Source: Hemileia vastatrix
Lineage: Eukaryota > Basidiomycota > Pucciniomycetes > Pucciniales > Zaghouaniaceae
DNA: 64,000 nucleotides
Direction of reading: 5' to 3'
NCBI GenBank assembly: GCA_030280995.1
Contig: JASXTE010000012.1
Span: forward strand, 13,242,001-13,306,000
Each line of letters starts with the position of its first letter. The stretch's first letter is position 1. This document shows positions 1 to 64,000 of this stretch, piece by piece. The position numbers and the translations under genes are program-made. Under the pieces are notes generated by a model. It did no database searches and was not told the origin of the DNA. It saw only the letters and a list, made by a program, of their open reading frames with translations.

Positions 1-1
1 A

Positions 2-1479
2 ACTTCCGACCCGCCTGTTTCCTTATTTGGTGGTGGCACGTCAGCTACTGGCATTCCTTCCACCACTACCGGCGAAGCTCAGCCACCTCAAGCTACAAAT
101 TTATTTGGTGCCCCCTTTCAATTTGGTGCAGCAGCAGCAACTACAACTCCGTCTAATCTCATTAATCCTCCCGCTGATTCTTCAAGCGGGTCAGTATTTG
201 GGACGGGACCCTCAAATACTCCAAGCTTCTCTCTCTTTGGTCCTAAGCAGGAAAGCCAGGCTAGTGTCTCTGGATCCTTATTTGGAGCTCAAGATTCTAC
301 CAAAAAACCATTTGCCCCATCAACTTCGTCTTCTGGTACTCTCTTTGGGTCTTCCTCTTCTGGCAGTGCTTTTGGATCTGGTTCGACTTCTTTATTTAGA
401 TTTAACCCGACACCAGCCACTACTTCTACTGCAACTCCAGCTTCCTTAGTCGCGGCACCAGAAACGAAATCCATTTTTGGCAGTACGATTTCTTCCAGTG
501 CACCTGGATCGGCTTTTGGATTTTCAGCCACTTCACAGGCTACTGGAACTCAAAGTGCATTTATATTTGGCAGCAAAGTGTCGAATAGTAATGAAACTCA
601 AACTGGTTCGAGCTTAGGTGGCATCAGTCAGCCAACCACTCCTGCTCTCAATGATGGAGCAACGCCATCAGCGACTGCCTCAAATGATCCTCCTCCTGGT
701 ACATCATTTTTGTCTAAGAATACAGGTATTGTTGATGCTCATTTTTAAACTAGATTTTCTTATACCTTTGTTTTGATTTTTGACTTGTTATATCATCTGT
801 TACAACATCATTATTAGCTTCAAACTCTTTTCTTTTTGGGGCTAACAATGCCACCTCATCCACTAACATTTTGTCTTTGGGGGCCAATTCTAATCCAGCC
901 TCCTCCCAACCGGCTGCTCCCTCTTCATCCCCGCTTGCTCCAAGTGTGTTTGGTAGTGTCGGAAATAGTCAAAGCACTGGTTTTTCTGGGATTAGTGCTA
1001 GCGCTCAACCTCCTCCTGTGCTATTCGGTGCCAACTCTTCGATTAGTTCCAGTTCAACGATAGCGCCTGGAAGCTTTAATTTTGGTGCTACTACATCTAC
1101 GTTTGGGGGGGGTTCAGCGTTTGGAAGTTCCATACCTCCCCCTGGCAGTTCGAGTTCCCCGTTTGATTTCTCTTCCGCTGTTCCTAATAGCTCAACTTCA
1201 TCCATTTTCGGCCAATCTAATCCTACCAACTCTACTGGTACATTTATTTTCGGAGCACCCAATTCAAGTTTAAGCTCTAGTTCTGCGTCTCTTAATCCTA
1301 ATAATTTAAGTCAGAGCAGTAATGGCGCAGTCGGTGCTCCTAACCCTCTTGTGACGCCTGCTGCAAGTTCGAATACGTTCTCGTTTTGTATGGGAACTGG
1401 CAGTGCTGGAAGAGCAATGAAGAAGTTGCCGTCAGGTTCTCCGGCTACTCGAAGACGTCGTGGAGGTGGAGGTCGCTAA
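2..1479 (+). CDS. FG-repeat nucleoporin, C-terminal part (5' end outside window)
   Basis: The frame is open from base 2 and joins two exons, 2-725 and 818-1479, with a TAA stop at 1477-1479. The product is Ser/Thr/Pro/Gly-rich and carries about 20 phenylalanine-glycine motifs (LFGG, VFGT, LFGA, AFGS, IFGS, TFGG, IFGQ and similar) spaced by polar linkers. It ends in a short basic tail (TRRRRGGGGR). FG proteins of this kind line the nuclear pore channel and bind transport receptors. No folded anchor domain is visible in this part, so I cannot say which nucleoporin it is. The basic C-terminus recalls nuclear-basket types such as Nup1/Nup153, but that is only a guess. It is the only host gene I can support, and its base composition is less AT-rich than its surroundings. 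Confidence 0.85.
726..817 (+). other. Spliceosomal intron in the nucleoporin gene
   Basis: A 92-nt GT-AG intron (GTATTG...TTATTAG). Removing it joins a codon split after its first base (ACA G | CT TCA) and continues the FG-repeat reading frame without a break. Read through, the intron would bring stops, which is why the unspliced frame looks truncated. Confidence 0.8.
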
Positions 1480-2812
1480 ACATTGGACATCATTGCAATC
1501 CGTTCTCTTCTTTCATCCTTAAATAAATAAAAAACCTGTTTAAGGTTGTCTATTTGGTTGTCCTTTTTGCGAGCCCACGTTTTTTTACACAGATTGCCGT
1601 TGGTGTCATCCCATCTCATTTTCTTTTTTTCGAACTGTGTCGTTTTGAGAAAAATAGTTGGATTACATTTTTTACATTTTTTTTTTTTTGCTTTCTCATT
1701 AACATAAAATGGCCTATTTTCCTAACTATATATGATGATAAATGGGTATTTGGTTATTTTATTTACTCTCCTTCATTTAATTTGTTATTTTTTTATTTTT
1801 CTTACACTCAAATGAACGAACAAACAACTGAATAAACGCAAAGCTGACTGACTGATTTACACACACAAAATTTTGGGATCTAAAAAAATAAAGTAAACGA
1901 AGGAAAAAATAAAAATAAAACCAAGGACAAAAAATTGAAAATGAAAATAAAAATTAGAAAAAAATAAAAGTATGATTATAGTGTAGATTTGCTTTATGTA
2001 CAGAAAAAAAAATAAACGTCACGGATAACCTAACTGCTCTTACATATAAATGATACATGAGTAGAGTTAGAGTTTGGGGGATTGAGGTTGAACATATCCA
2101 ACTTAAGAAATCCCTCAGCAAATGGGGAAACTTTGAAATGTTGATGTTATACTTATGCTATGATTTGATCAGATATAGTATGCTATGCCATAGCTTGATT
2201 TGATTTGAAATAATTAAATAAATAATATATATATGCAAACTGTGATGTGATTAGTGGAGAGAGAGCGAGAGAGAAGTCCGTTAGTAAAATCTACTGGATT
2301 TGATAGATGGAGGATACCTGTCAAGGAGATCACTAACTTAACCTGTAACCAATCCACACTTTTGAAAAAATTGCAAAAGATAAAGGAACTTGACATTTAT
2401 TTATTTTTAAGACAGGCTCTAAAGGGGCCACCTATCCATTTTTGGCATATCCCTGTTGGGACATTGGATAGACTTAGACGTGAGGTACTCGACTACATAA
2501 GGATACATAAGATTCTATATAAATAAGTCAATGTTTGTAATTAGACAATTACCCTTTTTTCTCTTCTTAATCAATCACTTCACTTCAGGTTATGGGCTTG
2601 TCCTGTTAAAAATAAAATAACTTTAAAAAAAAATTTTTTTTTTCTCTCTTTCTGCTGTGAGCAATCTCCTCAATTAATTAAAATTTCCTCTCTTTGCTCT
2701 CTTGCTGCGTGTGCTTTCTCTGCTGTGTGCCTGTGTTGTTGTGTCTGCCTTCATTTTTCTTCTTTTTCTTTTCTCTTCTTCATTTCCTTTTTTGTGTGAC
2801 CTTCTGTTCTTT

Positions 2813-2966
2813 AAAATCACTTCACTTCACTTCACTAACAAAATAATAAATATAGTAATAAAATTAAAATAAATAAATAAAATAAAATAAAATAAATATT
2901 ACAAAAAAAAATTTTTTTTTTTTTTTTTTTTTTTTTCTTCCTTCCTTCCTTCCTTCCTTCATTCAT

Positions 2967-3005
<39 letters not shown>
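2813..3005. repeat. Microsatellite and homopolymer cluster
   Basis: (CTTCA)n near 2813-2835, AAATA-rich repeats, an A-run directly followed by a long T-run (about 2905-2935), then (CTTC)n at about 2937-2960 and a second long T-run (about 2970-3005). A pyrimidine-rich stretch (TTTTCCTTTTGC type) continues to about 3290. Confidence 0.85.
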
Positions 3006-3009
<4 letters not shown>

Positions 3010-3289
3010 ATTGATTTTGTTCTTCTTCAATAAGAGTCTAGTGTTACTTCCTCAGAGATTAGGTCTTTTTCCTGGCCAGAATTAGGATTCTCTTTTGGTA
3101 AAGTTGGATACAACATTGTCCCAAAATCTGAGTTGGTGATAATAGTTCTACTTTTTTCTTCTCTCTTCTTTTCCTTTTGCTTTTCCTTTTCCTTTCCCTT
3201 TTTCATCTTTTCACATTTTCTTTTATCTTGTTTTCCTCTTTTGTTTTCATTTTCATTTCATTTTCTTCTCTCTCTTAATTCTTTATAAT

Positions 3290-3294
3290 CTATC
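3290..3294. repeat. Left target-site duplication of element B (CTATC)
   Basis: CTATC abuts the TGTCAG terminus at 3295 and is repeated at 21621-21625 directly after the ...CGACA terminus. Confidence 0.9.
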
Positions 3295-3422
3295 TGTCAG
3301 CCAGGCTATTCCAGGAGTCCAGTAAATGATATGTTAACTTATAAGACCTGAAAGAGGGTGTAAGAATTGTATTTAATGTATATAAATTAATATTTTATTG
3401 CATAATAAAATTATATAAGTAT
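3295..3422 (+). repeat. Element B 5' LTR, left fragment
   Basis: Matches the first 128 bp of the B 3' LTR (from 20494), beginning TGTCAGCCAGGCTATTCC. It ends at the AGTAT where copy A inserted. Confidence 0.93.
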
Positions 3423-4563
3423 TGTCGGCTGGTCGTCTAGAAGAAGGAGAAAAGAGAATAGGGAATGAGAGGAGGAGCAGGAGGAAAGGAGTATAGGCAA
3501 TAAAAAAAATAAAATCTAATAAAATTATTTAATTTATTGAGAGAAAGGCAACGACAAGTGAGCTGAGAAGAAATAACAATTTGGTTTTATAAATATTAAT
3601 ATTATTTAAGTAAGAATTCTGCGCGGCAACCAATATAATTACTATCAGACTTAAAGCAACCTTTAAATTGTTATATAAAATTTTAATTAGAATTTTATTA
3701 CTAATAAAAAGAATATAAACGTAATATAAAAATTGTATTTAAATTGTTGAGTGTATAATAAGTGATAAGGCTACAGGGGATTATCCAAGGCCCTTTTATA
3801 GGCAATGGGTCCTCTGAAGCGCTACTATATCAGTAAATACAATGATTAGAAAGAAATAAAACAAATATATCAAAAAGAGTAAATGAAACATAACAATATA
3901 GAGAAAAACATGAAACAATTAATTAAAAGCCCAATTAAGAATCCAATTTCCCCGCCATTAATCCCCAAATCAGTAAGTGACAATAGTAAATAACTAAACA
4001 AGAGTGGAAACATAGGAACTATGAGAAATATAATTCCCAACAGATGGTCCATCCTGATTAGAGAACATTTTAAGTGAAACAAAAATAATTTGACGCAACA
4101 AAACAATCAATTAATCTCAATTTAGTTCAAATTAATTTATTTGTTTTTTTCTAACACAATTAAGGGTCAAAAGAAGCGTCCTTAATAATTGTTTAGTGTC
4201 ATATGAGAGGTATTAGTTAATATATAAATTTAAGTAATTAATTTAAATATATTATAAATCAAATTTACACTTGTAATTATAATATATGTTTTTTAATTAA
4301 TCAAATATAAATTTATAATTATTAAATATATAAAAATGCGCCATTATTTTTAGAATATATTATATTATGCTCAATTTAATTGTATATAAAAATATATATA
4401 ACCAATAAATTTAATGTAACATTTGTATATAATAAAATTCTTATATAATTTCATTATGTAATAAAATATTAAGTTATATTCATTAAATACAAGTTTTACC
4501 CACTCTTTAAGGTTTTATAATTTATATATCATTTACTGGACTCCTGGAATAGCCTGGCTGACA
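3423..4563 (-). repeat. Copy A 3' LTR
   Basis: 1141 bp. On the plus strand it starts TGTCGGCTGG and ends GGCTGACA. An identical stretch lies at 11461-12601. Confidence 0.95.
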
Positions 4564-4575
4564 CTCCCTCACTCT
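4564..4575 (-). other. Polypurine tract of copy A
   Basis: AGAGTGAGGGAG on the minus strand, directly next to the LTR terminus. The same 12-mer precedes the 3' LTR in B (20482-20493) and C (48688-48699), as expected for the plus-strand priming site of an LTR element. Confidence 0.85.
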
Positions 4576-4598
4576 AAAAAAAAACAATAAAAAAAATG

Positions 4599-7500
4599 CT
4601 AAGATTTTTTCTTTTTGTATTTTTTCAACAGAGCAGGCAGATTTGAAATTTCTTTGCCAGGTATCCATGCATCATGTTCAGATGATTTGTTCTTATATCT
4701 CAATAAATATTCAGTACCTCTTTCAGAAGTGATAATTCTATCATTGAGAATTTTATCAATTTCTGCTGTTTCTGTGACTTCCTGAGGGTTCTTCTTAGGT
4801 CTTCCTCTTCTTTTTGGAAATAAGTCACTGTTGGAAGTATAAGGTTTAAGCAAAGAAATGGGAAAGACAGGATGTTTCCTATCATATGGAGAATACAATA
4901 CAACTTCTACTGCATTATCACCAACCATTCTTTTAACAACAAATGGTCCTACAAAAGGATCTTTTAATTTGTGGTTACCTTGTAAATTGAAATGGACAGT
5001 AGAGATCAACACTTCATCACCCTTGTTAAATGTGTATTCTTTATGGGATTTATCCCATCTTTTCTTTTCATATTCAAATGCTTTATCAATACAACTCTGA
5101 GCATGTTTTCTGCATAGCTGTTGCATTTGCATAAAAGATTTTACACCAGGATGTAGTTCCAACTTAGGTAATTTATTATTGAGAATCTGAGCAGGAGTGT
5201 TTGGGACATAACCTAACCAAAGCTCAAAAGGCTTTTTCTCAGTGACAGAATGAACAGTGCTATTATATGCAAATTCAAGACCAGGCAAAAGAGTGACCCA
5301 ATCATGAGTAAATCTGTCATTGTCTTTATATTCTAAACCAAAGGCACAATACCTTCTAATCATATCTTCCAGAGTTTGAATCATTCTTTCAGCTAGACCA
5401 TCAGTTTGAGGATGGTGAGCTGTAGACAATTTTAACTCACAGCCACAAATATCCATCAAAGAGGTCCAAAACTCAGAAGTGAATTTTGGATCCCTATCAG
5501 AGATAATGGCTTTTGGAAAACCAATAATATTAAACATGTAAGACCACCATAAGAAAGCTAATTCCTTGGTGGATACATCTTTGTGGGTTGGAATAAATTT
5601 GCACATTTTTGTGAATCTATCAACTATTACCCAACAAGAGTTAAAGCTGTCTTTACCTGCAACAGGAAGACCAGTGACAAAATCCATATTAATGATTTGC
5701 CAGGGAGCACTAGGTGCTTCAATATGTTGTAACAACCCTGCTCTTTTACCTGTTAACCTTTTAGATTTTTGGCAGGAATCACAAGATTCAACATATAATT
5801 TTGTGTCTTCAGACATATTAGCCCACCATGCAGTGTTTTTGATTCTAATCAATGTTTTTTCAAGATCAAAATGACCAGCTAATATGTCATCATGACAAAG
5901 TTTGAGGATAGTTTCTTTCATTGAAGGAGGAATAACAATTACATTGGTAAGCTTCCTTCTATAATAAATATAACCATCTTCAATAGAAAACTTTCCTTTA
6001 TTTAAGGCATTTTGGTATTTTGCAGGAAGAGTTTTTATTAATGCTTGAATTGAAGCATTCTTAGGATCATTCAAAATAGTAACTAATTTATTTAAGTCAG
6101 AATCTTTATCATATGAATCCAGTATTAACTGTAATAACTCTTCTTCCATATCAACTATAAATATACCATGTATATGAACAGTGTCATCCTCAGGTACATA
6201 AGCAGGATTGGAGTCATTATTTGGCAAAGGCAATCTGGAGAGCATATCAACATTAGAGTGAACATTTCCAGCTCTGTGTATAATAGTCATCCTTCCTCTG
6301 TATTCCTGAACAGCAAGTTGCCACCTGAACATATGTCTGTTAGGTGTTTTGAGGTTTAAGAGAGATTTCACAGCACTACAGTCAGTTACCAACTCAAATT
6401 TTTGGTCATCCAAGTAGTAATGAAGTTTCTCAAGAGCCCAAACAACTGCTAAGCACTCCAATTGAGTGGCACCATATTTCAATTCACTATTTCTTAAGGT
6501 TCTTGAAATATAACAAATTACAACCTCTGAGGATTTATCATTAATAATTTGCTTTTGGTGAAGGGCAGCACCCAGACCAATAAAGCTTGCATCTGTATAA
6601 AGTACAAATGGCTTGTTAAAATCTGGGAGAGCCAATATAGGGGCTGACATTAAGCAATTTTTCAATGTATTAAAAGCTTTTTGACAGTCATCATTCCAGA
6701 GAAAAGCAACATCTTTTCTGGTTAGTTTTGTAAGAGGCAAGGCTATGACCTGATAATTTTTAATATATTGTCTATAATAGCCACACATACCCAAAAAACT
6801 TTGGATTTCTCTTACAGAAGTTGGTGCTTTCACATTTTGAATGGCAGCAACTTTATTATGGTCTACACAAATTTGTAAGCCTGACACAACATGGCCAAGG
6901 ACTTTCAAAGATTGAAAACCAAATTTACACTTTTTTAAAGATAAGGTCATATTGATTTCATCCATTTTTTGGAAAACTCTATTTAAGTGAATCATATGTT
7001 CATCAAAAGTTTTAGAAAAAACAATAATATCATCAATATAAACCATGAGCCAACCTTCAATAATTTCTTGATGGAAAGTGTTATCCATGACTTTTTGGAA
7101 AACTGAAGGAGCATTTTTAGGGCCAAATGGCATCCTAACATACTTATATATTCCCATATGAGTAGCAATAAGCAAAAAATTTTGAGAATTTTTCTCAACT
7201 GGAACTTGATGATAACCTTTATTACCATCCAGACAACTAATAAATTTTGCACCTTGCAAGGTAGCATGTATTGAATTAATTCTGGGTAAAGGATAAATAT
7301 CATCAACAGTATAAGTATTTAAAGCTCTGTAATCTCCACATAATCTAGCTTTATCTTTTTCATAAGAAATTAAGACTGGGGAGATGACACAATATTTGGG
7401 GGTGACATCCACTTTTTCAATGATATTCATTTTCAATAATGTTTCAATATTATCTTCAATATCTTTTCTTTTTGATGGAGAAGCAGGATATGGTTTTTTC

Positions 7501-10500
7501 TTAAGGGAAGGAGGAATATCACTCAAATTACAGGATAAGGTAATTTTCATCTCTTCCTGAACAATTCCCAAGACATGAGAACCATGAGCAAAAGCCATAG
7601 GGAAAGAGGTAATAGAGGCAACAATAGAATCCTTTTGTTCATTAGTCAAATGATCACCAAAAGAAGCGGTATTTATTTCATGTAATAAATCATCCATTTC
7701 AGTTGTTGTTCTACCTTTACATTGGGTCAGTGAGTTACAAGATTTTAACAAATGCCCAGAAGGTTTAGGAGAAGAAATTTTGAATTTTCTTTTCCCATTC
7801 ATTCCTAAGGTAAAGCAATTATTTGCTGGGTCCAGTTTCACACCAAACATGGTTAAAATATCATTTCCCATAATAAACCAATTGCTCAAATTATCATTTT
7901 TCATGACAACAAACTCACAAATAGCTCTGACAAAACCACCATTATATTTGAAGAATACAGAGGTTTTGTATTTGCCAATAGGGAATAAGGTAGAACCATA
8001 CCCTCTCCATTTTTCAGAAGTTATAGGCAATAATTTACTCAAATATTCCTTATCCACTGAAGCCAAAGCTTTTTCAGATACTACACTTCCTCCAGCACCA
8101 GAATCAAGAACTACATCAACATTTTTACCATTAATGATAACAGGTGCTTTTAAAGGGGATATAGGAATAGAATTGTTAGTAATATCTTTAATTATCTCAG
8201 CATTTTCTACTGAAGATAAATTCAATACACAATCTTCAGATATATTATTTAAATGATGGACATCATGTTCCAACATTAAAACATCTTTAACAGATTCATT
8301 GTCATAGGAGATATTACTTTCACAGTCACTGGAAGAATTATTGACATCAAGTTCAAGTTCATCAGTGTCTTCATTTTGTTCAACAAGATGAATTTTCTTG
8401 TCACAAACATGACCCTTCTGCCACGGTTTGTTACATTTATAACAAGTATTTGTTGCATATTTTTTAGGTGCAACTGGGGCAGAGGGTTTACCAGATTTTT
8501 CTGGGAGCTTTATAGAAGGTTTATTCTGATCATTATAAGATTTACTAAGATAATTCTTTGGTTCATATCTATGGTTGAGTAGTACTTCATTACAGATATT
8601 AATGAAAGAAGAATTTTCCCTTACATGCTCAGTTCTAGCCACAATCAAATCCCTAAGAGAATTTGGTAATTTATACAAAATTTTATCTCTCCAAATATCA
8701 TAATCCATCTTTGGATCAATTGCTCTAAGGATTTTAGTTATTTTCATCAGAAAAACAATGGGCTTTTCAACAGAGGAGGATACATATCTAGTATTCTCAT
8801 ACAGTCTTTGCTGAGCTAACCTGAATTTTGAACCACCAAACTGATTTTCAATCAAGGATTTCCAATCATTCCATGTATAATGATTGTTATCTAAGAGGAC
8901 AGATTCATACCACATCAAGGCTACATTGGAAAATAAAGAAATTAGCTTAGAAACAATTTCCTCATCAGGTAGTTTATAAGATCTCTTTAAATTATCAATT
9001 CTTTGGATAAAGTGTTGCCAATCAGAGGAAGAATCACCATCAAAGGTAGGATATTGGTCTAACTTAGGCCAATTTTTCTGACTACTGGGATGGTCCACTT
9101 TTTGGTTTGAATTATTCATTAGTAATAATTCCTGAAGTTTAGCCAGGTGTTCAGAAATTTCATTATTTACAGAAACAGCTGGTGCATGATTATCACAAGA
9201 TTTTTTGCTAGTAGCAAAAGATTTTACAGACTCATTGTCAGTTTGTTTAATGGTTGGAATATGAGGAAGAAAGGATGAACTTTGTTCAGGTTTTTTCCCT
9301 TTATTTTTATGCAGCTTACTGGCAGAAATCTCATTTAATTCATTATTGATGGTTAAGGTTGAGAACTTTTCCTGTAGGTCAGACACATAGTTTCTTATTC
9401 TTGGAATTTCAGACATCTGGTCATTCACTTTTGCAAGAGATAGAACATTTCTGTCCTCAGAAACTGAGTGTTTGGTACTTAGTGCATGGAAGTCATTCTT
9501 TAGTTTCTTCAACTCATTTTGTAGAGATTTTATTTCATTTTTGAAAGAATAATTTTCCTCAATAAGGGGTTTCAATTCACTCAATGTTTTATGCAGACTG
9601 ATATTTCTATCTGAGATAGCTCTATGGTCACTTCTTATTTGTTTTTGTTGACTAAGAACAATATTCAAGGTTTCTTTGATTTTTAAATAAGCTGTATCTT
9701 GTACAGAAGAACTCACTCTACATTGCAAGTGTAAATTATTTAATCTATCATTTTCATGGATTAACACATCTCTCACATGTTTGTCTTTCACAATATTAAA
9801 ATCAAGGGTATCTTTCAAAATTTCCTCAGAAGTTTTTTCAATTAAGTTATAGATTTCAGGGGGAACAGAATCATTTTTAATTGCAAGAGAAGGATTAATT
9901 AAAGATGTAGAAGTTAAATGTAAAGGTTCATCAAATGACAATTTGCTAATTACATCAATAGGGCTACTAGTTACAGGAAGCTGTCTTTTAACAGGTTTAA
10001 CTGTTCTTTCACCATGTTCAATAATATTACCTGCAGAAGAAGATTTATTAGAAAACATACCCAAGTGACTATCAACCAAATTACTTACCATGGCAGAGGA
10101 GGAAACTTCCCCTGGGACTGGGTTTGGGATTGTGCTTGGGCCTTCTTTCTCCTGCTTTGTTGGTAGGGATGAGGAGGTGGATGGAAATTGGGTGTTCTGG
10201 ATGGGCCAGGCTGATGATGAGGAGGGTGTTGCACATTCTGCTGGTAGTGACTCATTAGATAATCCCATTTCCATTGCTCTACTTCCATAGTATTTGGATT
10301 TTGGATGGTTGAGCTGGGTGGCTGTGAAGGTTGAGCCTGAAATTGAAGCTGATTGGGAGGCAATTGAGGAGGGGCCTGGGCCTGAATCTGGTTCCTGAGT
10401 TCTTGGACCTGATCCCACAATGTGTCTACCTTTGCTTTGTACGTCATATTTTCTGTCTTCAACTCTTTTATATGACTGGAGAGGTTGCTGATTTGTTGTG

Positions 10501-10766
10501 GCAGAGGAAGCTTTTTTATTTTGAAGCCTTTTGGAAGACCTTCTTGAGGCACTAGAGGCTTTACTTCCTTCTGTGGTACTGGGGGAAGGGGGTTTGGTTT
10601 GTTTGCATTTCCTGTCATTTCCACATCCTGCAGTATGAGAATTCTTTGTGTTAGCATAAGATTTTTTATGACCAACTTTAGAAGAACTTACAGTGTCAGC
10701 ATCATAGTCAATTTCTATCTCATCCACTTGCATGTTATCCATTTTTTCTGTCAAATTGTTGGACAT
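4599..10766 (-). CDS. gag-pol: Gag-Pol polyprotein of copy A (2055 codons, intact)
   Basis: One unbroken frame. Order with rough residues: Ser-rich N-terminus (1-225) overlapping ORF1; coiled coil (about 380-440); Ty3-type capsid region (about 565-745, starting near NWPKLDQYPTFDG); zinc knuckle CYKCNKPWQKGHVC (about 773); aspartic protease VVLDSGAGGS (D near 887); reverse transcriptase with RLCGDYRALN and catalytic YIDD (near 1242); RNase H (YTDAS near 1389); integrase His/Cys zinc domain and DDE core (NMD near 1694, SDRD near 1755, AER near 1792); AT-hook KRRGRPKK (1985-1992); chromodomain (about 2003-2050). The chromodomain marks a chromovirus and, by family knowledge, would steer integration to marked chromatin. 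An alternative start is the ATG at 10091, giving 1830 residues that keep every enzymatic domain and begin at the ORF1 stop. Confidence 0.95.
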   Translation of the reverse strand: MSNNLTEKMDNMQVDEIEIDYDADTVSSSKVGHKKSYANTKNSHTAGCGNDRKCKQTKPPSPSTTEGSKASSASRRSSKRLQNKKASSATTNQQPLQSYKRVEDRKYDVQSKGRHIVGSGPRTQEPDSGPGPSSIASQSASISGSTFTATQLNHPKSKYYGSRAMEMGLSNESLPAECATPSSSSAWPIQNTQFPSTSSSLPTKQEKEGPSTIPNPVPGEVSSSAMVSNLVDSHLGMFSNKSSSAGNIIEHGERTVKPVKRQLPVTSSPIDVISKLSFDEPLHLTSTSLINPSLAIKNDSVPPEIYNLIEKTSEEILKDTLDFNIVKDKHVRDVLIHENDRLNNLHLQCRVSSSVQDTAYLKIKETLNIVLSQQKQIRSDHRAISDRNISLHKTLSELKPLIEENYSFKNEIKSLQNELKKLKNDFHALSTKHSVSEDRNVLSLAKVNDQMSEIPRIRNYVSDLQEKFSTLTINNELNEISASKLHKNKGKKPEQSSSFLPHIPTIKQTDNESVKSFATSKKSCDNHAPAVSVNNEISEHLAKLQELLLMNNSNQKVDHPSSQKNWPKLDQYPTFDGDSSSDWQHFIQRIDNLKRSYKLPDEEIVSKLISLFSNVALMWYESVLLDNNHYTWNDWKSLIENQFGGSKFRLAQQRLYENTRYVSSSVEKPIVFLMKITKILRAIDPKMDYDIWRDKILYKLPNSLRDLIVARTEHVRENSSFINICNEVLLNHRYEPKNYLSKSYNDQNKPSIKLPEKSGKPSAPVAPKKYATNTCYKCNKPWQKGHVCDKKIHLVEQNEDTDELELDVNNSSSDCESNISYDNESVKDVLMLEHDVHHLNNISEDCVLNLSSVENAEIIKDITNNSIPISPLKAPVIINGKNVDVVLDSGAGGSVVSEKALASVDKEYLSKLLPITSEKWRGYGSTLFPIGKYKTSVFFKYNGGFVRAICEFVVMKNDNLSNWFIMGNDILTMFGVKLDPANNCFTLGMNGKRKFKISSPKPSGHLLKSCNSLTQCKGRTTTEMDDLLHEINTASFGDHLTNEQKDSIVASITSFPMAFAHGSHVLGIVQEEMKITLSCNLSDIPPSLKKKPYPASPSKRKDIEDNIETLLKMNIIEKVDVTPKYCVISPVLISYEKDKARLCGDYRALNTYTVDDIYPLPRINSIHATLQGAKFISCLDGNKGYHQVPVEKNSQNFLLIATHMGIYKYVRMPFGPKNAPSVFQKVMDNTFHQEIIEGWLMVYIDDIIVFSKTFDEHMIHLNRVFQKMDEINMTLSLKKCKFGFQSLKVLGHVVSGLQICVDHNKVAAIQNVKAPTSVREIQSFLGMCGYYRQYIKNYQVIALPLTKLTRKDVAFLWNDDCQKAFNTLKNCLMSAPILALPDFNKPFVLYTDASFIGLGAALHQKQIINDKSSEVVICYISRTLRNSELKYGATQLECLAVVWALEKLHYYLDDQKFELVTDCSAVKSLLNLKTPNRHMFRWQLAVQEYRGRMTIIHRAGNVHSNVDMLSRLPLPNNDSNPAYVPEDDTVHIHGIFIVDMEEELLQLILDSYDKDSDLNKLVTILNDPKNASIQALIKTLPAKYQNALNKGKFSIEDGYIYYRRKLTNVIVIPPSMKETILKLCHDDILAGHFDLEKTLIRIKNTAWWANMSEDTKLYVESCDSCQKSKRLTGKRAGLLQHIEAPSAPWQIINMDFVTGLPVAGKDSFNSCWVIVDRFTKMCKFIPTHKDVSTKELAFLWWSYMFNIIGFPKAIISDRDPKFTSEFWTSLMDICGCELKLSTAHHPQTDGLAERMIQTLEDMIRRYCAFGLEYKDNDRFTHDWVTLLPGLEFAYNSTVHSVTEKKPFELWLGYVPNTPAQILNNKLPKLELHPGVKSFMQMQQLCRKHAQSCIDKAFEYEKKRWDKSHKEYTFNKGDEVLISTVHFNLQGNHKLKDPFVGPFVVKRMVGDNAVEVVLYSPYDRKHPVFPISLLKPYTSNSDLFPKRRGRPKKNPQEVTETAEIDKILNDRIITSERGTEYLLRYKNKSSEHDAWIPGKEISNLPALLKKYKKKKS
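10085..10766 (-). CDS. ORF1 of copy A: spliced 205-aa protein in a second frame
   Basis: Exon 1 (10766-10692, 25 codons) is shared with gag-pol. A 64-nt intron (10691-10628) removes one base more than a multiple of three, so exon 2 (10627-10085) is read in the other frame. It runs from DVEMTGNANKPNP to GKFPPLPW-stop. The product has a probable coiled coil (ISNLSSHIKELKTEN...TLWDQVQELRNQI), a Gln/Pro-rich stretch, a WKWDYLMSHYQQN block and a basic RRKKAQAQ segment. I recognise no family. Against copies B, C and D this frame is better conserved than the overlapping gag-pol frame. It could be an accessory Gag-like or RNA-binding protein, but function is unknown. Confidence 0.6.
10628..10691 (-). 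other. Predicted 64-nt frame-switching intron in copy A
   Basis: The donor is GTAAGT at 10691, the branch-point-like GCTAAC lies at 10655-10650, and the acceptor is ACTGCAG ending at 10628. The same length and layout occur in B (14369-14432, donor weakened to GTAGGT) and C (42312-42375, GTGAGT...TTCAG). The intron has no stop in the gag-pol frame, so both the spliced and the retained RNA are translatable. Confidence 0.6.
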
Positions 10767-11460
10767 ACTAGTGGGAAGATTAATATTTTACTTTGTACTT
10801 ATAAAAAATAATCAAAGTTAGTCAATAATTTGCTCCAAATAATAAAAAAAATTTTTTAATTAATTAAATTATAGAAAAATTAACTTTCAATATAAAGTAA
10901 TAATTAAAAATTAATTTTTTTAAAAAAAAATGGATTGCAAGTTTAAATTGGGAATAACAAGTTAGTTAATTCAACCAATTAATTACCAATATTAAATATG
11001 GCAATATATTGGGACTAAGCACAATGTACTTTTAAGTCAACCAAAAATTAACAATAATTAATAATAAAAAAAAAAATTAAATTAATAATTCAATTTGTAT
11101 TAATAATAATGTTAATTCTTCTAGGACTAAGAGGATTTAACACTCTATAATGGTCAACTAGGAAAAAAAAATTTTTTAAAAATTGAACACTTACACTCAG
11201 TGAATCAGCAATTAAGCCACAATCACTGTTATTGCAATAAAAATATAGTATTATGAGTGAGAGGCGCAAAGGTGAACTTACTATAGTGATCGAAAAATCA
11301 CTTCAAAATAATATAAAAATTAATATTATATAAACCTAATATGTCGAACCCAAGTTCGAAACACAGTCGCGGCAAAAGTTTCGTTTTGCTAGGTGGTCCG
11401 TGCGTTTTGTCGTTCGTCGCCAGGCTTCGATCGTCGTCGTCGTTTGGAAAGGCCCTCAGT
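10767..11460 (-). other. Leader of copy A between 5' LTR and gag-pol
   Basis: 694 nt of non-coding sequence. Blocks are shared with B, C and D: a GATCACTATAGTAAGT region, TTGCAATAACAGTG, CACTGAGTGTAAGTG, CCTAGTTGACCAT and CTTAGTCCTAGAAG. The first roughly 80 nt after the LTR are CpG-rich (CGACGACGACGATCG...). Directly after the LTR comes ACTGAGGGCCTTTCC (11460-11446), the expected primer-binding position, but it does not start with the usual TGG. Confidence 0.65.
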
Positions 11461-12601
11461 TGTCGGCTGGTCGTCTAGAAGAAGGAGAAAAGAGAATAGG
11501 GAATGAGAGGAGGAGCAGGAGGAAAGGAGTATAGGCAATAAAAAAAATAAAATCTAATAAAATTATTTAATTTATTGAGAGAAAGGCAACGACAAGTGAG
11601 CTGAGAAGAAATAACAATTTGGTTTTATAAATATTAATATTATTTAAGTAAGAATTCTGCGCGGCAACCAATATAATTACTATCAGACTTAAAGCAACCT
11701 TTAAATTGTTATATAAAATTTTAATTAGAATTTTATTACTAATAAAAAGAATATAAACGTAATATAAAAATTGTATTTAAATTGTTGAGTGTATAATAAG
11801 TGATAAGGCTACAGGGGATTATCCAAGGCCCTTTTATAGGCAATGGGTCCTCTGAAGCGCTACTATATCAGTAAATACAATGATTAGAAAGAAATAAAAC
11901 AAATATATCAAAAAGAGTAAATGAAACATAACAATATAGAGAAAAACATGAAACAATTAATTAAAAGCCCAATTAAGAATCCAATTTCCCCGCCATTAAT
12001 CCCCAAATCAGTAAGTGACAATAGTAAATAACTAAACAAGAGTGGAAACATAGGAACTATGAGAAATATAATTCCCAACAGATGGTCCATCCTGATTAGA
12101 GAACATTTTAAGTGAAACAAAAATAATTTGACGCAACAAAACAATCAATTAATCTCAATTTAGTTCAAATTAATTTATTTGTTTTTTTCTAACACAATTA
12201 AGGGTCAAAAGAAGCGTCCTTAATAATTGTTTAGTGTCATATGAGAGGTATTAGTTAATATATAAATTTAAGTAATTAATTTAAATATATTATAAATCAA
12301 ATTTACACTTGTAATTATAATATATGTTTTTTAATTAATCAAATATAAATTTATAATTATTAAATATATAAAAATGCGCCATTATTTTTAGAATATATTA
12401 TATTATGCTCAATTTAATTGTATATAAAAATATATATAACCAATAAATTTAATGTAACATTTGTATATAATAAAATTCTTATATAATTTCATTATGTAAT
12501 AAAATATTAAGTTATATTCATTAAATACAAGTTTTACCCACTCTTTAAGGTTTTATAATTTATATATCATTTACTGGACTCCTGGAATAGCCTGGCTGAC
12601 A
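11461..12601 (-). repeat. Copy A 5' LTR
   Basis: 1141 bp, apparently identical to 3423-4563. It carries the promoter for the minus-strand transcript and is followed by AGTAT, the right target duplication. Confidence 0.95.
11831..11840 (-). promoter_or_regulatory. TATA-type promoter in copy A 5' LTR
   Basis: CCTATAAAAG on the minus strand, about 20 nt downstream of GCGCTTCAGAGG. The pair (CTTCAGA plus CCTATAAAA) recurs at the same LTR position in B and D. C has the variant GGCTATATAAGGG. Confidence 0.65.
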
Positions 12602-12606
12602 AGTAT
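12602..12606. repeat. Right target-site duplication of copy A (AGTAT)
   Basis: AGTAT here and at 3418-3422. The uninterrupted B LTR has it once (near 20617-20621), which proves the nesting. Confidence 0.92.
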
Positions 12607-13604
12607 CTTATTACATATAAGTGTTATATTAATTTTATTGTTTATATAAATTTTTTATACATTTAAATTAAACATAATATATTATATTCTACAAATAATG
12701 GCGCATTTTTTATGTATTTAATAATTATAAATTTATATTTAATTAATCAAAAACATATATTATAATTATAAGTGTAAAATTTACTTATAATATAATTAAA
12801 TTAATTAATTATATTTATATATTAAATATCATTTTTTATAGTATTAAACAATAAATAATGACGCTTCTTTTGACCCATAATTGTGTCAGGAAAAACTAAT
12901 TAATACTAAATTGAAATAAATTACATATTTTGTTGCGTCAGAATATTTTTTGTTTCACTTAAAAATCCTTAAATCAGACTGTACCATCTGTTTTGAATGA
13001 TTTTTCTCATAGTTCCTATGTTCCAGGCTTGTTTAGTTATTCACTATTTTTACTTACTGATTTGGGAATTAATTGTGGGAAAATTGGATTCTTAATTGGG
13101 GTTTTTAATTATTTGTTTCATATTTTTCTCTACATTGTTATGTTTCACTTATTCTTTTAGATTCTTGTTTTATTCTATTATGTTTCTTGTATTTACAAAT
13201 ATAGTAGCGCTTCAGAGGGCCCATCGCCTATAAAAAGGCCTTGGTTAATCCCCTGTAGCCCTATCACTTATTACACACTCAACAATTTAAAGATAAATTT
13301 ATTACGCTTATTATTATTTTTATTAGTATTAAATTCTAATTAAAAATTCTAAATAACAATTTAAAGGTTGCCTTAAGTCTGATAGTAATTATAGTGTTTG
13401 CCGCGCAGAACTCTTACTTCAATAATATTAATATTAATAAACCCAATTTGTTGTCACCTCTCAAATCACTCGTCGTTGCTTTCTCCCAAATAAATTAAAT
13501 AATTTCAATTGTTTTTATTTCTTTTATTTCTACACTATTATCTCCTTCTTGTCCTCCTCTCTTTTCTTCCCTCTTCTCTTATCTCTTCTAGACAACTGAC
13601 CGAC
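12607..13604 (+). repeat. Element B 5' LTR, right fragment
   Basis: Continues the LTR interrupted at 3422 and ends in GACCGACA. It aligns to the rest of the B 3' LTR with only scattered substitutions. Confidence 0.92.
13228..13237 (+). promoter_or_regulatory. TATA-type promoter in element B 5' LTR
   Basis: CTATAAAAAG, downstream of GCGCTTCAGAGGGCCC. This is the same arrangement as in copy A. It now lies downstream of the whole nested copy A. Confidence 0.6.
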
Positions 13605-14293
13605 AATTGGGGGCCTTTCCAAACAACGACGACGATCAAGCCTGGCAACGAATGACAAAACGCATGGACCACCTAGCAAAAACAAAACTTTTGCCGCAAC
13701 TGTGTTTTGAACTTGGGTTCAATTTCTTAGGTTTATAATATATTAATTCTTATATCATTTTGAAGTGATTTTTTGATCACTATAGTAAGTTCACCTTTGC
13801 ACCTCTCACTCATATTACTATATTTTTACTGCAATAACAGTGATTGTGGCTTAATTGCTGATTCACTGAGTGTAAGTGTTCAATTATTATAATTTTTTTT
13901 TCCTAGTTGACCATTATAGAGTGTTAAATCCTCTTAGTCCTAGAAGAATTAACATTTTTTATTAATACAAATTGAATTATTAATTTAATTTTTTTTATTA
14001 ATTATTGTTAATTTTGGTTGACTTATAAGTACATTGTGCTTAGTCCCAAATAAATTGCCATATTTAATATTGGTAATTAATTGGTTGAATTAACTTGATT
14101 GTTATTCCCAATTTAACCTTGCAATCCATTTTTTTTAAAATTAATTTTTTATAATTATTAGTTTATATTGAAAATTTTTTTTTTTCTATAATTTAATTAA
14201 TAAAATTTTTTTTTTATTTGGAGCAATTATTATTGACTAACTTTTATTATTTTTTTTAATAAATAAGAAGTAAATTAAAATCTTCCCACTAGT
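13605..14293 (+). other. Leader of element B
   Basis: Non-coding. It starts ATTGGGGGCCTTTCC at the primer-binding position. It holds the conserved blocks GATCACTATAGTAAGT (13775-13790), GCAATAACAGTG (13831-13842), CACTGAGTGTAAGTG (13864-13878) and CCTAGTTGACCAT (13902-13914). Compared with copy A, many CpG sites here are CpA or TpG. Confidence 0.6.
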
Positions 14294-14975
14294 ATGTCCA
14301 ACAATTTGGCAGAAAAAATGGATAACATGCAAGTGGATGAAATAGAAATTGACTATGATGCTGACACTGTAGGTTCTTCTAAAGTTGGTCATAAAAAATC
14401 TTATGCTAACACAAAGAATTCACATACTGCAGGATGTGGAAATGACAGGAAATGCAAACAAACCAAACCCCCTTCCCCCAGTACCACAGAAGGAAGTAAA
14501 GCCTCTAGTGCCTCAAGAAGGTCTTCCAAAAGGCTTCAAAATAAAAAAGCTTCCTCTGCCACAACAAATCAGCAACCTATCCAGTCATATAAAAGAGTTG
14601 AAGACAGAAAATATGACGTACAAAGCAAAGTTAGACACCTTGTGGGATCAGGTTCAAGAGCTCAGGAACCAGATTCAGGCCCAGGCCCCTCCTCAGTTGC
14701 CTCCCAATCAGCCTCAGTTTCAGGCTCAACCTTCACAGCCACCCAGCTCAACCATCCAAAATCCAAATACTATGGAAGTAGAGCAATGGAAATGGGATTA
14801 TCTAATGAGTCACTACCAACAGAATGTGCAACACCCTCCTCATCATCAGCCTGGCCCATCCAGAACACCCAATTTCCATCCACCTCCTCATCCCTACCAA
14901 CAAGGCAGGAGAAAGAAGGCCCAAGCACAATCCCAAACCCACTCCCAGGGGAAGTTTCCTCCTCTGCCATGGTAA
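14294..14975 (+). CDS. ORF1 of element B: spliced 205-aa protein in a second frame
   Basis: Exon 1 is 14294-14368, the intron 14369-14432 (GTAGGT...GCTAAC...CTGCAG) and exon 2 14433-14975. It differs from the copy A ORF1 at about 4 of 180 exon-2 residues, while the overlapping gag-pol frame differs at about 10. It ends PLPW-TAA, where the TGGTAA overlaps the gag-pol ATG (14969-14971, ATGGTAA). The donor here is weaker than in A. Confidence 0.5.
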
Positions 14976-17900
14976 GTAATTTGGTTGATAGTCACTTGGG
15001 TATGTTCTCTAATAAACCTTCTTCTGCAGGTAATATTATTGAACATGGTGAAAGAACAGTTAAACCTGTTAAAAGAGAGCTTCCTGTAACTAGTAGCCCT
15101 ATTGATGTAATTAGCAAATTGTCATTTGATGAACCTTTACATTTAACTTCTACTTCTTTAATTAATCCTTCTCTTGCAATTAAAAATGATTCTGTTCCCC
15201 CTGAAATCTATACCTTAATTGAAAAAATTTCTGAGGAAATATTGAAAGATAACCTTGATTTTAATATTGTGAAAGACAAACATGTGAGAGATGTGTTAAT
15301 CCATGAAAATGATAGATTAAATAATTTACACTTGCAATGTAAAGTGAGTTCTTCTGTACAAGATACAGCTTATTTAAAAATCAAAGAAACCTTGAATATT
15401 GTTCTTAGTCAACAAAAACAAATAAGAAGTGACCATAGAGCTATCTCAGATAGAAATATCAGTCTACATAAGACCTTGAGTGAATTGAAACCCCTTATTG
15501 AGGAAAATTATTCATTCAAGAATGAAATAAAATCTCTGCAAAATGAGTTTAAGAAGCTAAAAAATGATTTCCATGCACTAAGTACCAAACACTCAGTTTC
15601 TGAGAACAGAAATGTTCTATCTCTTGCAAAAGTAAATGACCAGATGTCTGAAATTCCAAGAATAAGAAACTATGTGTCTGACCTGCAGGAAAAGTTCTCA
15701 AACTTAACCATCAATAATGAATTAAATGAGATTTCTGTAAATAAGCTGCATAAAAATAAAGGGAAAAAACCTGAGCAAAGTTCATCCTTTCTTCCTCATA
15801 TTTCAACCATTAAACAAACTGACAATGAGTCTGTAAAATCTTTTGCTACTAGCAAAAAATCTTGTGATAATCATGTACCAGCTGTTTCTGTAAATAATGA
15901 AATTTCTGAACACCTGGCTAAACTTCAGGAATTATTAAAAATGAATAATTCAAACCAGAAAGTGGACCATCCCAGTAGTCAGAAAAATTGGCCTAAGTTA
16001 GACCAATATCCTACCTTTGATGGTGATTCTTCCTCTGATTGGAAACACTTTATCCAAAGAGTTGATAATTTAAAGAGATCTTATAAACTACCTGATGAGG
16101 AAATTGTTTCTAAGCTAATTTCTTTATTTTCCAATGTAGCCTTGATGTGGTATGAATCTGTTCTTTTAGATAACAATCATTATACATGGAATGATTGGAA
16201 ATCCTTGATTGAAAATCAGTTTGGTGGTTCAAAATTCAGGTTAGCTCAGCAGAGACTGTATGAGAATACTAGATATGTATCCTCCTCTGTTGAAAAGCCC
16301 ATTGTTTTTCTGATGAAAATAACAAAAATCCTTAGAGCAATTGATCCAAAGATGGATTATGATATTTGGAGAGATAAAATCTTGTATAAATTACCAAATT
16401 CTCTTAGGGATTTGATTGTGGCTAGAACTGAGCATGTAAGGGAAAATTCTTCTTTCATTAATATCTGTAATGAAGTACTGCTCAACCATAGATATGAACA
16501 AAAGAATTACCTTGGTAAATCTTATAATGATCACAATAAACCTTCTATAAAGCTCCCAGAAAAATCTGGTAAACCCTCTTCCCCAGTTGCACCTAAAAAA
16601 TATGCAACAAATACTTGTAATAAATGTAACAAACTGTGGCAGAAGGGTCATGTTTGTGACAAGAAAATTCATCTTGTTGAACAAAATGAAGACACTGATG
16701 AAGTTGAACTTGATGTCAATAATTCTTCCAGTGACTGTGAAAGTAATATCTCCTATGACAATGAATCTGTTAAAGATGTTTTAATGTTGGAACATGATGT
16801 CCATTATTTAAATAATATATCTGAAGATTGTGTATTGAATTTATCTTCAGTAGAAAATGCTGAGATAATTAAAGATATCACTAACAATTCTATTCCTATA
16901 TCCCCTTTAAAGGCACCTGTTATCATTAATGGTAAAAATGTTGATGTAGTTCTTGATTCTGGTGCTGGAGGAAGTGTAGTATCTGAAAAAGCTTTGGCTT
17001 CAGTGGATAAGGAATATTTGAGTAAATTATTACCTATAACTTCTGAAAAATGGAGAGGGTATGGTTCTACCTTATTTCCTATTGGCAAATACAAAACCTC
17101 TGTATTCTTCAAATATAATGGTGGTTTTGTCAGAGCTTTTGTGAGTTTGTTGTCATGAAAAATGATAATTTGAGCAATTGGTTTATTATGGGAAATGATA
17201 TTTTAACCATGTTTGGTGTGAAACTGGACCCAGCAAATAATTGCTTTACCTTAGGAATGAATGGGAAAAGAAAATTCAAAATTTCCTCTCCTAGAACTTC
17301 TGGGCATTTGTTGAAATCTTGTAACTCACTGATCCAGTGTAAAGGTAGAAAAACAACTGAAATGGATGATTTATTACATGAAATAAATACCGCTTCTTTT
17401 GGTGATCAGTTGACTAGTGAACAAAAGGATTCTATTGTTGCCTCTATTACCTCTTTCCCTATGGCTTTTGCTCATGGTTCTCATGTCTTGGGAATTGTTC
17501 AGGAAGAGATGAAAATTACCTTATCCTGTAATTTGAGTGATATTCCTCCTTCCCTTAAGAAAAAACCATATCCTGCTTCTCCAACAAAAAGAAAGGATAT
17601 TGAAGATAATATTGAAACATTATTTAAAATGAATATCATTGAGAAAGTGGATGTCACCCCCAAATATTGTGTCATCTCCCCAGTCTTGATTTCTTATGAA
17701 AAAGATAAAGCTAGATTATGTGGAGATTACAGAGCTTTAAATACTTATACTGTTGATGATATTTATCCTTTACCCAGAATTAATTCAATACATGCTACCT
17801 TGCAAGGTGCAAAATTTATTAGTTGTCTGGATGGTAATAAAGGTTATCATCAAATTCCTGTTGAGGAAAATTCTCAAAATTTTTTGCTTATTGCTACTCA

Positions 17901-20459
17901 TATGGGAATATATAAGTATGTTAGGATGCCATTTGGCCCTAAAAATGCTCCTTCAGTTTTCCAGAAAGTCATGGATAACAATTTCCATCAAGAAATTATT
18001 GAAGGTTGGCTCATGGTTTATATTGATGATATTATTGTTTTTTCAAAAACTTTTGATGAACATATGATTCACTTGAATAGAGTCTTCCAAAAAATGGATG
18101 AAATCAATATGAACTTATCTTTAAAAAAGTGTAAATTTGGTTTTCAATCTTTGAAAGTCCTTGGCCATGTTGTGTCAGGCTTACAAATTTGTGTAGACCA
18201 TAATAAAGTTGCTGCCATTCAAAATGTGAAAGCACCAACTTCTGTAAGAGAAATCCAAAGTTTTTTGGGTATGTGTGGCTATTATAGACAATATATTAAA
18301 AATTATCAGGTCATAGCCTTGCCTCTTACAAAACTGACCAGAAAAGATGTTGCTTTTCTCTGGAATAATGACTGTGAAAAGCTTTTGATACATTAAAAAG
18401 TTGCTTAATGACAGCCCCTATATTGGCTCTTCCAGATTTTAACAAGCCATTTGTCCTTTATACAGATGCTAGCTTTATTGGTCTGGGTGCTGCCCTTCAC
18501 CAAAAGCAAATTATTAATGATAAATCCTCAGAGGTTGTAATTTGTTATATTTCAAGAACCTTAAGAAATAGTGAATTGAGATATGGTGCCACTCAATTGG
18601 AGTGCTTAGCAGTTGTTTGGGCTCTTGAGAAACTTCATTACTATTTGGATGACCAAAAATTTGAGTTGGTAACTGACTGTAGTGCTGTGAAGTCTCTTTT
18701 AAACCTCAAGACACCTAACAGACATATGTTCAGGTGGCAACTTGCTGTTCAAGAATACAGAGGAAGGATGACAATTATCCATAGAGCTGGAAATATTCAC
18801 TCTAATGTTGATATGCTCTCCAGATTGCCTCTGCCAAAAAATGACTCAAATCCTGCTTATGTACCTGAAGATGATACTGTTCATATCCATGGTATATTTA
18901 TAGTTGATATGGAAGAGGAGTTATTACAGTTAATACTGGATTCATATGATAAAGATTCTGATTTAAATAAATTGGTTACTATCTTAAATGATCCTAAGAA
19001 TGCTTCAATTCAAGCATTAATAAAAACTCTTCCTGAAAAGTACCAAAATGCTTTAAATAAAGGAAAGTTCTCTATTGAAGATGGTTATATATATTATAGA
19101 AGGAAGCTTACCAATGTAATTGTAATTCCTCCTTCAATGAAAGAAACTATCCTCAAACTTTGTCATGATGACATATTAGCTGGTCATTTTGATCTTGAAA
19201 AAACATTGATTAGAATCAAAAACACTGCATGGTGGGCTAATATGTCTGAAGACACAAAATTATATGTTGAATCTTGTGATTCCTTCCAAAAATCTAAAAG
19301 GTTAACAGGTAAGAGAGCAGGGTTATTACAACATATTGAAACACCTAGTGCTCCCTGGCAAATCATTAATATGGATTTTGTCACTGGTCTTCCTGTTGCA
19401 GGTAAAGACAGCTTTAACTCTTGTTGGGTAATAGTTGATAGATTCACAAAAATGTGCAAATTTATTCCAACCCACAAAGATGTATCCACCAAAGAATTAG
19501 CCTTCTTATGGTGGTCTTACATGTTTAATATTATTGGTTTTCCAAAAGCCATTATCTCTGATAGGGATCCAAAATTCACTTCTGAGTTTTGGACCTCTTT
19601 GATGGATATTTGTGGCTGTGAGTTGAAATTGTCTACAGCTCACCATCCTCAGACTGATGGTCTAGCTGAAAGAATGATTCAAACTCTGGAAGATATGATT
19701 AGAAGGTATTGTGCCTTTGGTTTGGAATATAAAGACAATGACAGATTTACTCATGATTGGGTCACTCTTTTGCCTGGTCTTGAATTTGCATATAATAGCA
19801 CTGTTCATTCTGTTACTGAGAAAAAGCCTTTTGAGCTTTGGTTGGGTTATGTCCCAAATACTCCTGCTCAGATTCTCAACAATAAATTACCTAAGTTGGA
19901 ACTACACCCTGGTGTAAAATCTTTTATGTAAATGCAACAGCTATGCAGAAAACATGCTCAGAGTTGTATTGATAAAGCATTTGAATATGAAAAGAAAAGA
20001 TGGGATAAATCCCATAAAGAATACACATTTAACAAGGGTGATGAAGTGTTGATCTCTACTGTCCATTTCAATTTACAAGGTAACCACAAATTAAAAGATC
20101 CTTTTGTAGGACCATTTTTTGTTAAAAGAATGGTTGGTGATAATGCAGTAGAAGTTGTATTGTATTCTCCATATGATAGGAAACATCCTGTCTTTCCCAT
20201 TTCTTTGCTTAAGCCTTATACTTCCAACAGTGACTTATTTCCAAAAAGAAGAGGAAGACCTAAGAAGAACCCTCAGGAAGTCACAGAAACAGCAGAAATT
20301 GATAAAATTCTCAATGATAGAATTATCACTTCTGAAAGAGGTACTGAATATTTATTGAGATATAAGAACAAATCATCTGAACATGATGCATGGATACCTG
20401 GCAAGGAGATTTTGAATCTGCCTACTCTGTTGAAAAAGTACAAAAAGAAAAAATCTTAG
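14294..20459 (+). pseudogene. gag-pol: Gag-Pol of element B, broken by two frameshifts and a stop
   Basis: Closely related to copy A over its whole length, with the same domain order. The breaks are a 1-bp deletion near 17137 (after the protease, FKYNGGFVRA), a 1-bp deletion near 18375 (end of RT, after WNNDC) and a CAA-to-TAA nonsense codon at 19929-19931 (after integrase). The open pieces are 14294-17158, 17155-18396, 18408-19931 and 19932-20459. Key residues (zinc knuckle, DSGAGG, YIDD, integrase D/D/E, KRRGRPKK and chromodomain) all survive. One integrase zinc-domain cysteine has changed (CDSF instead of CDSC), a likely functional loss. Confidence 0.93.
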
Positions 20460-20481
20460 CATTTTTTTTATTGTTTTTTTT

Positions 20482-20493
20482 AGAGTGAGGGAG
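20482..20493 (+). other. Polypurine tract of element B
   Basis: AGAGTGAGGGAG directly before the 3' LTR, preceded by a T-rich stretch as in A and C. Confidence 0.85.
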
Positions 20494-21620
20494 TGTCAGC
20501 CAGGCTATTCCAGGAGTCCAGTAAATGATATGTTAACTTATAAGACCTGAAAGAGGGTGTAAGAATTGTATTTAATGTATATAAATTAATATTTTATTGC
20601 ATAATAAAATTATATAAGTATCTTATTACATATAAGTGTTATATTAATTTTATTGTTTATATAAATTTTTTATACATTTAAATTAAACATAATATATTAT
20701 ATTCTACAAATAATGGCGCATTTTCTATGTATTTAATAATTATAAATTTATATTTAATTAATCAAAAACATATATTATAATTATAAGTGTAAAATTTACT
20801 TATAATATAATTAAATTAATTAATTATATTTATATATTAAATATCATTTTTTATAGTATTAAACAATAAATAATGACGCTTCTTTTGACCCATAATTGTG
20901 TCAGGAAAAACTAATTAATACTAAATTGAAATAAATTACATATTTTGTTGCGTCAGAATATTTTTTGTTTCACTTAAAAATCCTTAAATCAGACTGTACC
21001 ATCTGTTTTGAATGATTTTTCTCATAGTTCCTATGTTCCAGGCTTGTTTAGTTATTCACTATTTTTACTCACTGATTTGGGAATTAATTGTGGGAAAATT
21101 GGATTCTTAATTGGGGTTTTTAATTATTTGTTTCATATTTTTCTCTACATTGTTATGTTTCACTTATTATTTTAGATTCTTGGTTTATTCTATTATGTTT
21201 CTTGTATTTACAAATATAGTAGCGCTTCAGAGGGCCCATTGCCTATAAAAAGGCTTTGGTTAATCCCCTGTAGCCCTATCACTTATTACACACTCAACAA
21301 TTTAAAGATAAATTTATTACGCTTATTATTATTTTTATTAGTATTAAATTCTAATTAAAAATTCTAAATAACAATTTAAAGGTTGCCTTAAGTCTGATAG
21401 TAATTATAGTGTTTGCCGCGCAGAACTCTTACTTAAATAATATTAATATTAATAAACCCAATTTGTTGTCACCTCTCAAATCACTCGTCTTTGCTTTCTC
21501 TCAAATAAATTAAATAATTTCAATTGTTTTTATTTCTTTTATTTCTACACTATTATCTCCTTCTTGTCCTCCTCTCTTTTCTTCCCTCTTCTCTTATCTC
21601 TTCTAGACGACTGACCGACA
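20494..21620 (+). repeat. Element B 3' LTR
   Basis: 1127 bp, TGTCAG...CGACA, followed by the CTATC target duplication at 21621-21625. Relative to the A LTR it is clearly diverged, although the internal regions of A and B are nearly the same. Confidence 0.95.
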
Positions 21621-21688
21621 CTATCACCCTTTATATCAATCCCTCACTCATCATGGCAGATAGGTGTTGAAATCTTATTATTGACAGG

Positions 21689-22180
21689 GTGGAACGTGCA
21701 CGAGATCATGCAAGACAACATGCTCAGTTGACTCCAGCAACCAGAGGTCTAAGAACTCATCAAACAGCAGAGGATGTGGAAGATCATCACAATTCCCTCA
21801 CTCTTCAGACTCGGAATAAAACTCCTGCCTCTTTGAATGCTGAACATGACAACATCAAAAATGCGGATGATAAAGAAATCCCTTATACAAATAAGTTACC
21901 ACTGGATCTTGAGGAGGTTTGGGACTCTCAATTGTTCTTTTTACATTTTTCCAAGGCTAAACCAATGATAGATTCTGTGTCTAATCTCATGGATAATGAC
22001 AAAAACTATCAGTTACAGCTATGGAAAGTTGCTCAGCTTTTTGGTTGTGTCATTAGGGAAACCTCATACCCAATTCATTGCCTCACAAGAGGGAACTTTA
22101 ATTGATATAAGGACCATTTTGTGAGAGAAATGATTTTTGAAATGCTTGAGGACAGTCTTCAGGAAACAGTGCAAGCCAGT
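21689..22180 (+). pseudogene. Coding relic of unknown function
   Basis: A 138-codon frame (21689-22105, starting at GTG) continues after a TGA stop with further coding-like sequence (FVREMIFEMLEDSLQETVQ...) up to an old LTR. The part PLDLEEVWDSQLFFLHFSKAKP...YQLQLWKVAQLFG looks like real protein, but I recognise no family. The lack of an ATG start and the internal stop argue for a fragment of a host or transposon gene truncated by the neighbouring elements. Confidence 0.35.
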
Positions 22181-23305
22181 GTAGAAAGACTCTTACAGTC
22201 ACCTTGCTGTAAGCAGATTCCAAGGGAGTTGGATAAACCAAAGAAAACACTGTCCCTTTGTGTAAAATATAGGTTCAATATAAACTAAGCTAATAAGTCT
22301 ACCTGATAAAGAGAGACTTTTTGACTTTTTGATATTAATGGTTTTGAGATGTAGAATCAGTGTTCTTTTAAGTTAGGTGAAGAAAACACAACAGTAGAGT
22401 TGTACTAGAAAAGTTATTTAGATGATTGAAATATTTATATTTTAATAAAGTTTTTATTTATGTGAAGAAGTGTTAAAATCAAGTCCCTGAGGTTGAGTCA
22501 TTTTAAATGATACCCTATAAGTATATGTAAATGTATTGTGGAAAATATTTATGAAGTGTTATATAAAGGTGTTTTTTTATAAGGGTATTACAAATTTTTA
22601 AATGTTATGTAGGTATAGGATGGTAGTTGTTGATATGTGTTATTAATGGTTGTTAATAATAAGCTCCCTAGATAGTATGATGTCCACCTAATTTTGAGTC
22701 TACAACTTTATATGAATAGTTAGGTCACATTCCCTATTTTCCCCTCCAGGAGCATCCCGCAGCTTGTCCAGAGTATCCCAGATTTTGTACAGATCTCATA
22801 CAGAGCATTCCAGAGCTTGTAAAGACTTCTGGACTCAATTAGAGCCCTAAAACCATAATAAAAAATCAAGAAAAATTGACTGATAATAGAGATATTTCCC
22901 TTCTATTTTCCCAACTCATTTTCTTAGTCTGTGCAACCCTGTTCATCTAATCAAAAATAATCAAAGTTAAGTAAATTATGAAAAATCAATAATAATCAAA
23001 AAATACTTTATAAAAATTTTTAAAAATAGAAGAAAAATAGTAGAAATTCCCTAAAAAAATTTCAAAGGTTCCTAAGACTCCTGTCTTTCATCTTCACACA
23101 CGTTTGATCCTATACTTGCATTTTTTTGTCTTTCAATTAATTATTTTATCTTGACCCATAAAATTAACTCTTTTAACAACTTAAAACAATCCATTCTTTA
23201 AAAAAAATTAAATAAAATTAAATTGGCCTTTCCAATCTTTATCATTATCATCCAAAATATTCCTAAAATAATTTTTTGTGCCATACTAGTCTTTAGGCTT
23301 CCACA
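22180..23305 (-). repeat. Old, diverged LTR of the element E family
   Basis: It starts with ACTCTTACAGTCACCTTGCT and GTAAGCAG, and ends with CTTTAGGCTTCCACA. It aligns throughout with the E LTRs (24728-25824 and 35548-36668), for example AACCATAATAAAAAATC and the CCAGAG...GGACT cluster. Its length (about 1126 bp) matches. No partner LTR or E coding sequence adjoins it, so it is probably a solo LTR. Target duplications are no longer clear. Confidence 0.7.
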
Positions 23306-23339
23306 ACAACTCACAATATCCATTCAATGATTGTCATTT

Positions 23340-24030
23340 TGAATTTTTAAATCCATGAGTGCTTGGAAAGAGGTTGAATATGGGTGGCTGATAAGATAAT
23401 TGCTAATTCTGGGCATAATTCTTTTTCTGAATTGAAACATGAGCCCTCCTTCTCCTCATGTTGTGGCATAACTGGAATGGCCCTGAAATTATGAGACATA
23501 CTCTGCAGCTGAGTGTATTTGGCATGATAAGTTTAATGCATGTTCTGAGGTTTTGGAAACATCAGGATCTCAAAAACATAGTTAAAATTCCACCATGAAT
23601 TGGCTAAAAGTTGTTTTTGATTCCATCCTTCCAAGAAGCTCCATGGTATATGGCCTAGCCCAGCATTCTACTTCATCTGTTGGGTATGATATTGTAAACT
23701 CATTTTTTGTATGCTTATCTGGGAGCTGATGGCCCTTGATCATTAAATAGAGGTTTTCCTGAAATGTATATTGTTCCTCCTAGGGGACTCTCTTTCCATA
23801 AATGATTTATGGGACCACAATCTTTGAGCCTTTGGTGAGTGGTGATGGTGTGAAAGGGGGTACCTGCACTTTGGCTTCAAAAGCCTCTGCCTGTGTTTCT
23901 GAAAGGCCATAATACAAGGGCCTTTTCTCTGCTAAAAATTCCATGCTTTATGTGTTCTTCTCCTTCAAACATTTAATATTCTCTTGCATTATGCTAAGGA
24001 GCATTTCATCAGGTTGAACTAAGGGGTTCA
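23340..24030 (-). pseudogene. Degraded minus-strand coding relic
   Basis: Read on the minus strand from an ATG near 24030, the sequence gives MNPLVQPDEMLLSIMQ... with a stop after about 27 codons, then EKRPLYYGLSETQAEAFEAKVQVPPF and further short coding-like runs broken by stops. The codon texture is unlike the AT-rich spacer around it. It may be an old transposon gag or a host gene fragment; the family is not recognised. Confidence 0.3.
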
Positions 24031-24517
24031 TGATTCACCTTTAGTGTGCCATTTATAGATTAGAAAAAATGTTAAGACCTAGCAGGGAAGGCTACTATTA
24101 ACACTAGTGCTATCCCAGGGTGGGACTGACTTTTTCAAAGGAAGAATCACAACAATCTAAGACTTACTATGTTGAGGCTACCAACAGTGAGGGTTAAGAC
24201 TTAAGAAGACTAAGAAGCAACTGAATTACTATATAAGTTATCCAATGAGGAGTGTCTCACAGAAATTTCCCATCAAACCCCTTTTCAATATTCTCTACTT
24301 CTGCCTCTTTCAATGTATAGCATCCATAGCACTCCTTCTTCTTCCCTCTCAACCCAGAATCTTATCATCATATGAAAATGAAATATGGTGCATTAAATTA
24401 CACTATTTCTCATATATTTAGAGTAGAAAAAGTTTATTTTAAGCCTTTAATACTTCAGCAGAGAAAAGTGAGTGAAAAACCCATAATAAATTATGAATTT
24501 AAAACCTAATAACTTAC

Positions 24518-24611
24518 TATGGTTATAACCATAACCATAACTACAACTTCAACTTTAACTATCACTATCACTTTAGCTATAGCTATAACTATTGCTATAA
24601 CTATAGTTATG
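24518..24611. repeat. Degenerate hexamer repeat (AACCAT/AACTAT)
   Basis: About 15 imperfect tandem units such as ATAACC, ATAACT, TTAACT, ATCACT and ATAGCT in a row, just before the left end of element E. Confidence 0.7.
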
Positions 24612-24727
24612 TGAAAATAACAACACATATTCCCTCCAGCTTCATATTGCATCGTAATTTCCATAGAATTTTAAAGAATGTTAAACTGAAAATTAAGGGA
24701 ATGACTAGTTGGAAACATCATACACAT

Positions 24728-25824
24728 TATGGTAAGGTAAACTCTTACAGTCGCCTTTCTGTAAGCAGAATCCGGAGAAGATATGTGGATTTAGCTGAAA
24801 ACCCCGTCCTTCCAATAAAAATAACAAAGTAGGTGTTCTAAATCACTAAGCTAACCAATCTACTTAGATCTGATTGATAAAAATAATGAAACTCTAAAAT
24901 AATTAACGCTTATTGAGATTAAATGATCGTGGCTGTTGATAAAGAAATACTGATAACAACAATTAAGGTGTACCAGTGAAAGATCTGAAAAGATTGACTT
25001 TTATGTTTTTATAATAATTTGAATTTTTATGAGACAGCAATAATCAAGTCCCAGCGACAAAGACCTTTCTAAAGATACCCTGTATGAAGTGTTATTTAAA
25101 CTGTTGAATTGTATTTCTAAGATGTTATGTAAAAAAAAAAAATAATGTTATAAGGGTATTACAAGTTATTTTAATTTGTTGAGTAATAAAAAAATGAGAC
25201 TGTGGTAGTTAATGATTAAGCTGTATGATGTGTCCCCCCTCTCAATTTTGAGTTTGAGAAGCGCTTAAGTATTCCTAGTCACGTGCCTAAGTTTTCCCCT
25301 CCAGAGCTCTTCCAGAGTCAATCCGGAGCCCGTACGGAGTCCGTCCGGACTTCCGGACTCAATTTAGAACCTTAAAACCATAATAAAAAATCTAGAAAAA
25401 TTACACATAATAGAGCTACTTCCCCTTTACATACCAAACTAATTTTTGTAGTCTGCGCAGCTCTAATTACCCCGTGAAAATTCATCAAAGTTAAGTAATT
25501 TTTGAAAACGTAAATATTTCTATAAAACTTTAAAATTCATTTAAAAATATAAGAAAAATAGTAAAAATTCTGGGAAAATTTCCCAAGGTTCTTGAGTGAC
25601 TCGACTTAATACTTATAAATTTTTTCAGACCGTAAAAATAAGTTTTCTCCGTAAAATAAATTGTATTTGTGTAGGCATTCGCTCGTGACCAATTTCTTCA
25701 TATTTAAAACTCAAATAAATTAAATAAAACCCTTTTATATATAAAAAATAATAACACCAATCTTGCACGCCGTAATAACTCCATTTACATATTTAGGTGC
25801 CGTACTAAACTTTAGGCTACCACA
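24728..25824 (-). repeat. Element E 3' LTR
   Basis: 1097 bp. On the plus strand it runs TATGGTAAGG...GGCTACCACA; in element sense TGTGGTA...TACCATA, so the termini form a near-perfect inverted repeat. ACAT (24724-24727) flanks it outside. Confidence 0.92.
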
Positions 25825-25836
25825 TCCTCCCTCCAA
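25825..25836 (-). other. Polypurine tract of element E
   Basis: TTGGAGGGAGGA on the minus strand directly upstream of the 3' LTR terminus TGTGGTAG. Confidence 0.75.
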
Positions 25837-26489
25837 TCGAGAATGTCCCCATTCTTATAACTTTGCATAAGTGGTTGAGAAATTCCAAAAGAATTATCTT
25901 TTCTAATAAAATAATTTGATAAATTTGTTTTAGCTGGTCTTCTTTTAAATCTTTATAATAAAAACGTTGTTTCTTCTTCTCTGGCTTGATATAACATAAA
26001 ATAAAATAAAATAAATCTTGTGATGATTCCACTACGAGAGCAAGGTTTGAATCCCTTCAGACTCCCATATACCAGTCTTCCTTCTTGTCACAGCATTGAG
26101 AGAGTGGATCTTCCTATGAGCCGAATACTCCTGATTCCAACCTCATAGGGCCCCCCACTGAGCCGAATTCTATGATTCCAATCTCGCCATAAGGTCCTCC
26201 AAGCTTCACACCAAAAAAAATGGCCTAACTATGAGGCACTAAAAAAAATCATTCCCTTAAATCCAACTACCATCCTAACTTCTGATTCCTTCATCACAAT
26301 TTTCAAACTTTGCTATACAGCAAACCCATAAAATACTTTTGCCAGGCTTCCAATAATAATTTTAACTTTAGACCATGTTAAAGCGCCACAAATTTCACCT
26401 AATTAACCATTATGCTTTCTTTAGCATCATCACCACCTAAAGTTTTAACCTCCTAAAGCTATCAGCACCCAATTCCAGAAATAATTGAA

Positions 26490-27185
26490 TAACCAGTTTA
26501 CAGTCTTAGGGGACAGTGATAAATTAAAAGATTGAATTGAGGTATCCAAACAAGTTTGACATTCCAATTTAAAGTCTTGGTAGACCAAACATATAATCGA
26601 TTTCCAGTTTATGGTCTTGGTGGACCAAAGATCGTTTAAGTGCATAAATATCTTGATATATTCCTAAGTAAGGCCTAGGCTTGACCAAAGATTGAATAAA
26701 TTTGATAATCCAGTTTAATGTCATAGTGGACCAAACATTTGATTGACAAGTAATCCAGTATAAGGCCATAGTGGTCCAATGAATGTTGAATTATCCTGCA
26801 GATATTAATTTTCCAGTTTAAAGTCATAGTGGACTAAACAATGAATGAACTACCAGTTTAAAGTCATGGTGGACCAAACATTTAATCGATAAGAAATCCA
26901 GTTTAAGGTCATGGTGGACCCAACACTTGATAATAGTCCAGTTTAAGGTCTTGGTGGACCTAACAAATCCAATAAAAAATTTTAACGATAGTCTTGAAAA
27001 TTAGCCAGTTTAAAGTCTTGGAGGACTAACAGCTCCAAAATTTGTATAAAACCTTAAGGAAAGTCTTGAACAGTAGCCAGTTTAAAGTCTTGGAGGACTA
27101 AAAGATCCAAAATATGTATAAAAAACCTTAAAGAACGTCTTGAACAGTAGCCAGTTTAAAGTCTTGGAGGACTAACAGATGTCTT
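26490..27185 (-). repeat. Hairpin-repeat array, GTC/GAC stem type (about 13 units)
   Basis: On the plus strand each unit is (C)CAGTTTA followed by a short stem-loop: e.g. TGGTC-TTGGTG-GACCA near 26610, AGTC-ATAGTG-GACT near 26821, GGTC-ATGGTG-GACC near 26906, AGGTC-TTGGTG-GACCT near 26946, and AGTC-TTGGAG-GACT near 27013, 27088 and 27162. Spacing is irregular, 35-75 bp. The stems keep pairing while their bases change. Confidence 0.8.
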
Positions 27186-27234
27186 GAAGTAAAATCCCAT
27201 AGGTATTGAGCTCTCCTAGACCCTGTTTCCTGTC

Positions 27235-27600
27235 TAAACTAAATGAATAAAACTAAAAAGAATGAAAACTAAAAAAATAAAACTAAGAAATATAATAATA
27301 ATTTTGATTTAATTAATAAATTTTAATTTTAATTTTAATTTTTTATTATTATTATTATTATTATTTTTATTTATTTTATTTTTATTTTTATTTTTATTAT
27401 TATTATTATTATTATTTTTTTTAATTTTAATTTTTTTTTTTTTTTTTTTTTATATATATATTTTTTTTTTTTTTAAATTTAAAATAAAAGATTTTAGAAA
27501 AGATAGTTTTGAAATAAAAGTTAAAATTTAATTTTAAAGAAAGATAAATGAATGTGAAAAGAAAGATAAAAAAAGTACTAAAATAAAATTTTAAAAGATG
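27235..27600. repeat. Low-complexity A/T block
   Basis: TTATTA/TTTTA runs, a long T-run (about 27430-27450) and a short TA-run. The minus-strand frame 27427-27612 here (Lys/Phe-rich) is an artefact of this composition. Confidence 0.8.
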
Positions 27601-28269
27601 CCCCCCGGCCATTTGATGAGCCGTACCCTCGACATCATACCCACATCCAAGTGCAACTTGATGTGGTTACACAATTTTAAGAAATTGAAAAGAAAAGAAA
27701 ATAAATGAAAGTTTTTTTAAAAGATAATTTTTATAATGATGATCACTGGGTGGGCTCCCTCCAATTTATAAAAATGATTAGAGACCACCAGTGAGCATAA
27801 ACTTTACAATAATTCATAATATATATTCAAGAAAAGAAATCACAATCTAACATAAAAAAAATCAAAAACAAAATAAGAAAATCTTGAATCCGGCGTTGAG
27901 AGCGGTGTCTCTTGATTCGTTCCAGTTTATAGTCTTAGTGGACTTCCTATAATTAAAAGACAAAGCCAGGATTCAACTAGAAAAAGGGAAAATTTTGGAA
28001 ACGAACATTATGGGGTAATTGTGTATAGAGCAGCCAGCCCATCAATTACCCCCACACTTGCCAATATTAAATTAAGAAGGTTCCCCTGTGAACACTTCTT
28101 CCAATAAATTTTTAACAATTTTTCCAACACTATCTTCACCCATATTTTAAGAATTTTAAGTTTTTGAAAAGTTCAAAGAAGGTCTTCTTGAATTTTGTTA
28201 AGTTTCATCACAGTTTCGTCGCCCATATGCAGTGTAATGATAGTAAAGTATTTTTGATAAAAATAAGAA

Positions 28270-28580
28270 GATAGTTTATACTCGTTGCGGAGGAATCCAT
28301 AAAATTTCGTAGATATCATAGTTTATCCTCGTTGCGGAGGTATAAATTTAATAAAAGTCATTATCATAGTTTATCCTCATTTCGGAGTTCGTCCATATAA
28401 TTTCATAAATGTCATAGTTTATCCTAATTGCGGAGGAATCCATAAAGTTTCATTGATATCATAGTTTATCCTCATTGCGGAGGAATCCATAAAGTTTCAT
28501 TAATATCATAGTTTATCCTCATTGCGGAGGAATCCATAAAGTTTCATTGATATCATAGTTTATCCTCATTGCGGAGGTAG
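28270..28580 (-). repeat. Hairpin-repeat array, CCTC/GAGG stem type (7 units of about 47 bp)
   Basis: Seven near-tandem copies of AGTTTATCCTCATTGCGGAGG, starting near 28272, 28320, 28367, 28414, 28462, 28509 and 28557. In each, TCCTC pairs with GAGGA (or CCTC with GAGG) around a six-base loop (ATTGCG or GTTGCG). The last unit overlaps the end of Pol and encodes its final residues LRNEDKL. Confidence 0.9.
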
Positions 28581-31500
28581 TCTTCGGCACTCCTGGTGCC
28601 TCTAGGATAGAACCGTTTCACTTGATCGGCCGCTACCCTCTTCTTTAATACTACTCCATCCAACTCTTCTAGCACATATGAACCGCCGGAAACTTGCTCC
28701 TTGATTTTATACGGTCCATTCCACCTATCTGCAAACATTTTTCCCCACTGACTTTCCAAACTCCTATTATACACCAGGACCATATCTCCTGGGTTCAAAG
28801 GTTTCCTTAATCGATGTGCCAACCGCTCATCCCAATATCTAACTGATTGATTTCGGATCTTCATCATCCGCGAATATGCCTTTTCTAAATATTCTTCTTT
28901 CTTTTCTAGCTGCATCATTCTTGCACACAATAATTCTTCAGTAGTTTTGACCGTGTCCCAGTCAACTCCAAGATATGATTCAGCTTCTAAATCAACCGGT
29001 AAAACTGCTTTCTGTCCAAAAACAAGTTCATAAGGTGAAAATCCGGCCGTCCTTTTGGCAGTGATTCGATCAGCAAATAAAACTAAAGGTAAATAGTGCC
29101 TCCACTTTTCAGCACTTGTCCCACACATTTTAACTAAAGCATCCTTAATAACTTGATGCCCTCTTTCAACCATGCCTTCAGCTTCAGGATAATATGGGGT
29201 TGCTACCCTAACCTTTGATCCAACTTTCAATATGGCCTCTTTAAACTCTGTCCCAAATTCAGGACCTCCATCTACCGTCACCAACTTCATCACCCCATAC
29301 CTATATACCCAATTATTCAAAAAAAATTCTGCCACATTTTTGGCAGTTAAATTAATAAGAGGCGCTGCCTCTACCCAACCAGATAAATTATCTCTAGCTA
29401 CAATTAAATATTTATACCGTCCCTCTTTTATATGAACGGCATCTAAACTAACTCTTCCAAAGAGAGTATATTCACCGGTCGCGCGTCCAGGTTCTTTTGG
29501 CCTTAAATAACTTCGTCTTTGACATTCTTCGCATGACTGAACCCACTGTTTAAAAGCCATTTTCATGCCAGGCCACCAAAATCGATCAGAAATTCTTCTA
29601 AACGTTTCTCCAACGCCTCTATGCCCAAGATCTTCATGCAGTGATTTCAAAACTAATTCTTGCCCCTTCTGTTGAGTTATAACTACTTGAGGATTTGGAT
29701 ACCTCCTCCTCATTAAACGTCGACCAGATAGGTAAAACGTAGATGACTTCCTCTTGATAGCCACCCATTCATCGTCTTCACAATCTTCTGGCCTCTCTAA
29801 AGTCAACAAATATTTGACTAACAAAAAATAAAAACCAGTCTGACCCCAGACTTCATCTTGAAAATCGATTAATATAACATCAATAGGGACTTCTCTATCA
29901 CCAATATCACCTGCACATGAATGAGCCAATAATCGTTGACCCCTAAATAAATCTTTAATCGAGCTATGTCGACGTTTTTCTTCTGAACCTTTGGATCCTT
30001 CAAAAACCGTATTTGAAAATACCTCTTTCTCTTTATCCACCTTTTTATTTAAGTTCTCTAATTCTCCAACATATACACCATTCCTTAATTTACTACTATC
30101 CCACACTACCAATCCATTTTCCTCTACATACACCACATCTTCTTCTACCTCCTCTCTGCCGAATTTATCTACACCTTTATTAACATAAAAACTATTTTCC
30201 AGTTTATCCTCTTGGTGGAGGTCATCATCATCATAATCTAAACACAATAGTCCTGCCAGTTTAACCTCATGGGGGAGGTATGGAAAGTCTTCAGCTCCTT
30301 TAGTGCTGGCTTTGATAATAGGTATATCTTCATCGAACTCTTCTGAGTCTGAATCTTCTTCAGTGGGTGGTCTCCTTGATAAACCATCTGGCATAGTAAA
30401 AGTTTTGCCAGGCTTATGAACTAAATCAAACGAAAAATGTTGAATAAAAGCTACCCATCTCGTCATGGGTGCGTTCGGCAAACTTGGGGAATTAATCATC
30501 TGGATTAACGATTTCGCATCCACTTGCAACTCAAAATGTTGCCCCCACAAAATATGCTGAAGTTTCTTCAGTATTTTTGCCACACCACATAATTCCAATT
30601 TCGGTTGAGAATATCTTGATTCGACCTCAGTAAATACTACAGATTCATACCTAACTGGCCTGATGTAACCAGCTTTATCCATCTGAGACAAAACCGCCCC
30701 AGCTGCAACCTGACTTGAATCAACTGCTAAATAAATTCTGCCAGCATCTTTTCCATAATCCAACTTGTGCAAGACTAAATCCTTCCCCACAACTTCCTTC
30801 AACTTCACAAACGCCTTCTCACACTCTTCATCCCACTCCCAGTCTGCATCCTTTCTCGTTAACTGTCTCAATGGAGCTGCCAATGAAGAAAAGTCCTTAA
30901 TAAACATTCTAACATATACCCAAACGCCTAAAAACCCTCTAACTTCGGTCGTATTCTTGGGTCTTGGCCAGGACTGAATTTTGTTAACTTTCTTCTTGGA
31001 CATAATCCTACCCTCTCTACATACCACATGGCCTAATATTTCTAAGGCTGGCACACAACATGAAAATTTTGAACCTGAAATAGTTAAACCAGCCTCTTCA
31101 ATTTGAAACAAGATTCTTTCTAAAGTAATTGCAAACTCCCAAATGAATTTGCGTATCCCGGGATTCTCTTCCAACACCTGGTTATCATAGTCGGTTGTTG
31201 GTCCCTTAATTCCTCCATCATCTATAAAGATTCCAGCATATTGTGGAATTTCATCTTGAAGGATCCAAGCCATCTGAGCTTGATAAACTGCAACCGAATT
31301 TGTTGCTCCTTGAGGTAATCTTGTTAACTGTAAGCGTCCAAGTGGCGTATCGAATGTAGTGAGAGGCCTTGAGTCCGGATGTAACTCTCTCTCATCATAT
31401 CCACCCATAATATCTCCCAAACCATAGCACACTCTCCCTGCAAACGCTTCAACAAACTCCTCAGCACTAGGTGGTATCCCAGCATCCTTTATTGTAACCC

Positions 31501-32821
31501 TATTTAATTCCCTAAGATCATGAACAACTCTAAGCTTGCCATTCGGTTTCTTGATACAAAATACAGGACTAGAATAACTTGACGTTGATTGCTCATACAG
31601 TCCAGTGCGTATCCGTTCTCTGACAACTTCGATATAAGCTTCTTTTAATGCAGCCGGAATAGGAATCGGTTTCTGCTGCCACGGTTCATGACATACCACA
31701 GGAATCTTGTAAGGCTCCCCATAGGAATGCTTCAACACACCCCTCTCCTCTTCTACAAAAGCAATGGCCTTCTCTCGCTTGACCATCACATCCAACAACA
31801 ACTTCTTCTCTTCTCCAGACAACCAACCATCAGGTCCAAAATTAACAACACCCAGTCTCTCAAAAGTGATTCTTGACGTCTCAGAAAATTCAGGCGGATT
31901 CTTTACCAAGGGACTTTCATAAGGATCTCTTGATAACCTTGGTCTTCTCAAGGGTGGATTTAATTCAGCAGGTAGCGGTTCGTTAATAGGTCGAACTTTA
32001 TTTGCTACTTTCTTATATTTGGCTGCGTCCACATCTAAATTAACTTGAGGTAAAACATTGCCATTAAAGCTCTCATCAAATGAATCTTCTTCATCGCCAG
32101 AATCAGAATAAGAAAAATTAGAAAAATATTTTATTTCATTTTTAAATTTTACCCTTTTCTCCTTTCCCTCGTCTAATTTATAAACAGATTTTCCAACACC
32201 TTTTCTTCCCTTATCCAACAGTAAATCACCCGTAAAGAAAGTTGGCAGTTTAACCTCTTGCTGGAGAACTGGAATTGAATTTTCACAAAAATTATTTTTT
32301 TGTGTTTTAATTATACCGAGATTTTTTATTTGATTTTGATGAGATTTTCGCAGTTTACCCTCTTGCTGGAGGTCCGTGATAGAAGGAGATAATTGCAGTT
32401 TAACCTCTTGCTGGAGGTCCGGAATAACATTTTCACATAAATTATTTTTTTGTGTTTTAATTATACCGAGATTTTTAATTTGGTTTTGATGAGATTTTTG
32501 CAGTTTATCCTCTTGCTGGAGGTCCATAAACATACCCTTCCAATTTTTATCCAACCTAATTTGGCCCATTTTGCCTTTTTCACCGTTTTTAAATTTAATA
32601 GAAAAACCGGGTAAATCCAATAAACATATAGAAAAGTCCAAAACGTATTTGCACTCCAAAGTAATATTAACAGAAAATAATTGAGAATCCACTTGAATTA
32701 TCTCCAAGTGAGCTGACCTATTGCAATCCGGGATCTCATCCTGAGGAGAGATTACAACATTAGAGTGATCAGCCCCTGCTACCCCAAAAAATGAGGGCAT
32801 CCATCCTTTTCCAACAAACAT
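28553..32821 (-). CDS. pol: Pol of element E: reverse transcriptase, RNase H, integrase
   Basis: 1422 codons from the first ATG, more likely made by -1 frameshifting from Gag-Pro (sharing ...PSFFGVAG). The N-terminal 200 residues contain four LQQE(V/D/G)KL repeats (101, 136, 151, 186). RT follows: SSPVFCIKKPNGKLRVVHDL (about 417), LGDIMGGYD (about 468), LPQGATNS (502) and catalytic FIDD (532-535). Next are RNase H (LAVDSSQVAAGA), an integrase zinc domain (HEDLGHRG...CEECQ) and a DDE core (LDAVHI, VDGGPEFG, MVERGH). A GPY/F-like RWNGPYKIKEQVSGGSYVL lies near the C-terminus. No chromodomain follows; the protein stops at LRNEDKL, inside the first hairpin repeat of the 3' array. Confidence 0.93.
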   Translation of the reverse strand: MFVGKGWMPSFFGVAGADHSNVVISPQDEIPDCNRSAHLEIIQVDSQLFSVNITLECKYVLDFSICLLDLPGFSIKFKNGEKGKMGQIRLDKNWKGMFMDLQQEDKLQKSHQNQIKNLGIIKTQKNNLCENVIPDLQQEVKLQLSPSITDLQQEGKLRKSHQNQIKNLGIIKTQKNNFCENSIPVLQQEVKLPTFFTGDLLLDKGRKGVGKSVYKLDEGKEKRVKFKNEIKYFSNFSYSDSGDEEDSFDESFNGNVLPQVNLDVDAAKYKKVANKVRPINEPLPAELNPPLRRPRLSRDPYESPLVKNPPEFSETSRITFERLGVVNFGPDGWLSGEEKKLLLDVMVKREKAIAFVEEERGVLKHSYGEPYKIPVVCHEPWQQKPIPIPAALKEAYIEVVRERIRTGLYEQSTSSYSSPVFCIKKPNGKLRVVHDLRELNRVTIKDAGIPPSAEEFVEAFAGRVCYGLGDIMGGYDERELHPDSRPLTTFDTPLGRLQLTRLPQGATNSVAVYQAQMAWILQDEIPQYAGIFIDDGGIKGPTTDYDNQVLEENPGIRKFIWEFAITLERILFQIEEAGLTISGSKFSCCVPALEILGHVVCREGRIMSKKKVNKIQSWPRPKNTTEVRGFLGVWVYVRMFIKDFSSLAAPLRQLTRKDADWEWDEECEKAFVKLKEVVGKDLVLHKLDYGKDAGRIYLAVDSSQVAAGAVLSQMDKAGYIRPVRYESVVFTEVESRYSQPKLELCGVAKILKKLQHILWGQHFELQVDAKSLIQMINSPSLPNAPMTRWVAFIQHFSFDLVHKPGKTFTMPDGLSRRPPTEEDSDSEEFDEDIPIIKASTKGAEDFPYLPHEVKLAGLLCLDYDDDDLHQEDKLENSFYVNKGVDKFGREEVEEDVVYVEENGLVVWDSSKLRNGVYVGELENLNKKVDKEKEVFSNTVFEGSKGSEEKRRHSSIKDLFRGQRLLAHSCAGDIGDREVPIDVILIDFQDEVWGQTGFYFLLVKYLLTLERPEDCEDDEWVAIKRKSSTFYLSGRRLMRRRYPNPQVVITQQKGQELVLKSLHEDLGHRGVGETFRRISDRFWWPGMKMAFKQWVQSCEECQRRSYLRPKEPGRATGEYTLFGRVSLDAVHIKEGRYKYLIVARDNLSGWVEAAPLINLTAKNVAEFFLNNWVYRYGVMKLVTVDGGPEFGTEFKEAILKVGSKVRVATPYYPEAEGMVERGHQVIKDALVKMCGTSAEKWRHYLPLVLFADRITAKRTAGFSPYELVFGQKAVLPVDLEAESYLGVDWDTVKTTEELLCARMMQLEKKEEYLEKAYSRMMKIRNQSVRYWDERLAHRLRKPLNPGDMVLVYNRSLESQWGKMFADRWNGPYKIKEQVSGGSYVLEELDGVVLKKRVAADQVKRFYPRGTRSAEDYLRNEDKL
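30195..30275 (-). repeat. Two hairpin-repeat units inside Pol coding sequence
   Basis: CCAGTTTATCCTCTTGGTGGAGG (split stem TCCTC/GAGG) near 30198 and CCAGTTTAACCTCATGGGGGAGGT near 30251. In the protein they read LHQEDKL and LPHEVKL, in a linker between RNase H and integrase. Confidence 0.75.
32246..32525 (-). repeat. Four hairpin-repeat units in the Pol N-terminus
   Basis: CAGTTTA followed by CCTC-TTGCTG-GAG(G) at 32246, 32351, 32396 and 32501. They code for LQQE(V/D/G)KL. Two about 50-codon blocks (LQ..KSHQNQIKNLGIIK..) are internal duplications bounded by these units. The region lies between the frameshift site and RT. Confidence 0.85.
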
Positions 32822-35370
32822 AATTCACCAGAAGCCGTCCGTTTTATATGCCGCTTCTTGGTACAAACACAACACTGGCACAGAGTAGTAATCCCTGGCC
32901 GTGTTTCCCAAACTTCATCTCCAGGAGGCGCTAACCGCATATGTAACCTCCGCATATCTTCACCAGTGATCTCCAAACTAATCCCCATGCCAGCTTGATA
33001 CCCTATCCTGGCCTCAAAATCCATCAAAAAAGGACCACCAAGAACAGTTTTGACTGCTCCTCTGGCCACATAAAAGTGAACCTTACCAACAGATCCACCA
33101 ATGCCTAACCTGACATGCTCAGCTGTACCCATTAGCTCTGTTGCATGCCCTCCAATACCTCTGAGGTTTCCCCCAGTTCCACTTTTAATTGGCAAGCCTA
33201 TACTTGTCACTTGCTCCAATGAAATTAAATTAATTTGAGACCCTGAATCGACCAAGGCCTTTACTTCTTTACCATTAAGAGTTACCACCAGGTAACCCAG
33301 GGGAGCGGAAAAATGTGTATCTACATCTTCCCCAAACTTTTCAGCATTTTCACAAATATATTCCACCTCTCCAGTGGAAACCCGACGCCTCGTCAAATGC
33401 TTCTTTTGCTTTTCAGCAAGCGCCGGACTAATCGTAAATAACTCCCCCAAAGATAAGGGAATCTGCAGTTGATTCACCCTATTCAAAACTGCGTCCATCG
33501 CATTAGCTTGACCAGAAACTACTGGCCGCTCATACTGGACCTTTGATTTAACAACCTTGGCCCTGGGTACCTCTTGAGGTCCAACCGAGCCATCTTCACT
33601 TTCTATAACCCTAACTCCGTCACCAGCTTCTTGCACTAATCCTGATCCATTGCTAGTCCTTCTTACACCCTCCATTGGGATGGGACCGCTAAAACTTGGT
33701 CTGGGTAGAGACGCCAACGGTACGTCCTCCTCAGAATCCGAATCATCCTCTGGCATAGGCTCACCATTTAAATCAAACTTGCCATAACTAGGGGGCCCCA
33801 TATCAGCAATCCCCTTCTGCATTTTATATAATTCGTCCTTAGAGTAAGGGTTCAATTTGTTGGCGGCAGTTTGAGCACTAGAATTCTTGTCCTTAGAGTA
33901 AGGGTTCACTTTGTTATTGGCCTTGCCAGGATTAGCCCTCAATTGGCTCTGAATGCTACTTTTCGCCTTAGTAGCAGCTGCTCTTCTAGCAGCATTAACA
34001 TCGTATTCGCCAGCCATACAGCTCCCCTCCACCTGGGCAACCGTCGCCAGCTCTAAACCACCAAAAGAAGTAGAAAATGTGGCTTTACTGACCTCTTTCT
34101 CTTTATCTTTGTCAGCTTTTCCACCATTACCATTACCATTTTTGCCACTCTTGGCATTAACATCTTCATCCGTCACCTCTTCAAATCTGGCTCTCCTTTC
34201 AGCCGTTAAACTTCTTCTGACCAAATCAGAAGGAGACTGTCCATCACTGGGCTTGATGAACGAACCATCAGGAAATTTATAAACTTTACCATCAAATAAA
34301 ACTCTCCCAGAATCCATATCCTTATCAAGAGCAAAACAAACTGTTGCTCTATGACCCCTCCTATTACAATAGGAGCACACCTTTGGCTCATCGTAGCCAC
34401 CTCTATATCCATTACTACCACCATTCCCACCATTTCTCCCATTGCCTGGGAAGCGGTTACCATTGTTATTGCCATTATAATTTCGACGTTCATAACCTCT
34501 AGACTGATAAGAAGTCGACGTCGACGAAGAAGCAATTGGGGCCTTGTTGGCCTTCTGGGTTTCTTGAACAAATATTTTTAATTGTTTAGTTAAATCGGCC
34601 AGGTGATCGACCATCTTATTATCTACATTGCCTTCAAATTTAGCAGCAGGTAATCCCATTTGAGCCTTCTTGGCCTCCTGGGCTTTGACCATAATATCGT
34701 TGTTTTTGGCCAAAACTTCGCTAACCTTGCTAACATATTGAGTGCATGACTCTTGATATTTGTCCAACGCCAATAACTTGAGATGGGCCTGAATGTTCTC
34801 TTTGATAACCTCCAGAGCCGGCAGTTTCTGCTCACCATTAGGCAGTTCCTTCATCAAATCTTTTCTTGAAAGATCCTTCAAGACGTCCATACGAATATCC
34901 CTGCTACATGCTGTCCAAAACAAATCTTTTGCTTGGTTCTCATGCACTAACTCGTCCACCAGTATGAGATATTCCACCACTTCATCAAACTGAACACAGA
35001 GCTTTTTGAAGTCAGCCATAGAAGAAACTCCACCTTTTGCTTGCCAGTCTCCAACAATTTTATTGAGGTCCATCATAGTAACCCTAACACCCCATCTATC
35101 AACCATAGCTTTAGAAAGCTTAACCCAATCCTTGTCCTTGAATGCCTGCATAGCAATAACCTCTTTTTCCACCTCCCTATCAGCAATAAAAAACCTAACT
35201 TGCTTCACCATGTCCACATGAGAAGCACCATCAACAGCAGCAGCAGCTTCATACCTGCTAATGAACCATTTAACCTCCTCCCCATCAAACTTTGGGCCAT
35301 CCCAAGAAACAATTCTAACTGAGGGAGTAAGAGGGTTAGAAGATCCAGAAGCAACAGCAGAAGAAGACAT
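32779..35370 (-). CDS. gag-pro: Gag-Pro of element E
   Basis: 863 codons from an ATG with a good context. The N-terminal half is a helical, Lys/Glu-rich capsid-like region. A Gly/Asn-rich stretch (about 297-326) leads to a CCHC zinc knuckle CSYCNRRGHRATVC (C332, C335, H340, C345), expected to bind RNA. An aspartic protease active site, VDSGSQINLIS (D708), sits in the C-terminal part. It ends CPHFLG-stop. The last 43 bp overlap Pol in another frame. Confidence 0.92.
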   Translation of the reverse strand: MSSSAVASGSSNPLTPSVRIVSWDGPKFDGEEVKWFISRYEAAAAVDGASHVDMVKQVRFFIADREVEKEVIAMQAFKDKDWVKLSKAMVDRWGVRVTMMDLNKIVGDWQAKGGVSSMADFKKLCVQFDEVVEYLILVDELVHENQAKDLFWTACSRDIRMDVLKDLSRKDLMKELPNGEQKLPALEVIKENIQAHLKLLALDKYQESCTQYVSKVSEVLAKNNDIMVKAQEAKKAQMGLPAAKFEGNVDNKMVDHLADLTKQLKIFVQETQKANKAPIASSSTSTSYQSRGYERRNYNGNNNGNRFPGNGRNGGNGGSNGYRGGYDEPKVCSYCNRRGHRATVCFALDKDMDSGRVLFDGKVYKFPDGSFIKPSDGQSPSDLVRRSLTAERRARFEEVTDEDVNAKSGKNGNGNGGKADKDKEKEVSKATFSTSFGGLELATVAQVEGSCMAGEYDVNAARRAAATKAKSSIQSQLRANPGKANNKVNPYSKDKNSSAQTAANKLNPYSKDELYKMQKGIADMGPPSYGKFDLNGEPMPEDDSDSEEDVPLASLPRPSFSGPIPMEGVRRTSNGSGLVQEAGDGVRVIESEDGSVGPQEVPRAKVVKSKVQYERPVVSGQANAMDAVLNRVNQLQIPLSLGELFTISPALAEKQKKHLTRRRVSTGEVEYICENAEKFGEDVDTHFSAPLGYLVVTLNGKEVKALVDSGSQINLISLEQVTSIGLPIKSGTGGNLRGIGGHATELMGTAEHVRLGIGGSVGKVHFYVARGAVKTVLGGPFLMDFEARIGYQAGMGISLEITGEDMRRLHMRLAPPGDEVWETRPGITTLCQCCVCTKKRHIKRTASGELCLLEKDGCPHFLG
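32785..32791 (-). promoter_or_regulatory. Predicted -1 ribosomal frameshift site (T TTT TTG)
   Basis: In the Gag-Pro frame the codons are CAT TTT TTG GGG TAG. T-TTT-TTG fits the X-XXY-YYZ slippery pattern and lies two codons before the stop. Slipping back one base reads TTT TTT GGG GTA GCA, which is exactly the Pol frame. Confidence 0.65.
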
Positions 35371-35547
35371 CCCAATAAGTAATGAAAAGCGTTAACAATC
35401 AATAAAATAACAAGCCTCTTGCAGGCCAATAACAAAAATCCAATTAGAGTTCCAGAAAATAAGCCTCTTGCAGGCTAATAACGTTCTTGATCCAAGTAAG
35501 TCTTTTAAAGAAAGCTAGAGAAATCGAACCCCACATTGGGCTCCAAC
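35371..35547 (-). other. Leader of element E
   Basis: Short non-coding leader. It holds two small hairpins, GCCT-CTTGC-AGGC (35414-35426) and AGCCT-CTTGC-AGGCT (35462-35476), and the primer-binding site next to the LTR. Confidence 0.65.
35524..35545 (-). other. tRNA-type primer-binding site of element E
   Basis: On the plus strand this 22-nt segment runs TCGAACCCCAC...GGGCTCCA. It looks like the 3' end of a tRNA: TTCGAAC-type T-loop, T-stem, acceptor strand, CCA. In element sense it begins TGG two bases after the LTR, the normal position for priming minus-strand DNA. The tRNA isotype is not determined. Confidence 0.75.
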
Positions 35548-36668
35548 TATGGTAAGGTAAACTCTTACAGTCGCCTTGCTGTAAGCAGAATCCGGAGGAG
35601 ATATGTGGATTTAGCTGAAAACCCCATCCTTCCAATAAAAATAACAAAGTAGGTGTTCTAAATCACTAAGCTAACCAATCTACTTAGATCTGATTGATAA
35701 AAATAATGAAACTCTAAAATAATTAACGCTTATTGAGATTAAATGATCGTGGCTGTTGATAAAGAAATACTGATAACAACAATTAAGGTGTACCAGTGAA
35801 AGATCTGAAAAGATTGACTTTTATGTTTTTATAATAATTTGAATTTTTATGAGACAGCAATAATCAAGTCCCAGCGATGAAGACCTTTCTAAAGATACCC
35901 TGTATGAAGTGTTATTTAAACTGTTGAATTGTATTTCTAAGATGTTATGTAAAAAAAAAAATAATAATGTTATAAGGGTATTACAAGTTATTTTAATTTG
36001 TTGAGTAATAAAAAAATGAGACTGTGGTAGTTAATGATTAAGCTGTATGATGTGTCCCCCCTCTCAATTTCGAGTTTGAGAAGCGCTTAAGTATTCCTAG
36101 TCACGTGCCTAAGTTTTCCCCTCCAGAGCTCTTCCAGAGTCAATCCGGAGCCCGTATGGAGCCAGAACAGAGTCCGTACGGAGTCCGTCCGGACTTCCGG
36201 ACTAAATTTAGAACCTTAAAACCATAATAAAAAATCTAGAAAAATTACACATAATAGAGCTACTTCCCCTTTACATACCAAACTAATTTTTGTAGTCTGC
36301 GCAGCTCTAATTACCCCGTGAAAATTCATCAAAGTTAAGTAATTTTCGTAAACGTAAATATTTCTATAAAACTTTAAAATTCATTTAAAAATATAAGAAA
36401 AATAGTAAAAATTCTGGGAAAATTTCCCAAGGTTCTTGAGTGACTCGACTTAATACTTATAAATTTTTTCAGACCGTAAAAATAAGTTTTCTCCGTAAAA
36501 TAAATTGTATTTGTGTAGGCATTCGCTTGTGACCAATTTCTTCATATTTAAAACTCAAATAAATTAAATAAAACCCTTTTATATATAAAAAATAATAACG
36601 CCAATCTTGCACGCCGTCATAACTCCATTTACATATTTAGGTGCCGTACTAAACTTTAGGCTACCACA
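35548..36668 (-). repeat. Element E 5' LTR
   Basis: 1121 bp, the same termini as the 3' LTR, followed by ACAT at 36669-36672. It is longer than its partner by an extra short stretch near 36155-36180 (GAGCCAGAACAGAGTCC region). Confidence 0.92.
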
Positions 36669-37016
36669 ACATCAGCAATATTCTATTTTTGTATAAGACA
36701 TAGTACCTTTCATTTTTCACTCAAACTATGCATTTATCTCTTTAGATATACTTTAAAGAATCACCTACATATATAAATTAGATAAATACAAGAATATGTG
36801 ATGCATGCTCCACATGCAATTCAATTTTGAATCAGAATATGTTACCCATTTCTGTGTGGGATTATGTGTGAATTGAAAATTTATGGTGGGGGCTTCAGCA
36901 TCTAGAGAGGCCCAGCCCAATTTATTCAATGTGGAGTAAGTCTGAGTCAGTTAGGGCCCCAGCATAAATTCTATAAAATAGGGATTAGTCAAAAACCATA
37001 AAATAATAATATATAG

Positions 37017-37165
37017 CACCACACAATATAAAGGGCTGACTTGCTATCAAGTCGGCAACCTTGAACCTAGATTCATATTTAATTGAGCATACATTGAGGT
37101 AGTGATCAAACAATAACAAATAAAGTGTGAAAATACATTGAACCTCTGATGAAGCTAGCTTGATT
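37017..37165 (-). mobile_element. Old CACTA-like MITE half, inverted orientation
   Basis: Starts CACCACACAATATAAAGGG, the reverse complement of the right end of the intact MITEs (48522 and 55202). GACTTGCTATCAAGTC and CAACCTTGAACC then match in order. Further inside, GAGCATACATTGAG is a weaker match. Its other end is missing. Confidence 0.55.
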
Positions 37166-37171
37166 ATTTAT

Positions 37172-37300
37172 CACCATGCTATATTTGGGGGGGGACTTGC
37201 TAGCAAGTCCTCAACTTGAAGTCAGATGGAACTCAGACTGACCTCAGACTGAACTCAGACCAAAATTTACTTTGAACTCATCTTGAGGTCTTAACCAAAA
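37172..37300 (+). mobile_element. Old CACTA-like MITE half, forward orientation
   Basis: Starts CACCATGCTATATTTGGGG, then GGACTTGCTAGCAAGTCC, CTCAACTTGAA and repeated GAACTCAGACT units. These correspond to the left half of the MITEs at 48262 and 54942. The right end is not found. Confidence 0.55.
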
Positions 37301-40179
37301 ATGGATAAGTCTGTGCTGGAATAATAGTGAAAGTTTAATGAATAATTTATAGAAATAATAACAAGGGAAGATTAATAATCTGATCCATTCACAGAATTTT
37401 TTTATAAAACTCATTTTAATTTTCATCTTGAATTTCACTTGATTATTAAAAAGACTGAAAATTATACTATTTATTTAAAAAAAATCACTTTTAACCTCTC
37501 TAATGATTTTATTCTATTTTTTCTTGAAAAAACATAAAATAAGATCATTGGTTCTTTTTATTGATAACTTCTTTTAACCAAGAATTTGAAGCTTTTATTT
37601 TTTAATTTAAACCATATTACCTGATTTTTTTTTTTGGATTTTTATTATTTCTGATTATGCAATATAATTATTTTCAATTCAATGGATTTATTTAAGAAAA
37701 ATATTGAACCATCACAATTCTCAATTTTTTATTCTAGAATACTGTGAAAAGACTCATAATTAAAAAAAATAAAAGATAGAAATATGTTTTCCTAATTTAT
37801 GTTTCAATGAAGTCCTCTCATAGCTTCTTTACACTAAGCACTAATAATTGATAAATTGTTTAATTATATGTCTAGAAAGAAGTATAATTATTATACCAGT
37901 GAATTTTAATCCAGGTTTTTACATTTTTGTATGCAAGAAGATGATTAAAATTAAAAGGAAATATCTTTTTGCTCTTTTTTTTTCTATTGAATATTCAACT
38001 ACTAAGAATTTTTGCAATATAAATTTATTCAATGTGATACATATATGATATTCTGGAACTCTTCATGATGTATTTCATTGAAATTCCATGTAAATATGGT
38101 TATTTGGTAGAGTAATATCATGAGTTGAAATAATTAATCACTACTTAGTGAATTTTCCATGTAAAAGACTGAAATTCAAGCTAGATGTAAAACTTTAAAG
38201 ACAATAAAAACAAAATAGTATAAATTTATTTAAACTTTAATTTTAGTGCTTTATTTTGCTTCAATACTGTACTGTGGGATAATTTTAGTGTCAACCTGGG
38301 AATAAGCACCATATAGTTTGCAAAGTGTTCTCATGTTAAAAAATGTGCTTCAGGTAAATATTTTGATTGTATTATTTTTCAAGAAATGAATTAAATATGT
38401 AAAAGTGGTACTTTTTGATAATTATATCAGTTTCAAATTGAAAAACTATTATATGATATTAATTTTGTAAAAAAGACACAATAGGCACTTTATATTATAC
38501 CCATGTAGAAAAGCAGATGTAAAGTAAATCATCTTTTGATTAAAAATAATATTATTCTATGATTTAAATGAAAAGAAAAAATATTTCAATTATATGGTGT
38601 TGAAAAATAAATTAAATGAAACATTGCAGGTATGCTTTTTTAGTGATCAGAATTAAAGTTTTGATAGGAGTAACTCACAACCAAACACTTACACACAATT
38701 GTAAAATTAAATTTATGGGTTCAATATTTATCAATGATTTATTGGAATTATGAAATTTATGCCGATTGGTATATCTTATATGATGTTTCTATTCAATTTC
38801 TAAGTGTATGAAAACAATCCCTTTGATATTTTATTTAAAAAGAAGAATTTAAAAATTTGCTTGAAATTGGCCTTATCACAAAGCAATACTTGAATGAGTA
38901 TATTTTTAAAAAAATTAATTTAAATATCAATATTTCAAATCTTCATAACAGATTTAAAACATAACATAAATATTAAAATTTGACTTTTTATAAAAATATA
39001 TATTGATTTAAAAGATATTTACTTATTTTTTTTTACAAAATGACCAATTTTATCCTGTGAGGCTTCCCTTCAACTTTCAAGTATAAGTCTAAAAAATTAA
39101 TATGATGCTCCAAATACTCTATATAATGTGTACCTAAGGCAAAAATAATGTTTTTTTTGAAGTTCTTTAAATCTAAGCAGAAGAGCTGATATTTTTTTTA
39201 TATAATAAAGTTGTATAAAATTAATTTTTAGGTAGTTTCTTAATCTGTTATATGGAAAGAAATCATATCATAATAATATATAGTCAACTTAAAACTATTT
39301 TTAATATAATATTTTACAAAATTATTCTTAATTTGTACTTATTTTCAGAACTTCAAAGTATTTAATAAAAATATTTTGATATAAAAATATAATTATTTTT
39401 ATATTTAAAAGTATTTAATAAAACTTCTAAAAAATTATATATTTTTTCATGGCTTAAATTAGCTTGAACCACACTTGGAAACAAGATTGCATTGAGAGTT
39501 CAATCTAAGTTCCACCAAAAACATGACAAATAATTTTCTTGAAAATGTATATAGTCATTGAAATGAAAAAAATTAGTAAAACAAAGGACTCAGAAACTTT
39601 TTTCTGTTACTGAATAGATTATCATAAATATATTGAGGTAGATAACTTATTGAAATTTTTTTAATTTGCAGCTATTACAGTCAATCATCCAGTTATATAT
39701 AGCAATCACAAAACAAGAAGTAAACCTAAATGGTTATATATGTAGATGAATTTTTTCTTCAAACTTTACTTGAATTATTTAATTTAATTCAAAGATATTT
39801 TTAGTCTAACCAAAATAATATACTATTACATTTAAAAATATATACAATAAACTCATAAGATACATCAGTTCAATAGTTTAAAATTTCTTTAAATTTTTTG
39901 TTCTAGTTTTCAACTTTTTGCTACAATTTTCCTATTATAATATTTTTATATATCATGTATAGTTATCAGAAGCATTCTGTAATTTCTTGTGTAAAAAAGC
40001 AAAGAATTATTTCATTACCAATTATTTTAATATATTACTTTCTTAGTCTTAAAATGAATTTTAAATCAAAAATATAAAATAAAGACATATAAACTATAAG
40101 TTTAAGTTCAAAAATATCAATGAAAAATAATTATCAATCATTTTCCATATTGGCAGAATAGAGCTGTAGATTGATGGGG

Positions 40180-40184
40180 TGGAC
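40180..40184. repeat. Left target-site duplication of copy C (TGGAC)
   Basis: TGGAC abuts TGTCAG at 40185 and recurs at 49812-49816 right after the LTR end CCAATA. Confidence 0.92.
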
Positions 40185-41297
40185 TGTCAGCCAGGCTGTA
40201 CCAGGAGCCCAGTAAAACTTATGTCAAGTCATTGGACCTGGAAGAGGGCAAAAATTTATGCTGTTTATGTATGTAAATTAATATTTTATTACATAATAAA
40301 ATTAAGTGCAAATTACCTTATTAAATAAAATTAAAATAAAGGTTATGTTTATTTTATTATGTTATTAATTATATACTATTAAAATAAACATAAATTATAT
40401 TATATTCTATAAAAATTGGGCTCATTTTTATGTATTTAAATAATTATAAAATAATAATTAATTAATTATAATATTATATTATACTTATAAGGTAATATGT
40501 TGACTTATAATAATATTAATTAATTATTAGACCCTTATAATAATTTATACATTATTATCCCTGATTTTTGGGTGCTTCTGTGGCTCAAAATTATGTAATT
40601 GAATTTATTAAAACATTTAAACTAATTACATTCTCATATTTTAATCTAAAATAATTACTTATATTAATTGTATGAATTAAAATAGTAATAAATTACATTC
40701 CACTTTAAAATAGTAATGCATAATACTTATTTTAAATTACATTGGTTATTTTTTATATGTCTTGTACTTATTTATGCGTAATATCCAGGGGGAATTAATA
40801 CTGGTGAAATATTAACTACTGCTTTTAACAAATTAGTACATTTTTGATTTCTCACCACTTACATTTACTCATAATTTATTGTATTTACTTCTTGTGGCGC
40901 TTCAGAGGGCCCCTTGGCTATATAAGGGCTTTGGGAACCCCCTTCAGCTGCATCACTTACATATTTACCATATACTTACACTTATATATTTTTTATACAC
41001 ATAATAATTCTTTTTCTTTTAACTAGTAATACAGTTTAGTTGAAATAAGATAAATAAATACTATATACAAAATCTTAAAGGTTGAGGTAAGAACATTAAA
41101 ATATAATAATTGACTGTTGCGCATTGAATTCAAAACACTTACATTACAAAATCATTAATACTACTCACCTTATATATTAAATCTCTTTCCCTTATTTGCG
41201 TCCTTCCCTCCTTTCCTCTTTCCCCTCTTTGTCTTCTTGTGTCCTTTTTTCTCTTTTTCTTCTTTCTTCTTCCATCTTCTAGACAACCACGCCAATA
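40185..41297 (+). repeat. Copy C 5' LTR
   Basis: 1113 bp, matched by 48700-49811. It ends in CCAATA rather than the CA seen in A, B and D. Confidence 0.93.
40918..40926 (+). promoter_or_regulatory. TATA-type promoter in copy C 5' LTR
   Basis: CTATATAAG, preceded by GCGCTTCAGAGGGCCCC, at the position of the TATA boxes in the A, B and D LTRs. Confidence 0.6.
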
Positions 41298-42236
41298 CTT
41301 GAGGGCCTTTCCAAACAACGAATCAAAGCTTGATGATCATTTTGGACAAACGTCAAAACACACAGACCACTCGCGCAAAAAGGTGAACTTTTTCCGCGAC
41401 CGTGAATTGAACCGGGGAACTAAATATATGGTTTATATATTATTAAAGTCCTATATATTGTAAGTGATTTACCAATCACTACTTTAAGTCAATCTGCCAC
41501 TTTCAACTATTATACTAGATTTATTATTGCAATAACAGTGTTTTTGGCTTAATTGCTGAAACACTGAGTGTAAGTGATCATATTTTTTTTTATTATTCCT
41601 AGTTGACCATAATAGAGTATATCTCTTAGTCCTAGAAGCCATTTATTTTATTTAAATTATTTAATTAATTATCTTAAATATTTGGTATTATTGGTTGACG
41701 AAAATAGTATTTTATACTTAGTCCCAATAAATATTATTAATTATTTTTGGTTGACAATAATAATACTCAGTGTATTTAGTCCCAAATTTAATTCTATTAT
41801 TGATTATTGTTTTATAACATAAATAATAATCTTTAAATTTAAAGTTTTATTGTTTTAATAAATTTGACATAATAAATGAAAGTTTTATTATTTTAAAATA
41901 ATACCTTTTCTTTATTGTTTTTAGGATTTAAAATAATAAATAATTTTATTATTACTTTGAGAAATTTTTTTTTTCTAATAATAATAAATTGTTTATTGTT
42001 GATAAATTCAAAATAATAATAAATAAACCTTATTGTTTAAAGATTTTGAAATTTTAAATAAATTTTATTATCCAAATCTATTGAAATAATAAATTATTAA
42101 ATTAAATCAATTTTATTTTTATTATCATTGTTGTGATTTCAAAATTAAACAGTATAATAAAAAACAATAATTAATTACCTTTTGAATCAGTGATTTTATA
42201 TTAACCACTTGATTTTTTTTATACCACAGATAAAAC
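41298..42236 (+). other. Leader of copy C
   Basis: Starts CTTGAGGGCCTTTCC at the primer-binding position. Conserved blocks: TTGCAATAACAGTG (41527-41540), CACTGAGTGTAAGTG (41562-41576) and CCTAGTTGACCAT (41598-41610). Three loose repeats of GTTGAC...TTAGTCC follow. The rest is A/T-rich. Confidence 0.55.
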
Positions 42237-42897
42237 ATGTCTTCCAAACTGAGTGAAACCATGGAAAATTTGAATGTGGATAAAATTGAAATTGATTATG
42301 ATGCTGATACTGTGAGTTCTTCTAAATTTGCACATAAAAAATCTTATGCTAACAAAAAAAATTCACATAATTCAGGATGTGGAAATGATAGGAGAAGTAA
42401 ACAAACCAAACCCCCTTCCCCCAGCACAACAGAAGGAATTAAAGCCTCCAGTACCTCAAGAAGGTCTTCCAAAAGGCTTCAGAATAACAAAACTTCCTCT
42501 GTCCCAGCAAATCAGCAATCTTTCCATTTACATCAAAGAACTGAAGACAGAAAACATGAAATACAAGGTAAAAGTAAGCACCTTGTGGGATCAAGTTCAG
42601 GAAATCAGGACCCAAAATCAGGCCCAGGCCCCTACTCAGTTGCCTCTCAGTCAGCCTCAGTTTCAGGCTCAACCTACTCAGTCCCCCAGCTCCTCAACCC
42701 AAAATTAAAACACTCTACAAGTGGAACAGTGGAAATGGGACTACTTGATGAGCCATTACCAGCAGAATGCTCAACAACCAGCTCAACACCCTGGCCCATC
42801 CAGGACACAAACCTACCATCCATCTCCTCAGCCCCATTCTTATCAGGGAGGCAGAAGAAAGAAGGCCCAGGGGAAGTTTCCTCCTCTGCCATGGTAA
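42237..42897 (+). pseudogene. ORF1 of copy C (spliced second frame, one stop)
   Basis: Exon 1 is 42237-42311, the intron 42312-42375 (GTGAGT...GCTAAC...TTCAG, 64 nt) and exon 2 42376-42897. Its sequence keeps QQISNLS..IKELKTENMKYK, TLWDQVQEIR, VEQWKWDYLMSHYQQN, GRRKKAQ and GKFPPLPW. One in-frame TAA (42706-42708) interrupts it, where copy D has CAA. In the core coiled-coil region about 33 of 41 residues match copy A. The gag-pol frame over the same DNA keeps only about half. Confidence 0.55.
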
Positions 42898-45800
42898 GTT
42901 ATTTGGTTGATAAACATTTTGGTATTTATACTAATAAGAATTCTTCTACAGGTAATCTTATTGACTATGGTGAAAGAACAGTTACACTTATTAAAAGACA
43001 ACTTCCTGTAATTAGTAGCCCTAATGATTTTCTAAGCAAACTTTCTTTTGATGAACCATTACATTTGACCTCTACTTCTTTAGTTAATCCTTCTCTTGCA
43101 ATAAAAAATGATTCTGTTGCTCCTGAGATTTATGTTTTACTTGAGAAAACTTCTGAAGAAATATTGAAAGGTTCTCCTGATTTTAATGTTATCAAAGATA
43201 AAATTTTAAGAGATTTATTAAAACATGAGAATGATAGATTAAACAATTTACATTTACACTACAAAGTGAGTTCTTCTGTCCAGGACACAGCTTATTTCAA
43301 ATTGAAAGATACTTTAAATACAGTCCTTTCTCAGCAAAAGTCTATTAGAAATGATCACAGATAACTCTCTGATAAAAATAATCATCTTAATAAACTTATC
43401 AATGATATGAAGCCACTCATGGATGAAAATACTTCCTTGAAAAATGACAATAAGCTTCTGCACAGTAAATTAAGCAAATTGAAAATTGATTTACAGAATT
43501 TGAGTAATAAATGCTCAGTAGAAGAGGACAGAAATGTTCTATCTATTGCTAAAATTAATGATCAACTATCTTATATCCCTGAATTAAGGAATAAATTATC
43601 TGATCTTGAGAAAAAGGTTTCTACATTACAAGATATTCATGATGACAATTGTGATGAATTAAGAAATAATACTAAAATTTCTGTTAATGATAAAAATAAA
43701 CAGCCTGAACAGGGTGTTTCTTCTCTCACTTGTAATGCCCCAATTAAACCAGTTGATAACTTGTCTTTGAATTCTGGTGCTTCAAACAAAAAGTATTTTG
43801 ATACTCACAATGAGCCTTCTGCCTCTGTCAGTAATGAAATATCTGAACACCTTTCAAGACTTCAAGAATTGATTACCTTGAATAATTCAAACAATAAGGC
43901 TGACCACCCTAGCAGTAATAAAAACTGGCCTAAACTGGACCAATAACCTACCTTTGATGGTGATTCTTCATCTGATTGGCAACACTTTATCCAAAGAATT
44001 TATAATTTGAAGAAGTCATATAAATTACCAGATGAAGAAATATTTTCTAAGTTAATTTCTTTATTCTGCAATGTAGCCTTAATGTGGTATGAATCTGTTT
44101 TATTGGATGATATTCATTATACATGGAATGAATGGAAAACCTTGATTGAGAATCAGTTTGGTGGTTCAAAATTTAGATTGGCTCAACAGAGATTGTATGA
44201 GAACTCTAAATATATCTCTTCCTCTGTTGATAAACCAATTGTTTTTCTTATGAAAGTAACAAAAATCCTGAGAGCTATTGATCCAAAAATGGATTATGAT
44301 ATTTGGAGAGATAAAATTCTTTATAAATTACCAAATTCTCTAAGAGATTTAATTGTGGCTAGAACTGAGAATGTAAAGGAACATTCTTCTTTTATTAATA
44401 TCTGTAATGAAGTATTACTTAACCATAGATATGAAACAAAGAACTATCCTATGAAATCTTATCATGATCAGAGTAATCCCTCTACCAGACCTCCAGAAAA
44501 ACCTGGTAAACCCTCTGCCCCAGTTGCACCCAAAAAATATGCAACTAATACTTGTTTTAAATGTAACAAACCTTGGCAGAAGGGCCATGTGTGTGACAAG
44601 AAAATTCATCTTGTTGAACAAACTGTAGACACTGAGGATGCTGATGTTGATCTCAATGATTCTCCCAGTGACTGTGACAGTAATATCTCCTATGAAAATG
44701 AATCCCTTAAGGATGTCTTAATGTTGGAACAAGATGTGCAATATTTAGACAATATTTCTGAGGAGTGTAATTTAGATTTATCTTCAGTAGAAAATGCTGA
44801 AATCATTAAAGATATTACTGACAGCTCTATACCCATATCCCCTTTGAAGGCACCAGTTATCATTAATGGTAAAAATGTTGAGGTTGTTCTTGACTGTGGT
44901 GCTGGAGGAAGTGTGGTGTCTGAAAAGACACTGGCTTCAGTGGATAAAGATTATATGGATAAATTATTACCTATGACATGTGAAAAATGGAGAGGTTGTG
45001 GCTCTATTTTGTGTCCCATTGGCAAATACAAAGCCACTGTATTCTTCAAATATAATGGTGGTTTTGTCAGAGCTGCTTGTGAATTTGTTGTCATGAGAAA
45101 TGATAATTTGAGCAATTGGTTTATTATGGGTAATGACATTCTGACCATGTTTGGTGTAAAATTGGACCCTGCCAATAATTGCTTCACATTGGGATTGAAT
45201 GGCAAAAGGAAATTCAAAATTTCTTCCCCTAGAAGATCTTCTGCATATTTGTTAAAGTCTTGTAACTCATTAATTCAATGTACAGGTAGACCAACAAATG
45301 AAATGGATAGTTTATTAACTGAAATAAATACTGCTTCTTTTGGTGATCAATTAACTAGTGAGCAGAAGGATTCTATAATTGCCTCAATTACCTCTTTTCC
45401 TATAACTTTTGCTTATGGTTCTCATGTCCTAGGAGTTGTTAAGGATGAAATGAAAATTACTTTATCCTGTAACTTGAGTGATATTCCTCCTAGTCTTAAG
45501 ATAAAACCATATCCTTCTTCTCCAACAAAAAGAAAGGATATTGAAGATAATATTTCTACCTTATTAAACATGAATATAATTGAGAAAGTGGATGTCACCC
45601 CAAAATATTGTGTCATATCCCCAGTCTTGATTTCTTATGAAAAAGATAAGGCTAGATTATGTGGAGGTTACAGAGCATTAAACAATTATACTGTGGATGA
45701 TATTTATCCTTTTCCCATAATTAATTCAATTCATGCTACCTTACAGGGTGCAAAATTTATTAGTTGTCTGGATGGAAATAAAGGTTATCATCAAATTCCT

Positions 45801-48261
45801 GTTGAGGAAAATTCACAAAATTTTTTGCTTATTGCTACTCATATGGGAATATATAAGTATGTTAGGATGACATTTGGCCCTAAAAATGCTCCTTCAGTTT
45901 TTCAAAAAGTAATGGATAACACTTTCCATTAAAAATAATTGAAGGATGGCTCATGGTTTATATTGATGACATTATAATTTTTTCTAAAACTTTTGATGAA
46001 CATATGATTCACTTAAATAGAGTTTTCCAAAAAATGGATGAAATCAATATGACCTTGTCCTTAAAAAAGTGTAAATTTGGTTTTCAATCCTTGAAAGTCC
46101 TTGGCCATGTTGTGTCAGGCTTACAGATTTGTGTAGACCAAAACAAAGTTGCTGCCATTCAAAATGAGAAAGCACCAACTTCTGTAAGAGAAATCCAAAG
46201 TTTTTTGGGTATGTGTGGCTATTATAGACAATATATTAAAAATTATCAGGTCATAGCCTTGCCTCTTACAAAACTGACCAGAAAAGATGTTGCCTTTCTC
46301 TGGAATAATGACTGTCAAAAAGCTTTTGATACATTAAAAAGTTGCTTAATGACAGCCCCTATATTGGCTCTTCCAGATTTCAACAAATCTTTTGTCCTAT
46401 GCACAGATGCTAGCTTTGTTGGTCTGGGTGCTGCCCTTCACCAAAAACAAATTATTAATGATAAATACTCAGAGGTTGTAATTTGTTATATTTCAAGAAC
46501 CTTTAGAAATAGTGAATTGAAATATGGTGCCACTCAATTAGAGTGCTTAGCAGTTGTTTGGGCTCTTGAAAAACTTCATTACTACCTAGATGACCAGAAG
46601 TTTGAACTGGTAACTAACTGTAGTGCTGTGAAGTCCCTCTTAAACCTAAAGACACCAAATAGAAATATGTTTAGGTGGCAACTGGCTGTTCAAGAGTACA
46701 GGGGAAGAATGACAGTTATCCATAGAGCTGGAAATGTTCACTCCAATGTTGATATACTGTCAAGACTACCCCTACCTAACAATGACTCCAATCCTGCCTA
46801 TGTCCCTGAGGATGATAACATTCACATTTATGGTATATATATTGTGGACATGGAGGAAGAATTGTTGCAATTAATTCTGGATTCATATGAAAAAAGATTC
46901 TGATTTGAATAAATTGGTTACTATCTTGAGTGATCCAAAGAATGCTTCAATTCAAGCATTAATAAAAACTCTCCCTCCAAAGTACCAAACTGCTTTGACT
47001 AAAGGAAAGTTTTCAATTGATGATGGTTATATTTATTACAGGAGAAAACTTACTAATGTAATTGTTATTTCTCCTTCAATGAAAGAAATCATTTTAAAAT
47101 TATGTCATGATGACATATTAGCTGGTCATTTTGATCTAAAAAAAACTATGGTCAGGATTAAAAACACTGCATGGTGGGCTAATATGTCTGAAGACACAAA
47201 ATTATATGTTGAATCTTGTGATTCTTGCCAAAAATCTAAAAGATTGACTGGTAAAAGAGCAGGATTAATGCAACATATTGAAGCACCTGATGCTCCTTGG
47301 CAAATCATTAATATGGATTTTGTCACTGGTCTTCCTGAAGCAGGGAAATACAGTTATAATTCTTGCTGGGTTATAGTGGACAGATTCACTAAAATGTGTA
47401 AATTCATTCCTACCCACAAAGATGTTTCCACCAAAGATTTAGCCTTTTTGTGGTGGTCACATATGTTTAATATTGTTGGATTTCCAGAAGCCATCATATC
47501 TGATAGAGACCCAAAGTTTACTTCTGAATTTTGGATGTCTTTGATGGATATATGTGGTTGTGAGTTGAAATTATCCACTGCCCACCATCCTCAAACTGAT
47601 GGACTGGCTGAAAGGATGATTCAAACCTTGGAAGATATTATTAGAAGGTATTGTGCCTTTGGATTAGAATATAAAGACAATGACAGATTTACAAATGACT
47701 GGGTAACCTTACTTCCAGGTCTTGAATTTGCTTATAATAGCACTGTGCATTCTGTCACTGAGAAAAAGCCTTTTGAGCTATGGCTAGGTTATGTTCCAAG
47801 TACTCCTGCTCAAATACTCAATAACAAATTACCAAAGTTGGAATTACATTCTGGTGTGAAGTCTTTTCTACAAATGCAGCAACTATGCAGAAAACATGCC
47901 CAAATTTGTATTGATAAAGCATTTGAATATGAGAAAAAGAGATGGGATAAATCCCATAAAGAGCACACTTTTAAAAAGGGTGATGAAGTACTAATATATA
48001 CAGTTCACTTCAATTTACAAGGCAATAACAAATTAAAGGATCCATTTCTAGGACCATTTGTTGTTAAAAGAATGGTGGGAGATAATGCAGTAGAAGTTAT
48101 ATTGTATTCTCCTTATGACAGAAAACATCCTGTTTTTCCCATTTCCCTCCTTAAACCTTATACTTCCAACAGTGACTTATTTCCTAAAAGAAGGGGAAGA
48201 CCCAAAAAAAATCCTCAGGAAGTCACAGAAATTGCAGAAATTGATAAAATTCTTAATGACA

Positions 48262-48522
48262 CACTACGCAATATAGGGGGTGGACTTGCTAGCAAGTCCT
48301 CAACCTGAACTGAGATGGAACTCAGATGGAACTCAGACTGAACTCATACTGAACCCAAACTGAACTCTACTTGAACACCCACCTAAAAATGTTCTGCTGA
48401 GTGGTGTTCATTCCTGATTGTATGGTTCCTTTATCAATAGCTCAATGTGTGTTCAATCTGTTGTGAGTTTGGGTCCAAGGTTGCGGACTCACTAGCAAGT
48501 CGGCCCCCCATATTGTGTGGTG
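48262..48522. mobile_element. CACTA-like MITE inserted in copy C
   Basis: 261 bp flanked by the 3-bp duplication ACA (48259-48261 and 48523-48525). Copy A shows the uninterrupted sequence. The termini are inverted repeats: CACTACGCAATATAGGGGG on the left, and on the right the reverse complement reads CACCACACAATATGGGGGG. Inside each end sits GGACTTGCTAGCAAGTCC or a variant, a palindrome. No coding capacity. CACTA-type ends and 3-bp duplications are hallmarks of the CACTA (CMC) superfamily, so it is presumably mobilised in trans. Confidence 0.85.
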
Positions 48523-48687
48523 ACAGAGTTATCACCTCTGAAAAAGGTATTGAATATTTATTGAGATACAAAGATAAATCATCTGAGCATGATAAATGGA
48601 TACCTGGAAAAGAAATTTCTAACCTTTCCACTCTATTAAAAAAGTATAAAAAGAAAAAATCTTAGCATTTTTTTTATTGTTTTTTTT

Positions 48688-48699
48688 AGAGTGAGGGAG
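48688..48699 (+). other. Polypurine tract of copy C
   Basis: AGAGTGAGGGAG directly before the 3' LTR. Confidence 0.85.
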
Positions 48700-49811
48700 T
48701 GTCAGCCAGGCTGTACCAGGTGCCCAGTAAAACTTATGTTAAGTCATTGGACCTGTAAGAGGGCGAAAATTTATGCTGTTTATGTATATAAATAAATATT
48801 TTATTGCATAATAAAATTAAGTACAAATTAACTTATTAAATAAAATTAAAATAAAGGTTATATTTATTTTATTATGTTATTAATTATATACTATTAAAAT
48901 AAACATAAATTATATTATATTCTATAAAAATTGGGCTCATTTTTATGTATTTAAATAATTATAAAATAATAATTAATTAATTATAATATTATATTATACT
49001 TATAAGGTAAAATGTTAACTTATAATAATATTAATTAATTATTAGACCCTTATAATAATTTATACATTATTATCCCTGATTTTTGGGCGCTTCTGTGGCT
49101 CAAAATTATGTAATTAAATTTATTAAAACATTTAAACTAATTACATTCTCATATTTTTATCTAAAATAATTACTTATATTAATTGTATGAATTAAAATAG
49201 TAATAAATTACATTCCACTTTAAAATAGTACTGCATAATACTTATTTTAAATTACATTAGTTATTTTTTATATTTCTTGTACTTATTATGCGTAATATCC
49301 AGGGGGAATTAATACTGGTGAAATATTGACTACTGTTTTTAACAAATTAGTACATTTTTGATTTCTCACCCCTTACATTTACTCATAATTTATTGTATTT
49401 ACTTCTTGTGGTGCTTCAGAGGGCCCCTTGGCTATATAAGGGCTTTGGGAATCCCCTTCAGCTGCATCACTTACATATTTACCATATACTTACACTTATA
49501 TATTTTTTATACACGTATTAATTCTTTTTCTTTTAACTAGTAATACAGTTTAGTTGAAATAAGATAAATAAATACTATATACAAAATCTTAAAGGTTGAG
49601 GTAAGAACATTAAAATATAATAATTGACTGTTGCGCATTGAATTCAAAACACTTACATTACAATATCATTAATACTACTCACCTTATATATTAAATCTCT
49701 TTCCCTTATTTGCGTCCTTCCCTCCTTTCCTCTTTCCCCTCTTTGTCTTCTTGTGTCCTTTTTTCTCTTTTTCTTCTTTCTTCTTCCATCTTCTAGACAA
49801 CCACACCAATA
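48700..49811 (+). repeat. Copy C 3' LTR
   Basis: 1112 bp, TGTCAG...CCAATA, followed by TGGAC (49812-49816). Confidence 0.93.
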
Positions 49812-50159
49812 TGGACTCTGATGTTTGCCTGAAGAACAGAGCTCACTCTCCATTTTTCACAACCTCGATGGACAAACTCTCAAACTCTCCACACAACTTT
49901 TTCTGCCTTGTCATTTTTGTTAATTCTATTACCACTCCTCACCCTTTTATTTTCATCCTGATATATTTTCTACACCCTTTAAGCCCTCCTCACTACTCCC
50001 CTCCACTCTATTTTCACTTTTAACACAGCTCCACCCCTTTTGAAACCTTTTGCTCACCCCAATCACCTCTATTAGCCCTCACCAGCCTTTCTCTGACAAT
50101 CTCAAACTATAACTCACCTCCCCCATCTCTCGCTTATCTCCCCTAGCCCTTTCCAGCCC

Positions 50160-50530
50160 TTCATTCACCTCCCCCAGCCTCCCCCAGTCCCTTACTTGGC
50201 TGGTGATGTGAGGGAGGTGCTTTAACAACTAAGGAGGGCTGGGAGAAGTGAGTGAGAGTCTTTTATCACCTCCCCCAGCCTCCCCAGTCCCATAATTTTT
50301 CTGGAGATGTGAGTGAGGTGCTGTAAAGACTAAGTAGGGCTGGGAGTAGTAGGTGAGAGGCTTTAATCACCTCTCCTAGCCCTTTAAGGACCCTCTCTCA
50401 CCTTTGCCAGCCTTCCTGAAGTAGGCTAGGGGCTTTTATAACCTCTCCCAGCCCTGTAAAGCCCCTCTCTCACCTTCCTCAGTCTTCCCCAGTCCTTCTA
50501 TTTTTCTGGGGGAGGTGAGCAATGAGATGG
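50160..50530. repeat. Foldback tandem array (CACCTCCCCCAGCC / GGCTGGGAG)
   Basis: Three to four irregular units of roughly 80-110 bp. Each starts TCACCTCCCCCAGCC (or TCACCTCTCCTAGCC) and, in the first two, ends in AGGGCTGGGAG...GTGAG, nearly its reverse complement, so each unit could fold on itself. A related purine-rich stretch (GGGGGAGGTGTGAGAAG) lies at 50815-51000. It is distinctly more GC-rich than its surroundings. Confidence 0.65.
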
Positions 50531-51262
50531 GAGAGGTGAAAAAAGTGTTGGGGAGGCATGCAAGGTCTTGGGAAGTAGCAAACTTTTGATTAAATTGAGA
50601 ATAATTAATATTTATAAATTAAAAATAATAAGGAATAAATTTTTGAGGAATTATAACCAATTCCAAGTGGTAAATAATGTAATTAAGTACATATTTCAGA
50701 ATTTGAGTTGCTTGTGTTTACTAAAAAAATGTAGCCAAGTTTTGAGAAAGGAATATATTTGTAGGGAAGAAACATGAAAAAAAAATACAAAGTAAAATAA
50801 AACAAAATGATGACAGTGGACTGGGAAAGGTGAGTAAGGCACAGGGGGAGGTGTGAGAAGTAAAGAGAAGAGAAGGGAGAGGGGGGGAAGGAGAGGAGAG
50901 TTGTTTTCTCACAGTGAAGGGAAGGGATAGGGTAGAAAGGGTAAGTAGATGGCAAGGTTAGCAACAAGATAAGGGGGGTAGGACAGGAAGGAAGATTGAA
51001 GATAAGGGAGAATTATGGGAGGGAGGTATCAGATGTAATTCCAACTTGGAATTATACCAGGAATCATTTCAGGAAGCAAAATAAAAGCACTAGATGTCTA
51101 GTGCACACTATTTTCCTGCTGTGAATATTTTTTTAAATATTAATCAACTGTGGTTCAATGAAGGTTCAAATCAGTTTCAAGGTGTCTTCAAAGTGGATTC
51201 AATATTTCTTCATGTTTGTTTCATCACCACCTCAATGTGTGCTGAAAAAGATATGAATATGG

Positions 51263-51312
51263 GTTCAAGGTTGCGGACTTGCTAGCAAGTCCGCCCCCCA
51301 TATTGCGTGGTG
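51263..51312 (+). mobile_element. Right end of a CACTA-like MITE
   Basis: GGTTCAAGGTTGCGGACTTG...CCATATTGCGTGGTG matches the right ends of the 261-bp MITEs. It contains GGACTTGCTAGCAAGTCC, extended by GC on each side to a perfect 22-bp palindrome. The upstream sequence (AATCAACTGTGGTTCAATG...CACCTCAATGTGTG) is weakly MITE-like, but no left terminus is clear. Confidence 0.6.
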
Positions 51313-53265
51313 TATTGAAGTACATGTGAAAAATTTTTGAAATAATTTTGAAGCATTAAAAATACAATTTTGTGATGGTATGTTGAAATCAGCCCTCCCC
51401 TCATTTATGCCAGTCTGAAAAGCTACAAAATTTTTATAAATCATTTTATACTTTGTTGCATGTAAAACTAGACACACCCCAATTTAAATTGAAAGAAAAG
51501 TGATCTTAAATGTGCAAATAATTTTACTTAATTGTTAATATATGGTGAAATTATAAGGCACTATGATAAATTATTAAAGAAAAATATTTTTGGAATTAAT
51601 ATCCTCCATTAAATTTCTCAAGTAAGAATTTGAAAAAAAAATTTAATTCTAATTATTCATAAATATTCTATTAACCATTATTAATATTTAAAACACCTGA
51701 AAAATGTAAAGCCCTTATTAAAACAAAGGAAATAATAGTTTAATTATAAAATTAAGCTCTAATATAAGTATCTATTCTGTTTTCTATTCAATAAATAAAA
51801 AAGATATGCATGTGATAGTATTTTTTACAACATATTAACCCTTTATCTTCAAAATATGGAAAAAGAAAGACATAAAACAAACTTTTATTAGAATGAATAG
51901 TTTAAAAAAAGTTTTCTTGATTTTAATTTGTTTTTTTGAGTTTATTCCGTTCTTGTTTCCATGCTATATAACATATTTCTCATGTTTTGTTACTATTTTA
52001 TTTTTTAGAACACTATTTTTTACCTCTCCATTCCTACTTTCTGTCTTACATAAAAAATTATTTTCAATATTATTCCCCTGTTAAAAACTTCATTTCTTAT
52101 CTCTCAACACAATTATTTCCATGATTTTAAACCCTTTCTTCAGCTATCAAATGCTCACTGACCCTTTAAAAGAGTCTCTACCTCTTTCCACTTCTTCCTA
52201 TCCCTATTTATCACTTCCCCAGACCTTTATGCCATTTATAGCTCATAGAAATTATGAGGATTTTTTTGAGAAGAAAATGAAAAGGGATTTATGAGAGAGT
52301 AAGTTTAGCAAAAGGCAAAGGGAAATGATAAAAATTGGAGATATGGGTTGAACAAAAGGGTTAGTGAGGGAAGTAAAATGGGCTCAAAGTGGCCGTCAAT
52401 ATAATAGTAGATAGAAAAAGGGATCAGAATGGGCTTTATAGTTGATTTAAGGGTATTAGAAGGAGTTGGGGGAAATTTTATTTCAAAAGTAACAGGTTAA
52501 GATTTGTGAAATAAGCAGTGAAATGAAAAGGAGGAGAGAAATGTGAAAGGTGAAAGGAAGGTGGAAAAACATTTCATGAGCAAATTTGATCACATATGAA
52601 GGTGCCAGTAAGAGAGAAAATTAGAAAAAGAGGTTGTGAAAAATTGAAATAAGAGTTTTCAAAAATTAGAGGGTGGATGCTATTGTATTACCAAACATCA
52701 GAATTCACCTTCATCTTATATTTCTTACTACAGAAGCAGCTTTATTTCAATCATATGAATACTGAGTTATGGCTTTAAATTCTTCAACCTGTTATACTAA
52801 AGTGGAGACATCCATTTTTAATTTAACTGAAATTAAATTCTAATTTAAGGCTTTGTATAGATCTTCAATGATTCAAGATACTTAAGTTTTTACTACTTAT
52901 ATCAATAATAAATTTGAAAAAAATCAAAATTAATGAAATATTAAAATTAATCAATACATAGTTATACATTCCTTCTTTCCAATAATTTCATTTCATGAGG
53001 ATAATAATTATACATATCTTTGAAAAATTAGTAAAATTTTATTATCTATAAAATATTTTTTGAAAAATAACCTACAACAAAACTCAAAAATCTTCAAGAT
53101 ATTTAGTAAAAATTAGAAGAAGGAATTTAAATTAAATAAAATTTCTAATTAAATATTATTCAACATAGTTAAAAATGAGTTTTGGGATGAAGGTATTGAA
53201 TTTTAATCTCCTATAGTGTGCTGATGGACAGTTACACATGTTGTTCCTAATCTCCATACAATTAC

Positions 53266-54421
53266 TGTCAGTATGTCTAGTATATAAGTATGATATAATA
53301 GTATTTATTTATGGTCCTACTACTTATTGATAAATGATTTAGTGATTAAACCTCAGGGGAAGACTAATAAAGTAGTTATACTCAAATAAAACTCACAATA
53401 CTTGGATTTAAATGCGTGCTTAGTGGTAAAAAATAGCTAAATAGAATATAGTTATAGCTTATATAATGAAAATATCAACCTATAAAAAGATTTATAATAT
53501 ATTTCTAAATGTTAATAATTGTATTTAAGTGTTAGATTGAATTGTAGTAAGTAATTGATGATGAATAACCGTCAAACTCCCCTGGAGTGCACAGACCTCC
53601 AATCCAGATGATGTCACTGCTATCCCCGGCAATTACAGCACTGTGAGGGCCCATCCCCTCCCCATGGCGTCCACTTCAAGCATATTCAACACCCAGCCCT
53701 CCATTAAGGACCCTCCATCACAATTAATGATAACACAGACCCAAAACATAATTAGAAAATCCAGATAAAAGCGGATACCATAAAGAAACAGGTATAATAA
53801 GTAATCCAAAAGAGATTTAATGAAACCCAAAGCATATAAATGAAACAAATGAAATTTCCAAGCCCCCAATAACATCCCCAATCATCCACATTAACCCAGA
53901 AATGACCTCCCAACCCATAAATCCGTGAATATCCATCTAAGGAAGCAGAATAAGTTGTCCAAACTGAGTGTATGCGCCTAATATAGATGTCTATGCTTCT
54001 GTAGGCATTGTGAATCCACTGATTACGTCCATATGACCTAAAATAAGCAGAAAAACAAATGTTATAGGCTATTAAGAGGCTAATACCCACTTATAGACCT
54101 AAATATACATAATATACTGCATATTTCACTGAATATGAGCATTATGTTTACATTTAAGCTTATGTATGTCAATAATTACTTAATATCACTTAAGATAAGT
54201 ATATTATGACTCCATTAACACCTTAATAAGTATTATTAGGCTATGGATAAGCTATTTAAACTACTATAAGTTATATAATAGTGTAATAATTATATATATA
54301 TGTATTAAAATCATATATATAATTGTTTTAACCTTATTTTTAAGATATAAGCTTAATTTACTTAAGTTTATCTTATTTTAAGCATAAGAAATACTCAGTC
54401 CTAGGGATATCTAGGCTGACA
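53266..54421 (-). mobile_element. Solo LTR of a third family (target duplication ATTAC)
   Basis: 1156 bp beginning TGTCAGTATG and ending TCTAGGCTGACA, with perfect TGTCAG/CTGACA terminal inverted repeats. It is flanked by ATTAC at 53261-53265 and 54422-54426. There is no internal coding region. Orientation is tentative: the right end, read on the minus strand (TGTCAGCCTAGATATCC), resembles the LTR starts of A-D. The minus-strand open frames at 53633-54090 lie inside it and are probably spurious. Confidence 0.7.
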
Positions 54422-54941
54422 ATTACACTTGAAATTTCATACAAGACCTTCTTATATGTTTTAAATTTGAGCATCAAATTTTAATTTTTATATAAACATC
54501 TATAAAAAAATAAATTCAATTTATTTTCAATAAGTTCAAATTCATTTTTTAAATATAATATTTTAATGTTCATACTTCTATTGCCTAAGTAATTTTTTTT
54601 TCAAAAACATTTAGTTAATAAAATTATATCTTTATAAATTTTTTAATATCTTATCACAAGGTTAATCTCAGTCTTGTTGGACTCTGATTGAACTCCCAAT
54701 GCAAATCTCATCCTGAGCATTCTTAAAATCAACTTAAGCAATAAAAATATTTAATTTCTTTAAATTAAAAAAAATTTTAACAATAAATAAACTGGTATAT
54801 AGTGTAAGTTATAAGCTTTAAATATAAGCACATAGGTATCTGGGAATAAAAAGACCTATTAAACTCTTTTGTATTCAGTATTTTTTAAGATGAGAGCTAT
54901 AAGGGCCCTATTCATGAAGAAGTAATTTATTTACCACTATA

Positions 54942-55202
54942 CACTATGCAATATAGGGGGTGGACTTGCTAGCAAGTCCTCAACCTGAACTCAGATGGAA
55001 CTCAGATGTAACTCAGACTAAACTCATACTGAACCCATACTGAACTCTACTTGAACACCCAACTAAAACTGTTCTGCTGAGTGGTGTTCATCCTTGATTG
55101 TATGCTTCCTTTGTCAACAGCTCAATGTGTGTTCAATCTGTGGTGAGTTTGGGTCCAAGGTTTCAGACTGGCTAGCAAGTCTGCCCCCCATATTGTGTGG
55201 TG
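54942..55202. mobile_element. CACTA-like MITE, second full copy
   Basis: 261 bp, the same length as the copy at 48262-48522, with a closely matching interior (GAACTCAGATGGAACTCAG..., GTTCTGCTGAGTGGTGTTCAT). It is flanked by ATA (54939-54941 and 55203-55205). Its ends are CACTATGCAATATAGGGGG and CCCCCCATATTGTGTGGTG. Confidence 0.85.
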
Positions 55203-55664
55203 ATATATATTATAAACAGCTCATCAGGCTTCAATGTCTGTCCCAATTTTATATTCTAATTCATTGGTATATCTATATAATTTCAACTAAATTGAAAATA
55301 ACTAGCTCATGAAAAAGTTATTCTTTTTAGTAATGTTTCTTAATGGGTTATAAATTTTCTTTAATTTTTATGATGCCTTTTAAAAAATATTTACTTAAAT
55401 TCATTTTATTTTACTTGATCTGATTTTGCTTTATTTTATTCTATCATACTATATAATACTGTATTATATTATATTATATTTCATTTCATTTCACTTTATA
55501 TTATTCTATTTAATTTAATTTAATTTTGTTTTATTTAATTATATTTTATTCCCTTACATCTAAATTTAATTTTTATTATCTTCTTTTATTTTAAAAAGCA
55601 ATATTACATGTGCAAATAACAGTCTTTGAATTCCCAAAATGAGCTGATGAACTCTGATGTAAAC
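55203..55664. other. AT-rich spacer
   Basis: Low-complexity TATTATATT/TTTCATTTCA runs between the MITE and the truncated LTR. No gene seen. Confidence 0.6.
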
Positions 55665-56723
55665 TATTGGCCGGTTTGTCCAGAAGAAGAAGAAGAAGAA
55701 TAGGATGAAGAATTAAAGGAGAAAGAAGAAGAAAATAAAAGAAATAAAACTATAAAAATTATTATTTTAAGCACAATAAAGTAGGAAAACAAGTTTGAAG
55801 TTTTAACAAGATAGAAACTGAAATTTAGGATTACACAATTCAACGACCTGGAAATGGAATATTTATTAGTAAGTCTCTGTTTATTTCTCTACTTAGATAT
55901 CAAAAAACTGATTATCAACAAATCATAAAAAAACATTAATAGAATTTTTTTATTTAAAATACAAGGGGAGATGTTAACACCACAATATAAAATATAATGA
56001 TTAAAGTATATAAAATAATATAAGTGATGGGCTAAAGGGGATTAGAAAAGGCCTTTATATAAGCAAGGGTCCCTCTGAAGTGCCATAAAATTGTATGTAC
56101 AAAAATGTGTTAAGTAAAACACTAATAAAAAGGAAAAATAAATTTAACACAAAAATTAAGTGAAAACATGAAACAAATAACTAAACACATGAGTAAGAGA
56201 CTATTTTCCCACCAATGATAACCCAAACAGTTTAAATCAAATTAGTGAGTAATTAAAAAAGTTTGAAACATATAAAAAACAACTTAATAAAATTTAAAAC
56301 ATTTTTTAATATTATTTAAATATTACCATTTTAAATGACACATCATACAACATACTAATAAATATTTTAAGTAATTATTTTAGTATAAATGAGAAAATTA
56401 AAAAATTGTTTTAAACTAATTCATTAGTATAATAATTATTTTGAGTCAAAGAAATAATAAATTTAATGAGATTACTAATTAAGAGTAATTTAGAGTAAAA
56501 ATTTTAATATTTTTATTAAGTAAGTGTTTTAAAAAATTTAATAATACCTCTGACACAATTGAGGGTCAAAAAAAGCGCCCAATAATTATTGATTTGGGGG
56601 TTTTATTATTTAATGTAAATAAATAAATAAGTAATTTAATTATAAGTTGAATTTGCTTATAATTATAAAATGAATTAATTAAGTATAAGCTAATAAAAAT
56701 TAGAGGGTATCAAAGTTAGAAAT
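55665..56723 (-). repeat. Truncated minus-strand LTR of the A-D family, host of copy D
   Basis: Starts TATTGGCCGGTTTGTCCAGAAG, the reverse complement of an LTR 3' end (compare ...GACAACCACGCCAATA in C). It continues with a minus-strand TATA region (GGCCTTTATATAAGCAAGGG, 56051-56070) and CTGACACAATTGAGGGTCA. It stops at 56723 without the expected GGCTGACA end, exactly where the copy D LTR begins. The missing roughly 0.3 kb should lie beyond copy D, outside the window. Confidence 0.75.
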
Positions 56724-57984
56724 TGTCAGCCAGGCTATCTCAGGAGCCCAGTAAAATGTTATAATACTTTATTGGAACCATAATAAGGAATAAATTTAAG
56801 TATTTTATGTATTTAAAATAAAATATTTTATTAGATAATGAAATTATATAAATATTTTATAAATAAGTAAAATAATTATTATATTAATTTTATTATTAGG
56901 TAAATTATTTATATACTTACATAAAACATAACATATATTATATTCTATAAATCATGGCAGATTTTTATGTATTTAATATTTATCAATTAATAATTAATTA
57001 ATTTTAAATATATATTTTAAGTGTAATGATAAAATTAACTTATAATGTAATTAAAATTTAATTAATAAAATTTATATATTAAATAAAACTTATCATATGT
57101 TATTATCCACAAATATTGGGCGCCTTTTGACCCTTAATTGTGTCAGAAAAATTATTAAATAAGTTAAAACACTTATTTAATAAAAGGGTATTCAAACTTT
57201 TTCTTTAAATTAGTAATATCATTAAATTAATTATTTGTTTCATTCAAACTAGGTATTGAATTAATTAAATAGTTAAAAAAAATAATTAATTATGCTTTAT
57301 ACTTGGTTAAATTGATTATATGAATTTTTGCATCAAAATAATTTTATTTGTTTCAATTAAAACACTTACATCTCACTGTAATACCTGTTTTGGATTATTT
57401 TACTCACAGTTCTTATGTTTCAGATTTACTTAGTTACTCATTATTATAATTAAATTTTTTGGGAAATTATGGTGGGAAAAATAGTTACTTACTCATGGGT
57501 TTAGTAAATTGTTTCATATTTTTCTCTTAATATCTATGTTTTAGTTATATTCTTTTATTTTCCTGTTTCACCTTATTAATATTTTGTATATACTCATTTG
57601 TGGCCCTTCAGATGTCCCCTAGCCTATAAAAAGGCCTTGGGTAATCCACTTTAGCCTCATCAATTACATTATCTTATTATTTTTTACAATACATTATTAT
57701 ATTAACTACTTGTGGCACTTGTCTCCCTTTTAATTTCTATGTTAAATAAATTAAAGGTTGCTTTACAATTTTAAGTAGTTCGTAGTTGATATTTAAGCAG
57801 AATAAAAATACTTACTGCATCAGAATACCTATTAGACTATTATCTTTTGTCTTGTCACCATTCCCAAAAACCGTCGTTGCACTTCCTTAATATAATTCCC
57901 CTTATTCTATTTTTTATTTCTTTTTTTTATTATTTCCTTTATTTCTTCCCCCTTCTTCTCCTTCTTATAGACAACCGGCCAACA
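56724..57984 (+). repeat. Copy D 5' LTR
   Basis: 1261 bp, TGTCAGCCAGGCTATCTC...GGCCAACA. The end was set by alignment with the A, B and C LTR/leader junctions, since the 3' LTR is outside the window. It contains a CCTATAAAAAGG promoter at 57623-57634. Confidence 0.82.
57623..57632 (+). promoter_or_regulatory. TATA-type promoter in copy D LTR
   Basis: CCTATAAAAA, about 20 nt after CCCTTCAGATG, at the same LTR position as in A and B. Confidence 0.6.
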
Positions 57985-58714
57985 ACTGGGAGCCTTTCTG
58001 AATGACAAAAAAGATTTTGGACAATTGACTTGACGGACAGACCACCTTGCGTGAAAAACTCAATTTTTTCTGCAACCGTTTTTCGAACTTGGGTTCAACA
58101 TATTTGGTTTATATAATATTATATTCATATATATTTTAAGGTGATTTTTTGATCACTATAGTAAGTAAACCTTTTTTCCTATAAACTCTATTATTGAATT
58201 TTTATTGCAATAACAGTGCCTTGGCTATTTTGCTGAGTCACTGAGTGTAAGTGATCCATATTTTTTAAATAATTTTTTTTTTCCTAGTTGACCATAATAG
58301 AGTTATTCTCATAGTCCTAGAAGATCATTATTATCTTAAAAAAATTATTAAATTAATTTCTTTTATTTAAATTTTGATATTATTGGTTGACCATAATAGT
58401 ACTCAGTGCTTAGTCCCAATATTACCAATATATTTTTTGTTATTCATTATTTATGGTTGATTTCTTAAACCTTTTTTTTGGTTGGTCCCAAAATATGTAT
58501 TGTTTATTTTTTAACAATAAAATGTGTAGATAAATATTTTTGTTTTACATTATTCTTGTTAATTGAATTATAAACTGAATAAAAATTTATATTAATATTT
58601 TTAAATAATTTGAAGATTTTTTTTTATTATTTCAAAAAATATAAATTTAAATCATTGATTATATCCAATTGATTTTTGTTCCCAGTTTTTATTTCCAGTA
58701 GCTTAACAAGCAGC
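57985..58714 (+). other. Leader of copy D
   Basis: Starts ACTGGGAGCCTTTCT. It keeps GATCACTATAGTAAGT (58151-58166), TTGCAATAACAGTG (58205-58218), CACTGAGTGTAAGTG (58239-58253), CCTAGTTGACCAT (58283-58295) and two more GTTGA...GTCCC repeats, although the rest has diverged. Confidence 0.55.
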
Positions 58715-59345
58715 ATGGATAATATTTATGTTGATGAAATTGATGTGGATGTTGATAATTAATTGCTAGGTTCTTCAAAATTAACTTACAGAAATTCTTC
58801 AGCTGACAAAAAACCTTCAAATTCTTCAAGACATAGAAATGTCAGGAGGAGTGGAAAAACCCCCTCCCCCAACAAATCTGAAAGAAGTAAAGCCTCAAAT
58901 CAGTCAGGAAAATCCTCTAAAGGGTATGAAAATAAAAAAGATTCATCTGGCACAGCAAGTAAACAATCTGTCCAGTCATATAAAAGAGCTGAGAGCAGAA
59001 AACATTAGATAAAAGGCAAAAGTAGACACCCTCTGGGAATAGATTCAGGAGCGTTTAAGTCACAAACACGTTCACCATCCTCCTTTTCCAACTACCCAGC
59101 CTCAGCCTCAGCCTCAGCCCCATCAGGCACACAACTCTTTCCTTCAAAATCAAAACACTCTACAAGTGGAACAATGGGAATGAGACTACCTGATGAGCCA
59201 TTACCAGCAGAATGCACAGCCACCAGCAGCTCAACACCCTGGCCCAACCAGGACACAAACTTACCATCAACCTCCTCAAGCCCATCCTTATCAGTGAGGC
59301 AGAAGAAATAAGGCACAGGGAAAATTTCCTTGCTTGCCATGGTAA
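58715..59345 (+). pseudogene. ORF1 relic of copy D
   Basis: The splice donor is lost, but the second frame is still readable: DIEMSGGVEKPPP, NNLSSHIKELRAEN, KAKVDTLW, QNQNTLQVEQW, DYLMSHYQQNAQ, GRRNKAQGKF and CLPW-TAA, interrupted by about four point stops. Alignable identity in this frame persists even in the oldest copy. Confidence 0.5.
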
Positions 59346-62300
59346 GTAATCTGTTTGATAAACATGTTGGTATGTATAGTAATAAATCTTCCTCCACAGG
59401 TAATCTTGTTGAAAATGGTGAAAGAACTGTTAAACCTATTAAAAGAAAAATTCCTGTTAGTAGTAGCCCTAATGATGTAATTAGTAAATTTTCATTTGAT
59501 GAGCCTTTACATTTAACTTCAACTTCTTTAATTAATCCTTCTCTTGCAATTAAAAATGATTCTGTTTCCCCTGAAGTCTATACCTTACTTGAGAAAACTT
59601 CTGAGGAAATATTGAAAGATTCTCTTGATCTTAGTGTTGTAAAAGACAAAATTTTGAGAGATGTATTAGTGCATGAAAGTTACAGATTAAATAATTTGCA
59701 TTTACATTGTAAAGTGAGTTCTTCTGTACAAGATACAGCTTATTTTAAAATAAAAGATACTTTGAATATTTTTCTTAGTCAAAAAAAACAAAGAAGAAGT
59801 GAACATAAAGCTATTTCAGATAAAAATCTTCATCTTCAAAAAACTATAAATGAGTTAAAACCCCATATTGATGCGAATTCTTCATTAAAAATTGAAAATA
59901 AGTCTCTACACAATGAGTTGAAAAAGCATAAAATTGATTTCCAGCCTCTGAGTAACAAATACTCAGTTTATGAAGACAGTAATATCTTATCCCTTGAAAA
60001 AATCAATGACCAAATGTCTGAAATTCCACAGATAAAAAATTACTTGTCTGAACAAGAGGAAAAATTCTCAGTATTACCTGTAAATCATTATGGTGTGAAT
60101 CAAAATGCTGCCTATAAGCTGAATAAAAATAATGGAAAAGAGCCTGAACAAAGCAGCTCCTTTCTTCCTCTTATTTCAGCCATTAAAAAACCTGACAATG
60201 AGTCTGTGAAATCTTTGGCAACTAGCAAAAAATATTTTAATGGCCATAAACCAGCTTTTTCTGTAAATAATGAAATTTCTGAACACATGTCAAAACTTCA
60301 AGAGTTATTAATCTTAAATAATTCTAATCAAAAGGTGGACCATCCCAGTAACAAGAAAAATTGGCCTAAACTGGATCAGTATTCCATCTTTGATGGTGAC
60401 TCTTCATCTGATTGGCAGCACTTTGTCCAAAGAATTGATAATCTAAAAAATTCCCTTAAATTTCCAGATGAAGAGATTGTTTCTAAACTAAGTTCTTTAT
60501 TTTCCAATGTAGCCTTAATGTGGTATGAATCTGTCTTATTGGAAAATCAACAATATACTTGGAAAGAGTGGAAAACATTAATTGAAAATCAATTTTGTGG
60601 TTCAAAATTCAGACTTTCTCAACAGAGATTATATGAGACTGCTAAATATGTGTCCTCCTCTCCTGAAAAACCTATATTTTTCCTCATGAAAATAACAAAA
60701 ATTCTTAGAGAAATGGATCTAAAAATGGATTATGATATTTGGAGAGACAAAATTCTCTATAAATTGCCAAATTCTCTGAGAGATTTGATTGTGGCAAGGA
60801 CTGAGCATGTAAGAGAAAATTCTTCCTTTATTAATATCTGTAATGAAGTTCTATTAATCATAGATATGAACCAAGGAATTACCCTTTAAAATCTTATCAT
60901 GACCAGCAGAATCCTTCAACAAAACTTCCAGACAAAACTGGTAAGCCCTCTTCCCCAGTTGCACCAAAGAAATATGAAACAAACACTTGTTTTAAATGTA
61001 AAAAAAAATGGCAGAAAGGAAATGTTTGTGATAAGAAAATTCATCTTGTTGAAAAAACTGAAGAATCTGAAAATACTCAAGCTGGTCATGATGATTCCTC
61101 AAGTGACTGTAAAAGTAATATCTCTTATGATCATGATTCTTCTCAAGAAGTTCTAGTCTTAGAAAAAGATATCCAATATTTAGATAATTGGTCTGAAAAT
61201 TGCGATGTTGATTTATCTTATGTAGAAAATGCAGAAATTTATGGATATTACTGACAGTTCAATTTTAAAATCACCCTTGAAAGCACCAGTTATCATAAAT
61301 GGTAAAAATGTTGAGATTATTCTTGACTCTGGTGCTGGAAGAAGTTTAGTGTCTGAGTTAGCACTAGCTTCAGTGGATAAAGACTATCAAAGCAAATTGT
61401 TGCATATAATATCTGAAAAATGGAAAGGTTATGGTTCTGTTTTATGTCCCATTGGCAAATAAAAGACCACTGTGCTCTTTAAATATAATGGTGGTTATTT
61501 CAGAGCTATTTGTGAATTTGTTTTGATGAGAAATGATAATTTAAGCAATTGGTTTATCATGGGAAATGACATTTTAACCATGTTTGGCATAAAATAAGAT
61601 CCTGAAAACAATTGTTTTACCTTGGGCATGAATAGGAAAAAAAAGTTTAAAATTTCTTCCTTTAAAAGCACTGTGAATCCTTATTAACATATTTTAATTC
61701 ATTGATCCAATGTAAGGGTGGACAAACAGAAGAATTGGATGTATTATTGTCTGTGATAAAAACAGCTTCATTTGGTGATCAATTAACTAATGATCAAAAG
61801 GATTCAATAGTTGCCTTAATTACATCTTTCACTATGGTATTTGCTCATGGTTTCCATGTGTTAGTATTTGTTAAAGATGAAATGAAAATTTCTTTATCCT
61901 GTAATTTAAATGAAATACCTCCTAGCCTTAAGAAAAAACCTTATCCTGCTTCTCCCAAAAAGAGAAAAAATATTGAAGATAATATCTCAACCTTGTTAAG
62001 TATGAATATTATTGAAAAAGTGGATGTTACACCTAAATATTGTGTCATCTCTCCACCTTGATCTCCTATGAGAAAGATAAAGCTAGGCTATGTGGAGATT
62101 ATAGAGCATTAAATACCTATACTGTAGATGATATTTACCCTTTTCCCAGGATAAACTCTATACATGCTACCTTGCAAGGTGCAAAATTAATAAGCTGTCT
62201 AGATGGTAATAAAGGTTATCATCAAATACCTGTTGAAAAATCTTCACAAAATTTTTTTGCTAATTGCAACTCATATGGGAATTTTTAAATTTTTTAGGAT

Positions 62301-64000
62301 GCCCTTTGGCCCTAAAAATTCCCCTTCAGTATTCCAAAAAGTAATGGATAACACATTTCATCAGGAAATAATTGAAGGATGGTTAATGGTTTATATTGAT
62401 GATATCATAGTTTTTTCTAAATCTTTTGATGAACATATCCAACACTTAAGAAGAGTCTTCCAGAAAATGGATGAAATTAACATGACTCTATCCTTAAAAA
62501 ATTGTAAATTTGGTTTTCAATCCCTGAGAGTCCTGGGTCATGTAGTTTCTGGATTACAAATATGTGTAGACCAAGGTAGAGTTGCTGCTATCCAGAATGT
62601 AAAAGCACAAACTTCCGTAAGGGAAATACAAATTTTTTTGGGAATGTGTGGCTACTATAGAAAATTCATTAAAATTTATCAAGTCATAGCCCTACCACTT
62701 ACCAAATTAACTAGAAAGGATGTGGCTCATATATGGAATGAGGATACTCAAAAAGATTTTGATACATTAAAGAAATTTTTAGTGTCAGCTCCAATCCTTG
62801 GCCTTCCAGATTTTAATAAGCCTTTTTCCCCTCTATACAGATGCAAGTTTTATTGGACTTGGAGCTTCTCTACACCAAAAACAAATTATAAATAATAAAA
62901 TTTCAGGGGTAGTAATTTTTTATATTTCAAAAACCTTGAGAAAGTGTGAATTGAAGTATAGTGCCCCTCAATAAGAGTGCTTAGCAGTTGTATGGGCTTT
63001 AGAATAGCTTCATTATTACCTAGATGATCAAAATTTTGAATTGGTTACTGATTTCAGTGCTGTAAAATCCCTCTTAAACTTGAAGACACCAAAAAGACAT
63101 ATTTTTAGGTGGCAACTTGCTGTTCAAGAATACAGAGGTAGAATGACTATTATTCACAGGGCTAGAAATTTTCATTCAAATTTAGATATTTTTTCTAGAA
63201 TACCTCTTCCGAATGATGTATCCAATCCAGCTTATGTACCTGAATATAATACAGTACATATACATGGTAAATATATTGTTGATATGGAAGAGGAACTTTT
63301 TCAATTGATTCTGGATTCATATGATAAAGATTCTGATTTAAATAAATTAGTTACAATCTTGAATGATTCAAAGAATGCTTCTATTCAAGCATTGATAAAA
63401 ACTCTTCCCCCAAAGTACCAAAATGCTTTGAGTAAGGGAAAGTTTTAAATTGAAGATGGTTATATTTATTACAGGAGAAAACTTAAAAATGTCATTTTTA
63501 TTCCTCCTTCCCTTAAAGAAACCATCTTAAAACTTTGTCATGATGACATATTAGAATGACATTTTGATCTTGAGAAAACCATAATCAGAATTAAAAACAC
63601 TGCCCTGTGGGCTAATATTTCTGAGGACACTAAATTATATGTTGAATCTTGTGATTCTTGTCAAAAATCTAAAATATTGACAGGTAAAATAGCAGGATTG
63701 TTGCAACATATTGAAGCACCTGATGCTCCTTGGCAAATCATTAACATGGATTTTGTCACTGGTCTTCCTGTAGCAGGTAAAGACAGTTATAACTCTTGTT
63801 GGGTAATAGTTGATAGATTCACCAAAATGTGCAAATTAATTCCCACCCACAAAGATGTATCCACAAAAGAATTAGCTTTCTTATGGTGGTAATACATCTT
63901 TAATATTGTTGGATTTCCAAAAGCCATTATTTCTGACAGAGACTTAAAATTTACATCTCAATTTTAGATGTCTTTGATGAATATATGTGGCTGTGAGTTT
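58715..64000 (+). pseudogene. gag-pol: Gag-Pol relic of copy D
   Basis: From the ATG at 58715 the family frame hits TAA at 58760 and TAG at 59006, then a stop near 59306. It is open over the coiled-coil and capsid region (59330-60889), then shifts. Later pieces: zinc-knuckle region (about 60980, CFKCKKKWQKGNVC, the His position lost), protease (LDSGAGRS, 61229-61462), RT (61702-62895, YIDD kept), RNase H (broken near 62830-62970), integrase zinc domain (63041-63660) and core start (63677-63892). Further stops follow to the window edge. It cannot encode a working enzyme set. Confidence 0.9.

Follow-up and report, generated by a model that had tools for sequence, protein, structure and literature searches.

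The element and its copies

The 64,000-nucleotide window from Hemileia vastatrix holds four copies, A to D, of an element that is abundant in the genome. Copy A is a Ty3/gypsy LTR retrotransposon with a chromodomain. A Pfam scan finds RVT_1, RT_RNaseH, Integrase_H2C2, rve (under its cut-off) and Chromo in this order, that is, RT and RNase H, then integrase, with the chromodomain C-terminal as in chromoviruses; the LTRs have the TGTC...GACA (TG...CA) ends of this group and are flanked by a 5-bp target duplication. In the alignment, part of Gag is conserved among Gags of other elements, and Gag has a cysteine motif, which we take to be zinc-knuckle-like. The features are as follows.

3422..4563, minus strand: copy A 3' LTR; TG...CA ends and 5-bp target duplication
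4599..10766, minus strand: copy A gag-pol frame, 2055 codons; Pfam: aspartic protease (weak), RT, RNase H, integrase, chromodomain
10031..10088, minus strand: copy A intron 2, 58 nt, GTAAGT...CTAAT...CTGCAG, inside the ORF2 start; GT..AG rows, spliced junctions
10085..10627, minus strand: copy A ORF1 exon 2, 180 codons and TAA, with gag-pol in another frame; dN/dS, codon positions, stop avoidance
10089..10091, minus strand: copy A gag-pol-frame ATG in GCCATGG, overlapping the ORF1 stop as ATGGTAA, a possible Gag-Pol restart; sequence, onset of constraint
10628..10691, minus strand: copy A intron 1, 64 nt, GTAAGT...GCTAAC...CAG, without a stop in the gag-pol frame; GT..AG conservation, intron-less copies
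10692..10766, minus strand: copy A exon 1, 25 codons common to ORF1 and gag-pol; differences favour codon position 3
11460..12601, minus strand: copy A 5' LTR, 100% identical to the 3' LTR
14294..14975, plus strand: copy B ORF1 region (exon 1 14294-14368, intron 1 14369-14432, exon 2 14433-14975)
14972-15029, plus strand: copy B intron 2
42237..42897, plus strand: copy C ORF1 region (exon 1 42237-42311, intron 1 42312-42375, exon 2 42376-42897)
58691..59345, plus strand: copy D decayed ORF1 region; neither the ATG nor either splice site survives, and both frames have stops

A spliced frame overlapping gag

The initial annotation, made from the sequence, had proposed that in copies A, B and C a 64-nt intron at the same place links the first 25 gag codons with another frame. 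The coordinates hold (intron 75 nt past the ATG; GTAAGT, GTAGGT or GTGAGT, then GCTAAC and CAG), and removal of this intron 1 yields a frame, ORF1, of 205 residues in A and B, with the coiled coil, Gln/Pro-rich region and RRKKAQ motif attributed to it. ORF1 of copy C carries one nonsense codon, in exon 2, and its gag-pol frame a stop further downstream. The motifs said to survive in copy D are indeed recognisable, but in that copy itself neither frame is intact and both splice sites are gone (CTAGGT...AAG); its own family has mostly kept intron 1 (GT..AG in 8 of 11 rows). Overall, intron 1 is GT..AG in 100 of 104 rows, which represent 103 copies because L031 is the window's copy C again; the phase count for this intron leaves out L068, L072, L089 and L099, where it is not 64 nt long in the alignment. 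Exon 1 meets the 5' splice site, with intron 1 kept, at 2,995 genomic places (control 0).

Intron 1 thus stands, but the single-intron picture does not: a second intron of 58 nt (10088-10031), over the ORF1 stop, had been missed together with the in-frame ATG. Intron 2 is GT..AG and 58 nt long in all 82 rows, L075 and L077 being excluded. At the ATG that overlaps the ORF1 stop, CATGGTAAG is present in 73 of 80 loci.

The genomic record of splicing

The spliced intron-1 junction has 18 genomic matches at up to 2 mismatches (control 0); L118 gave no match to the element. Seventeen copies of the element align with exactly the 64 nt of intron 1 missing, which confirms the splicing that had been predicted. 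They fall in A-like, B-like and L080-like groups, and on an exon-2 tree of 119 tips, made without L075 and L077, loss of intron 1 takes 10 parsimony changes, a soft number as many tips are nearly identical. Intron 1 alone was removed in 9 of the 17, and intron 2 is also missing in the other 8, 6 of which are exact intron-2-junction matches. The spliced intron-2 junction itself occurs at 28 places (up to 2 mismatches; 19 exact; control 0), of which 7 coincide with intron-1-less copies; the intron-1 state was assigned for 8 of the 28 in all. One copy lacks intron 2 only, as supported by matching coordinates: C502:27791559-27792158, where the ORF1 frame including 20 intron-1 codons is found at 100%, adjoins the junction at C502:27791546-27791569. 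Since intron 2 and the next exon share GTAA, a rare deletion at this place is possible for a single copy.

RNAs without intron 1, or without both introns, have therefore been copied back into the genome, meaning that the two introns are removed in vivo at the predicted sites. Because the second intron is also spliced, there are at least three RNA forms, and probably four. The doubly spliced copy L107/L119 retains pol up to the 3' LTR, and in L119, which alone among the doubly spliced copies was followed from gag to the 3' LTR, pol showed no further intron. DNA deletion was considered as a general cause of the intron-less copies and rejected, as the same 64-nt and 58-nt GT..AG pieces are absent in several subfamilies.

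Selection on the two frames

ORF1 had been put forward as a real, selected protein, a claim open to a per-frame dN/dS comparison. In the ORF1 frame the ratio is below 1 in 12 of 12 pairs (0.13-0.46) and not near 1, compared with 0.81-3.22 for the gag-pol frame across the overlap. The search that yielded loci L031-L080 and L091-L100 used similarity to a part of ORF1 and so biases them towards a conserved ORF1; the pairs A-B (0.15) and A-D (0.23) come from the window alone and are free of this bias. L001-L030, picked for an identical ORF1, were left out of dN/dS, and their variant counts are biased. Between A and B, exon 2 differs by 4 amino-acid changes when read in the ORF1 frame and by 10 when read as gag-pol, the very numbers counted earlier by eye, and exon 1 contributes one further.

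Codon positions point the same way. Exon-2 differences at gag-pol positions 1/2/3 (ORF1 positions 3/1/2) number 47/20/23 for A-C and 8/2/1 for A-B; past ATGGTAA, the A-C differences turn to 30/25/65. In both A-C and A-L032, differences concentrate at ORF1 third positions until the ORF1 stop and then at gag-pol third positions, so that gag-pol-frame constraint starts at the ATG (10091-10089). In exon 1 the A-C differences (5/3/11) favour position 3 of the shared frame. No switch is seen in A-L068 (66/49/71, p=0.12), whose ORF2 part is disturbed, or in A-B past the ORF1 stop (2/4/7, p=0.23), where differences are too few. Exon-2 variants found in at least 2 copies of the old C family are synonymous in 20 of 53 cases in the ORF1 frame (expected 21%) and in 13 of 53 in the gag-pol frame (expected 25%), with 3 of 53 making gag-pol stops (expected 5.5%). 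These shared variants show little selection, and stop avoidance is not visible there; the counts are without L052, L068, L069, L072, L075, L077 and L080, and L031 was dropped as a repeat of copy C.

ORF1 is, judged by its substitution pattern, a conserved protein-coding gene under protein-level selection, and we regard it as nearly certain that it is both spliced and coding. The best explanation, which we consider likely, is that an abundant Ty3/gypsy element with a chromodomain carries ORF1 as a spliced accessory gene.

The gag-pol frame across the overlap

In copy A, T ends none of the 46 codon junctions at risk of a stop, against 42 of 133 others (p=5e-7), and the avoidance has p <1e-4 in all 12 sequences tested (12 of 84). 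A pol control shows no bias (276/611 vs 553/1,219, p=0.49). Shuffling synonymous codons of copy A gave on average 7.1 stops in the gag-pol frame of exon 2 and not one open frame in 20,000 trials; the real exon has 0 stops in the gag-pol frame and 11 in the third frame. A chimera test told nothing for the six pairs lacking D, in which every chimera stayed open. The amino acids of the gag-pol overlap are conserved at most slightly (4 of 8 pairs below 0.05). As the sequences read, the gag-pol frame over the ORF1 exon is one whose amino acids drift while stops are kept out.

This pattern is what one would expect if the overlap were kept open solely against nonsense-mediated decay of the genomic RNA and its peptide had no function; the authors of work on Cer1, a Caenorhabditis Ty3/gypsy element, note that its stop-free gag-pol is not expected to be targeted by decay (PMC10309623). 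Conservative changes somewhat above expectation in those 4 of 8 pairs nevertheless hint at weak constraint on the peptide, and we hold decay avoidance as the sole cause to be rather doubtful. It is compatible with ORF1 as a spliced accessory gene, not exclusive of it.

The ORF1 protein

ORF1 is acidic at its N-terminus and contains a coiled coil, a second conserved helix (WKWDYLMSHYQQN), RRKK and Q/P-rich disordered regions. For this protein AlphaFold predicts mainly a single helix and disordered stretches (mean pLDDT 64, pTM 0.26): in the exon-2 product, a helix spans 42-83 (block pLDDT 86-93 over residues 41-80), and the second helix is of moderate confidence (block pLDDT 63-70). Pfam returns weak bZIP/TSC22 coil matches alone, the bZIP_1 zipper match being under the curated cut-off. 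The sequence contains one weak export-signal-like pattern (residues 5-14), with no clear export signal and no arginine-rich RNA-binding stretch. No relative was found at E<=0.01 in a large protein database, by a search that sees only relatives with shared short words and similar length, nor any match among PDB sequences at E<=1.

The coiled coil, basic RRKK and Q/P-rich disorder would suit an RNA-binding oligomer, and ORF1 could accordingly be a structural partner, nucleocapsid-like or a scaffold packaged with Gag, rather than a regulator, with splicing or restart setting the ORF1:Gag-Pol ratio. The doubly spliced RNA of L107/L119, which retains pol and was itself reverse transcribed and integrated, also speaks for this reading. 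Gag, however, already has its conserved region and the zinc-knuckle-like motif, and production from spliced RNA is typical of regulators, such as Rev, Tat and Rex. We judge the structural role unlikely.

Comparison with known systems

The statement that no Ty3/gypsy protein like ORF1 is known agrees with the protein searches; in architecture and likely role, however, there is a precedent, CERV of Cer1. CERV is a leucine-zipper protein that arises by splicing into another frame and is needed to export the unspliced genomic RNA (PMC10309623); it has 517 residues and a 5-exon 2.4-kb RNA (PMC10309623, PMC3315495). Both proteins come from spliced RNA, with an N-terminus in frame with Gag followed by an exon in another frame; both have a leucine zipper or zipper-like coil and a basic motif, KRKK in CERV and RRKK in ORF1; both elements have gag-pol as one long stop-free frame; and neither protein has obvious homology outside its own group (PMC10309623 for CERV). 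Unlike CERV, ORF1 has 205 residues, and its introns of 64 and 58 nt lie at the gag-pol 5' end, so that pol is kept in the spliced RNA. The present element is a fungal chromodomain element known here from sequence, whereas the export role of CERV is experimental (PMC10309623). No sequence shared with CERV was found: the database searches, which see only relatives with shared short words and similar length, gave no protein at E<=0.01.

With Rev and Rex, ORF1 shares small size and a spliced RNA overlapping other genes, and, by analogy, perhaps a regulatory role; it differs in having neither an arginine-rich stretch nor a clear export signal, and in the virus family. Complex retroviruses have unspliced, singly spliced and doubly spliced RNA forms. 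Ogre/Tat elements, plant Ty3/gypsy elements with an intron in the coding region between protease and RT and an extra ORF1 upstream of gag, resemble this one in having a coding-region intron and an extra ORF; here both introns are instead in the overlap at the gag start, and no block is missing between gag and the 3' LTR, as an Ogre-type protease-RT intron would require, in one doubly spliced copy. Nor is ORF1 an env of the errantivirus or retrovirus kind, which sits downstream of pol and codes for a membrane glycoprotein: it lies inside the gag start with weak bZIP/TSC22 Pfam matches alone, and the gag-pol frame end (4599) adjoins the 3' LTR at 4563.

In Pucciniomycotina, Ty3/gypsy proteins of Puccinia striiformis (P0002, P0011) and Rhodotorula (P0047) are 44-51% identical in RT-RNase H; no ORF1 was found among these relatives, compared as proteins only. 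Among the matches listed in the open-licence literature, titles and abstract starts mention no fungal Ty3/gypsy element whose gag is overlapped by a spliced ORF.

A model for expression, and its alternatives

One RNA readable as Gag-Pol or ORF1 depending on splicing is supported by sequence. The intron had been described as a toggle between ORF1 and a 2055-residue Gag-Pol; the toggle gains support because the gag-pol frame is kept open through the overlap, and the 2055-residue product is possible, with the second ATG as a possible alternative start. The unspliced RNA would serve both as genome and as the message for Gag-Pol, whose translation would run from the first ATG across the entire overlap with no stop in the way. 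With intron 1 removed, the frame would shift and the same start codon yield ORF1, ending TGG-TAA. If intron 2 is kept, the ORF1 stop overlaps an ATG (AUGGUAA), a candidate Gag-Pol restart; if it is removed, the stop would be rebuilt, since the intron and the next exon both start GTAA, and the restart frame broken, leaving an ORF1-only message. An RNA lacking intron 2 only may release the overlap peptide of ~225 residues as a third protein.

By analogy, ORF1 may work like Cer1 CERV or HIV Rev, as an oligomer made from spliced RNA whose binding to the RNA of the element would promote export, or accumulation, of the unspliced form; we put this just short of an even chance. More tentatively still, the element might run a retrovirus-like splicing programme in several tiers with its two tiny introns: unspliced RNA as genome and fused Gag-Pol, intron-1-spliced RNA giving ORF1 and then a restarted Gag-Pol, and doubly spliced RNA giving ORF1 alone, with ORF1 a new Rev/CERV-like regulator, dual-coded over 180 codons where selection acts on the sequence of one frame and, in the other, mainly on openness.

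Another scheme would have ORF1 translated first and Gag-Pol made by stop-restart at the ATG (10091-10089), the upstream open frame being a by-product and the 2055-residue protein never made. Gag-pol amino-acid constraint starting right at this ATG in A-C and A-L032, its GCCATGG context with CATGGTAAG in 73 of 80 loci, and the 9 of 17 processed copies from RNAs spliced at intron 1 alone all suit it. Restart alone, however, needs no open frame upstream, and that frame is stop-free far past chance; moreover, with 2,995 places keeping intron 1 and 17 copies lacking it, unspliced RNA must be important. We find this scheme improbable. That ORF1 is a chance open frame and its intron a chance GT..AG has in its favour the absence of ORF1 homologues and nothing else, and can be dismissed given the 17 intron-less copies (control 0), the dN/dS values and the codon-position switch; codon shuffling and stop avoidance also reject a chance open frame.

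To our knowledge, spliced regulators that export the unspliced genome of an LTR element have been established by experiment only in complex retroviruses and in a single nematode element. If true, a fungal case without shared sequence would mean that the strategy evolved again, in an element with ~3,000 intron-bearing sites in this one genome. The intron-less copies are a ready record of splicing, so the switch, and a possible sterilising effect of intron loss, can be tested. Annotation that calls the longest frame alone would miss genes such as ORF1. Long disordered N-terminal extensions are present in relatives P0004, P0008 and P0032 from metagenomes (viral contigs with P0032 yielded nothing) and in P0011 from Puccinia; they could hide a similar overlap and merit the same test.

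Structure of ORF1 and splicing of its introns

ORF1, a 205-residue spliced product read for most of its length in another frame than gag-pol, overlaps the start of gag-pol in copy A, an intact-looking chromodomain Ty3/gypsy element. The coordinates of exon 1, the intron and exon 2 given in the initial annotation were confirmed, as was its claim that intron 1 is spliced, by 17 processed copies of the element (genomic copies derived from spliced RNA) that lack the 64 nt. The features are as follows:

3422-12601, minus strand: copy A, whole element
10766-10692, minus strand: ORF1 exon 1, copy A
10691-10628, minus strand: intron 1, copy A, 64 nt
10627-10085, minus strand: ORF1 exon 2, copy A
10088-10031, minus strand: intron 2, copy A, 58 nt, GTAAGT...CTGCAG

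Intron 1 is bounded by GT..AG in 100 of 104 rows (103 copies, since locus L031 repeats copy C). In the D family this holds for 8 of 11 rows, and the branch motif there is mostly GCTGAC, not GCTAAC. A genome-wide search with a 24-nt exon-exon junction pattern found 18 places, of which 15 match exactly, 2 carry one mismatch and 1 carries two, whereas the control gave none; 17 of them are the processed copies. The two-mismatch place, L118, has no element match. Eight of the 17 additionally lack a 58-nt stretch whose opening GTAAGT lies across the ORF1 stop and whose last bases are CTGCAG; this intron 2 is GT..AG and 58 nt long in all 82 rows examined. Its spliced junction occurs at 28 places (19 exact, 6 with one mismatch, 3 with two; control 0), of which 7 are doubly spliced copies and 1 other retains intron 1, judging by coordinates. 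Thus, splicing of both introns happens and is recorded in processed copies. These are A-like, B-like and L080-like, with the two splice forms present in every group. On a 119-tip tree of exon 2 the intron-less state requires 10 changes (a soft number, many tips being near-identical), so these copies represent repeated events. One doubly spliced copy was traced as far as its 3' LTR; no block is missing from its pol, and the spliced RNA is therefore otherwise full length. Intron-less copies make up about 0.6% of all (17 versus 2,995), which suggests that they rarely found lineages, a low share that falls short of proof. There are also near-duplicate pairs, L114/L115 and L116/L117, about 8 kb apart.

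Selection on two overlapping frames

ORF1 had been proposed to be a selected protein, and a per-frame dN/dS comparison had been suggested as the check, with a value near 1 counting against it. Both the dN/dS values, which are well below 1, and a switch in codon position at the ORF1 stop bear the proposal out. Counted by gag-pol codon position (1/2/3, equivalent to 3/1/2 in ORF1), exon-2 differences between copies A and C are distributed 47/20/23; directly past the ORF1 stop the distribution is 30/25/65, the pattern expected for gag-pol. The same switch is seen between A and locus L032. It is absent between A and L068, whose ORF2 part (gag-pol after the ORF1 stop) is disturbed, and between A and B the differences past the stop are too few to judge. 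The ORF1-frame dN/dS is 0.13-0.46 across 12 pairs, most of the non-window pairs containing loci found through similarity to part of ORF1, so that the window-only pairs (A-B, 0.15; A-D, 0.23) bear the weight. The gag-pol frame gives 0.81-3.22 in the overlap. Among variants present in at least 2 copies of the old C family, ORF1-synonymous changes are in modest excess (20/53 versus 21% expected). By these comparisons ORF1 is a selected protein; that it is protein-coding and spliced is almost certain.

The gag-pol frame is also kept open across the ORF1 exon. In exon 2 of copy A, T-ending codons precede codons starting with AA, AG or GA in 0 of 46 cases, versus 42 of 133 elsewhere (p=5e-7), and the same stop-avoiding bias is found in 12 of 12 sequences tested, taken from 84. 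The pol frame, used as a control, shows no bias (276/611 versus 553/1,219). Synonymous-codon shuffling of copy A creates a mean of 7.1 stops and leaves gag-pol open in 0 of 20,000 trials, and 90 random A-to-C-like substitutions leave it open in 0.4% of trials. A conservative-change test for gag-pol in the overlap was significant in only 4 of 8 pairs. Among the same C-family variants, gag-pol stops (3/53) are close to the neutral share; therefore, the constraint is visible between subfamilies, not among ageing copies.

Coding options of the RNA forms

Unspliced RNA would be translated into Gag-Pol from the first ATG through the overlap. Removal of intron 1 would yield ORF1, with PLPW as its last residues before the stop at CCATGGTAA; the gag-pol frame has an ATG there, and its context is strong. 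Removal of both introns would again give ORF1, its stop being rebuilt because intron 2 and the next exon both start with GTAA, and the restart frame would be lost. If intron 2 alone were removed, the overlap peptide would run on for about 20 more residues and then stop.

Predicted features and possible role of ORF1

ORF1 starts with an acidic stretch and carries RRKK. A long helix is predicted at residues 42-83 of the exon-2 product (pLDDT 86-93 over the block 41-80), with a weak leucine-zipper match, and a second helix, of moderate confidence, contains WKWDYLMSHYQQN. The remainder is modelled at low confidence and is probably disordered. No homologues were found in protein database and PDB sequence searches.

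The best parallel appears to be CERV, the spliced accessory protein of the nematode Ty3/gypsy element Cer1. CERV is described as having exons 1-3 in the gag frame and exon 4 in a unique frame, a leucine zipper and KRKK (PMC10309623; PMC3315495), the Cer1 gag-pol as being without an internal stop, and CERV as experimentally needed for export of unspliced RNA (PMC10309623). ORF1 likewise has sequence in the gag frame and then in another, a coil with a weak leucine-zipper match and a basic motif, and it overlaps a stop-free gag-pol. However, the searches revealed no homology to CERV, and a possible likeness of working is separate from membership. Because of this parallel, we tentatively favour a regulator of unspliced RNA, perhaps somewhat short of an even chance, over a structural protein of the particle, which seems rather unlikely. 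The mechanism is a guess. The hidden gene itself is real and well supported, and its architecture has one good precedent. Within the reach of our searches, both the ORF1 protein and the constraint on two frames at once are new.

The element, its copies and relatives

The LTRs of copy A are identical (1,142 bp each), with TG...CA termini and a 5-bp target duplication. Its gag-pol is a single frame of 2055 codons containing RT, RNase H, integrase and chromodomain. Among 120 relatives listed, the nearest named ones by identity are from Puccinia striiformis (44-51%), Sporobolomyces (47%) and Rhodotorula (44%); the best-scoring is a long pseudoscorpion protein (38% identity). Judged by these relatives, the element probably resides in a rust fungus or a near relative of the rusts. 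The exon-1/5'-splice-site pattern occurs at 2,995 places in the 748-Mb genome (control 0), and a genome search with the ORF1 frame gave 17,918 first-look candidates and 150 of 150 scored matches at 100% identity (rounded).

Copy A was inserted into copy B's 5' LTR, pointing the opposite way (window 3407-12620), since its two flanks join, minus the 5-bp duplication, into a sequence uninterrupted in B's 3' LTR. The element families are mosaics. The LTRs of A and B are 83-84% alike and their coding regions about 97% (window 3422-21620); locus L080 has an exon 1 closer to A/B, an exon 2 intermediate between A and C and an ORF2 near C; locus L069 is a further case, and copy D resembles A more closely in ORF2 than in exon 2. 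On contig C103, four ORF1 copies are spaced by exactly 8,017 bases (4381285, 4389302, 4397319, 4405336), and on C194 three by 8,136 bases; these are probably tandem arrays of whole elements with common LTRs. In L075 and L077, ORF1 ends partway and jumps to later pol sequence and to other, non-assigned sequence, respectively.

Several related Gag-Pol proteins (P0004, P0008, P0009, P0011, P0016, P0032 and P0051) have long low-complexity S/P/R/Q-rich N-terminal extensions and may hide similar overlapping genes. P0032 starts with an acidic stretch, DEDLLDYEDP, recalling exon 1. A different Ty3/gypsy-like element at window 24728-36668 has two overlapping frames of 870 and 1423 codons, with protease in the first and RT/RNaseH/integrase in the second, and no chromodomain match at E<=0.01. 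Over the end of its pol frame, at 28249-28577, lie 47-bp tandem repeats (...TTTATCCTC.TTGCGGAGG...).
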